Positions 1 through 64,000 of a stretch of 64,000 nt of DNA are shown in pieces. This DNA is from Thiobacillus sp. (GTDB taxonomy: Bacteria > Pseudomonadota > Gammaproteobacteria > Burkholderiales > Thiobacillaceae), in assembly GCA_019459325.1 (NCBI GenBank), contig JAIBFA010000065.1:1-64000 (forward strand), in the 5' to 3' direction. The notes under the pieces were generated by a model. The model saw nothing but the letters and a program-made list of their open reading frames with translations. It was not told the origin of the DNA and did not search any database. Each line of letters opens with the position of its first letter. Position 1 is the stretch's first letter. Made by a program: the position numbers and the translations under genes.

Positions 1-126
1 TGCGGTTGTTTTTGTGTTTGTGGTACCCGCCTGGGGGGTTGGGGGGTGGGTCTGGGCGGGGCCCGGCGGCGCTTATGGCTCGGCCGGGGGGTTTTTTTTT
101 TTTTTTTTTGGGGGCGGGCGTGTTTA
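1..126. other. Low-complexity contig-end sequence
   Basis: This stretch is dominated by G and T homopolymers, including a run of about 20 T around positions 91-109, unlike anything else in the window. The reading frame of the adjacent adaptor gene stops making sense where this stretch begins. I read it as low-quality sequence at a contig end, not biology. Confidence 0.7.
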
Positions 127-381
127 CCGGGGCGCCCCTTCCTCGAAATAACGGCGCTCGATGACCGCGGCAACGCGCGGACGGATTTCCACCTCGCGCG
201 AGGCTTCCAGCCGCCCGACGTATTCGAAGCTGATCGGCACGGTCTGCAGAATGACCGTTTCCACGGTCACCTGCGCCGGCGGCGGCGGCCCGCCCCCCTG
301 CGGTTGGGCCGCGTCCTGCTGTCCGCAGGCGGCAAGCAATACGGCCAGACTCAAGGCGGCTACGGGTAACAATCGGTGCAT
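124..381 (-). CDS. RND efflux periplasmic adaptor (AcrA/MexA type), 5' part only
   Basis: Eighty-five codons are readable. The protein begins with a lipoprotein signal peptide ending in the lipobox LLAAC, followed by a Pro/Gly-rich linker and the first beta-hairpin region of membrane-fusion proteins (VGRLEASREVEIRPRV, then VIERRYFEEGA). Family members are about 380 residues and bridge an inner-membrane RND pump to a TolC-type channel. The frame ends at the junk at the window edge, so the rest of the gene and the pump gene should lie to the left. The divergent TetR-family gene is the classic acrR/acrA arrangement. The truncation is probably an assembly effect, not a real stop. Confidence 0.75.
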   Translation of the reverse strand: MHRLLPVAALSLAVLLAACGQQDAAQPQGGGPPPPAQVTVETVILQTVPISFEYVGRLEASREVEIRPRVAAVIERRYFEEGAPR

Positions 382-426
382 GGCGGCACTCCCCTGACAT
401 TTATTTGCCCGCCTATGATAGGAGCA

Positions 427-442
427 TACATGCGTGAATGTA
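427..442. promoter_or_regulatory. Palindromic operator, TetR/AcrR-type
   Basis: A TACAT-N6-ATGTA inverted repeat (TACATGCGTGAATGTA) lies in the short gap between the divergent efflux-adaptor and TetR genes. It resembles the TACAT...ATGTA half-sites known for AcrR operators. I infer that the TetR protein binds here and represses both directions. Confidence 0.6.
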
Positions 443-479
443 AATTGCCGGAGGGAACACTTTCCAGGACAATACGCCC

Positions 480-1124
480 ATGGTCAAAAAAACCCGTGAA
501 GTCGCCCTCGCCACCCGTGAATCCTTGCTCGTCGCTGCACTTCAGGTTTTTCGCGAACGGGGCGTCGCTCACACGCGGCTCTCCGATGTTGCCGAACGTG
601 CCGGCGTGACGCGCGGCGCGATCTACTGGCATTTCAAGGACAAGGCCGAGCTGTTCCAGGCCGTTTGCGAGCGCGGCACCATGCCGGTGGAAGCGCTACT
701 GGCCGAGGCCAGCCAGAGCGGACAACGCGATCCGCTCGCCACGGTCAGGCAGCTTGCCCTGATGGCGCTCACCCAGCTGGCGCAGCACGCCGACACCCAG
801 GCGATGTTCGATGTCATCTTCCACAAATGCGAATTCACCGAGGAACTGGCGCAGGTGGTGGCCAAAAACGACGCCGACCGTGCGGCCTGCCTGTCGCAGG
901 TGCAGCAATTGTTCGAGCAGGCCGTCGCCTGCGGCCAACTGCCGCCCGTCACCGATACCTTCCTCGCCACGCAGGGCCTGCACGCCTACATGGTGGGGCT
1001 GATGCACGAATGGGTGCTGAACCCCGAGAGCTACGATCTCGCCGCGTGCGCGGAGCCGCTGCTCGACTGTTACTTGAGCGGACTGGCCACCCGCCCCCCG
1101 GTCTGCCGGCCGCCCGCCGGCTAG
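480..1124 (+). CDS. TetR-family efflux repressor (AcrR/TtgR-like)
   Basis: This is a 214-residue protein with a TetR N-terminal helix-turn-helix at about residues 10-57 (VFRERGVAHTRLSDVAERAGVTRGAIYWHF) and a C-terminal ligand-binding helical domain of AcrR type. Family members bind an operator as dimers and release it when drugs or hydrophobic compounds bind. It is divergent from an RND adaptor gene, with a TACAT/ATGTA palindrome between them, so it most likely represses that pump and itself. The 3' end overlaps the end of the convergent photolyase gene by four bases. Confidence 0.85.
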   Translation: MVKKTREVALATRESLLVAALQVFRERGVAHTRLSDVAERAGVTRGAIYWHFKDKAELFQAVCERGTMPVEALLAEASQSGQRDPLATVRQLALMALTQLAQHADTQAMFDVIFHKCEFTEELAQVVAKNDADRAACLSQVQQLFEQAVACGQLPPVTDTFLATQGLHAYMVGLMHEWVLNPESYDLAACAEPLLDCYLSGLATRPPVCRPPAG

Positions 1125-2557
1125 GCCGAATCCGTCGCCGCTGCCGCCTTGAACAGCGCCAGTGCCTGCAGGCGCTGGGCCGCATGCTCGACGATGGGCG
1201 CGGGGTAGGTCTGGCCGATGATCACGCCGATACGCATCTGCTCGCTGTCAGGCAGCGTCCACGGGGCGTAGATGAACTTATCCGGAACCGCAGAAAGTTC
1301 GGGCAAGTAGCGACGGATGAAATGCCCCTGCGCATCGAACCGCTCGGATTGAGTGACCGGATTGAAGATGCGAAACCAGGGCTGGGCGTCGCAACCGACC
1401 GAGGCCGCCCATTGCCAGCCACCGCTGTTGGCGGCGAGGTCGAAGTCGATCAGCCTGTCGGCGAAATATTTTTCACCGAGCCGCCAGTCGACCAGCAGGT
1501 CCTTGGTCAGGAACGAGGCAGTGAGCATGCGCAGGCGGTTGTGCATATAGCCGGTCTGGTTCAGCTGGCGCATCGCGGCATCGACCAGCGGATACCCAGT
1601 GCGCGCTTCGCACCAAGCCTCGAAATGGCCCGGCGGGTTCGGCCACGGCAGCGCGTCGTACTGTGGCTTGAAGGCATGCCCGGTGGCGACGTCGGGACGA
1701 TGCCAGAGAATCTGATGATAGAAATCGCGCCAGATCAGTTCGGCGAGCCAGGTCTGCGCGCCGCGCCCCCCTTGCTGCCAGGCCGCAGCGGCGAGCTGGC
1801 GGATGGAAACGGTGCCGAAGCGCAGGTGCACCGACAGATACGACGGCCCCTTCACGGCGGGAAAATCACGCGTCTCATGGTAGCGGTCGATGCGATCGAG
1901 GAAATCGTCGAACAGCTGCGCTCCCCCTGACATGCCGGTGGGCAGTTTCAATTCGCGCAGGTCGGAGGGGGCGAAGCCCATTTCCTGCAGGCTCGGGATC
2001 AACGTCGACTGTGCCGCCAGGCGATCGGCGTACGGTTCGACCGGATAGGCTTGCAAGTAAAACGGCGTCAAGGTTTTTAGCCAGGCATTCTTGTAAGGCG
2101 TAAAGACGCTGAAAGGCGTACCCGCGCCAGTGAGCACTTCCTCACGTTCGAAGATCACCGCGTCCTTGGTGTCATGCACGGCAATCTTGCGCTGCATCAG
2201 CGCCGCCCCGACAGCGGCGTCGCGTGCCAGCGCGGCGGGGTCGTCGTCGTGGTTGAAGAACACGGCGTCCACCTTGAGCCCGATTGCCAGCCGCTCGATC
2301 TCTTCACGCGCAACGCCATATCGCACGACCAGGCCGCCGCCCCGCGCCTGCAGCGCCTGCTGCAATTCGACGACGCTGGCATGAATGAACTCGACCCGGC
2401 GGTCGGCCAGGTCGGCCAGCGCATCCAGGATGTCGCGATCGAAAACGAAGGCGCAGACCACCTGCCGGGACTGCTTGAGCGCATGGTAGAGCGCGGCATG
2501 GTCGAAGTCGCGCAGATCGCGCCGAAACCAGACCAGGGCACGGGCATATACAGGCAT
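1121..2557 (-). CDS. phrB: Deoxyribodipyrimidine photolyase
   Basis: This 478-residue cryptochrome/photolyase-family protein repairs UV-induced cyclobutane pyrimidine dimers using light and FADH-. The N-terminal Rossmann-like antenna domain starts ALVWFRRDLRDFDHAAL. The C-terminal FAD domain shows the typical motifs ELIWRDFYHQI, GYPLVDAAMRQL and MHNRLRMLTASFLTKDLL, then LANNSGGWQW-type sequence (here LAANSGGWQWAAS). Length and motifs fit class I CPD photolyases. It is a single gene, tail-to-tail with the TetR gene. Confidence 0.93.
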   Translation of the reverse strand: MPVYARALVWFRRDLRDFDHAALYHALKQSRQVVCAFVFDRDILDALADLADRRVEFIHASVVELQQALQARGGGLVVRYGVAREEIERLAIGLKVDAVFFNHDDDPAALARDAAVGAALMQRKIAVHDTKDAVIFEREEVLTGAGTPFSVFTPYKNAWLKTLTPFYLQAYPVEPYADRLAAQSTLIPSLQEMGFAPSDLRELKLPTGMSGGAQLFDDFLDRIDRYHETRDFPAVKGPSYLSVHLRFGTVSIRQLAAAAWQQGGRGAQTWLAELIWRDFYHQILWHRPDVATGHAFKPQYDALPWPNPPGHFEAWCEARTGYPLVDAAMRQLNQTGYMHNRLRMLTASFLTKDLLVDWRLGEKYFADRLIDFDLAANSGGWQWAASVGCDAQPWFRIFNPVTQSERFDAQGHFIRRYLPELSAVPDKFIYAPWTLPDSEQMRIGVIIGQTYPAPIVEHAAQRLQALALFKAAAATDSA

Positions 2558-2642
2558 CGGGCGTTCTGGTCGCTATAGTGGTAGAAGGGGACGCAAAAAG
2601 GGTGTTTGCTGAATTGAGGCAGATTACAATGGGAACGCAATC

Positions 2643-3200
2643 ATGGATACCGTCAACCTCACCCACAATTTTCTGATCGCCATGCCGGGCATGGTCGACC
2701 CCAATTTCAACGGCACGCTGACCTATATCTGCGACCACAGCGAGCAGGGTGCGCTGGGGGTGGTGGTCAACCGGCCGATCGACCTCGATTTGTCGACACT
2801 GTTCGAGCAGATCGGGCTGTCCCTGCCCGAACGCCTGCAGAAGAAAACGGTGTATTTTGGCGGTCCGGTGCAGACCGAACGCGGCTTCGTGCTGCACACG
2901 CCGCCGCAGACCTTCAGTTCCACACTCACCGTCAACGACGCGGTCAGCCTCACCACCTCGAAGGACGTGCTGGAAGCGGTGAGCCAGGGCGCAGGACCGG
3001 AAAAATTCATGGTGTCGCTGGGCTACGCGGGTTGGTCGGCCGGCCAGCTGGAAGATGAAATCAAGCAGAACGCCTGGCTGTCGGTGGCGGCCGACCCGCA
3101 GGTGATATTCGACCTGGCGCCCGAAGACCGTCTGCCTGCCGCGATGAAGTTGCTCGGCATCGACTTCGCCAGCCTGTCCGAAGAAGCCGGGCACGCTTGA
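2643..3200 (+). CDS. YqgE/AlgH family protein
   Basis: This is a 185-residue member of the DUF179 (YqgE/AlgH) family, with the typical opening [18 protein letters not shown], the internal [10 protein letters not shown] and the later [14 protein letters not shown]. Its biochemical role is unresolved; AlgH was linked to alginate regulation in Pseudomonas. It lies upstream of ruvX, a very common neighbour, and starts a tight plus-strand run through the pyrimidine genes. Confidence 0.9.
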
Positions 3201-3634
3201 ACCCGGAACATACCCACGGCACGGTGCTGGCCTTCGACCTCGGGCTGAAGCGCACCGGCGTCGCCTCGGGCGATCTGTCGATCGGGATCGCCCATCCGCT
3301 TTCCGTCATCCAGGCCGGTTCCAACGACGAGCGGCTCGCCGTCATCGCCAAATTGATCGCCGAATGGCAGCCGGTGCTGCTGGTGCTGGGCCTGCCCACT
3401 CATGCCGACGGCGGCGAACACGAAATGACACGGGTAGCCAAAAACTTCGCGCGCAAACTAGAATCCCGATTCGATCTGCCCGTGTTTCTGGTGGACGAGC
3501 GTCACACCAGCACCGCGGCCGAATCCGAACTGCACGAACGCGGCATCCACGGCAAGAAGAACAAGGCGCTGATTGACGCCGTCGCCGCCCAACTGATACT
3601 GCAAGGATTTTTTGATGCACGCCTCATTGCCTGA
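3197..3634 (+). CDS. ruvX: Putative Holliday-junction resolvase RuvX (YqgF)
   Basis: This 145-residue RNase H-fold protein has the N-terminal metal-binding motif [13 protein letters not shown] and the C-terminal motif LVDERHTS characteristic of YqgF/RuvX. Family members are implicated in Holliday-junction resolution and in 16S rRNA 5'-end maturation. The start is a TTG overlapping the TGA stop of the algH-like gene (TTGA), which suggests translational coupling. Confidence 0.88.
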
Positions 3635-4109
3635 CGTCGACCCGCTGATTGCGCGACTGGCTGACGCCATTGCGCCGACCCTCACCCCGGATACCGTCAT
3701 CGTCGGCATCCACACCGGCGGCGTGTGGGTGGCCGAACGCCTGCATGCGATCCTCCACTGCGCCCTGCCGCTCGGTACGCTCGATATCTCCTTCTACCGC
3801 GACGACTTTTCGCGCATCGGCCTGCATCCGCAAGTGAAGCCGTCCAACCTCCCTTTCGATCTTGAAGGCCGCGACATCGTGCTGGTCGACGACGTGTTGC
3901 ACAGCGGGCGCACGGTGCGCGCGGCGATGAACGAACTGTTCGACTATGGCCGGCCCGCCTCGATCCGCCTGGCGGTACTGGTCGACCGCGGCAGCCACGA
4001 GTTGCCGATCCGCCCCGACTTCACGGGGCTCACACTCGACGTCCCGCCTCATCAAAACATCAATCTATCTCGCCTCGACGACGGCCATTTGACCCTATCC
4101 CTTGCATGA
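3615..4109 (+). CDS. pyrR: PyrR: pyrimidine regulatory protein / uracil phosphoribosyltransferase
   Basis: This 164-residue type I phosphoribosyltransferase fold has the PRPP-binding loop [19 protein letters not shown]. In Gram-positive bacteria PyrR attenuates pyr operons by binding mRNA and has weak uracil phosphoribosyltransferase activity; in proteobacteria its regulatory role is less clear. ATG 3615 is preferred over the immediately preceding TTG. The start lies inside the end of ruvX and the stop overlaps pyrB by ATGA, so it is co-transcribed with pyrB and pyrC'. Confidence 0.88.
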
Positions 4110-5059
4110 ATCTACAACTCACTTCTGACGGCAGGCTGCGCCACCTGCTCACGCTTGACGGCCTGCCGCGCGCCATCCTGACGCAGATACTCGATACCGC
4201 TGAATCCTTCATGGACGTCGGCGAGCGCGAGGTGAAGAAAGTCCCGCTCTTGCGCGGCAAGTCGATTTTCAATTTGTTCTTCGAGCCGTCGACGCGCACC
4301 CGCACCACCTTTGAAATCGCGGCCAAGCGACTGTCCGCCGACGTCGTCAACCTCAACATCGCCACCTCCAGCCAGACCAAGGGCGAGGCGATCCTCGACA
4401 CCGTCGACAACCTCGCCGCGATGCACGCCGACATGTTCATCGTGCGTCACGCGCAGTCGGGCGCGGCGCACTTCATCGCGCGCCATGTGGCGCCGCACAT
4501 CTCAGTCGTCAACGCCGGCGACGGCCGCCATGCGCACCCGACGCAGGGCCTCCTGGACATGTTCACCATCCGCCGCTTCAAAGGCGAGTTTCACAACCTG
4601 ACCGTGGCCATCGTCGGCGACGTGCTGCACTCGCGCGTGGCGCGCTCGCAGATCCACGCGCTCACCACGCTGGGGGTGCCGGAAGTCCGCGTGATCGGCC
4701 CCAAAACCCTGCTCCCCGCGGGGGTCGAACAGATGGGCGTCAAGGTGTTCCACAACATGGAAGCCGGTCTCGCCGGCTGCGACGTGATCATCATGCTGCG
4801 ACTGCAGAACGAGCGCATGAAGGGCGCCTTGCTGCCCTCCGCGCAGGAGTACTTCAAATTCTTCGGACTGACTCCGGAAAAACTCGCGCTGGCAAAACCG
4901 GATGCCATCGTGATGCACCCCGGCCCGATGAACCGCGGCGTCGAGATCGATTCAGAAGTCGCCGACGGTCCGCAGTCAGTGATCCTGCCGCAGGTGACCT
5001 ACGGCATTGCCGTGCGGATGGCGGTGATGGCTTTGCTCGCAGGGACAGGAAACGCATGA
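4106..5059 (+). CDS. pyrB: Aspartate carbamoyltransferase catalytic subunit
   Basis: This is a 317-residue catalytic chain that condenses carbamoyl phosphate and aspartate to carbamoyl aspartate in UMP synthesis. It carries the carbamoyl-phosphate loop [12 protein letters not shown], the [11 protein letters not shown] motif and the C-terminal [12 protein letters not shown]. Start and stop both overlap neighbours by four bases (ATGA). The partner downstream is a catalytically degenerate dihydroorotase homologue, the arrangement in which the two proteins form a dodecameric complex in Pseudomonas. Confidence 0.95.
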
Positions 5060-6336
5060 AGATCCACATCAAACAAGGTCGCGTGATCGACCCGATGAAT
5101 GCGCGCGACGAAGTCGCCGACATGTTCGTGGCGGCAGGCAAGATTGTCGCCATCGGCCACGCGCCGGCCGATTTCCACGCCAACCGCACCCTCGATGCCA
5201 GCGGCCTCGTCGTCTGTCCCGGTCTGGTCGACCTGTCGGTACGGCTGCGCGAGCCCGGCTTCGAATACCGCGCCACGCTGGAATCGGAAATGCTCGCCGC
5301 CGCCGCCGGCGGCATCACCTCGCTCGCCTGCCCACCGGATACCGACCCGCCGCTAGACGAGCCGGGACTGGTCGAGATGCTGAAATTCCGCGCCAGGAAC
5401 CTCCCGGGGCCGCGCGTCTATCCGATCGGCGCGATGACGCAAAAGCTCGAAGGCACCATGCTGACCGAGATGGCCGAGCTGACCGAAGCGGGCTGCCGCG
5501 CGTTTACCCAGGCCGATGCGCCGATGACCGACACCCAGGTGCTGCTGCGCGCGATGGAATACGCCGCCACCTTCGGCTTCAGCCTGTGGCTGCGACCGCA
5601 GGACGTCTCGCTGGCACGCGGCGGAGTCGCGCACGACGGCGCCGTGGCCACGCGTCTGGGCTTGCCCGGCATTCCTGCCCTGGCCGAAACCGTGGCGCTG
5701 GCGACCATCCTGCAACTGACGCGCGAAACCGGCGCACGCGTGCATATCGCGCGCCTGTCGACGCGGGAGGGCATCGCCATGGTGCGCGCGGCCAAGGCAC
5801 AGGGCCTGGCTGTCACCTGCGACGTCGCCGCCACCCATTTACATCTGTCGGAAAACGACCTCATCAGCTTCGATTCGCACCTGCATCTGGTGCCGCCGCT
5901 GCGGAGCCTGCGCGACCGCGATGCCATCCGCGAAGCGCTGCGCGACGGTTCCATCGACGCGCTGTGCTCCGATCACACCCCGGTCGATGAAGACGAGAAG
6001 CAGGTCCCGTTCGGCGAATCGGCCCCCGGCGCCTCCGGGGTCGAACTGCTGCTGCCACTGACGCTTAAATGGGCGCGTGAAATGGGCGTCCCGCTGATGC
6101 AGGCCATTGATCTGCTCTCGTGGAAACCTGCGCAGATTCTGGGCGTTCCCGGCGGCAACTTGAGCGTCGGCAGTTGTGCCGATATCTGCATTTTCGACGA
6201 GACGGCCGAGTGGGTCGTCACCCCGAAAACGCTGGCCAGCCAGGGCGATAACACCCCCTTCCTCAATCATCCGATGCAAGGTCGCGTGCGTTACACCCTG
6301 ATCGACGGCCATCTCGACTTTGAAGCCCCGCATTGA
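5056..6336 (+). CDS. Dihydroorotase-like PyrC' (predicted inactive)
   Basis: This 426-residue protein has the full amidohydrolase fold of class I dihydroorotases. The zinc-binding HxH that should follow PGLVDL is SVR ([16 protein letters not shown]), so two metal ligands are missing. The LCSDHTP segment with its Asp is still present. The same loss is known for the PyrC' partner of aspartate carbamoyltransferase in Pseudomonas, where it is structural. I infer a non-catalytic ATCase scaffold here, with an active PyrC elsewhere in the genome. The start overlaps pyrB by ATGA. Confidence 0.88.
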
Positions 6337-6355
6337 GACACGCAGGGTCATCCCC

Positions 6356-6374
6356 GGCGGGTAAATTTCCCGCC
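6356..6374. other. Small inverted repeat directly before the lnt start
   Basis: GGCGGG-TAAATTT-CCCGCC forms a 6-bp stem with a 7-nt loop and ends one base before the ATG at 6375. If it folds in the pyrC'-lnt mRNA it would occupy the ribosome-binding region. It may tune lnt translation, or the real start may be the upstream TTG at 6333. Confidence 0.4.
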
Positions 6375-7874
6375 ATGCCTCGCGTGTCTTTCCCTGTGCT
6401 GCTGATGAGTCTGCTTGCCGGCGCGCTGGCCGTCGCCGGCTTCGCTCCGCTCGGCGTCTGGCCCTTGCCCATCCTGAGTCTGGCCGTGTTGTTCGCCCTG
6501 CTGGCCCGCACCTCCTCCCTGCGTGCCGGCTTCGTCATTGGCTTTGTGTGGGGACTGGGCTTTTTCATTGCCGGGGTGAGCTGGGTGTTCGTCAGCCTGT
6601 CGGTGTACGGTGGCATGCCGGCGTGGCTGGCGGCGCTCGCGACCTTTTTGTTTTGCGCCTTCCTCGCATTGTTTCCCGCGACAGTGGGTGCGCTGCAGGC
6701 GCGCTGGCCCGTCCCGCCCACGCTGCGTCTGCTGGTGCTGATCCCACTCGCGTGGGGCGTGACGGAATGGGTGCGCGGCTGGATATTCACCGGCTTCCCG
6801 TGGCTGGTGACGGGCTATTCGCAGGTACCGGCCAGCCCGCTGGCGGGCTATGCGCCGCTGGTCGGCGTGTACGGGGTGTCTTTCCTGCTGGCGCTGATCT
6901 CGGCACTGCTGGCGTGGAGCGTGACGACGCGGGCCCGGCAGGCACAACGAGCCTGGGCCGCGGTGGCAATCGTGGCGCTGGGAGTCGGGGGTCAGGCCCT
7001 GCGCGGCGTTGCCTGGACGACGCCGGACGGTGCGCCGACAACGGTCGCGCTGCTGCAGGGCAATATCCCGCAGGACATGAAATGGCGACCGGAGAAAACG
7101 CTGGCCACGCTGGAGAGCTACGCGCGCATGGCCGCCGCCTCGCCCGCGCAACTGATCGTGCTGCCGGAAACCGCGCTGCCGCTATTCGAATCCGATCTTC
7201 CCGACACCTATCGGGCCGGGTTGGCATCCCTCGGCCAGGAAAATGGGGGCGATGTGCTGACCGGCCTGCCCACCGGATCGCCGCAGGGCGCCTATTTCAA
7301 TAGCGTCATCAGCCTCGGCGCCGCGCCCAGCCAGCGTTACCACAAGGTCCATCTGGTGCCGTTCGGCGAATACATCCCGCTCAAAGCCGTATGGGGCTGG
7401 GTGATCGAGGTGCTGCGCATTCCGCTGTCGGATTTTGCGCGCGGCGCCCTCGACCAGCGCCCGCTCGCCATCGGCGGCCAGCGGGTGGCGGCCAACATCT
7501 GTTACGAAGATGCCTTCGGCGAGGAAATCATCCGCCAGTTGCCCGAAGCGAGCGTACTGGTTAACGTGAGCAATCTGGCCTGGTTCGGCGATTCGTTCGC
7601 GCCCTGGCAGCACGCCCAGATGTCGCAGATGCGCGCGCTGGAAACCGGACGCATGATGCTGCGCGCCACCAATACTGGCGTCACCGCGATCATCGATGCA
7701 CAGGGCCGGATGCTGGTCAGCCTGCCGCTCTTCACCAGCGGCAGTCTTTCCGGCGTCATCCAGGGCTACGCGGGCAGCACGCCGTATGCGCGCTGGGGCA
7801 ACGCGCCCGTGCTGGCGCTATGGGGGATGTTGGGAATCGGGCTGCTGGGCGCCGCGTTCAGGCGGCAGCCCTGA
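6375..7874 (+). CDS. lnt: Apolipoprotein N-acyltransferase
   Basis: This inner-membrane enzyme transfers the third acyl chain to the N-terminal cysteine of lipoproteins. It is 499 residues from ATG 6375. About six N-terminal transmembrane helices are followed by a periplasmic nitrilase-type domain carrying the catalytic triad Glu (LIVLPETALPLF), Lys (YHKVHLVPFGEYIP) and Cys (NICYEDAFGEE). A longer form from TTG 6333 would add 14 residues overlapping the pyrC' stop, but ATG 6375 gives a normal hydrophobic start. The last 17 bases overlap the convergent GGDEF gene. Confidence 0.92.
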   Translation: MPRVSFPVLLMSLLAGALAVAGFAPLGVWPLPILSLAVLFALLARTSSLRAGFVIGFVWGLGFFIAGVSWVFVSLSVYGGMPAWLAALATFLFCAFLALFPATVGALQARWPVPPTLRLLVLIPLAWGVTEWVRGWIFTGFPWLVTGYSQVPASPLAGYAPLVGVYGVSFLLALISALLAWSVTTRARQAQRAWAAVAIVALGVGGQALRGVAWTTPDGAPTTVALLQGNIPQDMKWRPEKTLATLESYARMAAASPAQLIVLPETALPLFESDLPDTYRAGLASLGQENGGDVLTGLPTGSPQGAYFNSVISLGAAPSQRYHKVHLVPFGEYIPLKAVWGWVIEVLRIPLSDFARGALDQRPLAIGGQRVAANICYEDAFGEEIIRQLPEASVLVNVSNLAWFGDSFAPWQHAQMSQMRALETGRMMLRATNTGVTAIIDAQGRMLVSLPLFTSGSLSGVIQGYAGSTPYARWGNAPVLALWGMLGIGLLGAAFRRQP

Positions 7875-9306
7875 TACGCGTGGCGTTGCGCCCCCCGCGT
7901 TTTGCTTCCAGCAATGCGGCGTCGGCGCGTGCCAGCGCCTCGTTTTCTTCCTTGTCTTCTCGGCTGTATTCGGACAGGCCACCGCTCCACGACAGCTTCT
8001 GCGTCACCCCGGGAATGAGCTCCACGCTTTCGGGCATGTTGGCGCGCAGGCGCTCGGACAGCTCCTGCGCGCGATCCAGCGGGGTGAAGGGGAACAGCAC
8101 GCAGAACTCGTCGCCGCCCAGGCGGGCGATGAAGTCGCTGTTGCGCAGGCACGTCTTCAGGGCATTGCCGAACTTGATGATGAGCTGATCGCCCGCCTCG
8201 TGGCCGAAGGTGTCATTGACCTGCTTGAAGTTGTCGATGTCCATGATCAGCAGGCTATGCGACCAGCCGTCTTTCAGGCTGGCGAACAGTTCCTTCTGCT
8301 TTTCATCGAAGCTGCGCCGGTTGTTGACCTTGGACAGGTGATCGAGTCGCGCCTGCGTCGTGACTTCCTTCTGCCGCCCCAGCATGACCTTGCCAAGCTT
8401 CAGCATGGTCTCGAGCGGCGTCTGAAACTCTGCGAGGCTGACCGGATAATCAGCACGCAGCCGCTGCTGGCGCAAATCGTTCGTGAATTTCACCAGCATG
8501 CGCAGGTTGTCGGTGACCCGGTTGCGCACCGCCAGCGTAAACGCCATGACCAGAATGGCGACCACCAGACTGGCGACCAGCCAGCCCAGCATATAGGGCG
8601 CGATGTTTTCGACCACCGGCGTAACGGGACGCCACACCGCGATCTGCCAGGGCGTGCCGGCCAGCGCGATCAGGGTGGGATGGGCGTTGCGCTTGATCGC
8701 CTGGTTGCCACGCCGCATCAGCACCATGGCGACATCGCCCGCCTCGCTTTGCTGCAATTCGGCATAGGCGGCGGCGTCCGGCAGCGGCAGCGTGTCGAAC
8801 AATGCCTGCAACTGCGGCACGCTCTGCTCGACGATGACGAAGCCGAGTCGTTTGCCCTCGCTGTCCACCACGGGATGCGACAGCGAGAGATTGAAGGTGG
8901 CGGAGGCCGTCGCCCCGCCACCCTCCCGCCCGGCATTGGCCAGCAGCCGCCGGGTATCGCCCGGCAGGAAACCCGGCAACAACTGGCGCTGGCCATCGGT
9001 GACGAACAGCACGGTCGCGTCCTGATTCAGGGCGTGCAGGTTGGCGGCCTGCGCCTGACACACCTCCGGGGCGATGCTGGCGAAACACGCCAGCGTTTGC
9101 GGATGGGCTGCAATCCGCGCAGCACTGCGTTGCATGGCATCGGCCATGAATTCGATCTGGGTGGCCATCACTGGCTTGTCGAATTCTTCGACCGCGGGCG
9201 GCGCCTGCGGCCGCGACAGGTAAATTGCGGACGTGACGAGTCCTGACAACAGCACCAAGGCTGCTGCCAGGATCAGGCCAAACCGCAATATGGATACGTG
9301 GGGCAT
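7858..9306 (-). CDS. Membrane-bound diguanylate cyclase (GGDEF)
   Basis: This 482-residue protein has an N-terminal transmembrane helix, a periplasmic region of about 220 residues resembling a Cache-type sensor, a second helix (about 243-265), and a C-terminal GGDEF domain with an intact active site RLGGDEFCVLFPF. It should make cyclic-di-GMP from two GTP in response to a periplasmic cue. No EAL domain is present. An RxxD-type inhibitory site upstream of GGDEF is not obvious. Its 3' end overlaps the end of lnt. Confidence 0.9.
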   Translation of the reverse strand: MPHVSILRFGLILAAALVLLSGLVTSAIYLSRPQAPPAVEEFDKPVMATQIEFMADAMQRSAARIAAHPQTLACFASIAPEVCQAQAANLHALNQDATVLFVTDGQRQLLPGFLPGDTRRLLANAGREGGGATASATFNLSLSHPVVDSEGKRLGFVIVEQSVPQLQALFDTLPLPDAAAYAELQQSEAGDVAMVLMRRGNQAIKRNAHPTLIALAGTPWQIAVWRPVTPVVENIAPYMLGWLVASLVVAILVMAFTLAVRNRVTDNLRMLVKFTNDLRQQRLRADYPVSLAEFQTPLETMLKLGKVMLGRQKEVTTQARLDHLSKVNNRRSFDEKQKELFASLKDGWSHSLLIMDIDNFKQVNDTFGHEAGDQLIIKFGNALKTCLRNSDFIARLGGDEFCVLFPFTPLDRAQELSERLRANMPESVELIPGVTQKLSWSGGLSEYSREDKEENEALARADAALLEAKRGGRNATRIRAAA

Positions 9307-9431
9307 GACGTATGCGCCAACCGGCTCTCCAACCTCTTATGTTTATGGTGTCTCCGCAATGGCAGGCGCCCAGCTTCAGGCACGCTGCCGACATGGCGCT
9401 GTTAGCAGCAAAATCCATGCCCTGACAGGAT

Positions 9432-9461
9432 CGCACCCGGCAGGTTCCCCTGCCGGGTGCG
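9432..9461. terminator. Strong 13-bp hairpin downstream of dut
   Basis: CGCACCCGGCAGG and CCTGCCGGGTGCG form a perfect 13-bp stem with a TTCC loop between dut and the GGDEF gene, both minus strand. There is no U-tract on either side, so it is a terminator-like or RNA-stabilising hairpin, not a canonical intrinsic terminator. Confidence 0.55.
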
Positions 9462-9491
9462 GCTATCTGTCCCGTGTAAAAAAATCCGACA

Positions 9492-9938
9492 CTACTGGCG
9501 GCCGGTGCTACCGAATCCCCCTTCGCCACGCTGGCTTACGCCGAACTCTTCCACCAGATTGAATTGGGCCTGCACCACCGGCACGATGACGAGCTGTGCC
9601 AGCCGTTCCATCGGCGCCAGCTCGAATGCCTGTTGCCCGCGATTCCAGGCGGAAACCATGAGCTGGCCTTGATAATCCGAATCGATCAGCCCGACCAGAT
9701 TGCCCAGCACGATGCCGTGCTTATGGCCCAGCCCGGAGCGCGGCAGGATCAGCGCCGCATAGCCGGCGTCGGCCAGATGGATGGCCATGCCCGTCGGGAT
9801 CAGCTGGGTTTCGCCCGGGGCAAGCGTGATCGGCGCATCGATGCAGGCGCGCAGATCGAGTCCGGCGGAGCCCATTGTGGCGTAATGAGGCAGCTGATCG
9901 CGCAGGCGGGCGTCGAGAATCTTCACATCCATCTTCAT
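9492..9938 (-). CDS. dut: dUTP diphosphatase
   Basis: This 148-residue trimeric dUTPase hydrolyses dUTP to dUMP, keeping uracil out of DNA and supplying thymidylate synthesis. All the usual motifs are present: [29 protein letters not shown] and a C-terminal GGFGSTG. The start at [12 protein letters not shown] matches the family. An upstream in-frame ATG would add 12 unlikely residues. It lies 16 bp downstream of coaBC, a common pairing. Confidence 0.93.
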
Positions 9939-9954
9939 ATTCGTCGGGATTTCG

Positions 9955-11175
9955 TCAGTTGAGCAGGGTGGCAAGGTGGCGGATCAGGTGACGCGCCTGA
10001 GTGAGTTTGTCAGCACGAGGCAGCGGATGCGCGCCCTGGCCGTCGAACAGCACCAGTTCGGCCATGTCCTGTCCCAGCGTGTCCTGCGCCAGGTTACCGA
10101 CCAGCAGCGGCAGTTTCTTCTTCAGGCGCTTGGCTTCGGCATGCTCGGCCAGGCGCTCGGTTTCGGCGGCGAAGCCCACGCAGAATGGCGCGTCGGGACG
10201 CGCGGCCACCTCGGCCAGGATGTCAGGGTTGGCGACCAGATTCAGGGTGAGGCCAGCATCGCTTTTCTTGATTTTCTGTGCCGCCACGACCTCCACCCGG
10301 TAATCGGCCACCGCCGCCACCGCGATGAACACATCGCTCGGCAGTTCGCGCAGCACTGCGTCGCGCATCTCGGCGGCGCTTTGCACGTCGATGCGGCGCA
10401 CCCCCGCTGGCGGAGCAAGACAGGTCGGACCCGACACGAGGCACACCTCGGCACCCGCCTCGGCAGCGGCCTGCGCGACCGCATAACCCATTTTTCCGGA
10501 ACTCAGATTGGTCAGCCCGCGCACCGGATCGATCGGCTCGAAGGTGGGCCCGGCGGTGATCAATATCCGCTTGCCGGCAAGCGGCCCCGCGCCCAGCACA
10601 CCCTGCAGCGCAGCCAGGATCTCGGCCGGCTCCAGCATCCGCCCCAAGCCAATTTCGCCGCAGGCCTGCTCACCCGCAGCCGGCCCCAGGAGGCTCACGC
10701 CGTCTGCACGCAACTGTTCCAGATTACGCCGGGTCGGCGCGGCCGCCCACATTTCGCGGTTCATCGCGGGAGCGACGGCGAGCGCGCAGGTGCGCGCGAG
10801 GCACAGGGTCGACAGCAGATCGTCGGCACGGCCGTGCACGAGCTTGGCGAGGAAGTCGGCCGAGGCCGGCGCGATCAGCAACAGATCGGCATCGCGCGAC
10901 AGGTGAATGTGTTCCATGCCGTCGCCGCTGGCCGCGTCCCACAGGGACGTCAGCACCGGTTTGCCGGACAGCGCCTGAAACGTCAGAGGGGTGACGAACT
11001 GCTGCGCGGCAGCGGTCATCACCACCCGCACGTCGGCCCCGGCCTTGACCAGCAGGCGGCACAATTCCGCCGCCTTGTAGGCGGCGATCCCGCCGGTCAC
11101 ACCCAGGATGATTTTTTTGGTCGCCAGCGACACGGTCTCGATTCCCAGCGCGCTTTCAATGAATAATGGCGGCAT
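9955..11175 (-). CDS. coaBC: Bifunctional phosphopantothenoylcysteine decarboxylase/synthetase
   Basis: This coenzyme A biosynthesis enzyme first joins cysteine to 4'-phosphopantothenate (CoaB, C-terminal) and then decarboxylates the product (CoaC, N-terminal flavoprotein). The CoaC part shows [17 protein letters not shown], the [12 protein letters not shown] region and the PAMNREMW motif. The CoaB part shows [22 protein letters not shown]. The start is uncertain: ATG 11175 is used here, but a GTG about 15 codons downstream would also fit homologues that begin just before ATKKIIL. It is divergent from radC. Confidence 0.92.
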
Positions 11176-11195
11176 TCTACGGGAGGGAGGCAGGC

Positions 11196-11870
11196 ATGGC
11201 GATCCGCGACTGGCCGGAGGACGCACGTCCGCGCGAAAAGCTGCTGAAACAGGGCGCCGGCACCCTGACCGACGCCGAGCTGGTGGCGGTGTTCCTGCGC
11301 ACCGGCGCGGTCGGTAAAAGCGCGGTCGATCTCGGCCGCGAGCTGATCGAGCGCTTCGGCGGCCTGCGCGGCTTGTGTCGCGCCAACAAGAAAGCCGCTT
11401 GCGAAGCTCCCGGTGTTGGCGAAGCCAAATACGCGCTATTGCAGGCGGTCATGGAAATGGCGCGCCGCACGCTCGCCGAGGACATGCAGGCAGGCGACGC
11501 GCTGACCTCCCCCACCGCCGTACGCGACTACCTGCGGCTGATCCTGCACAGCAAGGACTACGAGGTGTTCTGCTGTGTGTTTCTCGACGCGCAGAACCGG
11601 GTGATCGCGGTGGAAGAGCTGTTTCGCGGCACGCTGACGCAAACCAGCGTCTACCCGCGCGAAATCATCAAGCGCGCGCTGACCCACAATGCCGCGGCGC
11701 TGATCCTGGCCCACAACCATCCCAGCGGGGTGGCCGAACCCAGCCAGGCCGACCGCCTCCTCACCCGTAAACTGGCGGATGCCCTGGCCCTGGTGGACAT
11801 ACGCGTGCTGGACCATTTCATCGTCGCGGGCGCATCCTCGCTGTCGTTCATGGAATCCGGCCACATGTGA
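11196..11870 (+). CDS. radC: RadC family JAB-domain protein
   Basis: This 224-residue protein has an N-terminal helix-hairpin-helix-like UPF0758 domain ([20 protein letters not shown]) and a C-terminal JAB/MPN+ metalloprotease-like domain with the zinc motif [15 protein letters not shown] direct DNA-repair role is doubtful despite the name. ATG 11196 is chosen because a strong GGGAGG ribosome-binding site precedes it; an ATG ten codons upstream overlaps that site. Confidence 0.9.
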
Positions 11871-11884
11871 ATCCGTCGGCCAAC

Positions 11885-11914
11885 TTGCCTACCGGGTTCG
11901 GGCTGTGGTATAAA
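11885..11914 (+). promoter_or_regulatory. Sigma70-type promoter for rpmB-rpmG
   Basis: TTGCCT (11885-11890) and TATAAA (11909-11914) are separated by 18 bases, a good -35/-10 pair. They lie about 70 bases upstream of the rpmB start, in the only gap before this ribosomal operon. Confidence 0.6.
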
Positions 11915-11925
11915 TCGCGGTTCTC

Positions 11926-11962
11926 GGGTTAGCCTTCATTGCTAACCTCAAATGGTTAACCC
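11926..11962 (+). promoter_or_regulatory. Leader with alternative hairpins upstream of rpmB
   Basis: The leader contains GGTTAGC-N7-GCTAACC (11927-11947) followed by GGTTAACCC (11954-11962). The GGTTA/TAACC units can pair in more than one mutually exclusive way: first with second, second with third, or first with third. The position is right for autogenous control of the L28-L33 operon, but this is inference. Confidence 0.4.
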
Positions 11963-11981
11963 TTAATTTTGGAGCAGCATC

Positions 11982-12218
11982 ATGGCTCGCGTATGTGTCG
12001 TGACGGGCAAAAAGCCCATGGTCGGGAACAACGTTTCCCACGCCAACAATAAAACCAAGCGTCGTTTCCTGCCCAACCTGCAATACCGCCGGTTCTGGGT
12101 CGAGAGCGAAAATCGCTGGGTTCGTATGCGTCTTTCCAACGCGGCGCTGCGTACGATCGACAAAAACGGCATCGACGCCGTTCTGGCTGATCTGCGCGCC
12201 CGCGGCGAAGCAGTTTAA
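11982..12218 (+). CDS. rpmB: 50S ribosomal protein L28
   Basis: This is a 78-residue basic ribosomal protein starting [22 protein letters not shown], with the canonical [10 protein letters not shown] segment. It is part of the large subunit. It lies 11 bases upstream of rpmG and shares a promoter and terminator with it, the conserved bacterial pair. Confidence 0.97.
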
Positions 12219-12229
12219 GGAGTTGAATC

Positions 12230-12397
12230 ATGGCTAAAGGCGGACGCGAAAAGATCAAGCTGGAGTCCACTGCGGGCACCGGCCACTTCTACACCACCAC
12301 CAAGAACAAGAAGACCATGCCCGAGAAAATGGAGATCAGCAAATTCGATCCCAAGGCTCGCAAGCATGTGATGTACAAGGAAACCAAGCTGAAGTAA
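12230..12397 (+). CDS. rpmG: 50S ribosomal protein L33
   Basis: Fifty-five codons encode [20 protein letters not shown] and onward, with [20 protein letters not shown] and the terminal KETKLK. This is the cysteine-free form of L33, which does not bind zinc. Length and sequence match proteobacterial L33. It is the second gene of the rpmB-rpmG operon and is followed by a strong terminator. Confidence 0.97.
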
Positions 12398-12418
12398 TCC
12401 AGCTGGCTGCCCAATAGA

Positions 12419-12447
12419 AAAACCCGCCAAATGGCGGGTTTTCTTTT
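12419..12447. terminator. Bidirectional intrinsic terminator
   Basis: AAAACCCGCC-AAAT-GGCGGGTTTT is a perfect 10-bp stem followed by a T-rich tail on the plus strand and a TTTTTC tail on the minus strand. It can end both rpmG and the convergent desaturase transcript. A weaker stem (ACCGCC-AATC-GGCGGT) follows at 12455-12470. Confidence 0.85.
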
Positions 12448-12514
12448 ATCCGGCACCGCCAATCGGCGGTTTCTCTGGTGGTGCAGAGACGGCCCGCAGG
12501 CCGCCCATCTTCGC

Positions 12515-13693
12515 TCAGGCGTAGGAGCGAAGGCGCACCGAGAACTGCTGCAGCGACTGGATGCCGCTGTCTTCGGCACGCTTGCACCAAGCCTGCAACT
12601 GCTCCAGCAGTTGCTCGCGGCTGGCGGTAGAACGGCTCCAAATGGCGGCCAGGTCTTGGCGCATGCGATAGACGGTTAGCAGGCGCTCGCTCTTGCCGAG
12701 CAGGGTTTCGAGTTCGGCCTTGTCGGCCGCAGCAAGCTCGGCGGGCTCCTTGTGCAGCCAGCGGCGGAAGCTGTCGAAGTTCCAGTTCTGCGGCAGGTTT
12801 GCGCTTGCCTTCAGCTTGGCGATTTCGGCCGCGCTGTCCGCGCGCACGCTTTTCACGAAACGCGTCATCACGTCGTAGCGATGGGTGATGACGGCCTGCA
12901 GGGTGTCGAGGTCGCACAACGGCTTGGCGGGCTGCCATTTCACCGTCGGCGCCACCTTGCGGACAGTGGCGAGGCCGACATAGGACATCAACTTGATGTA
13001 GAGCCAGCCGATGTCGAACTCGTACCACTTGTTCGACAGCCGCGCCGAGGTGCCGTAGGCGTGGTGGTTGTTGTGCAGCTCTTCGCCGCCGATGATGATG
13101 CCCCACGGAAAGATGTTGGTGCTGGCGTCCTCGCTCGCGAAGTTGCGGTAGCCCCAGTAGTGGCCGATGCCGTTGATGATGCCGGCGGCAGTCACCGGAA
13201 TCCACGCCATTTGCACCGCCCAGATGGTCAGGCCGATGGGGCCGAACAGGACGAGGTTGATCGCCATCATCAGCCAGATGCCTGCGGCCGAATGGCGGCT
13301 GTAGACATTGCGCTCCATCCAGTCGTCGGGCGTGCCGTGGCCGTATTTTTCCAGCGTCTCGGCGACCTTGGCCTCGGCGCGATACAACTCCGAGCCTTCC
13401 CAAAAGACCTTCTTGATGCCGCGCGTCTGCGGGCTGTGCGGATCTTCGACGGTTTCGCATTTGGCATGGTGCTTGCGGTGGATGGCGACCCATTCCTTGG
13501 TAACCATGCCCGAGGTGAGCCACAGCCAGAAACGGAAGAAGTGGCTGACGATGGGGTGCAGATCGACGGCGCGGTGCGCCTGCGAACGATGTAGAAAGAT
13601 AGTGACCGCTGCGATGGTGATGTGGGTCAGGCCGAGGGCCACGATCACATAGCCCCACCAAGGCAGGTCAATCAAGCCAAGTTGCATATTCAA
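12515..13693 (-). CDS. Acyl-lipid/acyl-CoA delta-9-type fatty acid desaturase
   Basis: This 392-residue integral-membrane di-iron desaturase has the three histidine boxes HRSQAHR, HRKHH and HNNHH in the expected order and spacing, with hydrophobic segments between them. It should introduce a double bond into saturated acyl chains using O2 and an electron donor. The first ~300 residues are the catalytic domain. The remaining ~100 form a charged, helical C-terminal extension seen in many proteobacterial homologues. Confidence 0.88.
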   Translation of the reverse strand: MNMQLGLIDLPWWGYVIVALGLTHITIAAVTIFLHRSQAHRAVDLHPIVSHFFRFWLWLTSGMVTKEWVAIHRKHHAKCETVEDPHSPQTRGIKKVFWEGSELYRAEAKVAETLEKYGHGTPDDWMERNVYSRHSAAGIWLMMAINLVLFGPIGLTIWAVQMAWIPVTAAGIINGIGHYWGYRNFASEDASTNIFPWGIIIGGEELHNNHHAYGTSARLSNKWYEFDIGWLYIKLMSYVGLATVRKVAPTVKWQPAKPLCDLDTLQAVITHRYDVMTRFVKSVRADSAAEIAKLKASANLPQNWNFDSFRRWLHKEPAELAAADKAELETLLGKSERLLTVYRMRQDLAAIWSRSTASREQLLEQLQAWCKRAEDSGIQSLQQFSVRLRSYA

Positions 13694-13748
13694 ACTTTCC
13701 TAAAAGAGACAATTTCATCTTGTAATATACGGATAAACCCCATATAAA

Positions 13749-15050
13749 TCAAGGATTTTCCGAGCCTAAATTTGCGCGCGAGGCCAAATGCACCACGTGC
13801 TGCGGAAAGGGAATCTCAATCCCTGCCGCCTTGAAACGTCGCCAGATCGCCCAGTTGATGTCGGAGCGCAGATTGTTCTGCCCCTCGCTGGGGTCGCGGA
13901 TCCATACAGCCAGTTCCAGCAGGATGCCATTATCGGCAAATTCCTTCAAAAACACCCTGGGCAAATTGTCCGGGTCGTCGAAAATCACCCGCTTCTGGTC
14001 GTGTGCCGCTTCCAGCAACAACGCTTCGGCCTGCTCCAGATCCGTGTCATAGGACACCTGAACCGGCAGCGCAACCCTCACGCTGGGTTTCGACAGCGAG
14101 TGGTTGACCACCGTCTGGGTGATCAGGATCTCGTTGGGGACGATGCTTTCCGTCCCGTCCAGCGATCGGAGCAAGGTATAACGGGTATTGATCTGGCTGA
14201 CTTGACCGTATTTGTTGTCGACCGTAACCAGGTCGCCGATGCGCACCGAGCGGTCGAGCAGGATGATGAAGCCGGATACATAGTTGCTGGCGACTTTTTG
14301 CAGGCCGAAGCCGATGCCCACGCCCAGCGCGCCGCCAAACACCGACAGCACCGTGAGATCGATCCCCACCGCCGGCAACGCCACCAGCACGGCCAGAATC
14401 AGGAACACGGTGCGCATGGCTTTCGACAAGGCCATGCGCAGCGACAGGTTCATCTGGGTGACGCCCATCAGCCGGCTTTCGAGCAGACGCGCCAGCGTCA
14501 GCGCAACAATGATCGCCACCACGATCACCGCCGCTGCCTGGACCAGTAGCCACAGCGAGAAGCGATGGCTGCCCGACTGGAACGACAATCCTTCCATCGC
14601 CGCGTGGATGCGCGGCAGCAGGCCGGTGATGTGCAACGCAAACGCGCCCCAGATCAGCCAGGACACACTGCGTTCCCACACCCTGAGCGATTCGCGCGGC
14701 TCGAACACGTAGCGCAGCGCATAAATCACCAGACGCACCCCCATCAGCGCCAGCAGCAGCGGTACCGCGAGATTCAGCAGGTGCGTGTTGGCGAGCCAGA
14801 TGTCCGCGATTTCACGCCCCAGCAGCAATGCCAGCAGCATGGCCAGCGGGAAGCCCACGCGCCGGATGCCCGCTCGCCCGGCCGACCACAGGGTGTCAGG
14901 CTTCTCGAGATAGGGCTTGGCCAGCCGCATGACGACCCAGGCCGCCAGCGCGCACGCCGCCAGCACCCCCAGCTGCCACAGCAGGACGACGTCCTGACTG
15001 TCGTCAATGATCCGCGTCAGCAGGTTGTCGAAGGGTATTGGCTGCGCCAA
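13749..15050 (-). CDS. MscS-family mechanosensitive channel
   Basis: This 433-residue protein has about five or six predicted membrane helices. They end in the glycine/alanine-rich pore helix (VLSVFGGALGVGIGFGLQKVAS), followed by the NYVSGFIILLDRSVRIGD beta domain and the cytoplasmic vestibule. These are the hallmarks of MscS-type channels, which release solutes on hypo-osmotic shock. It is larger than the ~290-residue E. coli MscS because of extra N-terminal helices. It starts 2 bp from the end of the porin gene upstream, suggesting co-transcription. Confidence 0.88.
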   Translation of the reverse strand: MAQPIPFDNLLTRIIDDSQDVVLLWQLGVLAACALAAWVVMRLAKPYLEKPDTLWSAGRAGIRRVGFPLAMLLALLLGREIADIWLANTHLLNLAVPLLLALMGVRLVIYALRYVFEPRESLRVWERSVSWLIWGAFALHITGLLPRIHAAMEGLSFQSGSHRFSLWLLVQAAAVIVVAIIVALTLARLLESRLMGVTQMNLSLRMALSKAMRTVFLILAVLVALPAVGIDLTVLSVFGGALGVGIGFGLQKVASNYVSGFIILLDRSVRIGDLVTVDNKYGQVSQINTRYTLLRSLDGTESIVPNEILITQTVVNHSLSKPSVRVALPVQVSYDTDLEQAEALLLEAAHDQKRVIFDDPDNLPRVFLKEFADNGILLELAVWIRDPSEGQNNLRSDINWAIWRRFKAAGIEIPFPQHVVHLASRANLGSENP

Positions 15051-15052
15051 GG

Positions 15053-16258
15053 TCAGAAATTCAGCGTGAGTTGGGCTGAGAGGATATCGACGGAGGATTC
15101 GTAGCTACCCTTCAGATCGACCAGGCCCTCATCAATACTCGCGTCCTTGACGAAGAGATGCGCGTAGCCGAAATCAAGTACGGTTTTTGGTGACAACCGG
15201 TATTGCGCGCCGATTGCGATCCAAGTGCGATCCTCATCAGGGATGCGCGCGGTGCGGTAAGCGTCTTTCACCGGCGTTTCGTCATAAGCCACCCCGCCAC
15301 GCAAAGTCAACTTGTCGCTGTGGTGATAATTGACCCCCAATGAATAGCGGTAGTTGTCTTCCCAGTTTTCGGTCGTGGGGGGAGTCACCGGCACGCCGCC
15401 AGAATTCACGATTCTCAATTCATCGAAATCGCTCCAGCCGGTCCATGACACATCGGCCAGCAGTTCCCAGCGCTCGCCCATTTTATGAAACAGGCTCAGC
15501 GAGGCCGAATCCGGCAGCGTCACGTCAGCGAACACTGGATTCACGGCCGTGACCCCGTTCACGCTAAGTGTGCCCTCCAGCGTGTTGTCGATCTCGGAAC
15601 GGTAGGCAATGCCGATGCGGGTCGCGTCGCTCAGTTGCCACAAGGCGCCGAGGTTGAAACCCCAGCCATAGTCCTCGCCCTCGACAACCCCGATCGGGGC
15701 GCCGGGTGCCGCGCCAGTCGCATTGGTGAGGGTCGCCTCGATGTATTGCACACTCAACCCCGCACCAAGAGAAAGCGATTCGCTGGCCTTCCAGGCAATC
15801 GCTGGGTTGAGGTTAATCGTCTTCAGTTCGGACTTGATCGCCTGGGTGCGTCCCGCCCAGGTGGAGTCGTATTCAGTTTTCAGGCCGAACGGGGCATTCA
15901 TGCCCACTCCCAAATGCACGTCAGGCGTCAGGCGAAAAGCGAAATAGGCATTCGGCACCAGCGCCAAGCCGCCGGCGTCACCGCCATTGCCGCCGCCTAT
16001 CAGGGACGTGCCAGAAAACTCCGCCTGCGGCTTGATCAGGTTGCCGACCAGGACGACTTGCCGGTCCGGGAGCATGGTCATTCCGGCAGGATTGAAGAAA
16101 ATCGTGCTGGCGTCTGTCGCCGCCGCAGCCTGACCGGCATAGGCGTTGCCGAGGCCGCTGGCGTTCTGCTCGATCAGCGCAAAGCCGGCGGCATGGACAA
16201 GCTGAGTACAGCCGGCCAGAACCAGACCTGCGGCAAGACGGTTAACACGAAGCGACAT
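15053..16258 (-). CDS. FadL/OmpP1/TodX-family outer-membrane transporter
   Basis: This is a 401-residue outer-membrane beta-barrel with a signal peptide (cleavage near VHAAG) and the family signature NASGLGNAYAGQAAAATDAS followed by FFNPAGM. It ends in an aromatic residue (LTLNF), as expected for barrel proteins. FadL proteins pass long-chain fatty acids or hydrophobic compounds across the outer membrane. It lies directly downstream of an acyl-CoA ligase gene, a coherent uptake-plus-activation pair. Confidence 0.9.
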   Translation of the reverse strand: MSLRVNRLAAGLVLAGCTQLVHAAGFALIEQNASGLGNAYAGQAAAATDASTIFFNPAGMTMLPDRQVVLVGNLIKPQAEFSGTSLIGGGNGGDAGGLALVPNAYFAFRLTPDVHLGVGMNAPFGLKTEYDSTWAGRTQAIKSELKTINLNPAIAWKASESLSLGAGLSVQYIEATLTNATGAAPGAPIGVVEGEDYGWGFNLGALWQLSDATRIGIAYRSEIDNTLEGTLSVNGVTAVNPVFADVTLPDSASLSLFHKMGERWELLADVSWTGWSDFDELRIVNSGGVPVTPPTTENWEDNYRYSLGVNYHHSDKLTLRGGVAYDETPVKDAYRTARIPDEDRTWIAIGAQYRLSPKTVLDFGYAHLFVKDASIDEGLVDLKGSYESSVDILSAQLTLNF

Positions 16259-16285
16259 GTAGCTCTCCCTTGAGTATTGGAATCA

Positions 16286-18100
16286 TCAACGCGCGAAATC
16301 GGCATAGAGGGCCTCGACCACCGCGCGGTAACGGTCGAGCACCTGGTTGCGTTTGACCTTGAGGGTGGGGGTCAACAGGCCCTCGTCCACGGTCCACGGC
16401 TTGAGTTCAAGATGCAGCCTGCGAATCTGGGCATAGCCCGGAAAAGGCTTGAGCTGGTGCGCGACATGCTTGGTCAGCGCCTTGACCACCTTGGGGTCGC
16501 GCAAGGCCTCGGACTGCGTGGGGTCGACATGGAGGCTAGCGGCAAAAGCCCGCCAGTGCTCCTCGTTCAGCACGACCAGCGCGGAGAGGTAAGGCTTGCC
16601 CTCGCCGACGATCATCACCTGCTCGAACAGCGGATCGAGCAAAATGGCGGATTCCATGTCGCCGGGCGACACCTTCTCGCCGTTGCTCAACACGATGATG
16701 TCCTTGATGCGGCCGATGATAGTGTAGTGGCCGTCGGCGTCGACGCGTGCCTGGTCGCCGGTATGCAGCCACCCTTCGGCATCGATCATCGCGCGCGTGG
16801 CCTCCTCGTTCTTCCAGTAGCCGCGCATCAGGCAGCGGCTGCGGGTGAGCAGCTCGTCGTCGTCGCCGATCTTCACCTCGACGCCGGGAAGCGCCTGGCC
16901 GATGCTGGACGGGACATTGGACCAGGGGCGGTTCACCGTCACCACCGGGCTGGCTTCGGTCAGCCCGTAGCCCTGATAGATCGGCACGCCGAGACCGACG
17001 AACACGCGCGCGATCTGGGGGCAGAGCGCAGCACCGCCGGAAATGGCCATTTTCAGCTGTCCGCCGAGTTTCTCGGTGACGTTGCCCGCCACCAGCTTCT
17101 TCAGCAGCGGCCACAGCAGTTGTTCCGGCGTCCACATCGCCCGGCCCTGGCTGCGCTCGAAGCGCCGCCAGCCGACCCGCACCGCCAGCCTGAACAGCAG
17201 GCGGGCGGCCAGCCCCTTCTTTTCCAGGCTGTCGAGAATGCGCGTGTGAACCCGCTCGTAGATGCGCGGCACGGAGACCAGAATGGTGGGGCGAATGACC
17301 TGCAAATCCTGCGCCAGCTGGCCGATCGAACGCGCATAGGCCACCTCGGCGCCGAGCAGCATCGGCAGGTAATAGCCGCCGGTGCGTTCCAGCGTGTGCG
17401 ACATCGGCAAAAAGGACAGGAACACCTCGTGCGGGCAGAAATCCGCGCACTGCGAGGCATAGAACGCGTTCCACAGCAGGTTCTCGTGCGTCAGCATCAC
17501 GCCCTTGGGGCGCCCGGTGGTGCCCGAGGTGTAGACGAGGCTCGCGAGGAGATCCGCTGACAGATGGCGCTCGGGGACCGGCGTGCCGGCCGCGTCAGCG
17601 AGCCAGTCGGCGGCGATCGCGAAGCGGGCGCTCCAGTCGGCCAGCCCGCTTTCCGGCGCGACCAGGCTGACGATGCGCTGCAGGCTGTGTGCCGAGCCGG
17701 CGATCTCGGCCAGCTTCTTGTGCTGGAACTTGCCCTCGACCAGCAGCAGCTTCGCATCCGCGTGATCGAGTATGTAGGCCGCGCTTTCGGGGCGGTCATC
17801 GAGATAAAGCGGCACCGTCACCAAGCCGAGGCCTAATGCGGCCTGGTCGAAGATCACCCACTCGACGCTGTTTTTCAGCATCACCGCCACACGGTCGCCG
17901 GGAACCAGACCTTCCTTCGCCAGCGCGGCCTGCCAGCGCACCACCTCGGCCGCCACCTGCGCCCAGGTGAAACTCACCCAGACGTCGCGCACCTCATCGA
18001 ACTGGCGGTAGGCGCCCTGATCCGGAGTCGCCGCGACGCGTGCGCGGAACAAGCCGCACAAGGTGCCCAGCGTATCGGGATGGAAAGACGCAGCGGTCAT
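16286..18100 (-). CDS. Long-chain acyl-CoA synthetase (AMP-forming)
   Basis: This 604-residue ANL-superfamily enzyme activates fatty acids with ATP and CoA. Visible core motifs are the P-loop YTSGTTGRPKGVMLTHEN, GYGLTEASPV, and the hinge and C-terminal region HTGDQARVDADGHYTIIGR followed by KDIIVLSNGEKVSP. The length matches the FadD15/FACL-type group more than E. coli FadD. It probably works with the FadL-type porin just downstream, which starts 27 bp after this gene ends. Confidence 0.9.
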   Translation of the reverse strand: MTAASFHPDTLGTLCGLFRARVAATPDQGAYRQFDEVRDVWVSFTWAQVAAEVVRWQAALAKEGLVPGDRVAVMLKNSVEWVIFDQAALGLGLVTVPLYLDDRPESAAYILDHADAKLLLVEGKFQHKKLAEIAGSAHSLQRIVSLVAPESGLADWSARFAIAADWLADAAGTPVPERHLSADLLASLVYTSGTTGRPKGVMLTHENLLWNAFYASQCADFCPHEVFLSFLPMSHTLERTGGYYLPMLLGAEVAYARSIGQLAQDLQVIRPTILVSVPRIYERVHTRILDSLEKKGLAARLLFRLAVRVGWRRFERSQGRAMWTPEQLLWPLLKKLVAGNVTEKLGGQLKMAISGGAALCPQIARVFVGLGVPIYQGYGLTEASPVVTVNRPWSNVPSSIGQALPGVEVKIGDDDELLTRSRCLMRGYWKNEEATRAMIDAEGWLHTGDQARVDADGHYTIIGRIKDIIVLSNGEKVSPGDMESAILLDPLFEQVMIVGEGKPYLSALVVLNEEHWRAFAASLHVDPTQSEALRDPKVVKALTKHVAHQLKPFPGYAQIRRLHLELKPWTVDEGLLTPTLKVKRNQVLDRYRAVVEALYADFAR

Positions 18101-18161
18101 GTCAGGTCGCTCGAGCCAGCCGAATGGAACGCCGCATAGTTAACTGCAATGCCCTGGCCGG

Positions 18162-19409
18162 TCAAGCGGCGGGTTTGACCAGGACCGCGGCGAAAAAACC
18201 GTCCGTGCCATGCACCGCAGGCGACAGTTTCAGCATCGCGCCGGTATCGAGATCGATCTTGTTCTGCGCCAGCAGTTCGTTCACCGGCAGCTGGGTGAAC
18301 CCGCCTTCCGCCAGCAGCGTCTCGACGATGGCTTCGTTCTCTTCCGGCAACAGGCTGCAGGTCGCATACACCAGCCGGCCGCCGGGTTTCAGCAGTTTTG
18401 CCGCTGCACGCAGGATGGCGGCCTGTTTCCGCGTCAGCTCCGCCACGGATTCGGGCGACTGACGGAATTTCAGGTCGGGGTTACGGCGCAGCGTGCCCAG
18501 CCCCGAGCACGGTGCATCGACCAGCACGCGGTCGAGCTTGCCGGCCAGCCGCTTCACCCGCGTGTCGTTCTCCGACGCGATCAGTTGCGGCATCACATTG
18601 GACAGCCCCGAGCGTGCCAGCCGCGGCTTCAGGTTGGCGAGCCGTTTTTCCGCCACGTCGAAGGCATAGAGCCGCCCGGTCGACGCCATCATCGCGCCGA
18701 TGGCGAGCGTCTTGCCGCCGGCGCCGGCGCAGAAATCGCATACCATCTCGCCGCGCCGCGCGCCAAGCAGCAGGGCAAGCAGCTGGCTGCCTTCGTCCTG
18801 AACTTCCAGGCTGCCGTCGAGAAACAAGGGATGACGGTTGATGGCCGGATGATCCTTGAAGCGGATGCCCCATGGCGAATACGGCGTGGCTTCGACCGCA
18901 AAGCCTTCCTCGCGCAACTGCGCCAGCACGGTGTCGCGGCTGGCCTTGTGCGCGTTGACCCGCACATCCATCGGCGCGGGCTGCTGCAGGGAACGGCCGA
19001 GTCCGAGGATGTCGGCGTCGCTCATGCTTGGCTGGAGTTTTTCGACCACCCAGTCGGGCAGTTCGGCATTCACGGCCAAGGGCAGCGCGTCCGTCTTGGC
19101 ACCCCGGATGTGGTTGATGAGTTCGGGCTTGGCAAACTGTTCCAGCGTCGCCCCGCTCATCCCGCGCGCCTTGATCAGCCAGGCGATGATCAGCGTGCGC
19201 GGATTGGCGGCCGGCACCACGACCGACAGATAACGATAGCGCCGCAGCACGCCGAACACGGCTTCGGCCACGAACGCGCGGTCATGCGAACCGAGTTTTT
19301 TATGCTCGCGAAAAAATGCCGACAGCTCGGCGTCGGCCGGACGCTTGAAATCCAGCACCAGATCAAGCGCCTGGGTGGCAAGTTGCAGCAGCGGCGGGGA
19401 GAGTTCCAT
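18162..19409 (-). CDS. RsmB/NOP-family rRNA (cytosine-C5) methyltransferase
   Basis: This is a 415-residue SAM-dependent RNA m5C methyltransferase. The SAM-binding region VCDFCAGAGGKTLAIGAMM is followed by the two catalytic cysteine motifs DAPCSGLGTLRRNPD and YATCSLLPEENEAIVE. An N-terminal NusB-like helical domain is present. It resembles RsmB/Sun, which methylates 16S rRNA, though the exact target cannot be assigned by eye. Confidence 0.87.
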   Translation of the reverse strand: MELSPPLLQLATQALDLVLDFKRPADAELSAFFREHKKLGSHDRAFVAEAVFGVLRRYRYLSVVVPAANPRTLIIAWLIKARGMSGATLEQFAKPELINHIRGAKTDALPLAVNAELPDWVVEKLQPSMSDADILGLGRSLQQPAPMDVRVNAHKASRDTVLAQLREEGFAVEATPYSPWGIRFKDHPAINRHPLFLDGSLEVQDEGSQLLALLLGARRGEMVCDFCAGAGGKTLAIGAMMASTGRLYAFDVAEKRLANLKPRLARSGLSNVMPQLIASENDTRVKRLAGKLDRVLVDAPCSGLGTLRRNPDLKFRQSPESVAELTRKQAAILRAAAKLLKPGGRLVYATCSLLPEENEAIVETLLAEGGFTQLPVNELLAQNKIDLDTGAMLKLSPAVHGTDGFFAAVLVKPAA

Positions 19410-19469
19410 CGGGGGGCGTCAGGCAGGTTGTCAGGCGGCAGGGACGGCCCTGCCAAGGGTTGCTTACGC

Positions 19470-19772
19470 TTACTCGTCTTCGCCGAGCTCGGGATCCCAG
19501 CCCTTTTCACGTGCACGATCCACCGCCATCTTGTACAGGGCGGTGTGGCGCTCGCGCAGTTCGGGCGGCAGGCGGCTGGGCAGGTTGCCGTATTTGTCCC
19601 ACTCTGCCTCGATCTTCTCGGTCAGCGCCTGCATTTGCCCGAGCTGCCAGCCGGCGCAGTCCTCGGTTTCGGGGATGAGGCCGAACAGCCAGCCGTCGAG
19701 CACGACGCGCGCCAGCATGGTGACGCCGTGCTTGTCGTTATAAAAACCGGCATAAGTCATTTTGTTGTTCAT
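19470..19772 (-). CDS. Conserved hypothetical protein, 100 aa
   Basis: This small soluble protein begins MNNKMTYAGFYNDKHGVTML and ends in an acidic tail. It has no membrane segment and no motif I recognise. The start is set by overlap with the upstream psiE-like gene (ATGA), so the two are probably translated together. Function unknown. Confidence 0.6.
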   Translation of the reverse strand: MNNKMTYAGFYNDKHGVTMLARVVLDGWLFGLIPETEDCAGWQLGQMQALTEKIEAEWDKYGNLPSRLPPELRERHTALYKMAVDRAREKGWDPELGEDE

Positions 19773-20197
19773 GGTTGCAGATCTTTGTCCTTGGGAATTT
19801 CGTCGTAGGGGAAGCGCGTATGGCCATAGCGGATCACGAGCACCGCACAGGCCAGCAACAGCATCGAAGCAGTCACGCCCAGCATGCGCCATACATCAAG
19901 GTTCTTCATGTCCAGCACCAGATAACGCGCCAGCGCCACGATGGCGATGTAGATGGGGAAGCGAACCGGCAACTGCCCGGAGCGAAAATACACGCCCACC
20001 ATGGCAAGGATTTCCAGATACAGGAACAGCAACAGCAGATCGGCCAGCGTCACGATGCCGGCCTCGACCATGGTCTTTACTTCGAACCCGCCTGCCACCA
20101 ACGTGGCCAGCGTGATCACGACGAGACCGATGGCCTCGAAAGCACCCAGCACGTTGAGTGCCAGACGCGGCAATTTGCGGTCTTTGGCGGGGTTCAT
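19769..20197 (-). CDS. PsiE-family membrane protein
   Basis: This 142-residue protein has four predicted membrane helices and resembles phosphate-starvation-inducible PsiE (central LADLLLLFLYLEILAMVGVYF, then LPVRFPIYIAIVALAR). The function of PsiE is unknown. The gene overlaps the following small ORF by four bases and lies 52 bp downstream of the AI-2E-family permease gene. Confidence 0.8.
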   Translation of the reverse strand: MNPAKDRKLPRLALNVLGAFEAIGLVVITLATLVAGGFEVKTMVEAGIVTLADLLLLFLYLEILAMVGVYFRSGQLPVRFPIYIAIVALARYLVLDMKNLDVWRMLGVTASMLLLACAVLVIRYGHTRFPYDEIPKDKDLQP

Positions 20198-20249
20198 GGC
20201 GTCACCGAACGAGCGAGGCGCAAGGATACCATCGGGGAGGTGTCAGCAC

Positions 20250-21305
20250 TCATTTCGCGCGCGCATGCACCAGCCATTCGCGCCAGATGGCCAGCGACAC
20301 CGCCAGCAGCACAGGCCCCAGAAACAGGCCGATCAGACCGAAGGCGTGAAGGCCGCCCAACACCCCCAGAAATACGAGCAGGAAGGGTATCCGCGTCGAT
20401 TCGCTGATCACGATCGGACGGATCAGGTTGTCGACCCAGCTCACCACCAGCGCACCCCACAAAAACAGGCCCAGCGCGGCCTGAGTTTCGCCATGCGCCA
20501 GCAGACCCAGCGACAGTCCGATCCACACCACCGGGCCGACGAAGGGAATCAGCGACACCAGGGCTGTGATCACACCCCACAACGCGGGCGCGGGCACGCC
20601 TGCCACCCAGTAGCCCAGCCCCGCGAGCAACCCCTGCGCCAGCGCGGTCAGCACGATGCCGAACACCACCGCGCGCACCGTCACGCCGACCGCCTGGATG
20701 TGGCCGCGTACCGCTTCGCCCAGCCAGCGCGTGGCCACGCCGCGAAACTGCGCCAGCACGCTGTCGCCGTGGCGATACAGGAAAAACAACGCCAATACCG
20801 CCAGACCGAATTTTGCGACGTTGCGCCCAATGCCCCCTGCCAGCGCCCTCAGCCGGTGGGTGTCGGTGAGTTCCAGGGCGTCGATCTGCGCGCGCACCCA
20901 CAGCGGGTCGGCCTGGACGCGCTGGTAGTTCGCGGCAATCCATTCCCCGCCCGGCCAGGCCCGCACGCCTGCTGGCAGGGGCGGCAGACCTTGTTCGGAG
21001 AACTGCCTGATGGTCGCCGACGCCACCGCGACATCGCCCACCAGGGTGGACATCACCCACACCAGTGGCAGCAATAGCGTCGCCGCGACACCCAGCGTCA
21101 TGAGCAGCGCGACAAGTTTGTCGCGCCCGGGCAGCCAGTGACGCAGCCGCTGATGCAGCGGCCAGGTGACGTAAGCAAGGATGCCCGCCCATGCCAGCGA
21201 AGCGAAAAACGGCGACAACACCCAGAGGGTGAGCCCGAAAATGAAGACCAGGAATGCAAACGTCGCGACACGGCGCGCAAGCGGAGAATCGATGTTGATT
21301 GGCAT
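20250..21305 (-). CDS. AI-2E/YdiK-family (UPF0118) permease
   Basis: This is a 351-residue polytopic membrane protein with about eight helices. It carries the typical C-terminal region LVSLIPFVGPVVWIGLSLGLL followed by VSWVDNLIRPIVIS and FLGVLGGLHAFGLIGLFLGPV. The family includes the proposed AI-2 exporter TqsA and Na+/H+ antiporter-like proteins, so the substrate is not predictable. Confidence 0.88.
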   Translation of the reverse strand: MPINIDSPLARRVATFAFLVFIFGLTLWVLSPFFASLAWAGILAYVTWPLHQRLRHWLPGRDKLVALLMTLGVAATLLLPLVWVMSTLVGDVAVASATIRQFSEQGLPPLPAGVRAWPGGEWIAANYQRVQADPLWVRAQIDALELTDTHRLRALAGGIGRNVAKFGLAVLALFFLYRHGDSVLAQFRGVATRWLGEAVRGHIQAVGVTVRAVVFGIVLTALAQGLLAGLGYWVAGVPAPALWGVITALVSLIPFVGPVVWIGLSLGLLAHGETQAALGLFLWGALVVSWVDNLIRPIVISESTRIPFLLVFLGVLGGLHAFGLIGLFLGPVLLAVSLAIWREWLVHARAK

Positions 21306-21451
21306 GCGACAAGCTTACCGGCTGTCCGCCTTCGCCTGCAATGCACGGCGGGCCGCGAAAAATACATCGGTCGCCGCAAAGTATTGACGTCGCCAGCCTA
21401 CGAATGAGGGGGCGTCCCATGACGTCGGGGACGAGAAAGCAATCTTCTGGT

Positions 21452-24145
<2,694 letters not shown>

Positions 24146-24158
24146 GTCTCGGTCTTCC

Positions 24159-24377
24159 TCAAACGGGTGGAACAGGTCTCGCCGCCTGCATGGCCGCGAT
24201 CAGCGCGCCGATCATCAGCGCATAGTGACCGTGCTTCGGATTGAGTCCAGCCAGCATGGCCGAGGCGATGCTGTCGGGAATCGCGACCAGCGCCGTGGTC
24301 AGCCCTGCCGACAAGTCGGCCTTGAGCGTTGTGGGAGACAGACGCCGCAGGCGGTTCAGCATCGTTCGCTCAGGCAA
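24159..24377 (-). pseudogene. Truncated SulP-family transporter (N-terminal stub)
   Basis: This 72-codon frame reads like the first two helices of a SulP permease: LKADLSAGLTTALVAIPDSI, then ASAMLAGLNPKHGHYALMIGALIAA. It then runs into MQAARPVPPV and a stop. Functional SulP proteins in this same window are 600-700 residues. The stub has no internal stop or frameshift, so it looks like one deletion that fused the start of a sulP gene to the region before the ATPase. A 72-residue protein could still be made. Confidence 0.7.
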
Positions 24378-24380
24378 GGC

Positions 24381-25253
24381 TCAGGGGTTGCAATAGTCGC
24401 AACGCCCCGGATCGGCATGTTCCACGCCGGCACGCGCGTGGGTCTCGCGGTGCGCGCACTTGAGACAGCCGTGGATGTCGGCGCGAATCTCCCGCGTGGG
24501 CGCGCCACAGTCGGCACAGGGCAAGCCGCTTAATCGCTCCATCACCTGGAAGCCCGGCGTGCCGCAAGCGGGGCAAAGCGAATTCAGTTTGGCCGCGAGG
24601 TCCGCGGCGGCCAGGCGGATGACGTCCATGCGGGTGGGATGGGCATGGGCGCGGAGGTCGTTTTCCATAAACACCTGTCCGTTATCCGCCTGGGCGCGCG
24701 CCCGGAGAAAGGCCGCTTCGAGCGCCGCCCAGGTGGCGATGCCTTTTTCGATGCGGGGGTCGTCCTGGCCTTGCAGGCGCACCACCAGGTGATGCTCGGG
24801 GAATCCGGCCTGGCGGGCGAACTGTCCGGCCTGCTCCCAGTCATCCGTGAGCAGGTGGGCGAACCGTGTCAATTGCTGCGCCATGCCCGTCACCTCGATG
24901 CCGCGCTCGTCGTCGATGAACACCAGCAGCTCGACGTTCCACGGAAGCATTCCCGCCATCGGGTCCGGCCCGAACGAGCCCTCGCTCGCCAGCCCCAGCG
25001 GCAGGCCGGACAATTCCATGCCGATGCGCGCCTTCTTGCGCGCCGCTTCAAACTGGCTGCCGGCGCGCGGAATATCACGCGTGAAGGTGCCGAGAAGATC
25101 GGTATCGAAGCCGATCGCCAACTCGACCCGGCAGTCCAGCGCGGCCGCCAGCGCCGGCCCGATCACCCGCTCCTTGCCGTGCTGCGTAAGCAGCGCGATG
25201 CGCCGGCCGGAATACGGGCCGGCAACGCGCTCCGTTGGCGCCGATCTGCTCAA
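24381..25253 (-). CDS. DUF6671-type protein with C-terminal zinc ribbons
   Basis: About 290 residues. The N-terminal part (RIALLTQHGKERVIGPALAA, then FDTDLLGTFTRDI and GSFGPDP) is a conserved uncharacterised domain. The C-terminus carries three Cys pairs of zinc-ribbon type (CPACG, CADCG, CLKC) plus a final CDYC. The start is taken as TTG 25253, which overlaps the TGA of the preceding yqaA-like gene and implies translational coupling; the open frame extends further upstream but only as an overlap. Function unknown. Confidence 0.65.
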   Translation of the reverse strand: MSRSAPTERVAGPYSGRRIALLTQHGKERVIGPALAAALDCRVELAIGFDTDLLGTFTRDIPRAGSQFEAARKKARIGMELSGLPLGLASEGSFGPDPMAGMLPWNVELLVFIDDERGIEVTGMAQQLTRFAHLLTDDWEQAGQFARQAGFPEHHLVVRLQGQDDPRIEKGIATWAALEAAFLRARAQADNGQVFMENDLRAHAHPTRMDVIRLAAADLAAKLNSLCPACGTPGFQVMERLSGLPCADCGAPTREIRADIHGCLKCAHRETHARAGVEHADPGRCDYCNP

Positions 25254-25840
25254 GACACGCCTGCCCATTCGTAGAGCAGCGCGCCGATTACGACCACCGC
25301 GACGGTCGCCCAGCCAAGGCGGTCGACGGTGCGGTGCAACAGCGCCTCCATGCGCGCGCCGCCCCAGGCCATCAGTCCGGCGACGAGGAAGAAACGCGCC
25401 CCGCGGCCGATCAGCGAGGCCAGGGTGAAGGGCAATAGCGCCATCGACAGGGCGCCGGCGGCGACGGTGAATACCTTGTAGGGGATCGGCGAAAAGCCGG
25501 CGACGAAGACCGCCCAGAAACCCCAGCGCCCGAACCAGTCCACCGCAGCCTGATAGCTCGCCCAATGGCTGGATTCGCGCAGCCAGGGCTCGATGGCGTC
25601 GAAGGCGTAATGGCCGATCGCATAACCGAGCAGGCCGCCGGCCACCGACGCCAGCGTGGTGATCAGGGCGAAGCGCCAGGCCCTGGACGGATTGGCAAGG
25701 CTCATCGGCGCGAGCATCACGTCCGGCGGGATCGGAAAGAACGACGATTCGGCGAAGCTCATCCCGCCCAGATACCACGACGCGTGGCGGTGCCGCGACC
25801 AGCGCATGGCCCGGGCGTAGAGGGAGGAAAATATCCGCAC
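25250..25840 (-). CDS. YqaA/DedA-like VTT-domain membrane protein
   Basis: About 196 residues from GTG 25840. The VTT (SNARE-associated/DedA-like) region is clear: GMSFAESSFFPIPPDVMLAP, then FGRWGFWAVFVAGFSPIPYK and FTVAAGALSM. YqaA homologues typically begin M-R-[IL]-F, which supports the GTG. DedA-family proteins are linked to membrane lipid flipping and proton-motive-force homeostasis. The gene overlaps the DUF6671 gene and lies 5 bp after the TerB-like gene. Confidence 0.82.
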   Translation of the reverse strand: MRIFSSLYARAMRWSRHRHASWYLGGMSFAESSFFPIPPDVMLAPMSLANPSRAWRFALITTLASVAGGLLGYAIGHYAFDAIEPWLRESSHWASYQAAVDWFGRWGFWAVFVAGFSPIPYKVFTVAAGALSMALLPFTLASLIGRGARFFLVAGLMAWGGARMEALLHRTVDRLGWATVAVVVIGALLYEWAGVS

Positions 25841-25845
25841 GACTT

Positions 25846-26823
25846 TTAAGTCCCGCGCACCATGGCCATGACGCGGCCCATGTCGAGCGTGCCCGCCTGC
25901 TGCCGGATCTGCGGCAGGTATTGCGTCTGCATCTGTTTGGCGGGGCCGAGCAGGTTCTGGAAGCTGTCGCGCAGCACCTGCGTATTCATCACGCGGCCGC
26001 CTGCGTAATAGCGCTTGGCGAGCTGCCCCAGCGCGTAGGTGGTGGCGAAAGAGAAGGCCATGCCGGTGGTGGCACCGCCGATATTGCCGAAGGTCTTGCC
26101 GGCAGCCTTGCCGAGCAGGCCACCCAGGAGCTTGCGGCCGAACTGTTCGAGATATTGCGAGGTGAGGCCAACCCCGGCGGCGGCGATGAATTCCTTGATG
26201 TGCCCCTGGTCGAGCTGGACCCCGTGGGCGCGGCCGATGCCGTACACCATCTTGATCTGCAGCGGGATGATGGCCATGGACGCCCACGACTGCGGCAGCA
26301 GTTCCAGCGCGCCGTTCATCAGGGCGTAGTTGAGGATGGACTTGTCCAGCTCCGCTTCGGTCACGTTCGGCTGCGCCGCCACCACCGGGCCGGACGCGGC
26401 GGCGACAGCGGCGCCTGCCACGACAGCGGGCGCCGCCGCCTCGGACAGTTCGACGATGACGTCGGCCTCGCGCTCGAAGGCAGCAGCCTGTCCGGCATCG
26501 AGCTTCAACAGGGCTTTCAGCTCGTTCAGGAAGCGTTGCTCGGCCTCGCTCTGGCGACCGTCGGCGTCGCACACGCACACCGCCATTTCATACGCCAACT
26601 GGCGCTCGCCGGGGTCTTGCAACGCGGCGGCAGTGGCTTCCAGACTGATGCGCTTGAGCAGCACGTCCTGGTAGAGGCGCGAGAGATCGGCCGCACCCGC
26701 TTCGCCTCCCAGAGACTCGGCAATACGGCGAATCTCTTCGCGCTCGCGGTCGTGCTTGGCGCCGTCGGCGAAGGCGGCATACAGGGCGATGGTCAGGATG
26801 GATTTCTGCTGTTCAGGGTTCAT
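25846..26823 (-). CDS. TerB-like / YcjF-like domain protein
   Basis: This 325-residue protein has two parts. Residues ~1-130 form an all-helical TerB/DjlA-N-like domain (MNPEQQKSILTIALYAAFADG, then CDADGRQSEAEQRFLNELK). After an Ala/Val linker, the C-terminal part has glycine-rich hydrophobic stretches reminiscent of DUF697/YcjF proteins associated with GTPases. TerB-type domains occur in tellurite and envelope-stress systems, consistent with the nearby terC. Exact role unknown. Confidence 0.6.
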   Translation of the reverse strand: MNPEQQKSILTIALYAAFADGAKHDREREEIRRIAESLGGEAGAADLSRLYQDVLLKRISLEATAAALQDPGERQLAYEMAVCVCDADGRQSEAEQRFLNELKALLKLDAGQAAAFEREADVIVELSEAAAPAVVAGAAVAAASGPVVAAQPNVTEAELDKSILNYALMNGALELLPQSWASMAIIPLQIKMVYGIGRAHGVQLDQGHIKEFIAAAGVGLTSQYLEQFGRKLLGGLLGKAAGKTFGNIGGATTGMAFSFATTYALGQLAKRYYAGGRVMNTQVLRDSFQNLLGPAKQMQTQYLPQIRQQAGTLDMGRVMAMVRGT

Positions 26824-26839
26824 GGCCTACTCCGAAAGT

Positions 26840-27526
26840 TCAATATCTGAGTGCCTCGGCGAGCTTCAATCCGGCAAGTTCGCGGATCGAGCGCGCCAGG
26901 TAGTACAAGACCGCCATCATGATCAGCATCGAGGGCAGCGCGATCATGGGATAACTCAGCAGGGTCAGGCGCCCCAGTTCCTCGTTGAAGGCGGGGGTGC
27001 CGGCCGGGCTTACGACGATCCAGGTCGCCAGAAAATAATTCATCGCCGCGGAGAAGAAGAAGGAGCCGCCCAGCATCCAGGTGGCGGCCTGCAGACGGGT
27101 TTCGAAGGCGTCGCCGTTGCCGCGCTGGCCCAGGCTCTGCTGTATCCGCTCGACGTTCATCAACGCCGGGCTGAACAGCAGTACCCGCACCAGAGGGGTG
27201 CGGGTGTGGGCGGAAACAGCCACGGCCAGACCGATCAGGCCCGGGATGGCCGCTTCCTTGATGGCCAGCCATTGCGTATCCAGTTGCAGCAGGCCGATGC
27301 CGCCGGTGAGCAGAATGCTGATCAGGCCCAGCGCGGCGAACAGGTTGAGCTTGCGTCGCGCGAGAAAATCCCGCGCGCCCCAGAACAGCGGGAAGGCCAG
27401 CGCCAGCAGCAGCGCTCTGACGGCGCCCAGATCCTCCGGGCCGGAAAGCTTCATCAGGATCAGCGAGGGAACGATCAGGGTGACCGCGAGTTCGATCAGC
27501 GGACTGGGTTTGGCGGTGTCGGTCAT
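26840..27526 (-). CDS. VC0807-family membrane protein
   Basis: This 228-residue protein has about five or six membrane helices (PLIELAVTLIVPSLILMKLS, FAALGLISILLTGGIGLLQL and others). It resembles the VC0807/DUF3159 group of uncharacterised membrane proteins. It sits between the TerB-like gene and a rhodanese lipoprotein gene in a tight minus-strand run. Confidence 0.65.
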   Translation of the reverse strand: MTDTAKPSPLIELAVTLIVPSLILMKLSGPEDLGAVRALLLALAFPLFWGARDFLARRKLNLFAALGLISILLTGGIGLLQLDTQWLAIKEAAIPGLIGLAVAVSAHTRTPLVRVLLFSPALMNVERIQQSLGQRGNGDAFETRLQAATWMLGGSFFFSAAMNYFLATWIVVSPAGTPAFNEELGRLTLLSYPMIALPSMLIMMAVLYYLARSIRELAGLKLAEALRY

Positions 27527-27536
27527 GGTTTGCGTC

Positions 27537-27947
27537 TCAGTTCTTGACCACAGGGTTATTCCCGGCGATCCAGCCGGTGATGCCGTGGCGCACGTTGTAT
27601 ACCTGCGTATAGCCCTGTTTTCCCATCAACTCGCGCGCCAGCTTGTCGGTGCGGCTGCCGGTGCGGCAGATGCGGACGACCGGATCGTGCTTGCCCACTT
27701 CGGCGGTAAAGCGCGGCAGGAATTCCGGATTCGGCCGCCCGCCCGCATCCACGAAAGTCAGCTTGCGGCTGCCCTCCACCACGCCGGTCGATCGCCATTC
27801 CTCCGGCCGGCGGATGTCGTAGATCGGCACGCCTTGCGCCAGCAACGCCTTCAACTGGTCGTTGTCGGCGTTGCTGTAGGGCGGCTCGGCGCAGCCGCTG
27901 AGGGCGGCCGCGAGCAGCACGACACCGAGCAAACGCGGAAGCATCAC
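27537..27947 (-). CDS. Rhodanese-domain lipoprotein
   Basis: A 136-residue protein with a lipoprotein signal (lipobox LSGC near residue 19), so it is probably anchored in the periplasm. The single rhodanese domain has an intact catalytic Cys in the loop ICRTGSRT and the preceding PIYDIRRPEEW motif. Such domains transfer sulfane sulfur or bind related anions, which fits a sulfur-metabolising host. The ATG overlaps the TGA of terC upstream. Confidence 0.85.
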   Translation of the reverse strand: MMLPRLLGVVLLAAALSGCAEPPYSNADNDQLKALLAQGVPIYDIRRPEEWRSTGVVEGSRKLTFVDAGGRPNPEFLPRFTAEVGKHDPVVRICRTGSRTDKLARELMGKQGYTQVYNVRHGITGWIAGNNPVVKN

Positions 27948-28912
27948 GCCGCCTTCTTGCGCGTGGCGATCAGGCTGGCGACTACGCTCGATCCGATCAG
28001 CACGGCGACGATGGCCAGCGAAGCCTGCACCGGCACGTGATACCAGGGTGCGATCAGCATCTTGGCGCCGATGAAGGTGAGCACCATGGCCAGGCCGTAT
28101 TTCAGCAGGTGGAAGCGGTCCGCCACATCGGCCAGCAGGAAATACAGCGCGCGCAGGCCCATGATGGCGAAGATGTTGGAGGTAAAGACGATGAACGGGT
28201 CGGTGGTGATGGCGAAGATGGCCGGAATGGAATCCACCGCGAACACCAGGTCGGTGACCTCGATCAGGATCAGCACCAGGAACAGCGGCGTGAAATAGCG
28301 CACACCGTCCTTCATCACGGTGAATTTCTCGCCGTGATTGCCTTCGCTAATGCGCAGATGTTTGCGCGCGAATTTCAGCACCGGGTTCTGTTCCAAATCA
28401 GGGGTCTTTTCTGCCATGACCAGCATGCGCATGCCGGTGACAACCAGGAAGGCGCCGAAGATATAGAGCACCCAGGAATACTCCCGCACCACCCAGGCGC
28501 CGGCCAGGATCATGATCGCGCGCATGACGATGGCGCCCAGCACGCCGTAGATCAGCACCCTACGCTGGAATTCAGGGGCAACGTGGAAGGCGGTAAAGAT
28601 CAGCAGGAAAACAAACACGTTATCCACCGACAGCGACTTCTCGATCAGATAGCCGGTGAAGAATTCCAGCGCCTTGCGGTCGGCGATCTCCGCCCCCACC
28701 GTGCCGTTCAAATACCACCACAGGCCGGCGTTGAACACGAGCGCCAGCGAAAACCAGGCCAGCGACCAAAGCGCGGCTTCCTTGACGCTGACCTTGTGCG
28801 CCTTCCTGCCGCCGAACACGAACAGGTCGAGCGCCAGCATGACCAGCACGAAGGCGATGAAGGCGGCCCACATCCAGGGTTCGCCGATTGAGATTGCATT
28901 ATTCGTGTTCAT
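27944..28912 (-). CDS. TerC-family membrane protein (Alx-like)
   Basis: A 322-residue protein with about nine membrane helices. Family motifs include EFFTGYLIEKSLSVDNVFVF, EVTDLVFAVDSIPAIFAITT and FIVFTSNIFAIMGLRALYFL, with acidic residues in helices that are implicated in Mn2+ handling by Alx/MeeF-type TerC proteins. Earlier literature linked TerC to tellurite resistance. The stop overlaps the rhodanese gene, and a decayed copy of its own first 45 codons lies just upstream. Confidence 0.92.
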   Translation of the reverse strand: MNTNNAISIGEPWMWAAFIAFVLVMLALDLFVFGGRKAHKVSVKEAALWSLAWFSLALVFNAGLWWYLNGTVGAEIADRKALEFFTGYLIEKSLSVDNVFVFLLIFTAFHVAPEFQRRVLIYGVLGAIVMRAIMILAGAWVVREYSWVLYIFGAFLVVTGMRMLVMAEKTPDLEQNPVLKFARKHLRISEGNHGEKFTVMKDGVRYFTPLFLVLILIEVTDLVFAVDSIPAIFAITTDPFIVFTSNIFAIMGLRALYFLLADVADRFHLLKYGLAMVLTFIGAKMLIAPWYHVPVQASLAIVAVLIGSSVVASLIATRKKAA

Positions 28913-28915
28913 ATC

Positions 28916-29061
28916 GAGTTTCGGTTGTCATTCATTGCCAGCAACCAGAGCGCGGCGTCTTTGACGCCGACCAGGATCAGGCCGACGGCCAGCATCACAA
29001 CAACAAAGGTGATGCTGGCTGCCTACATCCAGGGTTCGCCGATATTCAGGGCAGCACCCAT
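28916..29061 (-). pseudogene. Remnant of a second terC 5' end
   Basis: Reading down from the ATG at 29061, the frame gives MGAALNIGEPWM, a TAG stop, then AASITFVVVMLAVGLILVG and VKDAALWLLAMND. It aligns with the intact TerC N-terminus (NNAISIGEPWMWAAFIAFVL and VKEAALWSLAWFS). The TAG replaces the Trp codon and several residues are deleted before VKDAALW. It is a decayed partial tandem duplication upstream of terC. Confidence 0.8.
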
Positions 29062-29078
29062 CTTCAGCCCAGCTGAGC

Positions 29079-29954
29079 TTATTGCACTGCGCGCAGAGCG
29101 GCGATGCGCTCTTCCAGCGGCGGGTGCGTCATGAACAGGCGCTTGAGGCCGTGGGCGCCGCCGCCGGCGATGCCGAACGCCGCCATCTTCTCCGGCAGCG
29201 GTGCCGGATGCAGGCTGTTGAGACGCTCCAGCGCAGCGATCATCGCACCTTTGCCGGCCAGGCTTGCACCGCCCCGGTCGGCGCGGAATTCGCGCTGACG
29301 CGAGAACCACATGACGATGATCGACGCCAGGATGCCCAGCACCAGTTCGGCCACGATCATGGTGACGAAGAACGCCGGGCCGTGGCCGTTTTCGTTTTTG
29401 AACACGACGCGGTCGACGGTATGGCCGATGACGCGCGACAGGAACATCACGAAGGTGTTGACCACGCCCTGGATCAGCGCCAGCGTAACCATGTCGCCGT
29501 TGGCGACGTGGGCGATTTCATGGCCGATCACCGCCTCGGCTTCCTGCCGCGTCATGGTGTTCAGGAGGCCGGCCGACACCGCGACCAGCGCGTTGTTCTT
29601 GTTCATGCCGGTGGCGAAGGCATTGGCCTCGGGCGAGGGGAATATCCCGACTTCGGGCATGCCGATGCCGGCGTCGGCCGCGTATTTCTTCACGGTCTCG
29701 ACCAGCCAGAACTCGGTCGAATTGGACGGTGTCTCGATCACCTGCACGCCCATCGACTTCTTCGCCATCCACTTAGAAATGGCGAGCGAAATCAGCGAGC
29801 CGCCGAAGCCCATCACCGCGGCAAAAATCAGCAGCGAGGTCAGGTTCAGCCCCTGCGCGGTGAGATAGGGCTCGACGCCCAGAACGCGCATGGTGATCGA
29901 CAGCACCAGCACGATGGCCATGTTGGTGGCAAGGAACAGAACAATGCGTTTCAT
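29079..29954 (-). CDS. htpX: Membrane zinc protease HtpX
   Basis: This 291-residue M48-family inner-membrane protease degrades misfolded membrane proteins. The zinc motif HEIAH ([18 protein letters not shown]) is intact, with two N-terminal hydrophobic helices and two more after the active site. ATG 29954 is chosen because it follows a GGAG site at proper spacing and matches [11 protein letters not shown] of homologues; an upstream in-frame ATG would add eight residues. It may head the long minus-strand stress/membrane gene run. Confidence 0.93.
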
Positions 29955-30077
29955 GATGTTCTCCAGAATGAAGGACAAAGCCTTTTAACAAACAGGTGAC
30001 AGGATACAGACAGCAACACACCAATAAAATTCGATTTTTATACTGCTATTGTTCGGTTTTAACGATCTGATTCGGCC

Positions 30078-30983
30078 ATGCTCAATTACAAGCACTTGCA
30101 CTATTTCCGGACCGTGGCCAAAACCGGCGCCATCAACCGAGCTGCCGAGAAGCTGCACCTGACACCGCAGACGCTGTCCGGCCAGATCAGCATACTGGAA
30201 GACCGCCTGGGGGTGGCGCTGTTCCGCCGCAGCGGCCGACGGCTCGAGCTGACCGATGCCGGGCGCACTGCCCTGACCTACGCCGACGAAATTTTCCATG
30301 TCGGCGCCGAGCTCGAGGAGGCCCTGCACAACCGCTCCGCCGCGCGCGTCCATCCATTCCGGGTCGGCATCGCCGACGTCGTGCCCAAAGTGATCGCCTA
30401 CCAGCTGCTGGCGCCCGCACTGACGCTGGCTGAGCCGGTCAAGCTGGTGTGCCGGGAAGACCGGCTGGAGCAGCTCGCCGCCGACCTCGCCGTCCACCGG
30501 CTCGACATGGTGCTGGCCGATCGCCCGCTGCCGTCCAGCATGGACATCAAGGGCTACAGCCACCCGCTGGGAGAATGCGGCATCGCCTTTCTGGCGGCGC
30601 GCGCGGTCGCCGAGACCCTGGAGCCGGACTTTCCTGCCAACCTGCACGGCGCCCCGCTGCTGATCCCGGGTGCGGACAGTGCACTGCATGCGCCACTGGT
30701 GCGCTGGCTGGAGCGCCGCGGCATCCAGCCCACCGTCGTCGGCGAGTTCGACGACAGCGCACTGATGAGCGCCTTCGGCCAGGCGGGCGCCGGCGTGTTT
30801 CCGGTGCCGCTGACCACGGCACAGGAGGTGATGCGGCAGTACGAAGTGGTCGAGCTGGGGCAGACGCTGGAGATCCGCGAACGCTTCTTTGCCATTTCGG
30901 TGGAGCGGCGGCTGAGCCATCCGGCGGTGGTGGCGGTCAGCGAGGCGGCGCGGCGGCGCTTTCAGCCGCAGGACGCGGGCTGA
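30078..30983 (+). CDS. LysR-family regulator, NhaR-like
   Basis: A 301-residue LysR-type protein. The N-terminal helix-turn-helix (LNYKHLHYFRTVAKTGAINR, then LHLTPQTLSGQISILE) strongly resembles NhaR, the Na+-responsive activator of nhaA. The C-terminal part is the periplasmic-binding-like effector domain. It is divergent from htpX, so it may influence the htpX-terC run, but no clear T-N11-A operator was assigned. Confidence 0.83.
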   Translation: MLNYKHLHYFRTVAKTGAINRAAEKLHLTPQTLSGQISILEDRLGVALFRRSGRRLELTDAGRTALTYADEIFHVGAELEEALHNRSAARVHPFRVGIADVVPKVIAYQLLAPALTLAEPVKLVCREDRLEQLAADLAVHRLDMVLADRPLPSSMDIKGYSHPLGECGIAFLAARAVAETLEPDFPANLHGAPLLIPGADSALHAPLVRWLERRGIQPTVVGEFDDSALMSAFGQAGAGVFPVPLTTAQEVMRQYEVVELGQTLEIRERFFAISVERRLSHPAVVAVSEAARRRFQPQDAG

Positions 30984-30996
30984 CCCCCTGATGTAT

Positions 30997-31488
30997 TCAG
31001 ACGGGTTTCTCGTCCAGCCAGCGCACCGCCTCGGCCGGCGTCATCACCCTGAAATGGGGCTCACAGCGCCGGCGCAGCTTGAGCACCGCGCGGTCCTTGC
31101 TGACCAGGCCCTGCGCGCGGACCGCAGCGGCCAGCTCGATGAACTTCTGGTCGTCGGGGTCGCTGCAACGCGGCATACGACTCCACACGGGCTCCAGCCC
31201 GTCGTGGATCGGAGTCCCCTTGGGGGGCAGACCGGTGTCCGCACCGGCGGAGTGCGCTTTTACCGACACGGCCTGATAGCGCGCGACCAGCGCCGCCTGT
31301 TGGGTTGGATCCAAAGAAAATTCGGGGTACGCGAGCACGCGGCGCCACTCGTCCAGCGTGGTGTCCGCCGTCACGCAGCGTACGCGCCCCGCTTCCAGCG
31401 CGTGTCGCAAGGGCCGGGCCTTTGCGTCGTCGAAATAGAGAAGATCGAGCACGACGTTGGTGTCGAGCACCAGCACGGACCTATTCAA
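30997..31488 (-). CDS. PIN-domain protein (toxin-like nuclease)
   Basis: A 163-residue PIN-fold protein with the N-terminal acidic motif VLVLDTNVVLDLL, a central acidic residue near DTTLDEWRRVL and the C-terminal DPDDQKFIELA plus SKDRAVL. These are the metal ligands of PIN ribonucleases. It belongs to the PilT-N group often annotated as a toxin component, but no antitoxin-size gene is adjacent; instead it overlaps the end of a thioredoxin gene by eight bases. Confidence 0.75.
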   Translation of the reverse strand: MNRSVLVLDTNVVLDLLYFDDAKARPLRHALEAGRVRCVTADTTLDEWRRVLAYPEFSLDPTQQAALVARYQAVSVKAHSAGADTGLPPKGTPIHDGLEPVWSRMPRCSDPDDQKFIELAAAVRAQGLVSKDRAVLKLRRRCEPHFRVMTPAEAVRWLDEKPV

Positions 31489-31852
31489 TATCGGTGTGCT
31501 CGGCGATGAATTCGCGCACCCAATGCTCCGGCTTGGCGCTGGAAAACCGGCCGACGATCTCGCCCTTGACGAACAGCAGCACGGTGGGAAAACCGCGCAG
31601 GCCGTAGCGCCCGGCGAGCTTCATGTTGGCGCCTTCGTCGACCTCGACCTTGGCCATGTGGAGTTTGCCGGCGTGATGCGCGATGACGCGCTCCAGCACC
31701 GGCGTCAGCGCGCGGCAGGGCGGGCACCAGTCGGCCCAGAAATCGACCAGGATGGGCAGCGCGTGCGAGGCCTCGATGACGTCGCGGTCGAAGTGTTCCA
31801 GATGGGTATCGAAAATCAGGTCCGGGGCGGGGGCGGCGTGGAGATGGGTCAT
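31481..31852 (-). CDS. Thioredoxin-family protein
   Basis: A 123-residue thioredoxin fold with the redox site FWADWCPPCRALTPVLE. The dipeptide between the cysteines is PP instead of the GP of classical TrxA, so redox potential or partners may differ. No signal peptide is evident, so it should be cytoplasmic. The start at MTHLHAAP is preferred over an ATG 16 codons upstream. It overlaps the PIN gene downstream. Confidence 0.85.
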   Translation of the reverse strand: MTHLHAAPAPDLIFDTHLEHFDRDVIEASHALPILVDFWADWCPPCRALTPVLERVIAHHAGKLHMAKVEVDEGANMKLAGRYGLRGFPTVLLFVKGEIVGRFSSAKPEHWVREFIAEHTDIE

Positions 31853-32005
31853 GGCGTGGGATCGGTAGGGTCGTTGCAACTCGAAGTCAATGAGCGCCAT
31901 TTTGCCTCAAGGGCCGGCCATTTCCGCCTGCACTCACCGCGCGAACCCATAGCCCTGCGTAAAAACTGCTTCACCCAGGAGGCGAAGGGCTGTTATTTTT
32001 ACGCC

Positions 32006-32416
32006 ATGGAAGAACGCTTTTATCGCGAGCAGGAAATTGCGCGGCTGCCGGACTTTCTTCCCGCCGCCACCTACAACCTTGCCCACACCCTGCTGGCGCG
32101 TGCCGGTCAATGCCTGTTCGTGCCGATCCGCAACCTGCAGTACATGGCGGTACTGGATGCCGAAGAATTCATTTTCGTCGACAGCCAGAACAAGGCTTGG
32201 GTCGAACTGGCGTGGCAGCACTTCCGTCCGCAGGCGCGCAGCGCACTCGACGAACGGGTGCCGTACGAAGTGGTGCACTACGCCCCGCAAGCCGCGGAAA
32301 CCATGAAGCGCCTGCCGGGCGAGTTTCACAAGGCACTGCTGGTGCTCGCCGAGCGCGACCTGCCGCAGCAGGATGCGCACGTGCTGCCGCTGGTGCGCCC
32401 GCCTCGCCCGGAATGA
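32006..32416 (+). CDS. Conserved hypothetical protein, 136 aa
   Basis: A soluble protein starting MEERFYREQEIARLPDFLPA, rich in Leu/Ala, without membrane segments, cysteine motifs or a domain I can name. It stands alone upstream of the two-component genes. Function unknown. Confidence 0.6.
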   Translation: MEERFYREQEIARLPDFLPAATYNLAHTLLARAGQCLFVPIRNLQYMAVLDAEEFIFVDSQNKAWVELAWQHFRPQARSALDERVPYEVVHYAPQAAETMKRLPGEFHKALLVLAERDLPQQDAHVLPLVRPPRPE

Positions 32417-32522
32417 GGACGGAGCGCCGGTCAGCTGCGCCTCCGGCCCTCCCCGACTGGACGCCGACGGCGCCGCGGTGTTAAAAGGCCTGCATGCGCC
32501 CCTCCCTTCCCCGCTGCCTGCC

Positions 32523-33230
32523 ATGAGCGACCGCACCCTCTTTTCCGTCCTGGTCGTTGAAGACAATGCAGATCTGGCGGCGAACATCGCCGATTTTCTG
32601 GAGGGCCATGGCCATCAGGTCGATGTGGCGCAGGATGGCGTAACCGGCCTGCATCTCGCGGTCACCCAACCCCACGACGTCATCGTGCTCGACCTGATGC
32701 TGCCCGGCATCGACGGCCTCACCCTGTGCCGCCGCCTGCGCCAGGACGCGCAATCAGCGACCCCGGTGCTGATGCTGACCGCGCGCGCCACGCTGGAAGA
32801 CAAGGTCGCCGGCTTCGGCGAAGGCGCCGACGACTATCTGACCAAACCGTTTGAACTGCGCGAGCTGGAACTGCGCCTCGCCGCCCTGGTGCGGCGCGCC
32901 AGGGGCAGCGAGCACCTGAACCGGCTGCGGGTGGCCGACCTGGTGTTCGACCTCGGCACCCGCGTCGTGCAGCGCGCAGGCCGCACCCTCAGCCTGCCCA
33001 TGCTGCCGCTGCGCATTCTGGAGCTGCTGATGAAGCGCTCGCCCAATGTGGTGTGGCGGCGCGAAATCGAACAGGGGGCCTGGGGCGATTCGCCACCCGA
33101 TTCCGATTCCCTGCGCGTGCACATGCACACCCTGCGCGCGGCCATCGATCCGCCCGACCTGCCGCCGTTGCTGCATACCGTGCGCGGCGTGGGTTATCAG
33201 CTGAAAGCCCCGGATGTTCCGCCTGCATAG
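32523..33230 (+). CDS. OmpR-family response regulator
   Basis: A 235-residue regulator. The receiver domain has the acidic pair VEDN, the phospho-acceptor VLDLMLPGIDG, the LTAR switch region and TKPFE. The C-terminal winged helix includes LRVHMHTLRAAIDPP and LHTVRGVGYQL. It forms an operon with the following sensor kinase, whose gene it overlaps by 17 bases. Confidence 0.92.
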   Translation: MSDRTLFSVLVVEDNADLAANIADFLEGHGHQVDVAQDGVTGLHLAVTQPHDVIVLDLMLPGIDGLTLCRRLRQDAQSATPVLMLTARATLEDKVAGFGEGADDYLTKPFELRELELRLAALVRRARGSEHLNRLRVADLVFDLGTRVVQRAGRTLSLPMLPLRILELLMKRSPNVVWRREIEQGAWGDSPPDSDSLRVHMHTLRAAIDPPDLPPLLHTVRGVGYQLKAPDVPPA

Positions 33231-34473
33231 CCTGCGCGCGCGCGTCGCCCTCTACTTCGCGGTTTTTGGCGCGCTGCTCAGCCTGGTCATGGCGGTGATG
33301 GTGTACCAGTCCGCCCACGACCTGAGCGTGCGACTGATCGACGAAACCCTGACCGCGGAACTGGACGACTACATCGCCCGCCGCGAGCGCAATCCCCTCT
33401 CCCTGCCGCCGTCCACTGTCACCCTGCAGGGCTTTGTGCGGGAAGCCGGCGAAACGGATGGCGTGCCGGACTATCTCGCCACGCTCGCGCCCGGCCGCCA
33501 CGAAGTCCGCGTCGGCACCCTGTCCTACCGGGCAGCCGTGCTGGACCGGGATAACGCACGCTACTACCTGCTCTACGACATCTCCCTGAAGCTCAAGCGC
33601 GAGCGGCGCTTTGCCCAGCAGCTCAGCATCGTTTCCGTTGCCATGACCCTGCTCTCCGCCTTGCTCGGCTTCTTCCTGTCCGGCGCAGCGGTCGCGCCGG
33701 TGGCCGACCTCGCTGCACGGGTGCGGCACCGCAGGCCGGAAGACTGGGACCACCCGTTGGCCGAGCACTTCCACGACCGCGAGATCGAGGAACTGGCCGG
33801 CGTATTTGACCGCCAGCTCAGCCGCATGCGCGCCTTCATCGAACGCGAGCGGGCGTTCGGTGCGGACATGAGCCACGAATTGCGCACCGCGCTCGCCGTC
33901 ATCCTCAGCGCCACCGAAGTGCTGCTGGACGACGACACGCTGAGCGACAAACAGAAAACGCGCGTGCAGCGCATCGAGCGCGCCGCGCGCGACATCGCCG
34001 AACTCGGCACCGCCCTTCTGCTCATGGCGCGCGAAGACCACGCCCAAGCCGGCGGCGGCTGCCAGGTCGCCGCGGTGATCGAAGAGGCGGTGGAAAGACA
34101 GCAACATGTCCTAGGCAGCAAACCGGTTGCCGTGGACGTGCAGACCGATCCCACCCTCGTCGTCACCGCCGATTGCGGGCTGGTCGACATCCTGGTCAGC
34201 AATCTGGTGCGCAACGCTTTTTCCTACACCGACGCCGGCAGCGTCACCATCCACCAGGACAGCCGCAGCCTGGTCATCTCCGACACCGGCCGCGGAATCC
34301 CCGCCAACGCCATCGACCAGGCTTTCCTGCGCCACTACCGCGACATCACCAGCACCGGCGCCGGCATCGGCCTGTCGCTGGTCAAGCGTATCTGCGACCG
34401 CTATGGCTGGCAGGTTCGGCTGGAGAGCGGCGAGCAGCAGGGCACGACGGTTACGGTCGTGTTTGCGCGATAG
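33214..34473 (+). CDS. Two-component sensor histidine kinase
   Basis: A 419-residue membrane kinase. Two N-terminal helices flank a periplasmic sensor region of about 120 residues, then a HAMP-like linker, the phospho-acceptor box DMSHELRTALAVI, the N box NLVRNAFSYT and the G boxes DTGRGIP and GAGIGLSLVKRI. The proline usually found after HELRT is Ala, a tolerated change. It partners the OmpR-type regulator immediately upstream. The stimulus cannot be predicted. Confidence 0.9.
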   Translation: MFRLHSLRARVALYFAVFGALLSLVMAVMVYQSAHDLSVRLIDETLTAELDDYIARRERNPLSLPPSTVTLQGFVREAGETDGVPDYLATLAPGRHEVRVGTLSYRAAVLDRDNARYYLLYDISLKLKRERRFAQQLSIVSVAMTLLSALLGFFLSGAAVAPVADLAARVRHRRPEDWDHPLAEHFHDREIEELAGVFDRQLSRMRAFIERERAFGADMSHELRTALAVILSATEVLLDDDTLSDKQKTRVQRIERAARDIAELGTALLLMAREDHAQAGGGCQVAAVIEEAVERQQHVLGSKPVAVDVQTDPTLVVTADCGLVDILVSNLVRNAFSYTDAGSVTIHQDSRSLVISDTGRGIPANAIDQAFLRHYRDITSTGAGIGLSLVKRICDRYGWQVRLESGEQQGTTVTVVFAR

Positions 34474-34533
34474 GGAAGCAAGTGGATTACTCCACGATCT
34501 GTACAAATACAGACTGTTACATGTAAAGAACGA

Positions 34534-34929
34534 GTGGACATATACAAGGAATCAGTCTTCAAAGCATTAATGTGGAGCCAAGCTGTAGAGAGCTTGGTTC
34601 GTGATTGCATCCTTAAATGTGTTTCCAATGGACAATTGAAACCAGATGACAAACGGCTCGAAAAAATCAAAAACGACTATGGCCTTGGTGGTTTAGCTTG
34701 GGAATTCAAACCCTGTATTTCAGAAGAACTTTTTTCCAGGCTCATTGGTTTTTCAAAAGACCGGAATGAATTGGCCCATAGAGCAGCACACACGTATATG
34801 ACCAACTTATTGGTTAACGAGACTGCTGCTGAAATAAGACAAGAGCTTTGGAAGCTCGAAGCAAATACCAGAGTAGCCGGCGATTTGTATGGTGAATTGC
34901 TGGAGCTACATACTAAGTTCAGTACATAA
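34534..34929 (+). CDS. HEPN-like small protein in an AT-rich patch
   Basis: A 131-residue protein from GTG 34534, or shorter from an ATG at 34570. The segment FSKDRNELAHRAAHTY contains an R-x4-H motif of the kind used by HEPN ribonucleases, in an all-helical, charged context. Base composition is clearly more AT-rich than the flanking genes, which suggests horizontal acquisition. No minimal-nucleotidyltransferase or other antitoxin partner is adjacent. The HEPN assignment is tentative. Confidence 0.5.
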   Translation: MDIYKESVFKALMWSQAVESLVRDCILKCVSNGQLKPDDKRLEKIKNDYGLGGLAWEFKPCISEELFSRLIGFSKDRNELAHRAAHTYMTNLLVNETAAEIRQELWKLEANTRVAGDLYGELLELHTKFST

Positions 34930-35058
34930 AAAATGTAACAAGCAGTTCGAGGCATTCTCAGCCTACCAACTTAACCTCGCCTTGCCCCCCGCTTAACCAT
35001 GTGTTAACACCCTCATCGCTACGATCTGACCTATCTCCACGGTCGGAATTTTCCAGCG

Positions 35059-36885
35059 ATGTCATCCCCTCTTGCCCGCCTGAGCATCCCTCCCCTCCGC
35101 CTCGATTGGCCCCGTCTGTTGCCGTTTCTGCGCTGGCGCAACCGCGTCAACAAGCAAACCCTGCGCGATGACCTGATCGCCGGACTGACCGGTGCGCTGG
35201 TGGCGCTGCCGCAGGGGGTGGCGTTCGCCACCATCGCCGGCATGCCGCCGGAATACGGTCTTTATGCAGGGATGATCCCGGCCATCATCGCGGCGCTGTT
35301 CGGCTCGTCCTGGCACCTGGTGTCGGGGCCGACGACGGCGGCCTCGATCGTGCTGTTCTCGGTGCTCTCCCCGCATGCCGAGCCGGGCTCGGCGCAATAT
35401 GTGAGCCTGGCACTGACCCTGACCTTCCTGGTCGGCCTGGTCCAGCTGGTGATGGGACTGGCGCGCATGGGCACGCTGGTCAACTTCATCTCGCATTCGG
35501 TGGTGACCGGCTTCACCGCCGGTGCGGCGATCCTGATCGCCACCAACCAAGTGAAGCATTTCTTCGGCCTCGAGATTGCGCGCGGCGCGTCGTTCAGCGA
35601 CACCTGGAGCACCTTGTTCAGCCAGTTCGACCAGGTGCAGCCGGGCGTGATGGCGGTGGCCACCTTGACGCTGGCGCTGGGCATCGCGGTGAAGCGCTAT
35701 TTCCCCAAGTGGCCCTACATGATCGTCGCCATGCTGGGCGGCTCGGCCGCGGCCGCGGCGCTGAGCGTCTGGTACGGCGTGCAGATGTCCACCGTGGGCG
35801 CGCTACCGGCGAGCCTGCCGCCCCTGTCGGCGCCGTCGCTGGACGGCGAAAGCATCCGCGCAATCGCATCCGGCGTGGTGGCGGTGACACTGCTGGCGCT
35901 GACCGAGGCGGTGTCGATTGCGCGCGCACTGGCGGCGCGTTCCGGCCAGCACGTGGACGGCAACCAGGAATTCATCGGCCAGGGCATGTCGAACCTCGCC
36001 GGCGCGTTCTTCTCCGGCTACGTCGCCACCGGTTCCTTCAACCGTAGCGGCGTCAACTACGCGGCCGGCGCCAAGACGCCACTGGCGGCGATGATGGCGG
36101 GCTTCTTCCTGCTGCTGGTGGTGCTGCTGGTTGCGCCGTGGGCGCGCTTCCTGCCCAACGCCGCCATGGCCGGCATCCTTTTCCTGGTCGCCTGGGGTCT
36201 GATCGACTTCAAGGAAATCGCCCACACGATCAAGACCAGCCGCCGCGAATTCTCCATCATGGCCGCCACCTTTGCGGCGACGCTGTTCCTGACGCTGGAA
36301 GAGGCCATCATCATCGGCGTGCTGATGTCGCTTTCGCTGTATCTGGCGCGCACCTCCAAGCCGCAGGTGCGGGAACGCGTACCCGATCCGCACAGCAAGA
36401 AGCGCAAGTTCACCGATGTTGACAACGCGCCGCACTGCCCGCAACTGCGCTTCGTGCGCATCGACGGCTCGCTGTTCTTCGGCGCCACCGCGCACGTGCG
36501 CGAAAGGCTGGCCGCCCAGGACATCGTCCGGCCCGACCAGAAACACGTGGCCATCATCGCGCACGGCATCAACTTCATCGACATGGCCGGTGCCGAAGCC
36601 CTCGCCGACGAGGCGCGGCGACGGCGCCAAGCGGGTGGCGGCCTCTATCTGATCGGCGTCAAGGACACGGTGCAGGAACAGCTGGCGAAAAGCGGCGCCC
36701 TGAAAACGATCGGCGGCGCCAACCTGTTCGATTCCAAGACCGAAGCCATCGCCGAAATCTACCGCCGCCTGGACCGCGATGTCTGCCGTACCTGCAACGC
36801 ACGCATTTTCCGCGAATGCGCACCGGTGCGGGTCGAGCCGGCCGGCCATCCCCACCCCTTGTTCCCTGTAGGAGTCCAGCCATGA
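35059..36885 (+). CDS. SulP-family anion transporter with STAS domain (SulP1)
   Basis: A 608-residue SulP (SLC26-type) permease: a membrane core of 14 predicted helices starting TLRDDLIAGLTGALVALPQG, then VAFATIAGMPPEYGLYAG, and a cytoplasmic STAS domain (~residues 470-560). An unusual cysteine tail follows at residues 575-587 (VCRTCNARIFREC), shared with SulP3 at 44980. SulP members carry sulfate, bicarbonate or other anions. The next genes are a Usp-like protein (ATGA overlap) and a gamma carbonic anhydrase, which favours bicarbonate. Sulfate remains possible. Confidence 0.88.
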   Translation: MSSPLARLSIPPLRLDWPRLLPFLRWRNRVNKQTLRDDLIAGLTGALVALPQGVAFATIAGMPPEYGLYAGMIPAIIAALFGSSWHLVSGPTTAASIVLFSVLSPHAEPGSAQYVSLALTLTFLVGLVQLVMGLARMGTLVNFISHSVVTGFTAGAAILIATNQVKHFFGLEIARGASFSDTWSTLFSQFDQVQPGVMAVATLTLALGIAVKRYFPKWPYMIVAMLGGSAAAAALSVWYGVQMSTVGALPASLPPLSAPSLDGESIRAIASGVVAVTLLALTEAVSIARALAARSGQHVDGNQEFIGQGMSNLAGAFFSGYVATGSFNRSGVNYAAGAKTPLAAMMAGFFLLLVVLLVAPWARFLPNAAMAGILFLVAWGLIDFKEIAHTIKTSRREFSIMAATFAATLFLTLEEAIIIGVLMSLSLYLARTSKPQVRERVPDPHSKKRKFTDVDNAPHCPQLRFVRIDGSLFFGATAHVRERLAAQDIVRPDQKHVAIIAHGINFIDMAGAEALADEARRRRQAGGGLYLIGVKDTVQEQLAKSGALKTIGGANLFDSKTEAIAEIYRRLDRDVCRTCNARIFRECAPVRVEPAGHPHPLFPVGVQP

Positions 36886-37346
36886 AAACCCGCCAACGCA
36901 TCCTGGTTCCGTTCACCCACGGCTACAACGGTTCGACCCTGCTGCGCCGCGCCAGCGAGATCACCGCGTCGGCAGATGTCGACCTGCTGGTGGTGAGCGT
37001 GCTGGACACCCGATCCGGTTTCGAGCTGGACGGGCCTGCCGGGAATCTTCCTGGAGAGCGTGCCGCGCGCCTGGCGCCGGCGGAACAGAAACGGCTCGAG
37101 CACGACCTGATGCGGCACGGACTCGACCAGGCGCAAGCCACCGTGATCTGGGGGGAGCCGCGCGCCGCCCTGTCCGCCCTGATCCGCAGCTGGCGCCCCG
37201 ACCTGGTCGTCTGCGATGGGCGCACGCGCCGCATGATGCCCGCCCGCAAGAGCCAGGAAGGCCCGGAGATGATGAGGGTCGGCCGCACCGGCGCCTTTGC
37301 ACGACTGGCTGGATTGTTCTATCACCAAGCACAGGGGCATGCCTGA
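36882..37346 (+). CDS. Universal-stress-like protein paired with SulP1
   Basis: A 154-residue protein with a Usp/HUP-like opening (RQRILVPFTHGYNGSTLLRR) and a central WRPDLVVCDGRTRRM segment. The canonical G-x2-G-x9-G-S/T ATP-binding signature is not evident. Its start overlaps the sulP1 stop (ATGA), so it is translationally coupled. A second small Usp-like protein precedes sulP2 at 42379, so the Usp-SulP association recurs in this window and suggests a regulatory role. Binding to the STAS domain is speculation. Confidence 0.65.
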   Translation: MKTRQRILVPFTHGYNGSTLLRRASEITASADVDLLVVSVLDTRSGFELDGPAGNLPGERAARLAPAEQKRLEHDLMRHGLDQAQATVIWGEPRAALSALIRSWRPDLVVCDGRTRRMMPARKSQEGPEMMRVGRTGAFARLAGLFYHQAQGHA

Positions 37347-37482
37347 GCGGGCGCTTTAAGAAGCCTGTCCCCTGCGCCAGATTCCTGCTTCACGCCGCCG
37401 CCGGGTTTCCGAACCGGCGCGTGCCCTGGCGCCCATGAGGGCCATCTGATTTTTTAGCCACGCAACAAGAAGGGAAACCACC

Positions 37483-38043
37483 ATGATTCGCCGCAACCCG
37501 CGAGGCGACCTGCCGGTCGTGCACGAGACCGCCTTTGTCGACCCCACCGCCATCATCTGTGGCCACATTATCATCGGCGAGAACGTCTTCATCGGACCCT
37601 ATGCGGTCATACGCGCCGACGAAGTCGACGAGAACGGTCACATGGAACCCATCGTCATCGGCGCGCACTCGAACATCCAGGACGGCGTGGTCATCCACTC
37701 CAAGGCCGGCGGACGGGTCGAGATCGGCGAGTACACCTCGATCGCTCACCGCTCCATCGTGCACGGGCCCTGCAAGGTGGGGGACCGCGTGTTCATCGGC
37801 TTCAACTCCGTGCTGTTCAACTGCGTGGTGGGCGAGGGCTCGGTGGTGCGCCACAACTCGGTGGTCGAGGGCTGCAGCGTGCCCGACGGCTTCTATATTC
37901 CCTCCACCTGCAACATCCACTCGGACGAGGAGCTCGCCAGCATCGAACCCGTCACCCCCGATGTGACCGGCTTCTCCGAAAGCGTGGCGCAGGCCAACCA
38001 CGAACTAGTCAAGGGCTACAAGCGCATCCGCAACGAGTTCTGA
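37483..38043 (+). CDS. Gamma-class carbonic anhydrase (Cam/CamH-like)
   Basis: A 186-residue left-handed beta-helix protein. The residues known from Cam are all visible: Arg44, Asp46 and Glu47 in VIRADE, Gln66 in NIQDG, and the three zinc/iron-ligand histidines His72, His89 and His94 in VVIHSK and IAHRSIVHGP. It lacks the acidic loop of archaeal Cam, as in CamH. It should interconvert CO2 and bicarbonate. No signal peptide is seen, so it is cytoplasmic. Position after sulP1 and usp points to inorganic-carbon handling. Confidence 0.8.
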   Translation: MIRRNPRGDLPVVHETAFVDPTAIICGHIIIGENVFIGPYAVIRADEVDENGHMEPIVIGAHSNIQDGVVIHSKAGGRVEIGEYTSIAHRSIVHGPCKVGDRVFIGFNSVLFNCVVGEGSVVRHNSVVEGCSVPDGFYIPSTCNIHSDEELASIEPVTPDVTGFSESVAQANHELVKGYKRIRNEF

Positions 38044-38506
38044 GCGTGCGGTGCGTCCGCATGATTGACGCGGGCCCTCGCCTGATCACCCTTCCTTGCG
38101 CATCGACATGGCACGCTTGGCATTCACCCATTCGGGCTGCGCTGTATTGGATGAGGCATTGCCCTGACACAGGGCAATGCGCAATCCACGATTCCAATTC
38201 GTCGAGGAGGTTCAATGCGCCTCCATCACTCATTCAGGTAACTAGGTTCCCTGCGGCTGGCCGCCGAACAGAGGAGGCTGGATCGCGACAGGCAGGCATC
38301 CCCCGCTGGAACGGCAGGATTTGCGATGCTCCCCAGCCGACTAGCAACATTCATCGATGCCTATCAAACCGCAGAGGCAGCCCCTCGTCTACGACTTAAG
38401 TTGTATATCAATCTTTGGACATTTGACTTAGTGTTTCGAGCTTCAGCTCGGGGGGCGATCTAGACCACCGAAATACCTGTTCGAAAACACCCCGAATGGA
38501 GGTTCT
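38044..38506. other. Intergenic region without a supported gene
   Basis: This 463-bp gap between the gamma-CA gene and a low-GC pair of genes shows no convincing gene or RNA. It contains one perfect hairpin (annotated separately at 38156) and the GC content falls toward its right end, so it may be the boundary of acquired DNA. Confidence 0.5.
38156..38180. terminator. Perfect 11-bp hairpin after the gamma-CA gene
   Basis: GCATTGCCCTG-ACA-CAGGGCAATGC is a perfect inverted repeat 113 bp after the gamma-CA stop. No T-run follows, so it may be a processing or stability hairpin ending the sulP1-usp-CA transcript instead of an intrinsic terminator. Confidence 0.5.
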
Positions 38507-38959
38507 ATGTTTTTACGGTTACTGGTGTTTTTTGTTCTGGGTGGAACCACGCTCGTATCGCAAGCAGAAGTACGGGAGGAGCTGAAAGACAAATTTGCCG
38601 CTGGGCTGTTGATTTTAGACAAGGACGCCAAGCGTCCCGTGAAAACTGCTCGCCGTGGTGTGCGGGTTGTTAGCGCCATTAAGCTTGTGGGGTGCGCATC
38701 CAACGCAATGGGAAAATGTGATGCGGAAGCTGACTATCGAGTCTATTTTCCTGATGGGGCATTAAGTTCGCACATCGAGCATGCCGAACTGTGGAAGGAT
38801 AAAGCGCCTGTGCCCGGTGAGGTGGTGACTGGGGCTGTTTTGGGCATCACGACTTCGCTGACAGACCCAGTCGGTAAATATCGAATTGAGGCTACCGTTC
38901 GGGATCTGGTTAGCGGTCAGACAATTGAGCTTTCCCAGGTCTTCACCGTAATCAAGTAG
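38507..38959 (+). CDS. Secreted hypothetical protein, 150 aa
   Basis: A 150-residue protein with a clear signal peptide (MFLRLLVFFVLGGTTLVSQA) and a predicted beta-rich mature part. There is a Cys pair at GCASNAMGKC. GC content is lower than in the flanking genes, matching the next gene 17 bp downstream. The two probably form a small acquired operon. No family recognised. Confidence 0.65.
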   Translation: MFLRLLVFFVLGGTTLVSQAEVREELKDKFAAGLLILDKDAKRPVKTARRGVRVVSAIKLVGCASNAMGKCDAEADYRVYFPDGALSSHIEHAELWKDKAPVPGEVVTGAVLGITTSLTDPVGKYRIEATVRDLVSGQTIELSQVFTVIK

Positions 38960-38976
38960 GTGATGAAAGGATCATC

Positions 38977-40605
38977 ATGAGTAACACGATGTGTGCGGCA
39001 ACATCGAACTCATTCGGGACATTTTTAGCTGACTCGGTTTGTAGTTGGACTCAAACCATTTCATTGTTCGTGTGCCGCATCATCTTGGTTGTCTTCATTC
39101 CTGCAGCCGCATTTTCTGCGACTGCAGCGCCAACAGCCCCATCTTTTTTGCCCTCGTATTATTCAGACGTTCTGACGATTGATGGACGGCCGTTGGAGCT
39201 TGTCTCGCAGGACGAGAAAGAGGGAGTCAAGGTCGCAATGTACAAGAGTGCAAGTGGCGATGTGCTTTTGAACGTAGAACAGATCATCTGCGATCGGCCG
39301 CGTTGTGAGGCGTTTTATGAGCAAACATTGAAGGCTCAGAATGACAAACTGACGCCCTTGGATGCGCAGTTTCTATCCGGGTCAAACGCAGAGTTTTCGG
39401 TAGCGTGGAACGAAAAATCCATTCGTTTTCTTCGGTACGTCGCCAAGGTTCCAAAGGCCTTCCTCTCCTGGACGTGGATAACCCATACCAAAAAGCCGAT
39501 TCGTGACGAAGGGCATCTCGTGGCACTGCGCAGGGCGTTGAACCACCAGCGATACGATGAAGCGATCCAAATGGACAACGTGGAGATAGGCCGGTGGGCC
39601 AACGAAATTCATCAACACGCACGCGATCTGATTTCAGAGGGGAAGACGGAGGAGGCGGTGGCAGTACTTCAGCAGGTGATTACGTGGTCGCCAACTTCTT
39701 TCGATGCCCAACTTGACTTCGCTGAAAAAACACGCGATCCCGGCGCCGCACGTGCGAGCGCGCAAGCTGTCTGGGATAACGCAGAGAACCCACAGTTCAC
39801 TGCGCGAGCCTCCAAACTGCTTGGATTTAGAGAACGTGCACCCATGCCTGTGCTTGAAGCAGGTCTTCGCGGTTTGCAGCTGGTTCTAATTCCTATAGCC
39901 CCTTGTGACGAAAGGCTGCTAGAGGAAGCCGGACGGCTCTATTCTGAAAGCTTCAAGGTTCCAGTACGTATCGCTCGGCTCCCGAATGCTTGGCAGTGGG
40001 GTCAGCCCGATCGTGTATATCGGGAACGAGAGATACGGAGTCTGATTCAGCATAAAAGTAGCAAACCGATCGACTTTGGCGGCTGGACGAAGGATATGTA
40101 TGCGAATAGATTGGCCACTACGACCACTAAGGAAGATGCCTTGTCCCGCTTCCGCGTTCGCACCTTTCTGGAGGAGTTCACGGATAAGCCTGGCCAATAC
40201 CGGGCGGAACCTTACGTCGATCGGCTGATTGATAGGGTGGCACCGTTACGCAGCGACGACCGGCGGACCATGATCGTGGGCGTAACCGAAGCTGATATCT
40301 TCAGTGGCGATACGAACTTCGTCTTCAGTGGTGCCGCCAGCAAAAACGGAAATTGGGCCGGTATTCTTTCCTATGCCCGCATGCAGGCGGCATCACTGAA
40401 TGAACCTTACGAATCCCGCAAGCGGCTGACTGAACGATTGGCCAAGGAATTGGTGCCCGCCAGTCTTAAGCAACTTGGTATTCCACGACCAACTGATCCC
40501 GCTGATCCCTACTCGTATTCAAGCGGTACCGAGCGTCTTGCGCAGAAGACGCTGACCTTGTCAGCGCCCACTCGCGAGGCCTTGGATAGGTTCCGAAACC
40601 CTTGA
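38977..40605 (+). CDS. Exported protein with degenerate archaemetzincin-like domain
   Basis: A 542-residue protein with an N-terminal hydrophobic signal or anchor (about 28-48), a central helical, TPR-like stretch (HARDLISEGKTEEAVAVLQQ) and a C-terminal region that resembles archaemetzincin (M54) peptidases: LQLVLIPIAPCDERLLEEAG, then VGVTEADIFSGDTNFVFSGA and AGILSYARM. Where M54 has HExxHxxGxxxC, this protein has KELVPASLKQLG (Lys490-Glu491), and the later zinc-finger cysteines are also absent. It therefore looks like a catalytically dead relative. GC content is low; transfer is likely. Confidence 0.55.
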   Translation: MSNTMCAATSNSFGTFLADSVCSWTQTISLFVCRIILVVFIPAAAFSATAAPTAPSFLPSYYSDVLTIDGRPLELVSQDEKEGVKVAMYKSASGDVLLNVEQIICDRPRCEAFYEQTLKAQNDKLTPLDAQFLSGSNAEFSVAWNEKSIRFLRYVAKVPKAFLSWTWITHTKKPIRDEGHLVALRRALNHQRYDEAIQMDNVEIGRWANEIHQHARDLISEGKTEEAVAVLQQVITWSPTSFDAQLDFAEKTRDPGAARASAQAVWDNAENPQFTARASKLLGFRERAPMPVLEAGLRGLQLVLIPIAPCDERLLEEAGRLYSESFKVPVRIARLPNAWQWGQPDRVYREREIRSLIQHKSSKPIDFGGWTKDMYANRLATTTTKEDALSRFRVRTFLEEFTDKPGQYRAEPYVDRLIDRVAPLRSDDRRTMIVGVTEADIFSGDTNFVFSGAASKNGNWAGILSYARMQAASLNEPYESRKRLTERLAKELVPASLKQLGIPRPTDPADPYSYSSGTERLAQKTLTLSAPTREALDRFRNP

Positions 40606-40713
40606 TCAGTTAACACATAAGCATTCGATGGAACATTTGTTTTTGGGTGCGACGATGCTTAGCAAGCACACCCTGGACACCTTCGCGCCGGCTTCACCAG
40701 AGCATCGCCCGGC

Positions 40714-42072
40714 CTACCCCTTTTCCGCCTCGTACCGCTTCAGCTTGCGCCAAAGCGAAACGCGGTCGATGCCGAGCATCTGCGCGGCGGCGGTCTGGTT
40801 GCCGCCTGCTTCCTGCAGCACCCAGGCGATGTAGTCCTGTTCCTGTTCTTCCAGGGTGGGGATGCGGCCCGCCTTCTTGCGGAAGGTGCGGATCGAAAGA
40901 TCGCGCAGGTCGCCGGGCAAGTGGGCGGATTCGATGCTGTGGCCGGTGGTGACCGCGACGCCGCGCTCGATGATGTTTTCCAGTTCGCGCACGTTGCCGG
41001 GAAAGTCGTAGGCACGCAGCAGGTCGAGGGCGTCGGGGGCCAATTCGCCGACGTCCTTGCCCATCAGCGCGGCGTGCTTGGACAGAAAATGGTGGGCGAG
41101 CAGCGGCACGTCTTCCCTGCGCGCGGAGAGGGCGGGAATGTGCAGGTTGACGACGTTGAGGCGGAAGTAGAGATCCTGGCGGAAGCCGCCCAGCTTCACC
41201 ATCTCCTGCACGTCGCGATTGGTGGCGGCGATGAAGCGCACGTCGATTTTCACCGGCGTGGTGGCGCCCAGCGGCAGCACTTCCTTTTCCTGGATCACGC
41301 GCAGCAGCTTGACCTGCATGGTGGGCGACATTTCGGTGATCTCGTCCAGAAACAGCGTGCCGCCGCTGGCGGCTTCCAGCAGGCCCTTCTTGTCGGCGTG
41401 GGCGCCGGTGAAGGCGCCCTTGACGTGGCCGAACAGTTCGTTGGCCAGCAGCTCCTCGTTGAAGGCGCCGCAGTTCACCGCCACGAAGGGACGGGGGTCG
41501 CGCCGGCTGTGGTGGTGCAGGTAGCGCGCGAAAAGCTCCTTGCCGGTGCCGGATTCGCCCGTGATGAGGATGTTGCAGTCGGTGGGGGCGACCTGCCGCG
41601 CCATGTCGAGGAGGTGCTGCATGCGGCTGTCCTGGGTGAGGATGCGCAGTTCGCCCTGATAGCTTTCCACCTGCTGCCTGAGACTGCGGCCTTCGCACCT
41701 GAGGCGGATTTTTTCCAGCGCCCCCGCCACCACCTTGCGCAGCTCATCCGGCTGACAGGGTTTGGCAAGAAAATAGAAGGCGCCCAGCTTCATCGCCTCG
41801 ACAGCTGACTCCAGCGTTGCCTGGCCGGTGAACAGGATGACTTCCGTATCGGGAAGACTTTCGCGGCAGCGCCTGAGCAATTGCATGCCGTCCACCTTGT
41901 CCATGTGCAGTTCGCTCAGCACCACGTCGAAAGGCTGCTTCTCCAGCAGGGCCTGGGCATTGCTGCCGCTCTGGGTAGCGGTGACCGCGTAGCCTTCCTT
42001 TTTCATCACCTGTTCCAGATTTTTCATGGCGACCTTGTCGTCGTCCACGATCAGTAGCTTGCCGCTCGTCAT
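40714..42072 (-). CDS. NtrC-family sigma54 activator with Glu54 in place of phospho-Asp
   Basis: A 452-residue bacterial enhancer-binding protein from ATG 42072; upstream in-frame ATGs exist. The receiver domain has Asp10-12, Thr82 and Lys104, but the phospho-acceptor position 54 is Glu ([13 protein letters not shown], codon GAA). The AAA+ domain has Walker A GESGTGKE (172-179) and the sigma54-contacting GAFTGA (219-224). The C-terminus is a Fis-type helix-turn-helix ([20 protein letters not shown]). Asp54Glu in NtrC is a known partial activity mimic. No kinase gene is adjacent. It is divergent from, and likely activates, the usp-sulP-sulP-hyf unit. Confidence 0.88.
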
Positions 42073-42115
42073 GCGCACTCCCGTCATTCGTGCGCATGGC
42101 CATGCATGCCCACAT

Positions 42116-42134
42116 TTGTTGCATGCTGCAACAA
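42116..42134. promoter_or_regulatory. Perfect palindrome, candidate enhancer site 1
   Basis: TTGTTGCA-TGC-TGCAACAA is a perfect 8-3-8 inverted repeat just upstream of the activator gene. It contains the TGCAACA half-site that recurs at 42147 and 42248. Its distance of about 200 bp from the -24/-12 promoter fits an upstream activating sequence for a sigma54 activator, and it could also serve autoregulation. Confidence 0.6.
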
Positions 42135-42145
42135 TGCCGTACTGA

Positions 42146-42158
42146 TTGCAACATGTTG
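42146..42158. promoter_or_regulatory. Candidate enhancer site 2
   Basis: TTGCAACATGTTG contains a second TGCAACA half-site and the palindrome CAACATGTTG. It lies 12 bp from the first candidate site. Confidence 0.45.
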
Positions 42159-42238
42159 GGGGTTTAAGTTTTAACCTAGATTTAACAATGCGCTGTTGCC
42201 TGCCCCAGGCGGCCTCCTTTCCTGAGCACCCTCCAATC

Positions 42239-42253
42239 GTTGCGTAATGCAAC
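42239..42253. promoter_or_regulatory. Candidate enhancer site 3
   Basis: GTTGC-GTAAT-GCAAC is a perfect inverted repeat. With the next base it contains a third copy of TGCAACA (42248-42254). It sits about 80 bp upstream of the -24 element, a typical enhancer distance. Confidence 0.5.
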
Positions 42254-42272
42254 ATGCCAGGAAGATTCGAGC

Positions 42273-42294
42273 ATTCCAAATTTTGGAATATTCC
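42273..42294. promoter_or_regulatory. Nested ATTCCA/TGGAAT palindromes
   Basis: ATTCCAAA-T-TTTGGAAT (42273-42289) overlaps GGAATATTCC (42285-42294), giving three ATTCCA/TGGAAT half-sites in a row. The motif differs from the TGCAACA sites, so a second regulator may act here, about 40 bp upstream of the -24 element. Confidence 0.5.
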
Positions 42295-42330
42295 ATTTTA
42301 ATTCAGTCACTTGGATTGTATTGTCGCGGC

Positions 42331-42346
42331 TGGCACGCATGCTGCA
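42331..42346 (+). promoter_or_regulatory. Sigma54 (-24/-12) promoter
   Basis: TGGCACGCATGCTGCA matches the consensus TGGCACG-N4-TTGCA at all but one base, with the invariant GG and GC at correct spacing. Transcription should start near 42357, about 20 bases before the ATG of the small Usp-like gene. A divergent sigma54 activator gene and upstream palindromes make this a strong call. Confidence 0.85.
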
Positions 42347-42378
42347 TTAAGGGGACGTCCCAATAGCGCGTCCCTGGA

Positions 42379-42774
42379 ATGACCCACCCTGGCAAACAAC
42401 GTACCGTTTTGCTCGCCGTCCGCGAGGGGCATGTCGACCCGCGCCTGCTGACGTCGGCGCTGTCGCTGTGCAGCCGCCTCGAGGCCGACCTGGAAATCCA
42501 GGTCATCGCCGCCGGCAAGACGCCGCCGGCCGAAATGGACGATTTTCTGTCCTCGCTGCGTCAGGCGGGACTGCCCTTCAGCCTGGAGGTGAAGCCCAGC
42601 CTGCGCCGGCGCGACCTGGTGGACTACGCCAACGCCCATGAAAACATCGCGGCCGTGGTGATCGACTCCCGCGAAGGCTGGGAGGCGCTGGCCCAGGATC
42701 GCAGCAGCGACCCCTGGAAACGGCTGGCCTGCCCGCTGGTAACCGCGGCGTCGCCCGAGAAGAAACACGCTTAA
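42379..42774 (+). CDS. Small Usp-like protein preceding SulP2
   Basis: A 131-residue soluble protein starting MTHPGKQRTVLLAVREGHVD. Its alternating strand/helix pattern (TVLLAVREGH, DLEIQVIAAG, IAAVVIDSREGW, CPLVTAA) suggests a universal-stress/HUP-like fold, without a clear ATP-binding signature. It is the first gene after the sigma54 promoter and lies 33 bp before sulP2. The same Usp-SulP association occurs at 35059-37346. A regulatory role toward the transporters is inferred. Confidence 0.6.
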   Translation: MTHPGKQRTVLLAVREGHVDPRLLTSALSLCSRLEADLEIQVIAAGKTPPAEMDDFLSSLRQAGLPFSLEVKPSLRRRDLVDYANAHENIAAVVIDSREGWEALAQDRSSDPWKRLACPLVTAASPEKKHA

Positions 42775-42807
42775 TTCACCTGCATTCAACCGACTAGACA
42801 TACGCCC

Positions 42808-44931
42808 ATGCCTGCCTACCTGACCAAATTCCTGCCTTTCCTGCGCTGGTTCCCCATGAAGGGCGACGTCCTCAAGGCCGACTTCATGGCCGGCATCACC
42901 GTGGCCCTGGTGCTGATCCCGCAGTCGATGGCCTATGCGCAGCTGGCCGGTCTGCCCGCGTACTACGGCCTGTATGCCGCCTTCCTGCCGGTGGCGGTGG
43001 CGGCCCTGTGGGGCAGCTCGAACCAGCTCGGCACCGGGCCGGTGGCCGTGGTATCGCTGCTGACGGCGTCGTCGCTGGCGGTGCTGGCGGCGCCGGGCTC
43101 CGACAACTTCATCGCGCTGGCCATCATGCTGGCGTTGCTGGTCGGCATCATCCAGCTGCTGCTCGGCGTGTTCAAGCTGGGGGTGATCGTCAACTTCCTG
43201 TCGCACCCGGTCATCGTCGGCTTCACCAATGCGGCGGCCATCATCATCGCGCTGTCGCAGGTATCCAAGCTGTTCGGCGTGCCGATGGGTCGCAGCGAGC
43301 ACTTCATCAACGACATCGTCGGCGTGGTCAAGCTGATCGGCGACACCCATCTGCCGACCCTGGCGATGGGCGCGCTGGCGATCGCCATCATGTGGAGCAT
43401 CAAGAAATATGCGCCCAAGCTGCCTGGCGTGCTGATTGCGGTGGTGGTGACCACGCTGCTGTCGTGGTCGATCGGCTTCGAGCGCAACGCGGCCGGCACG
43501 CCTGAACAAATCGCCGATCCCGAACTGCAGGCCGTGGTGCAGCAGAGCATGGCCGCAGCCAAACGGGTAGACGAGCTGAACACGCAAATCGCAGGCAAAG
43601 CAGCCGCATTGAAAACCGCGCAGAAAACCACGGACGAAGCCAACATCGGCGTCGTGCAAACCGAGGCTGAACTGGCACTGTTGCGGATCGACCTGCGCGA
43701 CGCAGAAGCCGCGCTCGCCAAGGAAAAGGCCGGACTTCGCCACCTGCAGGTGGTGCGCAGTACGGACGCAAGCGGCGCGACCCTGGCGATCTACCGTGCG
43801 GACAATGCGCCGCAGGACATCACGCTGGATGAGACGCGCTACCGCCTGCGCAAAATCAACGCCAACGGCTTCCAGCTGGTAGGCGGGGGCGAGGTGGTGG
43901 GCGCCATCCCGGAAGGCCTGCCCAGCGTCAAGATGCCCAGCTTCAACCTGGATGCCCTCGGTTCGCTGTTGTCCGCCGCGCTGGTGATTTCGCTGGTGGG
44001 TTTCATGGAAGCCATCTCCATCGCCAAGGCCGTTGCGGCCAGGACCAAGCAGCGTATCGATCCCAACCAGGAGCTGATCGGCCAGGGCCTGGCCAACGTG
44101 GTCGGCAGCTTCACCCAGGCGTTCCCGGTCTCGGGCTCGTTCTCGCGCACGGCCGTCAACATGAATTCGGGCGCCAAAACCGGCATGAGCTCGGTGATCA
44201 CCGCGCTGATCGTGCTGATCGCGCTGCTGTTCCTCACCCCGTTGCTGTACCACCTGCCGCAGGCCGTGCTGGCCGCCATCATCATCATGGCGGTGATCGG
44301 CCTGGTGAACTTCAAGGCAGTCAAGCATGCCTGGCAGGCCAGCAAGCATGACGGCATCGCCGCAGTGGTCACCTTCATTGCCACGCTGGCTTTCGCGCCG
44401 CATCTGGACAACGGCATCATGGTCGGCGCGGGCCTGGCGCTCGGCCTCTACCTGTACCGCACCATGTCGCCGCGCGTCGCGGTTCTCGGCCGCTTCAAGG
44501 ACGGCACCCTGCGCGACCTCAAGGTGAACCCCGACCTGCCCACCAGCAAGCACGTGGTGGCGATCCGCTTCGACGGCTCGCTGTACTTCGCCAACGTCGC
44601 CTACTTCGAAGACGCGGTGCTGGAAGCCGTGTCCAATCACCCTGACGCCAAATACGTGCTGGTGGTGGGCGCCGGCATCAACCAGCTGGACGCGTCCGGC
44701 GAAGAGGTCATTCATCATCTGGTCGAACGCCTGAAGGGCGCGGGGATCACCCTGGTGTTCAGCGGCCTGAAAAAACAGGTGCTGGACGTGATGCGCGCCA
44801 CCGGGCTGCTCGACACGATCGGGCTGGACAAGGTGTTCGCCACGGAAGACCAGGCGATTGCCGCAATTTACGAACAGCTGGGTAAAGATGCGGCAGAAGA
44901 CCTGTTCTGCGTGGTCGCACCGGCAAGATAA
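42808..44931 (+). CDS. SulP-family transporter with coiled-coil insertion (SulP2)
   Basis: A 707-residue SulP permease starting VLKADFMAGITVALVLIPQS, then MAYAQLAGLPAYYGLYAA, with a C-terminal STAS domain (VVAIRFDGSLYFANVAYFED). About 135 residues (~224-360) are inserted between helices 7 and 8, including a heptad-rich, probably coiled-coil stretch (~240-312). By topology this loop should face the periplasm. Ordinary SulP proteins have only a short GxIPxGLP loop there, and that motif (GAIPEGLPSV) resumes after the insert. It lacks the cysteine tail of SulP1 and SulP3. Substrate is unproven; bicarbonate or sulfate. Confidence 0.87.
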   Translation: MPAYLTKFLPFLRWFPMKGDVLKADFMAGITVALVLIPQSMAYAQLAGLPAYYGLYAAFLPVAVAALWGSSNQLGTGPVAVVSLLTASSLAVLAAPGSDNFIALAIMLALLVGIIQLLLGVFKLGVIVNFLSHPVIVGFTNAAAIIIALSQVSKLFGVPMGRSEHFINDIVGVVKLIGDTHLPTLAMGALAIAIMWSIKKYAPKLPGVLIAVVVTTLLSWSIGFERNAAGTPEQIADPELQAVVQQSMAAAKRVDELNTQIAGKAAALKTAQKTTDEANIGVVQTEAELALLRIDLRDAEAALAKEKAGLRHLQVVRSTDASGATLAIYRADNAPQDITLDETRYRLRKINANGFQLVGGGEVVGAIPEGLPSVKMPSFNLDALGSLLSAALVISLVGFMEAISIAKAVAARTKQRIDPNQELIGQGLANVVGSFTQAFPVSGSFSRTAVNMNSGAKTGMSSVITALIVLIALLFLTPLLYHLPQAVLAAIIIMAVIGLVNFKAVKHAWQASKHDGIAAVVTFIATLAFAPHLDNGIMVGAGLALGLYLYRTMSPRVAVLGRFKDGTLRDLKVNPDLPTSKHVVAIRFDGSLYFANVAYFEDAVLEAVSNHPDAKYVLVVGAGINQLDASGEEVIHHLVERLKGAGITLVFSGLKKQVLDVMRATGLLDTIGLDKVFATEDQAIAAIYEQLGKDAAEDLFCVVAPAR

Positions 44932-44979
44932 ATCCACGGATTCAACCCATACCCCAAGACAGGCTCAGGACCCGACACG

Positions 44980-46854
44980 ATGATTTTTTTCCCGGCAAGC
45001 TGGACACGCTACACAGGCAACCTTTTGAAAGCCGACCTGACGGCCGGTCTGATCGTGGCGGTGGTGTCGATCCCCCTGGGCCTGGCCTTTGCCATCGCCT
45101 CCGGTGCAACGCCCATCCAGGGCCTGCTGACCTCGGTGGTGGCAGGCTCGCTGGTCGCGATATTCGGCGGCTCGCGCTTCCAGATCGCCGGTGCGGCGGC
45201 GGCGCTGATCCCGGTGCTGGCGGCCATCTCGCTGACCTCCCTCAACGGCTTCCAGGACGTGATGATCGCCGGCATGATGGCGGGCGTGCTGCTGGTGCTG
45301 ATGGGCTGGCTGCGCTTCGGCAAGCTGATCGAGTACATCCCCCACCCGGTGGTGCTGGGCTTCACCTCGGGCATTGCCATCAGCATCATCGCGACCCAGC
45401 TCAACAACGTGCTCGGACTGGTCGCGCGTACGGCGGACGGTGAGAAAATCCTCGATGCCGGCGGCTTGGTCGAACGCCTGCCCAAGCATGAATTTTTCCA
45501 CGAAAACATGCTGGAGACGTTCCAGCATCTGGCCGCGGTGAACGGCTGGGCCATTCTGCTGACCTTGATTACCATCGCCGCCATCAAATACGGCCCCAAG
45601 CTGCCTTACCTCAAGCGCGTACCCGGCGCCCTGATCGGCCTGGTCGTCGGCACCGTCGTTGCGGTCACGCTGGGTTTTCCGGTCGAAACCATTGCCACGC
45701 TGTTCGGCCAGGTGCCGTCGTCACTGCCGGCGCCGAGCCTGCCCGAGGTCAGCTTTTCGCACATGCTGGAACTGGTCCGCCCGGCCTTCACCATCGCCAT
45801 CCTGGTCGGCGTCGAAGCGCTGCTGTCCGCCGTGGTGGCCGACAACATGTCCGGCGACCGCCATCACTCCAATCGCGAGCTGCTGGCCCAGGGTGCGGCC
45901 AACATCCTGTCGCCGCTGTTCGGCGGCATGCCCGCCACCGGCGTGATCGCCCGCACCGGAACCAACATCCTCTCCGGCGCACGCACCCGCATGGCCGGCT
46001 TCTCGCACGCGGTGATCGTGCTGCTGATCATCCTGATGGCCGCCCCGCTGGCGAGCGCCGTGCCGATGGCCGTGCTGGCCGCAATTCTCATCATGGTCGC
46101 CAGCAAGCTGGGCGAGTTCCATCACGCCAAGCACCTGCTGCAGCACGCTCCGCACGCCGACCGCGCGGTGTTCCTGGCAACCGTGCTGCTGACCGTCTTC
46201 ATCGACCTCACGGTGGCGATCGAGATCGGCATGGTGCTGGCGTCCTTCCTCTTCATCAAGCACATGAGCGAGAACACGCCGCAGGAAGTCGACCTCGCAG
46301 GCAACAGCCAGTATGCCGGTCTGGTGAACAAGGAAGGCGTCTGCCCGCAGACCATGTTCAAGGAAGCGCACGGTCCGCTGTTCTTCGGCGTGGCCAAGGC
46401 CTTCGAGCGCACGATCTGCAACGACATGGTCTGCACCAAGCCCTCGGTCGTCATCCTCCGGATGTCGAAGGTGTCGATGATGGACACCACCGGCCAGCGC
46501 GCGCTGGAAGGCGTGCTGCATCACGCCAAGCGCGAACGCCAGCACGTGATCTTCACCCGCGCCAATCCGCAGGTGGCCGGCATGCTGGGCGATCTGCAGG
46601 AAGACGGCCTGCTGGCCGACGACGCCATCGTTCCCAACAGCGATCTGGCGCTCAAGACCGCGATGAAGCACATGGATCCCGACGTGTGCAGCAACTGCAC
46701 CAGCCGCATTTTCCGCGAGTGCAGACAGCAGCCGGGCGGCGAGGATTTCCAGGAAAGCGTGGCGGCGCCGGCGTGGCCGGCCGGGCAGGAGCCGCCGACC
46801 GCAGGCGGCGGCCACGGCCTGCTGACGGCATCTCCCAGCAACACGCCGGCCTGA
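44980..46854 (+). CDS. SulP-family transporter with cysteine tail (SulP3)
   Basis: A 624-residue SulP permease (LLKADLTAGLIVAVVSIPLG, then GGMPATGVIARTGTNILSGA) with a STAS domain near residues 445-560. Residues 568-581 (DVCSNCTSRIFREC) repeat the C-x2-C-x7-C tail of SulP1, followed by a Pro/Gly-rich end. It lies 48 bp after sulP2 and 132 bp before hyfB, apparently in one transcription unit. Two different SulP proteins in one operon suggests either heteromers or two affinities or substrates. Confidence 0.88.
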   Translation: MIFFPASWTRYTGNLLKADLTAGLIVAVVSIPLGLAFAIASGATPIQGLLTSVVAGSLVAIFGGSRFQIAGAAAALIPVLAAISLTSLNGFQDVMIAGMMAGVLLVLMGWLRFGKLIEYIPHPVVLGFTSGIAISIIATQLNNVLGLVARTADGEKILDAGGLVERLPKHEFFHENMLETFQHLAAVNGWAILLTLITIAAIKYGPKLPYLKRVPGALIGLVVGTVVAVTLGFPVETIATLFGQVPSSLPAPSLPEVSFSHMLELVRPAFTIAILVGVEALLSAVVADNMSGDRHHSNRELLAQGAANILSPLFGGMPATGVIARTGTNILSGARTRMAGFSHAVIVLLIILMAAPLASAVPMAVLAAILIMVASKLGEFHHAKHLLQHAPHADRAVFLATVLLTVFIDLTVAIEIGMVLASFLFIKHMSENTPQEVDLAGNSQYAGLVNKEGVCPQTMFKEAHGPLFFGVAKAFERTICNDMVCTKPSVVILRMSKVSMMDTTGQRALEGVLHHAKRERQHVIFTRANPQVAGMLGDLQEDGLLADDAIVPNSDLALKTAMKHMDPDVCSNCTSRIFRECRQQPGGEDFQESVAAPAWPAGQEPPTAGGGHGLLTASPSNTPA

Positions 46855-46986
46855 CGCGCACAGACGAAAAGCGACGAACGAACCAATAAGGCTTTCAAAC
46901 AGGACGCATGATGTAGCAGTATTCCGTTATTGGACCGCACGCGCAGCGAGTGCGGGAACCCGGGCACGATAGGCAACCCAGCAAAA

Positions 46987-49005
46987 ATGATGGCAACGCT
47001 TTCCCTGCTTCCCCCCGATCCGGTCCAGTGGGCCTGGGGTATCGTGCTGTTCTGGCTGGTGCTGGGGTTTGCGGCGCTGCTGCTGCAAGGCTCGCAGCAC
47101 CTGCTGACCCGGCTGGTGTTTCCGCTGGGTGCGCTGGGCGCACTCGCCATCGCCGGTGTCGGCATCGCCGGCATGCTGCTGCCGGCCTCCGCCGTCATCC
47201 TGCCGATCGGCCTGCCCGACCTGCCTTTCCATCTGCGGCTGGACGCCCTGTCCGCCTTCTTCATGGTGCTGCTGGGCGGCGCGGCGTTCGGCATCACCGT
47301 CTACGCGTCCGGCTATTTCAAGAGCATGGCCTCCGGCCCGCTGGCGCTGCTGGCCCTGTGGTACCACCTGTTCCTGGCGGGCATGGTCACCGTGCTGCTG
47401 GCCGACGACGCCTACGCCTTCATGGTGGCGTGGGAAGTGATGGCGCTGTCGTCCTACTTCCTCGTCACCACCGACCACAAGATTCCCGAAATCCGCCGCG
47501 CCGGCTTCCTCTATCTGCTGATCGCGCACGTCGGCGCGGTGTCGCTGCTGCTCACCTTCGGCGTGTTGCAGGGCGGCCACGGCGACTATACCTTCGACAC
47601 CATGCGCTTGGCCGAGATGACGCCGTTCTGGGCCTCGGCCGCGTACCTGCTGGCGCTGTTCGGCTTCGGCGCCAAGGCCGGCCTGGTGCCGATGCACGTG
47701 TGGTTGCCGGAAGCGCACCCGGCCGCGCCCTCGCCGGTGTCCGCGCTGATGTCGGGCGTGATGCTGAAGACCGCCATCTACGGTCTGCTGCGGGTGACCT
47801 TCGATCTGCTCAATATCCAGATCGGCTGGTGGGGCACGCTGGCACTGGCGCTCGGTTTGATTACTGCGCTGTACGGCGTGATCTTCGCCGCCGTGCAGTC
47901 GGACATGAAGCGGCTCTTGGCCTGGTCGTCGATCGAAAACATCGGCATCCTGCTCGCCGCTTTCGGCCTCACGCTGATTTTCTACACCGACGGCAAGGGC
48001 GCACTGGCGGCGCTGACGCTCACCGCGATGCTCTACCACGCCCTCAACCATGCCTTCTTCAAGGGTCTGCTGTTCATCGGCACCGGCTCGGTGCTGCACG
48101 CCACCGGGGTGCGCCACATGGGCCATCTGGGCGGCCTGATGCGCTTCATGCCGTGGACGGCCTGGCTGACCCTGATCGGCGCGCTGGCCATCGCCGGGCT
48201 GCCGCCTCTGAACGGCTTCGTGTCGGAATGGCTGCTGCTGCAAGCCTTTCTGATGACCCCCGGCCTGACCCATCCCTACCTCAACATGGTGATTCCGGTG
48301 GCCGCCGCGATCGTGGCGCTGGCCGCAGCACTGGCCGCCTATGTGATGGTGAAGTTCTTCGGCGTCGTGTTTCTTGGGCAGCCACGCGATCCGGCGCTGC
48401 ACGAGGCGCACGAAGCCAGCTGGCCGGAACGTCTGGGCATGCTCTGGCTGGCGGCAGGCTGCGTGCTGCTGGGTCTGTTCCCCGCCCAGGTCATTGCCTG
48501 GCTGGCCCCGGTGGTGCGCCTGCTGAGCAACCAGACGCTGGTGAACGACGGCAACTGGCTGATGCTGGCGCCCGTTTCGGCGGAGCGCGCGAGCTACGCG
48601 CCGCTGATCTTCTTCGCAGTGGTGGCCGTGGTCGTGCTGCTGACCTATCTGTGGGTGCGTCGCGTCTACCACGGCCGGGTGCGCCGCAGCGACCCGTGGG
48701 ATTGCGGCTATCCGGAACAGGACGCGCGCATGCAGGACAGCGCCGAGGGCTTCGGCCAGCCGATCCGGCAGATTTTCGAGGTATTCATGAAGGTGGAACG
48801 GGAAACCCCCGACCCTTTCGACCGCAAGCCGCACTACAGCGGCGCCTCGCTGGACAAGCTCTGGTTCATTCTCTATGAACCCATCGCGCGCGTGACGAAC
48901 TGGCTGTCGCAACAGGCCGGGCGGCTGCAGCACGGTCGCATCCAGTGGTACCTGATCTACAGCTTTGCCACCCTGATCTTCCTCCTGATCTTCACCACAC
49001 GATGA
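46987..49005 (+). CDS. hyfB: HyfB-like antiporter-type membrane subunit
   Basis: A 672-residue polytopic protein of the NuoL/M/N-MrpA/D family, the size of hydrogenase-4 component B. Conserved proton-path residues are present: Glu in AWEVMALSSYF and Lys in FGFGAKAGLVPMHVWLPEAH. The C-terminal extension includes DPWDCGYPE, typical of HyfB/HycC. ATG 46987 is used; a longer frame upstream has no hydrophobic start. It should contribute ion translocation to the Complex-I-like assembly encoded by the next five genes. Confidence 0.88.
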   Translation: MMATLSLLPPDPVQWAWGIVLFWLVLGFAALLLQGSQHLLTRLVFPLGALGALAIAGVGIAGMLLPASAVILPIGLPDLPFHLRLDALSAFFMVLLGGAAFGITVYASGYFKSMASGPLALLALWYHLFLAGMVTVLLADDAYAFMVAWEVMALSSYFLVTTDHKIPEIRRAGFLYLLIAHVGAVSLLLTFGVLQGGHGDYTFDTMRLAEMTPFWASAAYLLALFGFGAKAGLVPMHVWLPEAHPAAPSPVSALMSGVMLKTAIYGLLRVTFDLLNIQIGWWGTLALALGLITALYGVIFAAVQSDMKRLLAWSSIENIGILLAAFGLTLIFYTDGKGALAALTLTAMLYHALNHAFFKGLLFIGTGSVLHATGVRHMGHLGGLMRFMPWTAWLTLIGALAIAGLPPLNGFVSEWLLLQAFLMTPGLTHPYLNMVIPVAAAIVALAAALAAYVMVKFFGVVFLGQPRDPALHEAHEASWPERLGMLWLAAGCVLLGLFPAQVIAWLAPVVRLLSNQTLVNDGNWLMLAPVSAERASYAPLIFFAVVAVVVLLTYLWVRRVYHGRVRRSDPWDCGYPEQDARMQDSAEGFGQPIRQIFEVFMKVERETPDPFDRKPHYSGASLDKLWFILYEPIARVTNWLSQQAGRLQHGRIQWYLIYSFATLIFLLIFTTR

Positions 49006-49940
49006 GCGTTAGCCTGCAACTCGCCCAATCCCTGCTGGCTATCCTGCTGGCGCCGCTGCTGATGGGCTGGGTCAACCAGTGCCGCGCCTGGCTGCAGGGC
49101 CGCACTGCGCCGCCGATCACCCAGCCATACCGCACGCTCCGGAAGCTGTTCCTCAAGGACGCGGTGATCGCGCACCACGCCAGCCCGCTGTTCCGCTTCG
49201 CGCCCTACATGATCTTCGCCTGCATGGCGCTGGCGGCCGGCATCGTACCGACCATCGCCAACGACCTGCCATTCTCGCCGGCCGCCGACGTCATCGCGCT
49301 GGTCGGCATCTTCGCGCTGGCGCGGGTGTTCCTGGCGCTGGCGGCGATGGATATCGGCACCGCCTTCGGCTCGCTGGGTGCGCGCCGCGAGATGCTGGTG
49401 TCCTTCCTCGCCGAACCGGCGTTGTTGATGGTGTTCTTCACCGCCAGCCTGATTTCGCAGTCGACCGAACTGCCCGTCATCGTGCAGACCCTGGCGCTGC
49501 AGGAGTTCGCCATCTACCCCAGCCTGGCATTCGCCGCGGTGGCGTTCTGGATGATCTCGGTGGCTGAGAACGCGCGCATCCCGGTCGACAACCCCAGCAC
49601 CCATCTCGAACTGACCATGATCCACGAGGCGATGATCCTTGAATATTCGGCCCGCCATCTGGCACTCATCGAGTGGGCGGTGGCGCTGAAGCTGTTCACC
49701 TATTCGGCGCTCGGCATCGCACTGTTCCTGCCCTGGGGGATCGCGGCGCAGGGGGACATCGCCGCATTGCCGCTGGCGCTCGTGGCCATGGTCGCGAAAC
49801 TGCTGATCGGCGGTGCCGTGCTGGCCTTCATCGAGACGATTTCGGCCAAGGTGCGGTTGTTCCGCGCGCCGGAGTTCCTCGGCACCGCCTTCCTGCTGGC
49901 GGTGCTGGGCATGCTGATTCATTTCCTGCTGGAGGTGTGA
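49002..49940 (+). CDS. hyfC: HyfC-like (NuoH-type) membrane subunit
   Basis: A 312-residue protein with about eight helices and the NuoH/HyfC signature loop ENARIPVDNPSTHLELTMIH followed by EAMILEYSARHLALIEWA, which contacts the hydrophilic arm in Complex I and group 4 hydrogenases. The start overlaps hyfB by ATGA. It is needed to couple a peripheral arm to the membrane subunits, so its retention argues for a complete two-armed complex. Confidence 0.88.
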   Translation: MSVSLQLAQSLLAILLAPLLMGWVNQCRAWLQGRTAPPITQPYRTLRKLFLKDAVIAHHASPLFRFAPYMIFACMALAAGIVPTIANDLPFSPAADVIALVGIFALARVFLALAAMDIGTAFGSLGARREMLVSFLAEPALLMVFFTASLISQSTELPVIVQTLALQEFAIYPSLAFAAVAFWMISVAENARIPVDNPSTHLELTMIHEAMILEYSARHLALIEWAVALKLFTYSALGIALFLPWGIAAQGDIAALPLALVAMVAKLLIGGAVLAFIETISAKVRLFRAPEFLGTAFLLAVLGMLIHFLLEV

Positions 49941-49941
49941 C

Positions 49942-50604
49942 GTGTCGCTGACTTACCACCTGCAAATCGTCAACCTGCTGGCCGCCCTGCTGCTGCTGAT
50001 TTCCTTTGCCATGCTGTCGCAGCGCCGCATCGCCGGGCTGATCACGCTGTTCGCCTGGCAGGGCGCGGCGCTGACGGCGTCCACTGCACTGGTCGCCTGG
50101 TCCACCGGCCAGCACCACCTGTATTACTCGGCCGCGATCACCCTGGTGCTCAAGGTGATCGCCATGCCCTGGTACTTTTTCCGCATCGTCAAAAAGCTCG
50201 ACGTCGACCGCGATGTCGAACCGATGATCAACATCCCCACCACCATGCTGATCGGCATCGTGCTGGTGATCTTCGCGTTCAACCTGGCGCTGCCCATTTC
50301 CGAGTTGTCCGGCACCGTGATGCGCTCGACCTTGGGCATCGCACTCGCCTGCGTGCTGCTCGCCTTCCTCATGATGATCACGCGCAGGAAGGCGATCCCC
50401 CAGGTGATCGGCTTCCTGGCGATGGAAAACGGTCTGTTCTTCGCCGCAACGAGCACATCCTATGGGATGCCCCTTGTCGTCGAACTGGGCGTGGCCCTCG
50501 ATGTGATGGTGGCGGTGTTCGTGCTCTCCATCTTCTTCTTCCAGATCCGCGAGACCTTCGATTCGCTGGATCTGAAACACATGGAAAAACTGAAAGAACG
50601 CTGA
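49942..50604 (+). CDS. hyfE: HyfE-like (NuoK-type) membrane subunit
   Basis: A 220-residue protein from GTG 49942 with about six or seven helices. The region GIALACVLLAFLMMITRRKA, then IPQVIGFLAMENGLFFAATS is typical of HyfE, including the intramembrane Glu in MENGLF that corresponds to NuoK. It starts one base after the hyfC stop. Confidence 0.85.
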   Translation: MSLTYHLQIVNLLAALLLLISFAMLSQRRIAGLITLFAWQGAALTASTALVAWSTGQHHLYYSAAITLVLKVIAMPWYFFRIVKKLDVDRDVEPMINIPTTMLIGIVLVIFAFNLALPISELSGTVMRSTLGIALACVLLAFLMMITRRKAIPQVIGFLAMENGLFFAATSTSYGMPLVVELGVALDVMVAVFVLSIFFFQIRETFDSLDLKHMEKLKER

Positions 50605-50605
50605 G

Positions 50606-52057
50606 ATGGAAATCTACTGGCTGCTCGGCATTCCGTTGACAGGGGGCGTGTTCCTGGCGCTCTGGGGCTGCAGAAAGCACGCGCCGGAAATCAATGCGCT
50701 GTTCAGCCTGGCCACGCTGCTGGCCGCCGCGTGGCTGACCCACCGCATCATCGACCAGGGGCCGATGATGGTGGGTGCCGGTTGGTTCTTCATCGACTCG
50801 TTCAACGTCTTCCTGGTCGCGCTGACTGCCTTCGTCGCCTTCACCACGGCGCTGTTCTCGCGCCCCTACATGCGCATCGAGGCGGAGCACGGCAAGCTCA
50901 ACGCCCAGCGCCTGCGGCTCTATCACAGCAGCTACCAGATTTTCATCGGCGCCATGCTGCTGGCGCTGACCACCAACAACATGGGCATCCTGTGGGTGGC
51001 GATGGAAGCGGCGACGCTCGCCACCGTGCTGCTGGTTTCGCTATATCGCACCCCGGCCTCGCTGGAAGCTGCGTGGAAGTATTTCATCCTGTGCGGCGTC
51101 GGCATCGCGCTGGCGCTGTTCGGCACCATCCTGCTCTACTTCGCGGCGGAGAAAATTCTCGGCTCGGGCGGCACCGCCTTGCTGTGGACGCATCTCAACG
51201 GCGTCAAGGCACAGCTGGAGCCGACGGTGCTGTCCCTGGCCTTCGTCTTCCTGCTGGTCGGCTACGGCACGAAAGTGGGCCTGGCGCCGCTGCACAGCTG
51301 GTTGCCGGACGCCCACGCCGAAGGCCCGACGCCGGTGTCCGCCGTGCTGTCGGGCCTGCTGCTCAACGTCGCGCTGTACGCGGTGATGCGCTCCAAGGTG
51401 CTGGTCGACGGCGCGCTCGGCAACGACCTGGCGGGCAACCTGATGATGGGCTTCGGCCTCTTCTCGGTGGTGCTGGCCGCCTTCCTGATCAAGCGCCAGA
51501 CCGATGTGAAGCGCATGTTCGCCTACTCGTCGATCGAGCACATGGGCCTCATCACTTTCGCCTTCGGTATGGGCGGCGCGGTGGCGAACTTCGCGGCGCT
51601 GCTGCACATGACCATGCACTCGCTGACCAAGTCCGCCATCTTCTTCGCCGTCGGCCACGCCACGCAGAAAGCCGGCACCCAGCTGATGGCCGACATCCGC
51701 GGGCTGATCCAGACCAACCCCACCATCGGCTGGGGGCTGATGCTAGGCACCGTCGCCATCCTCGGCGTGCCGCCCTTCGGCGTGTTCGCCAGCGAATTCC
51801 TCATCATCACCACCGCCATGCACGAGCATCCCTGGGCCACGCCTTTCCTGCTGCTGGCGCTGGGCGTGGCCTTCGCCTCGATCTTCGGCAAGGTGCAGCC
51901 GATGGTGTTCGGCGAAACCGAATTGCCGAAGCTGCCTTACCAGCCCGCGCTGGCGCCGGTGTTCCTGCACCTGGGACTAGTGCTGATGCTGGGCCTGTTC
52001 ATCCCGCCCTACCTCGCCGACTGGTACCGGCAGGCCGCGCAACTTCTGGGAGGCTGA
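50606..52057 (+). CDS. hyfF: HyfF-like antiporter-type membrane subunit
   Basis: A 483-residue second NuoN/M-type subunit. It keeps Glu in WVAMEAATLATVLLV, Lys in GYGTKVGLAPLHSWLPDAHA, and the helix-break region GPTPVSAVLSGLLLNVALY. It begins one base after hyfE. With HyfB it gives the complex at least two potential ion channels. Confidence 0.88.
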   Translation: MEIYWLLGIPLTGGVFLALWGCRKHAPEINALFSLATLLAAAWLTHRIIDQGPMMVGAGWFFIDSFNVFLVALTAFVAFTTALFSRPYMRIEAEHGKLNAQRLRLYHSSYQIFIGAMLLALTTNNMGILWVAMEAATLATVLLVSLYRTPASLEAAWKYFILCGVGIALALFGTILLYFAAEKILGSGGTALLWTHLNGVKAQLEPTVLSLAFVFLLVGYGTKVGLAPLHSWLPDAHAEGPTPVSAVLSGLLLNVALYAVMRSKVLVDGALGNDLAGNLMMGFGLFSVVLAAFLIKRQTDVKRMFAYSSIEHMGLITFAFGMGGAVANFAALLHMTMHSLTKSAIFFAVGHATQKAGTQLMADIRGLIQTNPTIGWGLMLGTVAILGVPPFGVFASEFLIITTAMHEHPWATPFLLLALGVAFASIFGKVQPMVFGETELPKLPYQPALAPVFLHLGLVLMLGLFIPPYLADWYRQAAQLLGG

Positions 52058-52058
52058 C

Positions 52059-53600
52059 ATGCAAATCGGCGAACACGACTGGCACCTCGATCCGTTCGGC
52101 AGGCACATCTGGCGCGGCCGCATGGAGGCCGGCCAGCTGCTCGCGCTGGCCCGTGCAGTCAAGGAGGAAGGCGGACAGCTCGTCGCCCTGTGGGGCTCGG
52201 ACGACCGTCATCTGGATGGCGGCTTCGCCATTCATGCGGCCTTCCTCACCGGCGCCGGGCTCGCCTGGGCGAGCAGCGCCCTGCCGGCGGAGGCGCCGGC
52301 CTACCCCGACCTCGCGCACATCTTCCCGCAGGCCGACCGCATGCAGCGTGCGACTTTCGACCTGCTCGGCATCACCGCCAGCGAAGCGGTGGACGAGCGC
52401 AAATGGCTGCGCCACGGCGCCTGGCCGGCGAACGTTTTCCCGCTGCGCCGCGACTTCGATCCGAGTCTGCCGCCCATCCACGACACCGACGCCTACCCCT
52501 TCATCCGTGTCGAGGGCGACGGCGTGCACGAGATTCCGGTCGGCCCGATCCACGCCGGCACCATCGAGCCGGGGCATTTCCGCTTCTCCATCATCGGCGA
52601 GCGCATCCTCCGGCTGGAACAGCGCCTCGGCTACACCCACAAGGGCACGGAAAAACGCTTCGAGGGCATGGACCTCGCGACCGGCGCCAAGCTGGCCGGA
52701 CGCGTCTCCGGCGATTCGCACAGCGCCTATGCCTGGGCCTACTGCATGGCGGTCGAGAGCGCCACTGCCAGCGCAGTGCCCGAGCGCGCCGTGTGGCTGC
52801 GCGCGCTGTTCCTGGAAATCGAGCGCATCGCCAACCATCTGGGCGACCTCGGCTACCTCGGCAACGACGTCGCGCTCGGCTTCGGCTTCATGCAGTTCTG
52901 GCGGCTGAAGGAGGACTGGTTGCGGCTCAGCGCGAAACTGTTCGGCCACCGCTACCTGTTCGACTGCATCGTGCCGGGCGGCGTGGCGAAGGACATCGAC
53001 GACGGCGGCCGCGCGGAACTGGCCGCCGAGGCCGACCGCATCGAGGCGGAAGTGCGTTCGCTCAAGGCCATCTACGACGATCACGCCACGCTGCAGGATC
53101 GTTTCGCCAACACCGGCATCGTGAAACCCGACCTGGCGGCGCGGCTCGGCCTCACGGGTCTCGCCGGACGCGCCAGCGCGCAGGCCTGGGACGCCCGCGC
53201 CCAGTTCCCGCAGGCGCCCTACGACCAGCTCGACGTCAGCATGGCCACGCAGCGGCGCGGCGACGTGTTGGCGCGCGCCGAAGTGCGCTTCGCCGAAGTC
53301 ACCGAATCGCTGCGCTTGATCCGCGCGCTGCTCACGCGCCTGCCGGCGGGCGAGCTGCACGCGCCGCTCGCTCCGGTTGCGGCAGTGTGCGAAGGCGTCG
53401 GCTGGGTGGAAGGCTGGCGCGGCGAAGTGGTGGTAGCGGTGAGGATCGGCGCGGACGGCCGGCTCGACCGCGTGCACCCGCACGACCCGTCGTGGCAGAA
53501 CTGGCCGCTGCTGGAAATCGGCGTGCTCGGCAACATCGTTCCCGACTTCCCGCTCATCAACAAATCGTTCAACCTCTCCTACAGCGGACAGGATTTATAA
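52059..53600 (+). CDS. hyfG: HyfG-like (NuoCD-type) large subunit without NiFe ligands
   Basis: A 513-residue fusion of a NuoC-like domain (1-~140) and a NuoD/hydrogenase-large-subunit-like domain (YTHKGTEKRFEGMDLA; LEIERIANHLGDLGYLGND). In NiFe group 4 hydrogenases the first ligand pair lies in R-x-C-G-x-C and the last in DPCxxC near the C-terminus. Here the first is RVSGDSHSAYAW and the protein ends DFPLINKSFNLSYSGQDL, so all four NiFe cysteines are absent. It cannot hold a NiFe site and belongs with Ehr-type complexes or Complex I-like proteins. Confidence 0.88.
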   Translation: MQIGEHDWHLDPFGRHIWRGRMEAGQLLALARAVKEEGGQLVALWGSDDRHLDGGFAIHAAFLTGAGLAWASSALPAEAPAYPDLAHIFPQADRMQRATFDLLGITASEAVDERKWLRHGAWPANVFPLRRDFDPSLPPIHDTDAYPFIRVEGDGVHEIPVGPIHAGTIEPGHFRFSIIGERILRLEQRLGYTHKGTEKRFEGMDLATGAKLAGRVSGDSHSAYAWAYCMAVESATASAVPERAVWLRALFLEIERIANHLGDLGYLGNDVALGFGFMQFWRLKEDWLRLSAKLFGHRYLFDCIVPGGVAKDIDDGGRAELAAEADRIEAEVRSLKAIYDDHATLQDRFANTGIVKPDLAARLGLTGLAGRASAQAWDARAQFPQAPYDQLDVSMATQRRGDVLARAEVRFAEVTESLRLIRALLTRLPAGELHAPLAPVAAVCEGVGWVEGWRGEVVVAVRIGADGRLDRVHPHDPSWQNWPLLEIGVLGNIVPDFPLINKSFNLSYSGQDL

Positions 53601-54131
53601 ATGGCGACGCACCTGATCCTGCAGAAGATATTCAAGACCGGCTTCGTCTCCGAGCCGGCGCCCGAAGCCGACCTCGCATTGCGCACGCGCGAGCAGGAAC
53701 TGCATGCGGACATCCTCAGGGTGTTCGGCCAGTCGGTGGCGATCCGCCACGTCGACGCCGGCTCCTGCAACGGCTGCGAACTGGAAATCCACGCGATCAA
53801 CGGGCCGCACTACAACATCGAGGGCATGGGGGTGAAGTTCGTGGCGAGCCCGCGCCATGCCGACGTGCTGCTGGTAACCGGCCCGGTCTCGCGCAATCTG
53901 GAAGTCGCATTGAAGCGCGCGTTTGAAGCCACCCCGGAACCCAAGTGGGTGATCGCCATGGGCGACTGCGGCTGCACGGGGGGGATGTTCGGCGAGAGCT
54001 ACGCCTCGTGCGGAAAAGTCTCCAACGTCATCCCGGTCGATGTGGAAGTGCCCGGCTGCCCACCCACGCCGATTGCCCTGCTGCAAGGCATCCTTGCCGC
54101 CGTCAGCAAGGGCAGGAACACGGCGGCTTAG
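53601..54131 (+). CDS. hyfI: HyfI-like (NuoB-type) Fe-S small subunit
   Basis: A 176-residue NuoB-family protein. The [4Fe-4S] (N2-like) ligands are retained: Cys56 and Cys59 (GSCNGCELEIHAINGP), Cys123/125 (GDCGCTGG) and Cys153 (VPGCPPTP). It starts directly after the hyfG stop. It is shorter than E. coli HyfI. No HyfA/HyfH-like ferredoxin gene follows, so the electron entry route is not encoded here. Confidence 0.87.
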   Translation: MATHLILQKIFKTGFVSEPAPEADLALRTREQELHADILRVFGQSVAIRHVDAGSCNGCELEIHAINGPHYNIEGMGVKFVASPRHADVLLVTGPVSRNLEVALKRAFEATPEPKWVIAMGDCGCTGGMFGESYASCGKVSNVIPVDVEVPGCPPTPIALLQGILAAVSKGRNTAA

Positions 54132-54172
54132 GCGGCTCCCAGCCCCTGACGTGCCCGACCGGGCGCCGGGTC

Positions 54173-54430
54173 TTATGCCTTGGGTTTTCTGCCGGGGCTG
54201 GCGGTCGGGATATAGCCCGCTATCCGGTACAACATCCCTTCGATTTTCTGGCCCTTGATGAATCGCGTCGAGTGACACGCGATGATGTCCCCGCGTTTCG
54301 ACAATTCGGACAGATACAGTCGCACGTCGGCCAGCGGAATCCGGGTCGCTGCAGCGATGTCGGAGTCGAGCTGCTCACCCCGATCTTTCAGGTATTGATG
54401 GATTTTCTGCATGTCTTTGGCACCTGGCAT
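54173..54430 (-). CDS. Small winged-helix-like protein, 85 aa
   Basis: An 85-residue protein whose pattern (MQKIHQYLKDRGEQLDSDIA, then IPLADVRLYLSELSKRGDIIACH) fits a small winged helix-turn-helix, followed by a basic tail. It could be a DNA-binding regulator. It faces the end of hyfI. Start could also be at the second Met (54412). Confidence 0.6.
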   Translation of the reverse strand: MPGAKDMQKIHQYLKDRGEQLDSDIAAATRIPLADVRLYLSELSKRGDIIACHSTRFIKGQKIEGMLYRIAGYIPTASPGRKPKA

Positions 54431-54448
54431 ATTGGAATGGTAAGGCTT

Positions 54449-55339
54449 TTAGCGGCCGGAAGCCTTGGCCCAATGCAATTCAGCCCCCTCGCGCAGACTG
54501 CGCACGAGCGCTGAAAAGTCGAGCGGGAACTGATCCGCGAGCGCCCTCGCCCGTTCTTCCAGCTGTTCCCAATCGAGGGAATAGCCGGCTTCGGCAAAAG
54601 CAAAGGCAATGTGGTTGTCGCCCCCGGAGACCGTCCCCACATGCACGCGCCCCTCGAAGGCTTCGTTCAGCAAGGTCAGGTGGCGGCGCCAGTGTTTTCG
54701 CGACCCGGCGAAGTTGGCGACGAGCAGGCCGCCCGCCCGCAGTCGGCGGCGCGCCGCCCGGTAGAAGCTGCGATTGAGAAAAGCCGGGGCGATGCCTTTG
54801 GCGTCGAAGCCATCCAGCAGCAGAACGTCGGCATCGCCCTCGGCGGCGGGCAGATACTCGGCTGCATCGGCCTCGATGATCGCCAGGCGGGGGTCGTCGG
54901 GAACGCCGAACGCCCCGCGCAGGGCGATGACATCGGGATTCACCTCGACGACGGTCAGCTGGGCACGCGGCAGATGGCGGTGGCAGAACTTGGCCAGCGA
55001 ACCGCCACCCAGCCCGACCATCAGCACCTGGCCGGGGTCCGGCACGAACAACAGAAAGGCCATCATCTTGCGGGTGTAGGCAAACTCGAGGTCGAAGGGC
55101 GCGTCGAGGCGCATCGAACTCTGGATGTACCCCAGGCTGAAATAAAGTCGCCGCGTCCAGTCGTCCTCGACGATGAAGGGCTTGCCGTAGCAACCGGCCG
55201 TGATCTGGGCACACAACTCATCCGGGTCGCACGGCTCCGATTCGAGCAGGAGCAGGCTGCCGCGTTCGCCCAGATCGTTTAAAACCTTACCGGACAGTTT
55301 CAGCAGCGGGGTGTTCGGGGCCATGGCCTTAGTGCTCAT
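54449..55339 (-). CDS. Spermidine-synthase-like methyltransferase-fold protein
   Basis: A 296-residue protein with the SpeE-type Rossmann core: VLMVGLGGGSLAKFCHRHLP, VVEVNPDVIAL, EADAAEYL and DVLLLDGFDAKG. The decarboxy-SAM and putrescine pocket residues cannot be confirmed by eye, so it may be a spermidine synthase-like protein of other specificity. It lies 18 bp upstream of the small winged-helix gene. Confidence 0.75.
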   Translation of the reverse strand: MSTKAMAPNTPLLKLSGKVLNDLGERGSLLLLESEPCDPDELCAQITAGCYGKPFIVEDDWTRRLYFSLGYIQSSMRLDAPFDLEFAYTRKMMAFLLFVPDPGQVLMVGLGGGSLAKFCHRHLPRAQLTVVEVNPDVIALRGAFGVPDDPRLAIIEADAAEYLPAAEGDADVLLLDGFDAKGIAPAFLNRSFYRAARRRLRAGGLLVANFAGSRKHWRRHLTLLNEAFEGRVHVGTVSGGDNHIAFAFAEAGYSLDWEQLEERARALADQFPLDFSALVRSLREGAELHWAKASGR

Positions 55340-55562
55340 CGGTCTCTCTCGATTGCCTCCGCTGTGTCATCGGATTGCAGCTGGGGGAAGCCACGCTGCG
55401 GCCTCCCCGTAAAACCGCCCCGCAGTGACAGCAGCCGGATTCAGTGCCTGCGATTAAGGGTAGGCGAAGATTGATCTTTTCAACAATCACGCATATTACA
55501 TGGTACTTGAATGGCAATCTAGTTATCATTGCATACACATCGCATGCACATACCGACCTCCC

Positions 55563-55769
55563 ATGGAAACCCGCACCGCCAGACTGACGCTCCTGATCGA
55601 TCCGAGAAAAAAACAGTTCTTCGAGGAGATCTGTGCCCAGCAAGACCTCACCTCGTCACAAGTGGTGCGCAGGCTGATCCACCAGTACATCCTCGAACAC
55701 GCGGGAACGCGCGAGTTGCCCGAATGGCTCACGGATCCTGCCGCCAAGGCCGGGCTCAAGTCGCAGTGA
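55563..55769 (+). CDS. Small RHH/CopG-like protein
   Basis: About 68 residues from ATG 55563 (METRTARLTLLIDPRKKQFF, then DLTSSQVVRRLIHQYILEHA). The short basic strand plus two helices fits a ribbon-helix-helix DNA-binding protein of the CopG/Arc type. No toxin gene is adjacent. It is likely co-transcribed with the YkgJ gene 37 bp downstream. Confidence 0.6.
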   Translation: METRTARLTLLIDPRKKQFFEEICAQQDLTSSQVVRRLIHQYILEHAGTRELPEWLTDPAAKAGLKSQ

Positions 55770-55806
55770 AGATCGCATTCGCCAAACGATCAAAGCAGAA
55801 AGCCCA

Positions 55807-56160
55807 ATGAGCCCCAACAGCCAGACCCTGCGCTTTATTCGGCGGCACATCCCGGCCTTCGAATGCGAACCCGGATGCCATGACTGCTGCGGGCCGGTCA
55901 CCGCATCGAGTGAGGAAATGGCCAGGCTCCCGCTCAAAAGCGACGCCGAGCACGCGGCGGCGCTCGACCAATTAAGCTGTCCGCATCTGGGCGAGCAGGG
56001 CTGCCAGGTGTATGCGGAACGCCCGCTCATCTGCCGCCTGTTCGGCACGACGCCGCGGCTTGCCTGCCCGAATGGCAAGCGGCCCGTTGCGATGATCGAT
56101 CCGCACATCGAGCGGCAGATCACCCGCTATTTCGAGACGACGCGCCATGTGCTGGTGTAG
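55807..56160 (+). CDS. YkgJ-family cysteine-cluster protein
   Basis: A 117-residue protein with the cysteine motif CEPGCHDCCGPVT and later cysteines in LSCPHLGEQGCQVYAERPLI and CRLFGTTPRLACPNG. This is the YkgJ (UPF0153) zinc/iron-chelating cluster. Biological role unknown. It lies upstream of a yggU-like gene. Confidence 0.85.
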   Translation: MSPNSQTLRFIRRHIPAFECEPGCHDCCGPVTASSEEMARLPLKSDAEHAAALDQLSCPHLGEQGCQVYAERPLICRLFGTTPRLACPNGKRPVAMIDPHIERQITRYFETTRHVLV

Positions 56161-56175
56161 CCGCCGGCCCGCGCA

Positions 56176-56478
56176 GTGAGCAAGCAGCCTTTTTATTTCT
56201 GGGAAGGCGAGACGCTGGTGCTCAATGTCCTTGGCAAGCCCAGCTCAAAGCAGGACGCCATCGGCAAACCCAAGGGCCATCAGCTCAAGATCAGCGTCAC
56301 CGCCGCCCCTGTCGCAGGCCGGGCAACCGATCACATGGTGCGGTTTCTGGCGGGGGAATTCGGCGTGGCCACGAGCGACATCGAGGTCGTGTTCGGCCGC
56401 ATGAACGTGAACAAGCAGCTGCGAATCAAGTCGCCCAAGCGCCTGCCGGCGGTCTTTGCGCAGCAGGCACTGATCTGA
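56176..56478 (+). CDS. YggU/DUF167 family protein
   Basis: A 100-residue protein from GTG 56176 with the DUF167 core LNVLGKPSSKQDAI, LKISVTAAPVAGRATDHMV and RFLAGEFGVATSDIEVVFG. Family function is unknown. It is 15 bp downstream of the YkgJ gene and convergent with the carbonic-anhydrase-like gene. Confidence 0.85.
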   Translation: MSKQPFYFWEGETLVLNVLGKPSSKQDAIGKPKGHQLKISVTAAPVAGRATDHMVRFLAGEFGVATSDIEVVFGRMNVNKQLRIKSPKRLPAVFAQQALI

Positions 56479-56518
56479 CGGCTGGGTTCCGCGCGCTCCC
56501 TCGGCCTGCCCAGGCTAC

Positions 56519-57574
56519 TCAAACGCCATTGAGCAATTCCAGATTCCGGCTGCCCCAGTTCAGCACGGCGGTCCGGCGGTGCATTTTTTCGGCCAGCTGC
56601 GGAAACTCGCGCGTGATGACGTCGGCGGAGAAATCGGACAGGAAACGCGACTTGAGTTCGGCGCGCGCGCGGTCGACGCCGATTTCGGCATAGGGCACCG
56701 ACGCCAGCAGCAGGAAACCGTCGTCGGGAATCCGCCCGGCCGCCATGTTGTTCTGCAGGATGCCGGCGGCCTTGCGCACCGGGTCGACCAGGTCGGGGCT
56801 GTAGGGCCCGATGATGAGCGCCTGGTTGGGCATGTGCAGCCAGTCGAAGCCGCGGCCCAGGCAGATCACCCATTCGCGGTGCTCGATGTCGAGCTCGCGC
56901 GCGGCCCGTCGCACCTCGGCAACATGGCGGATGTTGCCCTGCACCAGCGGCAGCAGGTCGGCGCGCATCTGCTCCGGCATGTCCGGGAACAGGCTCTGCA
57001 GGCGCGCGGGCAGGGTCTCGATTTCCGTCACGCTCGACGCGTCGAGCATCTCGCCGTTCTGTCCGTGCAGGATCAGCGCGTCCTCGTCCGTCTCGAATCC
57101 GCACACCAGTGGGTAGACGGTCTGATGGCTGGCGCCGAACACCTGCTCGACCTGGCGGCGAATGGCGAAGGTATGCGCGCGCGCCGCCTCGGTGTCGAAA
57201 TCGAATCCTGCGCAGCCGCGCTGCGGATCGCCTTTTGAAAAATGATAGGTCGAGGTCATCAGCGCGCGCCGGCCCGCGCCCACGACCGACATCACATAGT
57301 CCGTCAGTACCTCGCCCAGATGCGGCCAGCCCAGATCGAAACGCCCGCCGAGGTTGCGGAAGGGCTGGATGATGCCCATGGGCGTTTCGGTCGCCAGCGG
57401 GATATTGATGCGGCCGTCCATGCATTTCAGCACGCCGATCGCGGTGGGATGCTCGGCGAGATAACGCTTGCGGGCCAGCCAGGTATCCGGGCTGGCGAAG
57501 GCGTCGCCGTGTTTTTTCGCGTGGGCGAACAGCCAGTCGATCCGCGTTTCGATGGATTGGGCGTAAAGATTCAT
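56519..57574 (-). CDS. Beta-type (CsoSCA-like) carbonic anhydrase
   Basis: A 351-residue protein with Cys51-x-Asp53-x-Arg55 (VLKCMDGRINIP) and His111...Cys121 (TYHFSKGDPQRGCAGFDFDT). This is the beta-CA zinc/Asp-Arg dyad layout, but with His and second Cys nine residues apart instead of HxxC, recalling the carboxysomal CsoSCA catalytic domain. No shell or CsoS2 genes are present and the CsoSCA N-terminal domain is missing. It sits downstream of cbbO on the same strand, so supplying CO2 to RuBisCO is a reasonable inference. Activity is not shown. Confidence 0.65.
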   Translation of the reverse strand: MNLYAQSIETRIDWLFAHAKKHGDAFASPDTWLARKRYLAEHPTAIGVLKCMDGRINIPLATETPMGIIQPFRNLGGRFDLGWPHLGEVLTDYVMSVVGAGRRALMTSTYHFSKGDPQRGCAGFDFDTEAARAHTFAIRRQVEQVFGASHQTVYPLVCGFETDEDALILHGQNGEMLDASSVTEIETLPARLQSLFPDMPEQMRADLLPLVQGNIRHVAEVRRAARELDIEHREWVICLGRGFDWLHMPNQALIIGPYSPDLVDPVRKAAGILQNNMAAGRIPDDGFLLLASVPYAEIGVDRARAELKSRFLSDFSADVITREFPQLAEKMHRRTAVLNWGSRNLELLNGV

Positions 57575-57610
57575 CGGATGATCCTAAGCGCGCCGAGCGG
57601 TCAGTCGTTT

Positions 57611-57690
57611 GTCATTGCGAGCGCAGCGCGGCAATCCAGCGCATCGATCAATGCAGACATTCTGGATTGCTTCGCTGCGCTCGCAATGAC
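57611..57690. repeat. REP/BIME-like inverted repeat
   Basis: The left arm begins GTCATTGCGAGCGCAGCG and ends GCAATCCAG (57611-57639). The right arm (57662-57690) is its reverse complement over 29 nt with two mismatches. The CATTGCGAGCGCAGCG...GCAATCC unit resembles dispersed extragenic repeats common in bacteria. It lies between cbbO and the CA gene and would form a long stem in their transcript. Confidence 0.85.
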
Positions 57691-57717
57691 GGATTAAACG
57701 GATTGATCAGCGTCCCC

Positions 57718-60075
57718 TTAGCGCGTCAGCCCCGCATACAGCATCGGCAGTTTCTCTGGCAGCCGCTGCACATGGTCGACCACCATGTAATTCTTCTGCC
57801 CGAAGATGCGCGAGACGTAGTTGTCGGCACGCGGATCGAGGCTCATGCAATAGGTCGTCACGCCCTCGCGGGCAACCTCTTCCACCGCCTTCTTGGTGTC
57901 GTAGCGCAGGTACTGCGGATCGCGCACGTCGATGTCGGCCGGCTCGCCGTCGGTGATGACGATCAAGAGCTTCTTCGCCGAGCGCTGCAGTTTCAGATGA
58001 TGGCCGGCGTGGCGGATCGCCGCGCCCATGCGGGTCGAGAGCTGGCCCGTCATGCCGGCGAGCTTCGCCTTCGGACCTTCGTCCCAGTGCTGGTCGAAGT
58101 CCTTGAAGCGGTAGTACTCGACGTCGTGGCGGCCGTCCGAGCAGAAGCCGTGGATCGCGAACGGATCGCCCACCTTGTTGATCGCGTCGGCCAGGAGCAC
58201 GCAGGCCTGGCGGGTCAGATCGAGCACGCTGTATTCCTGGTCCTGCACCGTCTCGTTGGTCGATTCCGACAGGTCGAGCAGCACCAGGATCGAGAAGTCG
58301 CGCGTCTTCCGCACGCTGCGCATCATGATGCGCGGGTCGGGCTGGTTGCCCAGCCGAATGTCGATGAAGCTCGCGATCGCCGCGTTGATGTCGATCTCGT
58401 CGCCGTCCTCCAGCTTGCGGATGCGCTGCACGCCCTGCGGCTGCATCGCGTCGAGCAGGAATTTCATGCGATGGATTTCGCGCTTGTACTTGGCGGTGAT
58501 CTCGTCGATGACCTCCAGGTCGCCGGACTTGGCGCGCTTCTCCAGCACCGTCGCCCAGGCCGGCCGCTCCAGCTGGATCTGGTAATCCCATTCCGAATAA
58601 TGGAAGGGATCGGACATCGGCTCCTTGCCTTCCAGCTCGTTGAAGCTCTTGCCGTTGCTCTCGTCGCCGATGTTCTCGTAGGGGAACAGCTCGGTGCCCA
58701 GCACCCAGATTTCCTCGGCATCGTCGCCAGCGGTCTCGACGTCGATCTCGTTCGCCATCTCCATCACGCTGACGTACTTGCGAACCTGCTTCACGCTGTC
58801 GTAGCCGGCGCTCGCCGCCTTGTCGAAATCGAACTCCTCGAATTCCCAGAAGTAGCGGTTGTCGTCGCGGTAGGGCGCGGTGAGGATGTCGGTGCGCGCG
58901 TTGAACGGGATCTTCTTCTGGGTCAGGCTGTGCGCCAGCTGCACGCCTATTTCCCAGGAGGTGTGGTTCGTGTCGAGCGTGTCCTGTGCCGCGGCGAACA
59001 GCGCGCGGCCCTCGGCGATCCACGGATCGCTGTCCTGGTAGCTGTCGTCCAGCAGCGCGCGCGCCAGCCGGTTGAGGTAGTCGCCCACGCTGTTGCCCAT
59101 CTCCGGCGTGGCAGCGTGCAGCTTGCACCACAGCTGCTTCAAACCCGGAAAGCGGCGGATCGCCAGGGTTTCCACGCGCGCGTCCTCGATGACGGAAATC
59201 ACCGCCATCTGCATCGGGTTCAGCGCCTCGGCGGAAATCGGCACGCGCGTCTCGACGATGTGCGCGGCGCAGTGCGCGGCCGTCGCGCGATAGAGCTCGA
59301 GGCCGGACACCGGCTCCTGCCCTTCCACCGTCCAGTCGTCGTAGGCGTCCGGCAGGTGCAGCAGGTAGTCCTCGATGTAGGGGCGATAACCCTCGCGCGC
59401 CTCGAAGTCGCCCGAGGTCGGGCGCATGAAGAAGTCGCGTGCCCACAGCGCGCGCAGATACATGTTGATGCGGCGTTGCACGTCGACCAGCAGCGTGCCC
59501 TTGCGCTCCTTCTGCAGCATCGCGAGCGATTCCTTCGACTCGAGGCCGAAGTACTTGATCTGCTCTTCGTAGTTGGTGCGGTGCGCGTGCGCGCCCCACA
59601 GCGCCCAGCGCCGCAGGCCGCCCAGCGTCAGATGCTGGAACAGCACTTCCAGCTTGTCGAGCATCGGGCGCACACCGCGCGGCGCCTGCGCGATCAGGGT
59701 GTTGATGAACTGCAGATACTTGAGGAACAGCTCCGCATCGCCCAGCCGGTTGGCGGCGGTCGGCGCGGAGGCGAGCAGCAGCTCGATCACCGCGCCCGAG
59801 GTTTTCGAGGCCAGCATCAGCGAGGCGGTGGCAAGATCGCCGACGACGTCCTCGCCCACTTCCTTGGCCACCTGCGGCGCCTGCTCGATCCAGGTTTCGA
59901 CCAGCGTATCGCCGCGCCCCAGCCCGCGGATGGCCGACACCCCCTTCAGGTAGTTGTCCAGCCCGCGCGGCGAGAACACCTTGGTGGCCTCGTGCCAGTT
60001 GGCCTCGAGGGCCTCCCGGCTGTGCGGCGACAGGTCTTCCAGCAGTTCAGCGTAGTCTTCGAGTTTGATCGACAT
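57718..60075 (-). CDS. cbbO: CbbO, RuBisCO activase subunit (vWA domain)
   Basis: A 785-residue protein whose C-terminal von Willebrand factor A domain has the MIDAS motif DLSES (ILVLLDLSESTNE). The long N-terminal helical region is characteristic of CbbO. With CbbQ it forms an ATP-driven activase that removes inhibitory sugar phosphates from form I RuBisCO. It lies 81 bp downstream of cbbQ, in the usual L-S-Q-O order. Confidence 0.93.
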   Translation of the reverse strand: MSIKLEDYAELLEDLSPHSREALEANWHEATKVFSPRGLDNYLKGVSAIRGLGRGDTLVETWIEQAPQVAKEVGEDVVGDLATASLMLASKTSGAVIELLLASAPTAANRLGDAELFLKYLQFINTLIAQAPRGVRPMLDKLEVLFQHLTLGGLRRWALWGAHAHRTNYEEQIKYFGLESKESLAMLQKERKGTLLVDVQRRINMYLRALWARDFFMRPTSGDFEAREGYRPYIEDYLLHLPDAYDDWTVEGQEPVSGLELYRATAAHCAAHIVETRVPISAEALNPMQMAVISVIEDARVETLAIRRFPGLKQLWCKLHAATPEMGNSVGDYLNRLARALLDDSYQDSDPWIAEGRALFAAAQDTLDTNHTSWEIGVQLAHSLTQKKIPFNARTDILTAPYRDDNRYFWEFEEFDFDKAASAGYDSVKQVRKYVSVMEMANEIDVETAGDDAEEIWVLGTELFPYENIGDESNGKSFNELEGKEPMSDPFHYSEWDYQIQLERPAWATVLEKRAKSGDLEVIDEITAKYKREIHRMKFLLDAMQPQGVQRIRKLEDGDEIDINAAIASFIDIRLGNQPDPRIMMRSVRKTRDFSILVLLDLSESTNETVQDQEYSVLDLTRQACVLLADAINKVGDPFAIHGFCSDGRHDVEYYRFKDFDQHWDEGPKAKLAGMTGQLSTRMGAAIRHAGHHLKLQRSAKKLLIVITDGEPADIDVRDPQYLRYDTKKAVEEVAREGVTTYCMSLDPRADNYVSRIFGQKNYMVVDHVQRLPEKLPMLYAGLTR

Positions 60076-60156
60076 GGTTCACCTCAGATCATAGGGCGAG
60101 CCCGGCATTGCCGGCCGGCTCGCGTCACCCGATGGGCCCGGGCCCACCCGCACCGT

Positions 60157-60960
60157 TCAGAAGAACGTGCTGACTGCCGCATCCAGCGCGTCGCGCATGT
60201 CGGGATCGTCGGTGATCGGACGCACCAGGGCGACGCGGCAGGCGGCCATCGGGTTGACGCCCTTGGCGATCAGCGAGCCTGCGTAGATCAGCATGCGGGT
60301 CGACAGGCCTTCGTCGAGGCCGTGGCCCTTGAGGTTGCGCGAACGCTCGGCGATCGACACCAGCTTGCCGGCGATGTCGGCGGTGACGCCCGACTCGTGC
60401 GCGACGATCTCGGTTTCGATGGCGTGCTCGGGATAGGTGAAATCGAGACCGCCGAAACGCTGCTTGGTCGACTGCTTCAGGTCCTTCATCAGGCTCTGGT
60501 AGCCCGGGTTGTACGAAATCACAATCTGGAAATCGGGGTGGGCGTGCACCAGCTCGCCCTTCTTTTCCAGCGGCAACACGCGGCGGTTGTCGGTCAGCGG
60601 GTGGATCACCACGGTGGTGTCCTGGCGCGCCTCGACGACTTCGTCCAGGTAACAGATCGCGCCATGGCGCGCGGCGATGGCCAGCGGCCCGTCCTGCCAC
60701 TCGGTGCCGGAGGCGGACAGCAGGAAACGGCCGACCAGGTCGGACGCGGTCATGTCCTCGTTGCACGCCACGGTGATCAACGGCTTGCCCAGCTTCCAGG
60801 CCATGTATTCGACGAAGCGCGTCTTGCCGCAGCCGGTCGGGCCCTTGAGCATCATGGGCATGCGCACCGAGTAGGCGGCTTCATACAATTCAACTTCGTC
60901 CGCAACCGGGCGGTAGTAAGGTTCAGTGGTGATGCGGTATTGATCGACGATGCTGCTCAT
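60157..60960 (-). CDS. cbbQ: CbbQ, AAA+ RuBisCO activase ATPase
   Basis: A 267-residue MoxR-type AAA+ protein with Walker [20 protein letters not shown], Walker [13 protein letters not shown] and conserved [16 protein letters not shown]. It forms hexamers that remodel RuBisCO together with CbbO. It is 131 bp downstream of cbbS, separated from it by a strong terminator, so its level is probably lower than that of cbbLS. Confidence 0.95.
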
Positions 60961-61030
60961 GTGGACTCCTCAAAGGTAAGGCTTATTCATCCGCGAATGA
61001 CGCGTTTTTCAGCGCGCGCGCCATTCGCGG

Positions 61031-61070
61031 GCAAACAAAAAGCCCCCGCGCCCTGCGGGCGACGGGGGCT
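61031..61070 (-). terminator. Intrinsic terminator between cbbS and cbbQ
   Basis: On the minus strand, AGCCCCCG (61070-61063) pairs with CGGGGGCT (61048-61041), with GC-rich pairing inside the loop, followed at once by TTTTTGTTTG. This is a canonical Rho-independent terminator 20 bp after the cbbS stop. Readthrough would set the ratio of RuBisCO to its activase. Confidence 0.85.
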
Positions 61071-61091
61071 GGTACGGTCACCCGTCGCGAC

Positions 61092-61448
61092 TTAAACAGT
61101 CTTGCCGCGGAAAATCACCATCGACGCACCTTGCGACTGATTGAAGTTGTTGTAGCCAATCAGACGAACGTGGTTGTTGGGGTTGGCCTTGCGGCAGGCT
61201 TCGGCTTCGGCCAGCACGCGGTCGACGTCGGTTTCGCCGAACATCGGCAGCTTCCACATGTACCAGTACGAGTCCATCAGGTGCTCGGGCTCGGTGTGCT
61301 CGATGGCCGGGTTCCAGCCTTTCTTCACCAGATACTCGACCTGCTTCTTGATGTTTGCCGCGTCCATCGCGGGCAGGTAGGAGAAGGTCTCGAATTTGCG
61401 GCTGGCGGGATCGCTCAGGCGGCTTTTGTAATCCATCACTTCAGACAT
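61092..61448 (-). CDS. cbbS: RuBisCO small subunit, form I
   Basis: A 118-residue small subunit ([20 protein letters not shown], then [13 protein letters not shown] and [15 protein letters not shown]). The sequence style and the cbbQO neighbours fit form IAq, the non-carboxysomal type. It is separated from cbbL by 67 bp and shares its promoter. Confidence 0.97.
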
Positions 61449-61515
61449 TTCATTTCCTTTCGATTCGGTTTCCGGATCCCGGATCGCGCTTCAGCGCGTC
61501 CGGGATGGCTCAGAA

Positions 61516-62937
61516 TTACTTGTGGGCGACGTCCAGCTTGTCGACGGTGTCGAACTCGAACTTGATCTCTTTCCACGTTTCCATGGCGATCTTCAGTTCG
61601 GGGCTGTGAGCGGCAGCAGCGGTCAGGATGTCCTTGCCTTCCTTCTCGATCTGACGGCCCTGGTTGCGGGCTTCCACACAGGCTTCCAGCGCGACGCGGT
61701 TGGCGGCGGCGCCGGCGGCGTTGCCCCAGGGGTGGCCGAGCGTACCGCCACCGAACTGCAGCACGGAGTCGTCGCCGAAGATGCTGACCAGTGCGGGCAT
61801 GTGCCACACGTGGATGCCGCCGGACGCAACCGGGATCACGCCGGGCATCGAGCCCCAGTCCTGATCGAAGAACAGGCCGCGGCTGCGGTCTTCCTTGATG
61901 AACTCGTCACGCATGGTGTCGATCCAGCCCAGGGTCGCTTCGCGGTCGCCTTCCAGCTTGCCCACGACGGTACCGGAGTGCAGGTGGTCACCACCCGACA
62001 GACGCAGCACCTTGGTCAGCACGCGGAAGTGAATACCGTGGTGCGGGTTGCGGTCGAGCACGGCGTGCATGGCGCGGTGGATGTGCAGCAGCATGCCGTT
62101 GTCGCGACACCAGTTGGCCAGACCCGTGTTGGCGGTCAGACCGCCGGTCAGGTAGTCGTGCATGATGATCGGTGCGCCGATTTCCTTGGCGAACTCGGCA
62201 CGCTTATACATTTCTTCCGGGGTCGGAGCGGTCACGTTCAGGTAGTGGCCCTTGCGCTCGCCGGTCTCGCGCTCGGCCTTCAGGGTCGCTTCGTGAACGA
62301 AGGAGAAACGGTCGCGCCAACGCATGAACGGCTGGCTGTTGACGTTCTCGTCGTCCTTGGTGAAGTCGAGACCGCCGCGCAGACACTCGTACACGGCACG
62401 GCCGTAGTTCTTGGCGGACAGGCCCAGCTTCGGCTTGATGGTGCAGCCCAGCAGCGGACGGCCGTACTTGTTCATGCGGTCGCGCTCGACCTGGATACCA
62501 GCGGGCGGGCCGCCACAGGTCTTCACGTAGGCGATCGGGAAGCGGATGTCTTCCAGACGCAGGGCGCGCAGCGCCTTGAAGCCGAACACGTTACCGACCA
62601 GCGAGGTCAGCACGTTGACGACCGAACCTTCTTCGAACAGGTCGATCGGGTAGGCAACAAATGCGTAGAAACAGGTGTCGTCGCCAGGCACGTCTTCGAT
62701 GCGGTAGGCGCGGCCCTTGTAGTAGTCGAGGTCGGTCAGCAGGTCGGTCCACACCGTGGTCCAGGTACCGGTCGACGATTCGGCGGCAACGGCAGCGGCG
62801 ACTTCTTCACGATCCACGCCCGGCTGCGGGGTGATCTTGAAGCAGGCCAGGATGTCGGTGTCCAGCGGGGTGTATTCCGGGGTCCAGTAAGTCTGCCGGT
62901 ATTCCTTCACACCGGCGTTATAGGTTTTAACAGCCAT
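61516..62937 (-). CDS. cbbL: RuBisCO large subunit, form IA
   Basis: A 473-residue large subunit with the catalytic motif [20 protein letters not shown] (carbamylated Lys), [21 protein letters not shown], and loop 6 with [14 protein letters not shown]. It fixes CO2 onto ribulose bisphosphate. The start is preceded by AGGAGG at ideal spacing. It is divergent from cbbR, heads cbbLS(QO), and no carboxysome genes follow. Confidence 0.98.
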
Positions 62938-63053
62938 GATTTCCTCCTACAGAAAGGGGTCGGGTTTCCGTGCAACGCCCCAGCGGCCTGACACGATGGG
63001 ACGCATCTTGCAGGAGTCCGATCATCAATAACAGTCGATATTTTCTATTTATA

Positions 63054-63069
63054 AGATAGACTTTTATCT
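63054..63069. promoter_or_regulatory. Candidate CbbR operator
   Basis: AGATA-GACTTT-TATCT is an inverted repeat in the AT-rich part of the 160-bp cbbR-cbbL gap, about 30 bp before the cbbR start. Its place and symmetry fit a LysR-type recognition site for cbbL activation and cbbR autoregulation. Confidence 0.5.
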
Positions 63070-63097
63070 ATGCTTGTTTTGGAACGGTAACAATACC

Positions 63098-64000
63098 ATG
63101 CGCCAACACACCACCTTCCGCCAGCTGGAAATCTTCGAAGCCATTGCCCGCCTGGGCAGCTTCACCCGCGCCTCCGAAGAGCTGTTCCTCACCCAGCCCA
63201 CCGTGTCGATGCAGATGAAAAAACTGGCCGAAACGGTGGGCGCGCCGCTGATCGAACAGGTCGGCAAGAAAATCCACCTCACGCCCGACGGCCTGCAGCT
63301 CGCGCAGGCCACGCGCGAAGTCTTCGACATCATGGACCGCTACACCATGTCGGTGGCCGAACGGCAGGGGCTCAAGCAGGGCAGGCTGAGCCTGATGGCG
63401 ATCACCACCGCCTCCTACTTCGCCCCGCGCCTGCTGGGCGAGTTCGCCAAGCTCTATCCCGGCATCGACGTCAGCCTGCGCGTCACCAACAAGGAACAGG
63501 TGCTGGCCAGCATCGCCGACAACCTCGACGACCTCTACTTCCTCGGCCAGCCGCCGGAAGACATCGACGTCGTCGCCACCCCCATCATGGACAACCCTAT
63601 CGTGGTGCTCGCCGCGCCCGACCACCCGCTGGCGGGCAAGAAGAAAATTTCGCTGCAACGCATCGCGCAGGAACCGTGGCTGATGCGGGAGAAAGGCTCC
63701 GGCACGCGCAACGCCATCGAGCGCTGCTTTGCCGAACAGGAGATCACCATCCGCCCGCGCCTGGAACTGGGCAGCAACGAAGCCATCAAGCAGGCCATCC
63801 TCGCCGGCCTCGGCATCTCCGCCCTCTCCCGCCACACCCTCACGCTCAACCAGCCCGGCCAGTTCGCCGTGCTCGACGTCGAAGGTTTTCCCATCCTGCG
63901 CCACTGGTACGCGGTCTATCCGGCGGGGCGGCAACTGTCGGTGGTGGCGCGGGCGTTTCTGGATTATCTGCTGGGGCGGGGGGATGCCGCACCTGCCGCG
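63098..64000 (+). CDS. cbbR: CbbR, LysR-type regulator of RuBisCO genes (3' truncated by window)
   Basis: An open frame of 301 codons runs off the window end without a stop. The N-terminal helix-turn-helix (FRQLEIFEAIARLGSFTRAS, then LFLTQPTVSMQMKKL) and effector domain (MAITTASYFAPRLLGEF; LAGLGISALSRHTL) match CbbR. CbbR activates cbb operons in response to metabolites such as RuBP or NADPH. It is divergent from cbbL, the standard arrangement. Only the last few codons should be missing. Confidence 0.93.
   Translation, partial: MRQHTTFRQLEIFEAIARLGSFTRASEELFLTQPTVSMQMKKLAETVGAPLIEQVGKKIHLTPDGLQLAQATREVFDIMDRYTMSVAERQGLKQGRLSLMAITTASYFAPRLLGEFAKLYPGIDVSLRVTNKEQVLASIADNLDDLYFLGQPPEDIDVVATPIMDNPIVVLAAPDHPLAGKKKISLQRIAQEPWLMREKGSGTRNAIERCFAEQEITIRPRLELGSNEAIKQAILAGLGISALSRHTLTLNQPGQFAVLDVEGFPILRHWYAVYPAGRQLSVVARAFLDYLLGRGDAAPAA

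Follow-up and report, generated by a model that had tools for sequence, protein, structure and literature searches.

A SulP–Ehr operon beside RuBisCO and carbonic anhydrase genes in Thiobacillus: a candidate inorganic-carbon supply system

Introduction

Cyanobacterial NDH-1MS are CO2-uptake complexes with a Complex-I-type membrane arm, and in DAB (DAC) systems an antiporter-type (PF00361) membrane subunit, DabB, is paired with DabA. Ehr complexes have Hyf-like membrane and hydrophilic subunits and have lost their NiFe ligands; their function is called unknown in the cited passages of papers of 2014 and 2023 (PMC4378227, PMC10284858). In mitochondrial complex I, gamma-carbonic anhydrases (gamma-CAs) are subunits of a Complex-I-type membrane complex, as described in PMC2900272. 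A carboxysome-linked SulP of Thiomicrospira is described as rescuing, at low CO2, E. coli that lacks CA (PMC12628692). The literature searched yielded no link of Ehr complexes to SulP transporters and CO2 genes. Here we describe such an arrangement in a 64-kb stretch of Thiobacillus DNA, referred to as the window.

Results

Gene content and predicted transcription

An ORF check of the window found the nine co-directional genes of the sequence-only reading, from the usp-like gene to hyfI, in their places along with the divergent activator. The SulP–hyf operon is flanked by cbbLSQO, a gamma-CA-like gene and a CsoSCA-like CA gene. The features are given below with coordinates and strand; "linked" refers to hyf loci with an anion transporter beside them.

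35059..36885, +, SulP1 (SLC26/SulP + STAS); SulP1-type genes near 13/27 linked hyf loci
36816..37346, +, Usp-family protein after SulP1 (Pfam Usp)
37483..38043, +, gamma-CA-like protein (Hexapep; NCBIfam CA/CcmM matches under curated cut-offs); its three zinc-binding histidines, His72/89/94, occur in 11/11
40714..42279, −, sigma54-dependent response regulator (Pfam); true start probably an ATG near ORF residue 70
42331..42346, +, sigma54-like promoter, 1 mismatch
42379..42774, +, usp-like ORF, no Pfam or NCBIfam family match; homologues (≥30%) near 5/27 linked loci
42808..44931, +, SulP2 transporter (PF00916 + STAS)
43483..43887, +, SulP2 insertion between TM7 and TM8, a predicted helical hairpin and small beta part
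44980..46854, +, SulP3 transporter (PF00916 + STAS); nearest solved relative BicA
46930..49005, +, hyfB, NuoL-like; start probably 46987
48945..49940, +, hyfC, NuoH-like; start probably 49002
49942..50604, +, hyfE (HyfE-type model match)
50606..52057, +, hyfF, antiporter-like; above the NCBIfam hydrogenase-4 cut-off
52059..53600, +, hyfG, NuoCD/HycE-like; NiFe cysteines lost
53601..54131, +, hyfI, NuoB-like; four cluster cysteines kept
56519..57574, −, CsoSCA-like beta-carbonic anhydrase (Pfam PF20686, fold comparison)
57718..60075, −, VWA protein (Pfam VWA only), which we take from its position to be CbbO
60157..60960, −, CbbQ (CbbQ_C)
61092..61448, −, RuBisCO small subunit
61516..62937, −, RuBisCO large subunit
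63074..64000, +, LysR regulator, probably CbbR; runs off the window end

The divergent activator carries REC, sigma54_activat and HTH_8 domains (Pfam/NCBIfam) and is of the NtrC type. For the near-consensus sigma54 promoter of the sequence-only reading, the site at 42331 (TGGCACGCATGCTGCA) has one mismatch to TGGCAC-N5-TTGCW, and some relatives again have a sigma54-like site in the equivalent position. Six sites with at most one mismatch to this pattern occur in the 64 kb on both strands, so that such a site says little by itself; a stricter pattern, TGGCAC-N6-TGCW, was picked after the hits were seen. The tight hyfB–hyfI junctions were confirmed, with 1 bp at hyfC/E, E/F and F/G, 0 bp at G/I and a likely 4 bp overlap at hyfB/C, where hyfC probably starts at 49002 rather than 48945. 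The hyfB start is probably the ATG at 46987 rather than the TTG at 46930, which gives a sulP3–hyfB gap of about 132 bp. Between 42200 and 54600, no sigma70-like promoters were found versus 2.0 expected, and terminator-like matches were near chance (9 versus 6.7, sd 2.6). The genes form a predicted transcription unit in which no internal break is indicated. A search against Rfam returned 0 matches.

The Hyf complex

HyfB and HyfF scored above the NCBIfam hydrogenase-4 cut-offs (890 versus 667 bits and 860 versus 543 bits, respectively), and HyfC, HyfE, HyfG and HyfI matched NuoH-, HyfE-, NuoC/NuoD- and NuoB-type models, respectively, with HyfE and HyfG scoring under the NCBIfam cut-offs. The best PDB relative of HyfG was HycE (7z0s, E 7e-85). 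Its RVSGDS and NLSYSG align to the HycE CxxC regions RVCGIC and DPCYSC, so that the four [NiFe] hydrogenase cysteine positions hold Ser/Ser/Ser/Gly. The loss of these ligands supports the earlier assignment to a NiFe-less, Ehr-type complex rather than a hydrogenase, and a group 4 [NiFe] hydrogenase was rejected because both CxxC motifs are missing from HyfG. A classic respiratory complex I was likewise rejected: the operon holds no NADH-input module (NuoEFG) or NuoI, and the His and Tyr at what we take to be the quinone-site positions of NuoD are absent in an alignment to T. thermophilus read by eye. The antiporter residues are retained, and HyfI keeps its four cluster cysteines in 100/100 sequences.

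Transporters and carbonic anhydrases

The SLC26 fold was found in SulP2, the one transporter compared (model of moderate confidence, pLDDT 73.5). SulP2 (442 bits) and SulP1 (400 bits) exceeded the 380-bit cut-off of the sulfate permease model TIGR00815 and SulP3 (310 bits) did not; a match to this model places a protein in a subfamily and does not test its substrate. BicA membership (NF050096, cut-off 880 bits) was rejected for SulP2 (150 bits), SulP3 (261 bits) and SulP1 (183 bits). In the PDB, SulP2 came nearest to SULTR4;1, a sulfate transporter of plants. The sulP3 gene was missing from the 26 other linked hyf loci and was rejected as a core part; outside linked loci it occurs in a hyf-less genome, G281 (82%), with a 41% homologue in G424.

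The CsoSCA-like CA scored 26.9 against the PF20686 cut-off of 21.5, and all five PDB matches of its model with E ≤ 0.001 were CsoSCA (moderate confidence, pLDDT 64.7). It has the CsoSCA fold and C-x-D-x-R, H and C, which we assume to be the CsoSCA ligands. It gained only 37 bits with the full carboxysomal model TIGR02701 (cut-off 241), and no carboxysome shell gene was recognised among the window ORFs scanned, which were part of the total. The gamma-CA is the nearest called gene upstream of hyfB in five linked loci (L034, L062, L154, L155 and L182). A CbbQ-like ORF from an apr neighbourhood matched the window, L123, L153, L154 and L158, in each case at the RuBisCO-associated CbbQ.

SulP–hyf linkage across genomes

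Among 379 genomes, 103 had hyf, and three (G240, G320 and G363; 33–39% identity) were dropped to leave 100 hyf+ genomes. These comprised 27 linked loci, 52 unlinked loci and 21 contigs that were too short, as called by tblastn with a few transporter queries, so that other transporter families would be missed. The SulP–hyf synteny that the sequence-only reading had proposed as a check is real but belongs to a minority (27/79 determinable loci), and SulP–hyf as a general unit was rejected. Other partners at linked loci were TauE/SafE (6/27) and the SLC13-like CitMHS (3/27, one at 29% identity); a 79-aa ORF beside TauE had no match. Clustering of neighbouring genes used a codon score (antisense ORFs).

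CO2 genes (gamma-CA, CsoSCA-like CA, CbbO, RbcL) were near 16/27 linked versus 0/52 unlinked loci (9/14 versus 0/30 by genus), counted in stretches of unequal length, mostly 19–20 kb with some shorter and 64 kb for the window, which is itself one of the 16 (15/26 without it). Variable gene order and several unlinked hyf loci beside housekeeping genes would fit a chance neighbourhood, or an autotrophy island in which useful but functionally unrelated genes hitchhike. This is highly improbable, as linkage spans 14 genera and 7 families, and neither CO2 genes nor an activator or kinase were near any of the 52 unlinked loci.

Linkage had also been expected to track RuBisCO. It does (26/27 linked versus 33/52 unlinked genomes), but aprA tracks it at least as well (25/27 versus 22/52), and RuBisCO was rejected as the sole genomic correlate. 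Within RuBisCO+ genomes, linkage was still associated with aprA (24:2 versus 45:71); within aprA+ genomes, its association with RuBisCO was weaker (24:1 versus 45:15, p 0.03). By hand count, RuBisCO was within 25 kb of hyf in 7/27 linked genomes and aprA within 100 kb in 0/27; one unlinked genome (G033) has RuBisCO 19.5 kb from hyf. On the HyfF/G tree, which shows at least five changes of linkage, no association was significant, carbon genes included, since the five independent pairs are too few. A named set (50 of 80 named loci tested) overlaps the 379 genomes (e.g., L074 = G370, L089 = G211) and was not pooled; it had a PF00016 match in 36/50 genomes, form-IV-like sequences and fragments included, and 20/50 were over the aprA cut-off.

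The stronger conditional association with aprA would fit a system for sulfur oxyanions only, a version of the sulfate alternative named earlier. SulP, TauE and SLC13-like proteins would export sulfate or sulfite from the APS pathway (or import sulfate), Ehr would couple this to ion gradients, and the CO2 genes would be neighbours for other reasons. The sulfate-permease likeness of SulP2, its proximity to SULTR4;1 and the TauE/SafE and CitMHS partners fit this as well and count against a role in carbon supply. We nevertheless consider it unlikely: queries for AprA, AprB and Sat (from L215–L217, named by eye) and SoxB, a set without dsr, had matches in 0/79 determinable loci, as against the CO2 genes at 16/27 linked loci, and dabBA follows SulP2 in relatives.

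DAB in place of hyf

By hand count, the sample contains 17 genomes that have RuBisCO and aprA but no hyf; 12 of them, picked by hand, were searched for SulP2. A homologue (E ≤ 1e-80) was found in eight and none in four. In five of the 12 (G043, G311, G088, G106 and G263), the SulP2 orthologue is followed immediately by an antiporter-type DabB and a PF10070 DabA; hyf thus occupies the DAB position behind orthologous SulP2, and the earlier analogy with DAB becomes one of positional replacement. In G043, a homologous activator and kinase precede SulP2–dabBA. G281 has usp–SulP2–SulP3–gammaCA–SulP1, then cbbO–rbcL and carboxysome genes, and more distant SulP2-like genes lie beside carboxysome genes in G028 and G424. 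In a quick tree of SulP2, the dab-linked genes are intermixed with the hyf-linked ones, and the starred branches force at least three changes. A search of this genome, which is 87.84% complete, gave 0 matches to DabA (PF10070). Across 57 RuBisCO+ genomes, DabA and linked hyf did not complement each other to a significant degree (2/12 linked versus 17/45 others, p 0.30).

The 52/79 determinable hyf loci without such a transporter, of which 19 belong to genomes lacking RuBisCO, mean that Ehr must also act without SulP. They are consistent with one promoter driving two systems, in which SulP and the CAs would serve carbon supply and Ehr would have its own redox or pH task needed simultaneously by autotrophic lithotrophs; the invariant HyfI cysteines hint at electron transfer. 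The presence of DAB in the same place behind SulP2 and the HyfF/G tree, on which linkage changes repeatedly, argue otherwise, and we judge this arrangement quite improbable.

Discussion

The CO2-gene flanks and the position of hyf where relatives have DAB favour inorganic-carbon uptake, and the locus probably supplies the RuBisCO next to it with inorganic carbon. The SLC26/SulP transporters would import bicarbonate, possibly against sulfate made in the cytoplasm by the sulfur oxidiser. The NiFe-less Ehr complex (HyfBCEFGI) would fill the place of DabB–DabA and give ion or redox coupling, the gamma- and CsoSCA-like CAs would interconvert CO2 and bicarbonate, and the sigma54-dependent response regulator would turn on the locus. 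The energised bicarbonate uptake of the sequence-only reading thus gains from the flanking genes and the SulP–dabBA pairs, while the minority synteny and the tracking of aprA weigh against it.

More tentatively, the locus could represent a third Complex-I-derived carbon pump besides NDH-1MS and DAB, a rather improbable proposal in which an FeS-keeping Ehr complex, a gamma- (or CsoSCA-like) CA and SLC26 would move sulfate out and bicarbonate in, with sulfur oxidation paying for uptake. If Ehr replaces DAB behind the same transporter, a family of unknown function gains a testable job, and neutrophilic lithoautotrophs would have an unrecognised inorganic-carbon route. Sulfate-for-bicarbonate exchange, if true, would tie CO2 fixation directly to sulfur oxidation, and the operon makes this exchange testable.

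Compared with known systems, the locus shares with DAB an antiporter-type membrane subunit, the place behind orthologous SulP2 and, in G043, a homologous regulator pair; it differs in having no DabA, in its Complex-I-like block of six subunits, which includes a NuoB/NuoD-like arm, and in its separate CAs. NDH-1MS likewise devotes a Complex-I-type membrane arm to carbon uptake, with a different subunit set. Mitochondrial complex I also combines gamma-CA with a Complex-I-type membrane complex, as subunits there and by genomic adjacency alone here. Formate hydrogenlyase and hydrogenase-4 (HycE, HyfG) include the closest solved relative of HyfG, whereas here the four NiFe cysteines are replaced and the operon has no formate dehydrogenase or ferredoxin-like subunit. 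The subunits and lost NiFe ligands are those of Ehr complexes, which are joined here to SulP transporters and CO2 genes.

Operon Organization and the Hyf Block

All ten genes proposed by the sequence-only reading were recovered as ORFs at their positions in the window. Family scans identified an NtrC-type response regulator, two SulP/STAS transporters, and the subunits HyfB, C, E, F, G, and I, while the small usp-like ORF had no match in these scans. The true starts of HyfB and HyfC probably lie later than those of the longest ORFs. The sigma54-like site claimed before the operon was present, with one mismatch. A scan of the window operon showed no internal sigma70-like promoter, terminator-like matches inside it were near chance in number, and gene spacing suggests co-transcription.

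The best solved relative of HyfG was HycE of formate hydrogenlyase (E 7e-85). Among named sequences, the closest HyfG came from a Thiobacillus sp. MAG (86%), which suggests Thiobacillus or a near relative as the source of the window. In the alignment, RVCGIC and DPCYSC of HycE correspond to RVSGDS and NLSYSG in the HyfG family, whose four NiFe ligand positions are Ser, Ser, Ser, and Gly; with all four ligands replaced, the assignment to a NiFe-less, Ehr-type Hyf stands. Two residues that we take to be the quinone-binding positions of NuoD were also absent from HyfG in an alignment read by eye. Among full-length homologues (≥44% identity) in the loci retrieved by that stage, HyfI Cys56, 59, 123, and 153 were kept in 100/100 sequences and HyfG Asp219 was invariant in 107/107. 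HyfB, HyfF, and HyfC retain charged residues of the kind expected for antiporter and NuoH channels. No NADH, ferredoxin, or formate module was found within the operon. Judged from its sequence, the Hyf block is an Ehr complex with putative ligands for one FeS cluster and without a known electron donor. Four loci (L039, L087, L115, and L167) carried a tandem pair of hyf blocks, one copy being more distant from the window's subunits.

Genomic Neighborhood and Transporters

The following features flank the operon or lie elsewhere in the window:
35059-37346: SulP1 and a Usp protein, upstream of the operon
36816-37346, plus strand: the Usp-family protein, which comes after SulP1
37483-38043: gamma-CA-like protein, upstream of the operon
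24159-24377, minus strand: 72-residue ORF with a match (47%) confined to the N-terminal part of SulP1
54449-55339, minus strand: spermidine-synthase-like protein (named by eye), beside hyfI

On the opposite strand 3' of the operon are CsoSCA-like, CbbO-like, CbbQ, RbcS, and RbcL genes, followed by a divergent LysR regulator. The three His of the gamma-CA were conserved in 11/11 relatives. The CsoSCA-like protein retains C-x-D-x-R, His, and Cys, and its predicted model gave five PDB matches at E ≤ 0.001, all to carboxysomal CsoSCA (E 7e-12 to 1e-9). Partial matches to the RuBisCO large subunit were also seen at the other end of the contig that contains the window (G000:C109:86239-86481) and elsewhere in the same genome (G000:C47:30816-31601). 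The 72-residue ORF appears to be what is left of an additional SulP gene. SulP is accompanied by Usp both in the window and in L109, where a SulP1-type ORF (L109:576-4436) seems, by eye, to continue into Usp-like repeats. A look-alike of the spermidine-synthase-like cluster was noted by eye close to hyf in 11 other loci.

SulP2 groups with the SLC26-like sulfate permeases and is closest to SULTR4;1 of plants; the nearest solved relative of SulP3 is BicA, although SulP3 scores far short of the cut-off for BicA. Between TM7 and TM8, SulP2 has an insertion of ~130 residues that is predicted to form a helical hairpin with a small beta part and, from the topology, is presumably periplasmic. Judged by length, it was present in 17 of 23 aligned SulP2 proteins, and the 83% identical protein of L074 was without it. 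The substrate of SulP2 and SulP3 is not readable from sequence. In Thiomicrospira pelophila, a SulP adjoining a carboxysome locus is reported to rescue CA-less E. coli, and a second SulP of the species is reported not to (PMC12628692).

Linkage of Transporters to hyf

HyfG matched at E ≤ 1e-60 in 103 of 379 genomes sampled from the order; dropping three with only 33–39% identity left 100 hyf+ genomes, 79 with contigs from which linkage was decidable. SulP, TauE, or CitMHS lay on the same strand ≤4 kb upstream of hyfB in 24 of the 79 loci and close by in three; 52 were unlinked. Transporter-hyf synteny was conserved in 27 decidable loci and missing from the majority. Linked loci spanned 14 genera and seven families, and on a quick HyfF/HyfG tree linkage requires at least five changes on well-supported branches. 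Transporters near the linked loci were SulP2-type (20), SulP1-type (13), TauE (6), CitMHS (3), and SulP3 (1). At unlinked loci such as L044, L049, L054, L173, and L184, metG (methionyl-tRNA synthetase, by eye) adjoins hyf. At L062 (genome G020), the SulP2 match is a 174-residue ORF (15841-16365) from which the central part of SulP2 is missing; TauE lies on one side of it and CitMHS/gamma-CA/hyf on the other.

Sigma54-like sites (≤1 mismatch) preceded hyf in 7/24 upstream-linked, 0/3 near-linked, and 6/52 unlinked loci, against 1, 0, and 3 in the reverse-strand control. The pattern TGGCAC-N6-TGCW, picked after the matches were known, occurred in 6/24 upstream-linked versus 0/52 unlinked loci. 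An activator (≥50% identity) was close to 12/27 linked loci and a kinase (≥40%) to 11/27, versus 0/52 unlinked loci for each. In a Methylothermaceae MAG, a different SulP precedes hyf, and 47 bp upstream lies a perfect sigma54-like site (L140:2609-2656); this genome had no RuBisCO match and no aprA over the cut-off.

Carbon Versus Sulfur Context

RuBisCO was found in 74/100 hyf+ versus 68/279 other genomes, and aprA in 58/100 versus 27/279. RuBisCO occurred in 26/27 linked versus 33/52 unlinked genomes (p 0.001) and aprA in 25/27 versus 22/52 (p 1e-5); by genus, the counts were 14/14 versus 18/30 and 13/14 versus 15/30, respectively (both p below 0.01). By count, linkage tracked RuBisCO, but it tracked aprA at least as well, and neither association was significant on the tree (n = 5 independent pairs). 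Taken alone, the phyletic pattern in these genome and genus counts supports sulfur no less than carbon.

Gene neighborhoods give a different picture. A gamma-CA, CsoSCA-like, CbbO, or RbcL gene was near 16/27 linked versus 0/52 unlinked loci, in stretches of unequal length. Queries with AprA, AprB, Sat, and SoxB matched none of the 79 decidable hyf loci; outside these, Sat was close to hyf once, in L079. In distances counted by hand and limited by contig ends, RuBisCO lay ≤25 kb from hyf in at least seven of the 27 linked genomes (G000, the window's own, G397, G014, G293, G341, G298, and G200) and 19.5 kb away in at least one unlinked genome (G033), and aprA lay ≤100 kb from hyf in none of the 27. 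Near aprA, ORFs weakly similar to CbbQ and CbbO (L213:4955-7075 and L217:5228-8322; both types in G397, CbbO-like in the window's genome) would represent a second activase-type pair in the sulfur locus.

Proposed Function and Comparison with DAB

The best-supported reading of the operon is an inorganic-carbon supply system, in which SulP would move bicarbonate, CAs would interconvert bicarbonate and CO2, and the Ehr complex would provide coupling. In our preferred, unproven form, sulfate would be exchanged for bicarbonate, which would explain the concentration of linked loci in genomes that combine RuBisCO with aprA (24/27 versus 18/52 unlinked). A comparable exchange was suggested in 2008 for a SulP and a CA paired in At. 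ferrooxidans (PMC2621215). For DAB, drive by proton flow has been proposed (PMC13144422); the Ehr complex may be driven likewise or by electrons via the HyfI cluster. No paper joining Hyf/Ehr with SulP was among the matches listed in the open-licence literature.

SulP2 was searched for in 12 hyf-less genomes, hand-picked from the 17 RuBisCO+ aprA+ genomes in the sample; eight had a homologue and four did not. In G043, G311, G088, G106, and G263 the genes immediately after the homologue encode an antiporter-type DabB and a DabA (PF10070); in front of it lie kinase and activator homologues in G043, and SulP1 and gamma-CA in G106 and G263. The hyf-less G281 carried activator, usp, SulP2, SulP3, gamma-CA, and SulP1, leading into CbbO, RbcL, and carboxysome genes, and more distant SulP2s (44–56% identity) adjoined carboxysome genes in G028 and G424. 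DabA had no match in the window's genome. Genes linked to dab and to hyf are intermingled on the SulP2 tree, where well-supported branches force at least three changes. We interpret this arrangement as a swap in which one Complex-I-derived carbon module has replaced another, with the transporter in front unchanged and, in G043, a homologous regulator pair in front as well: DAB occupies the place behind SulP2 that hyf has in the window.
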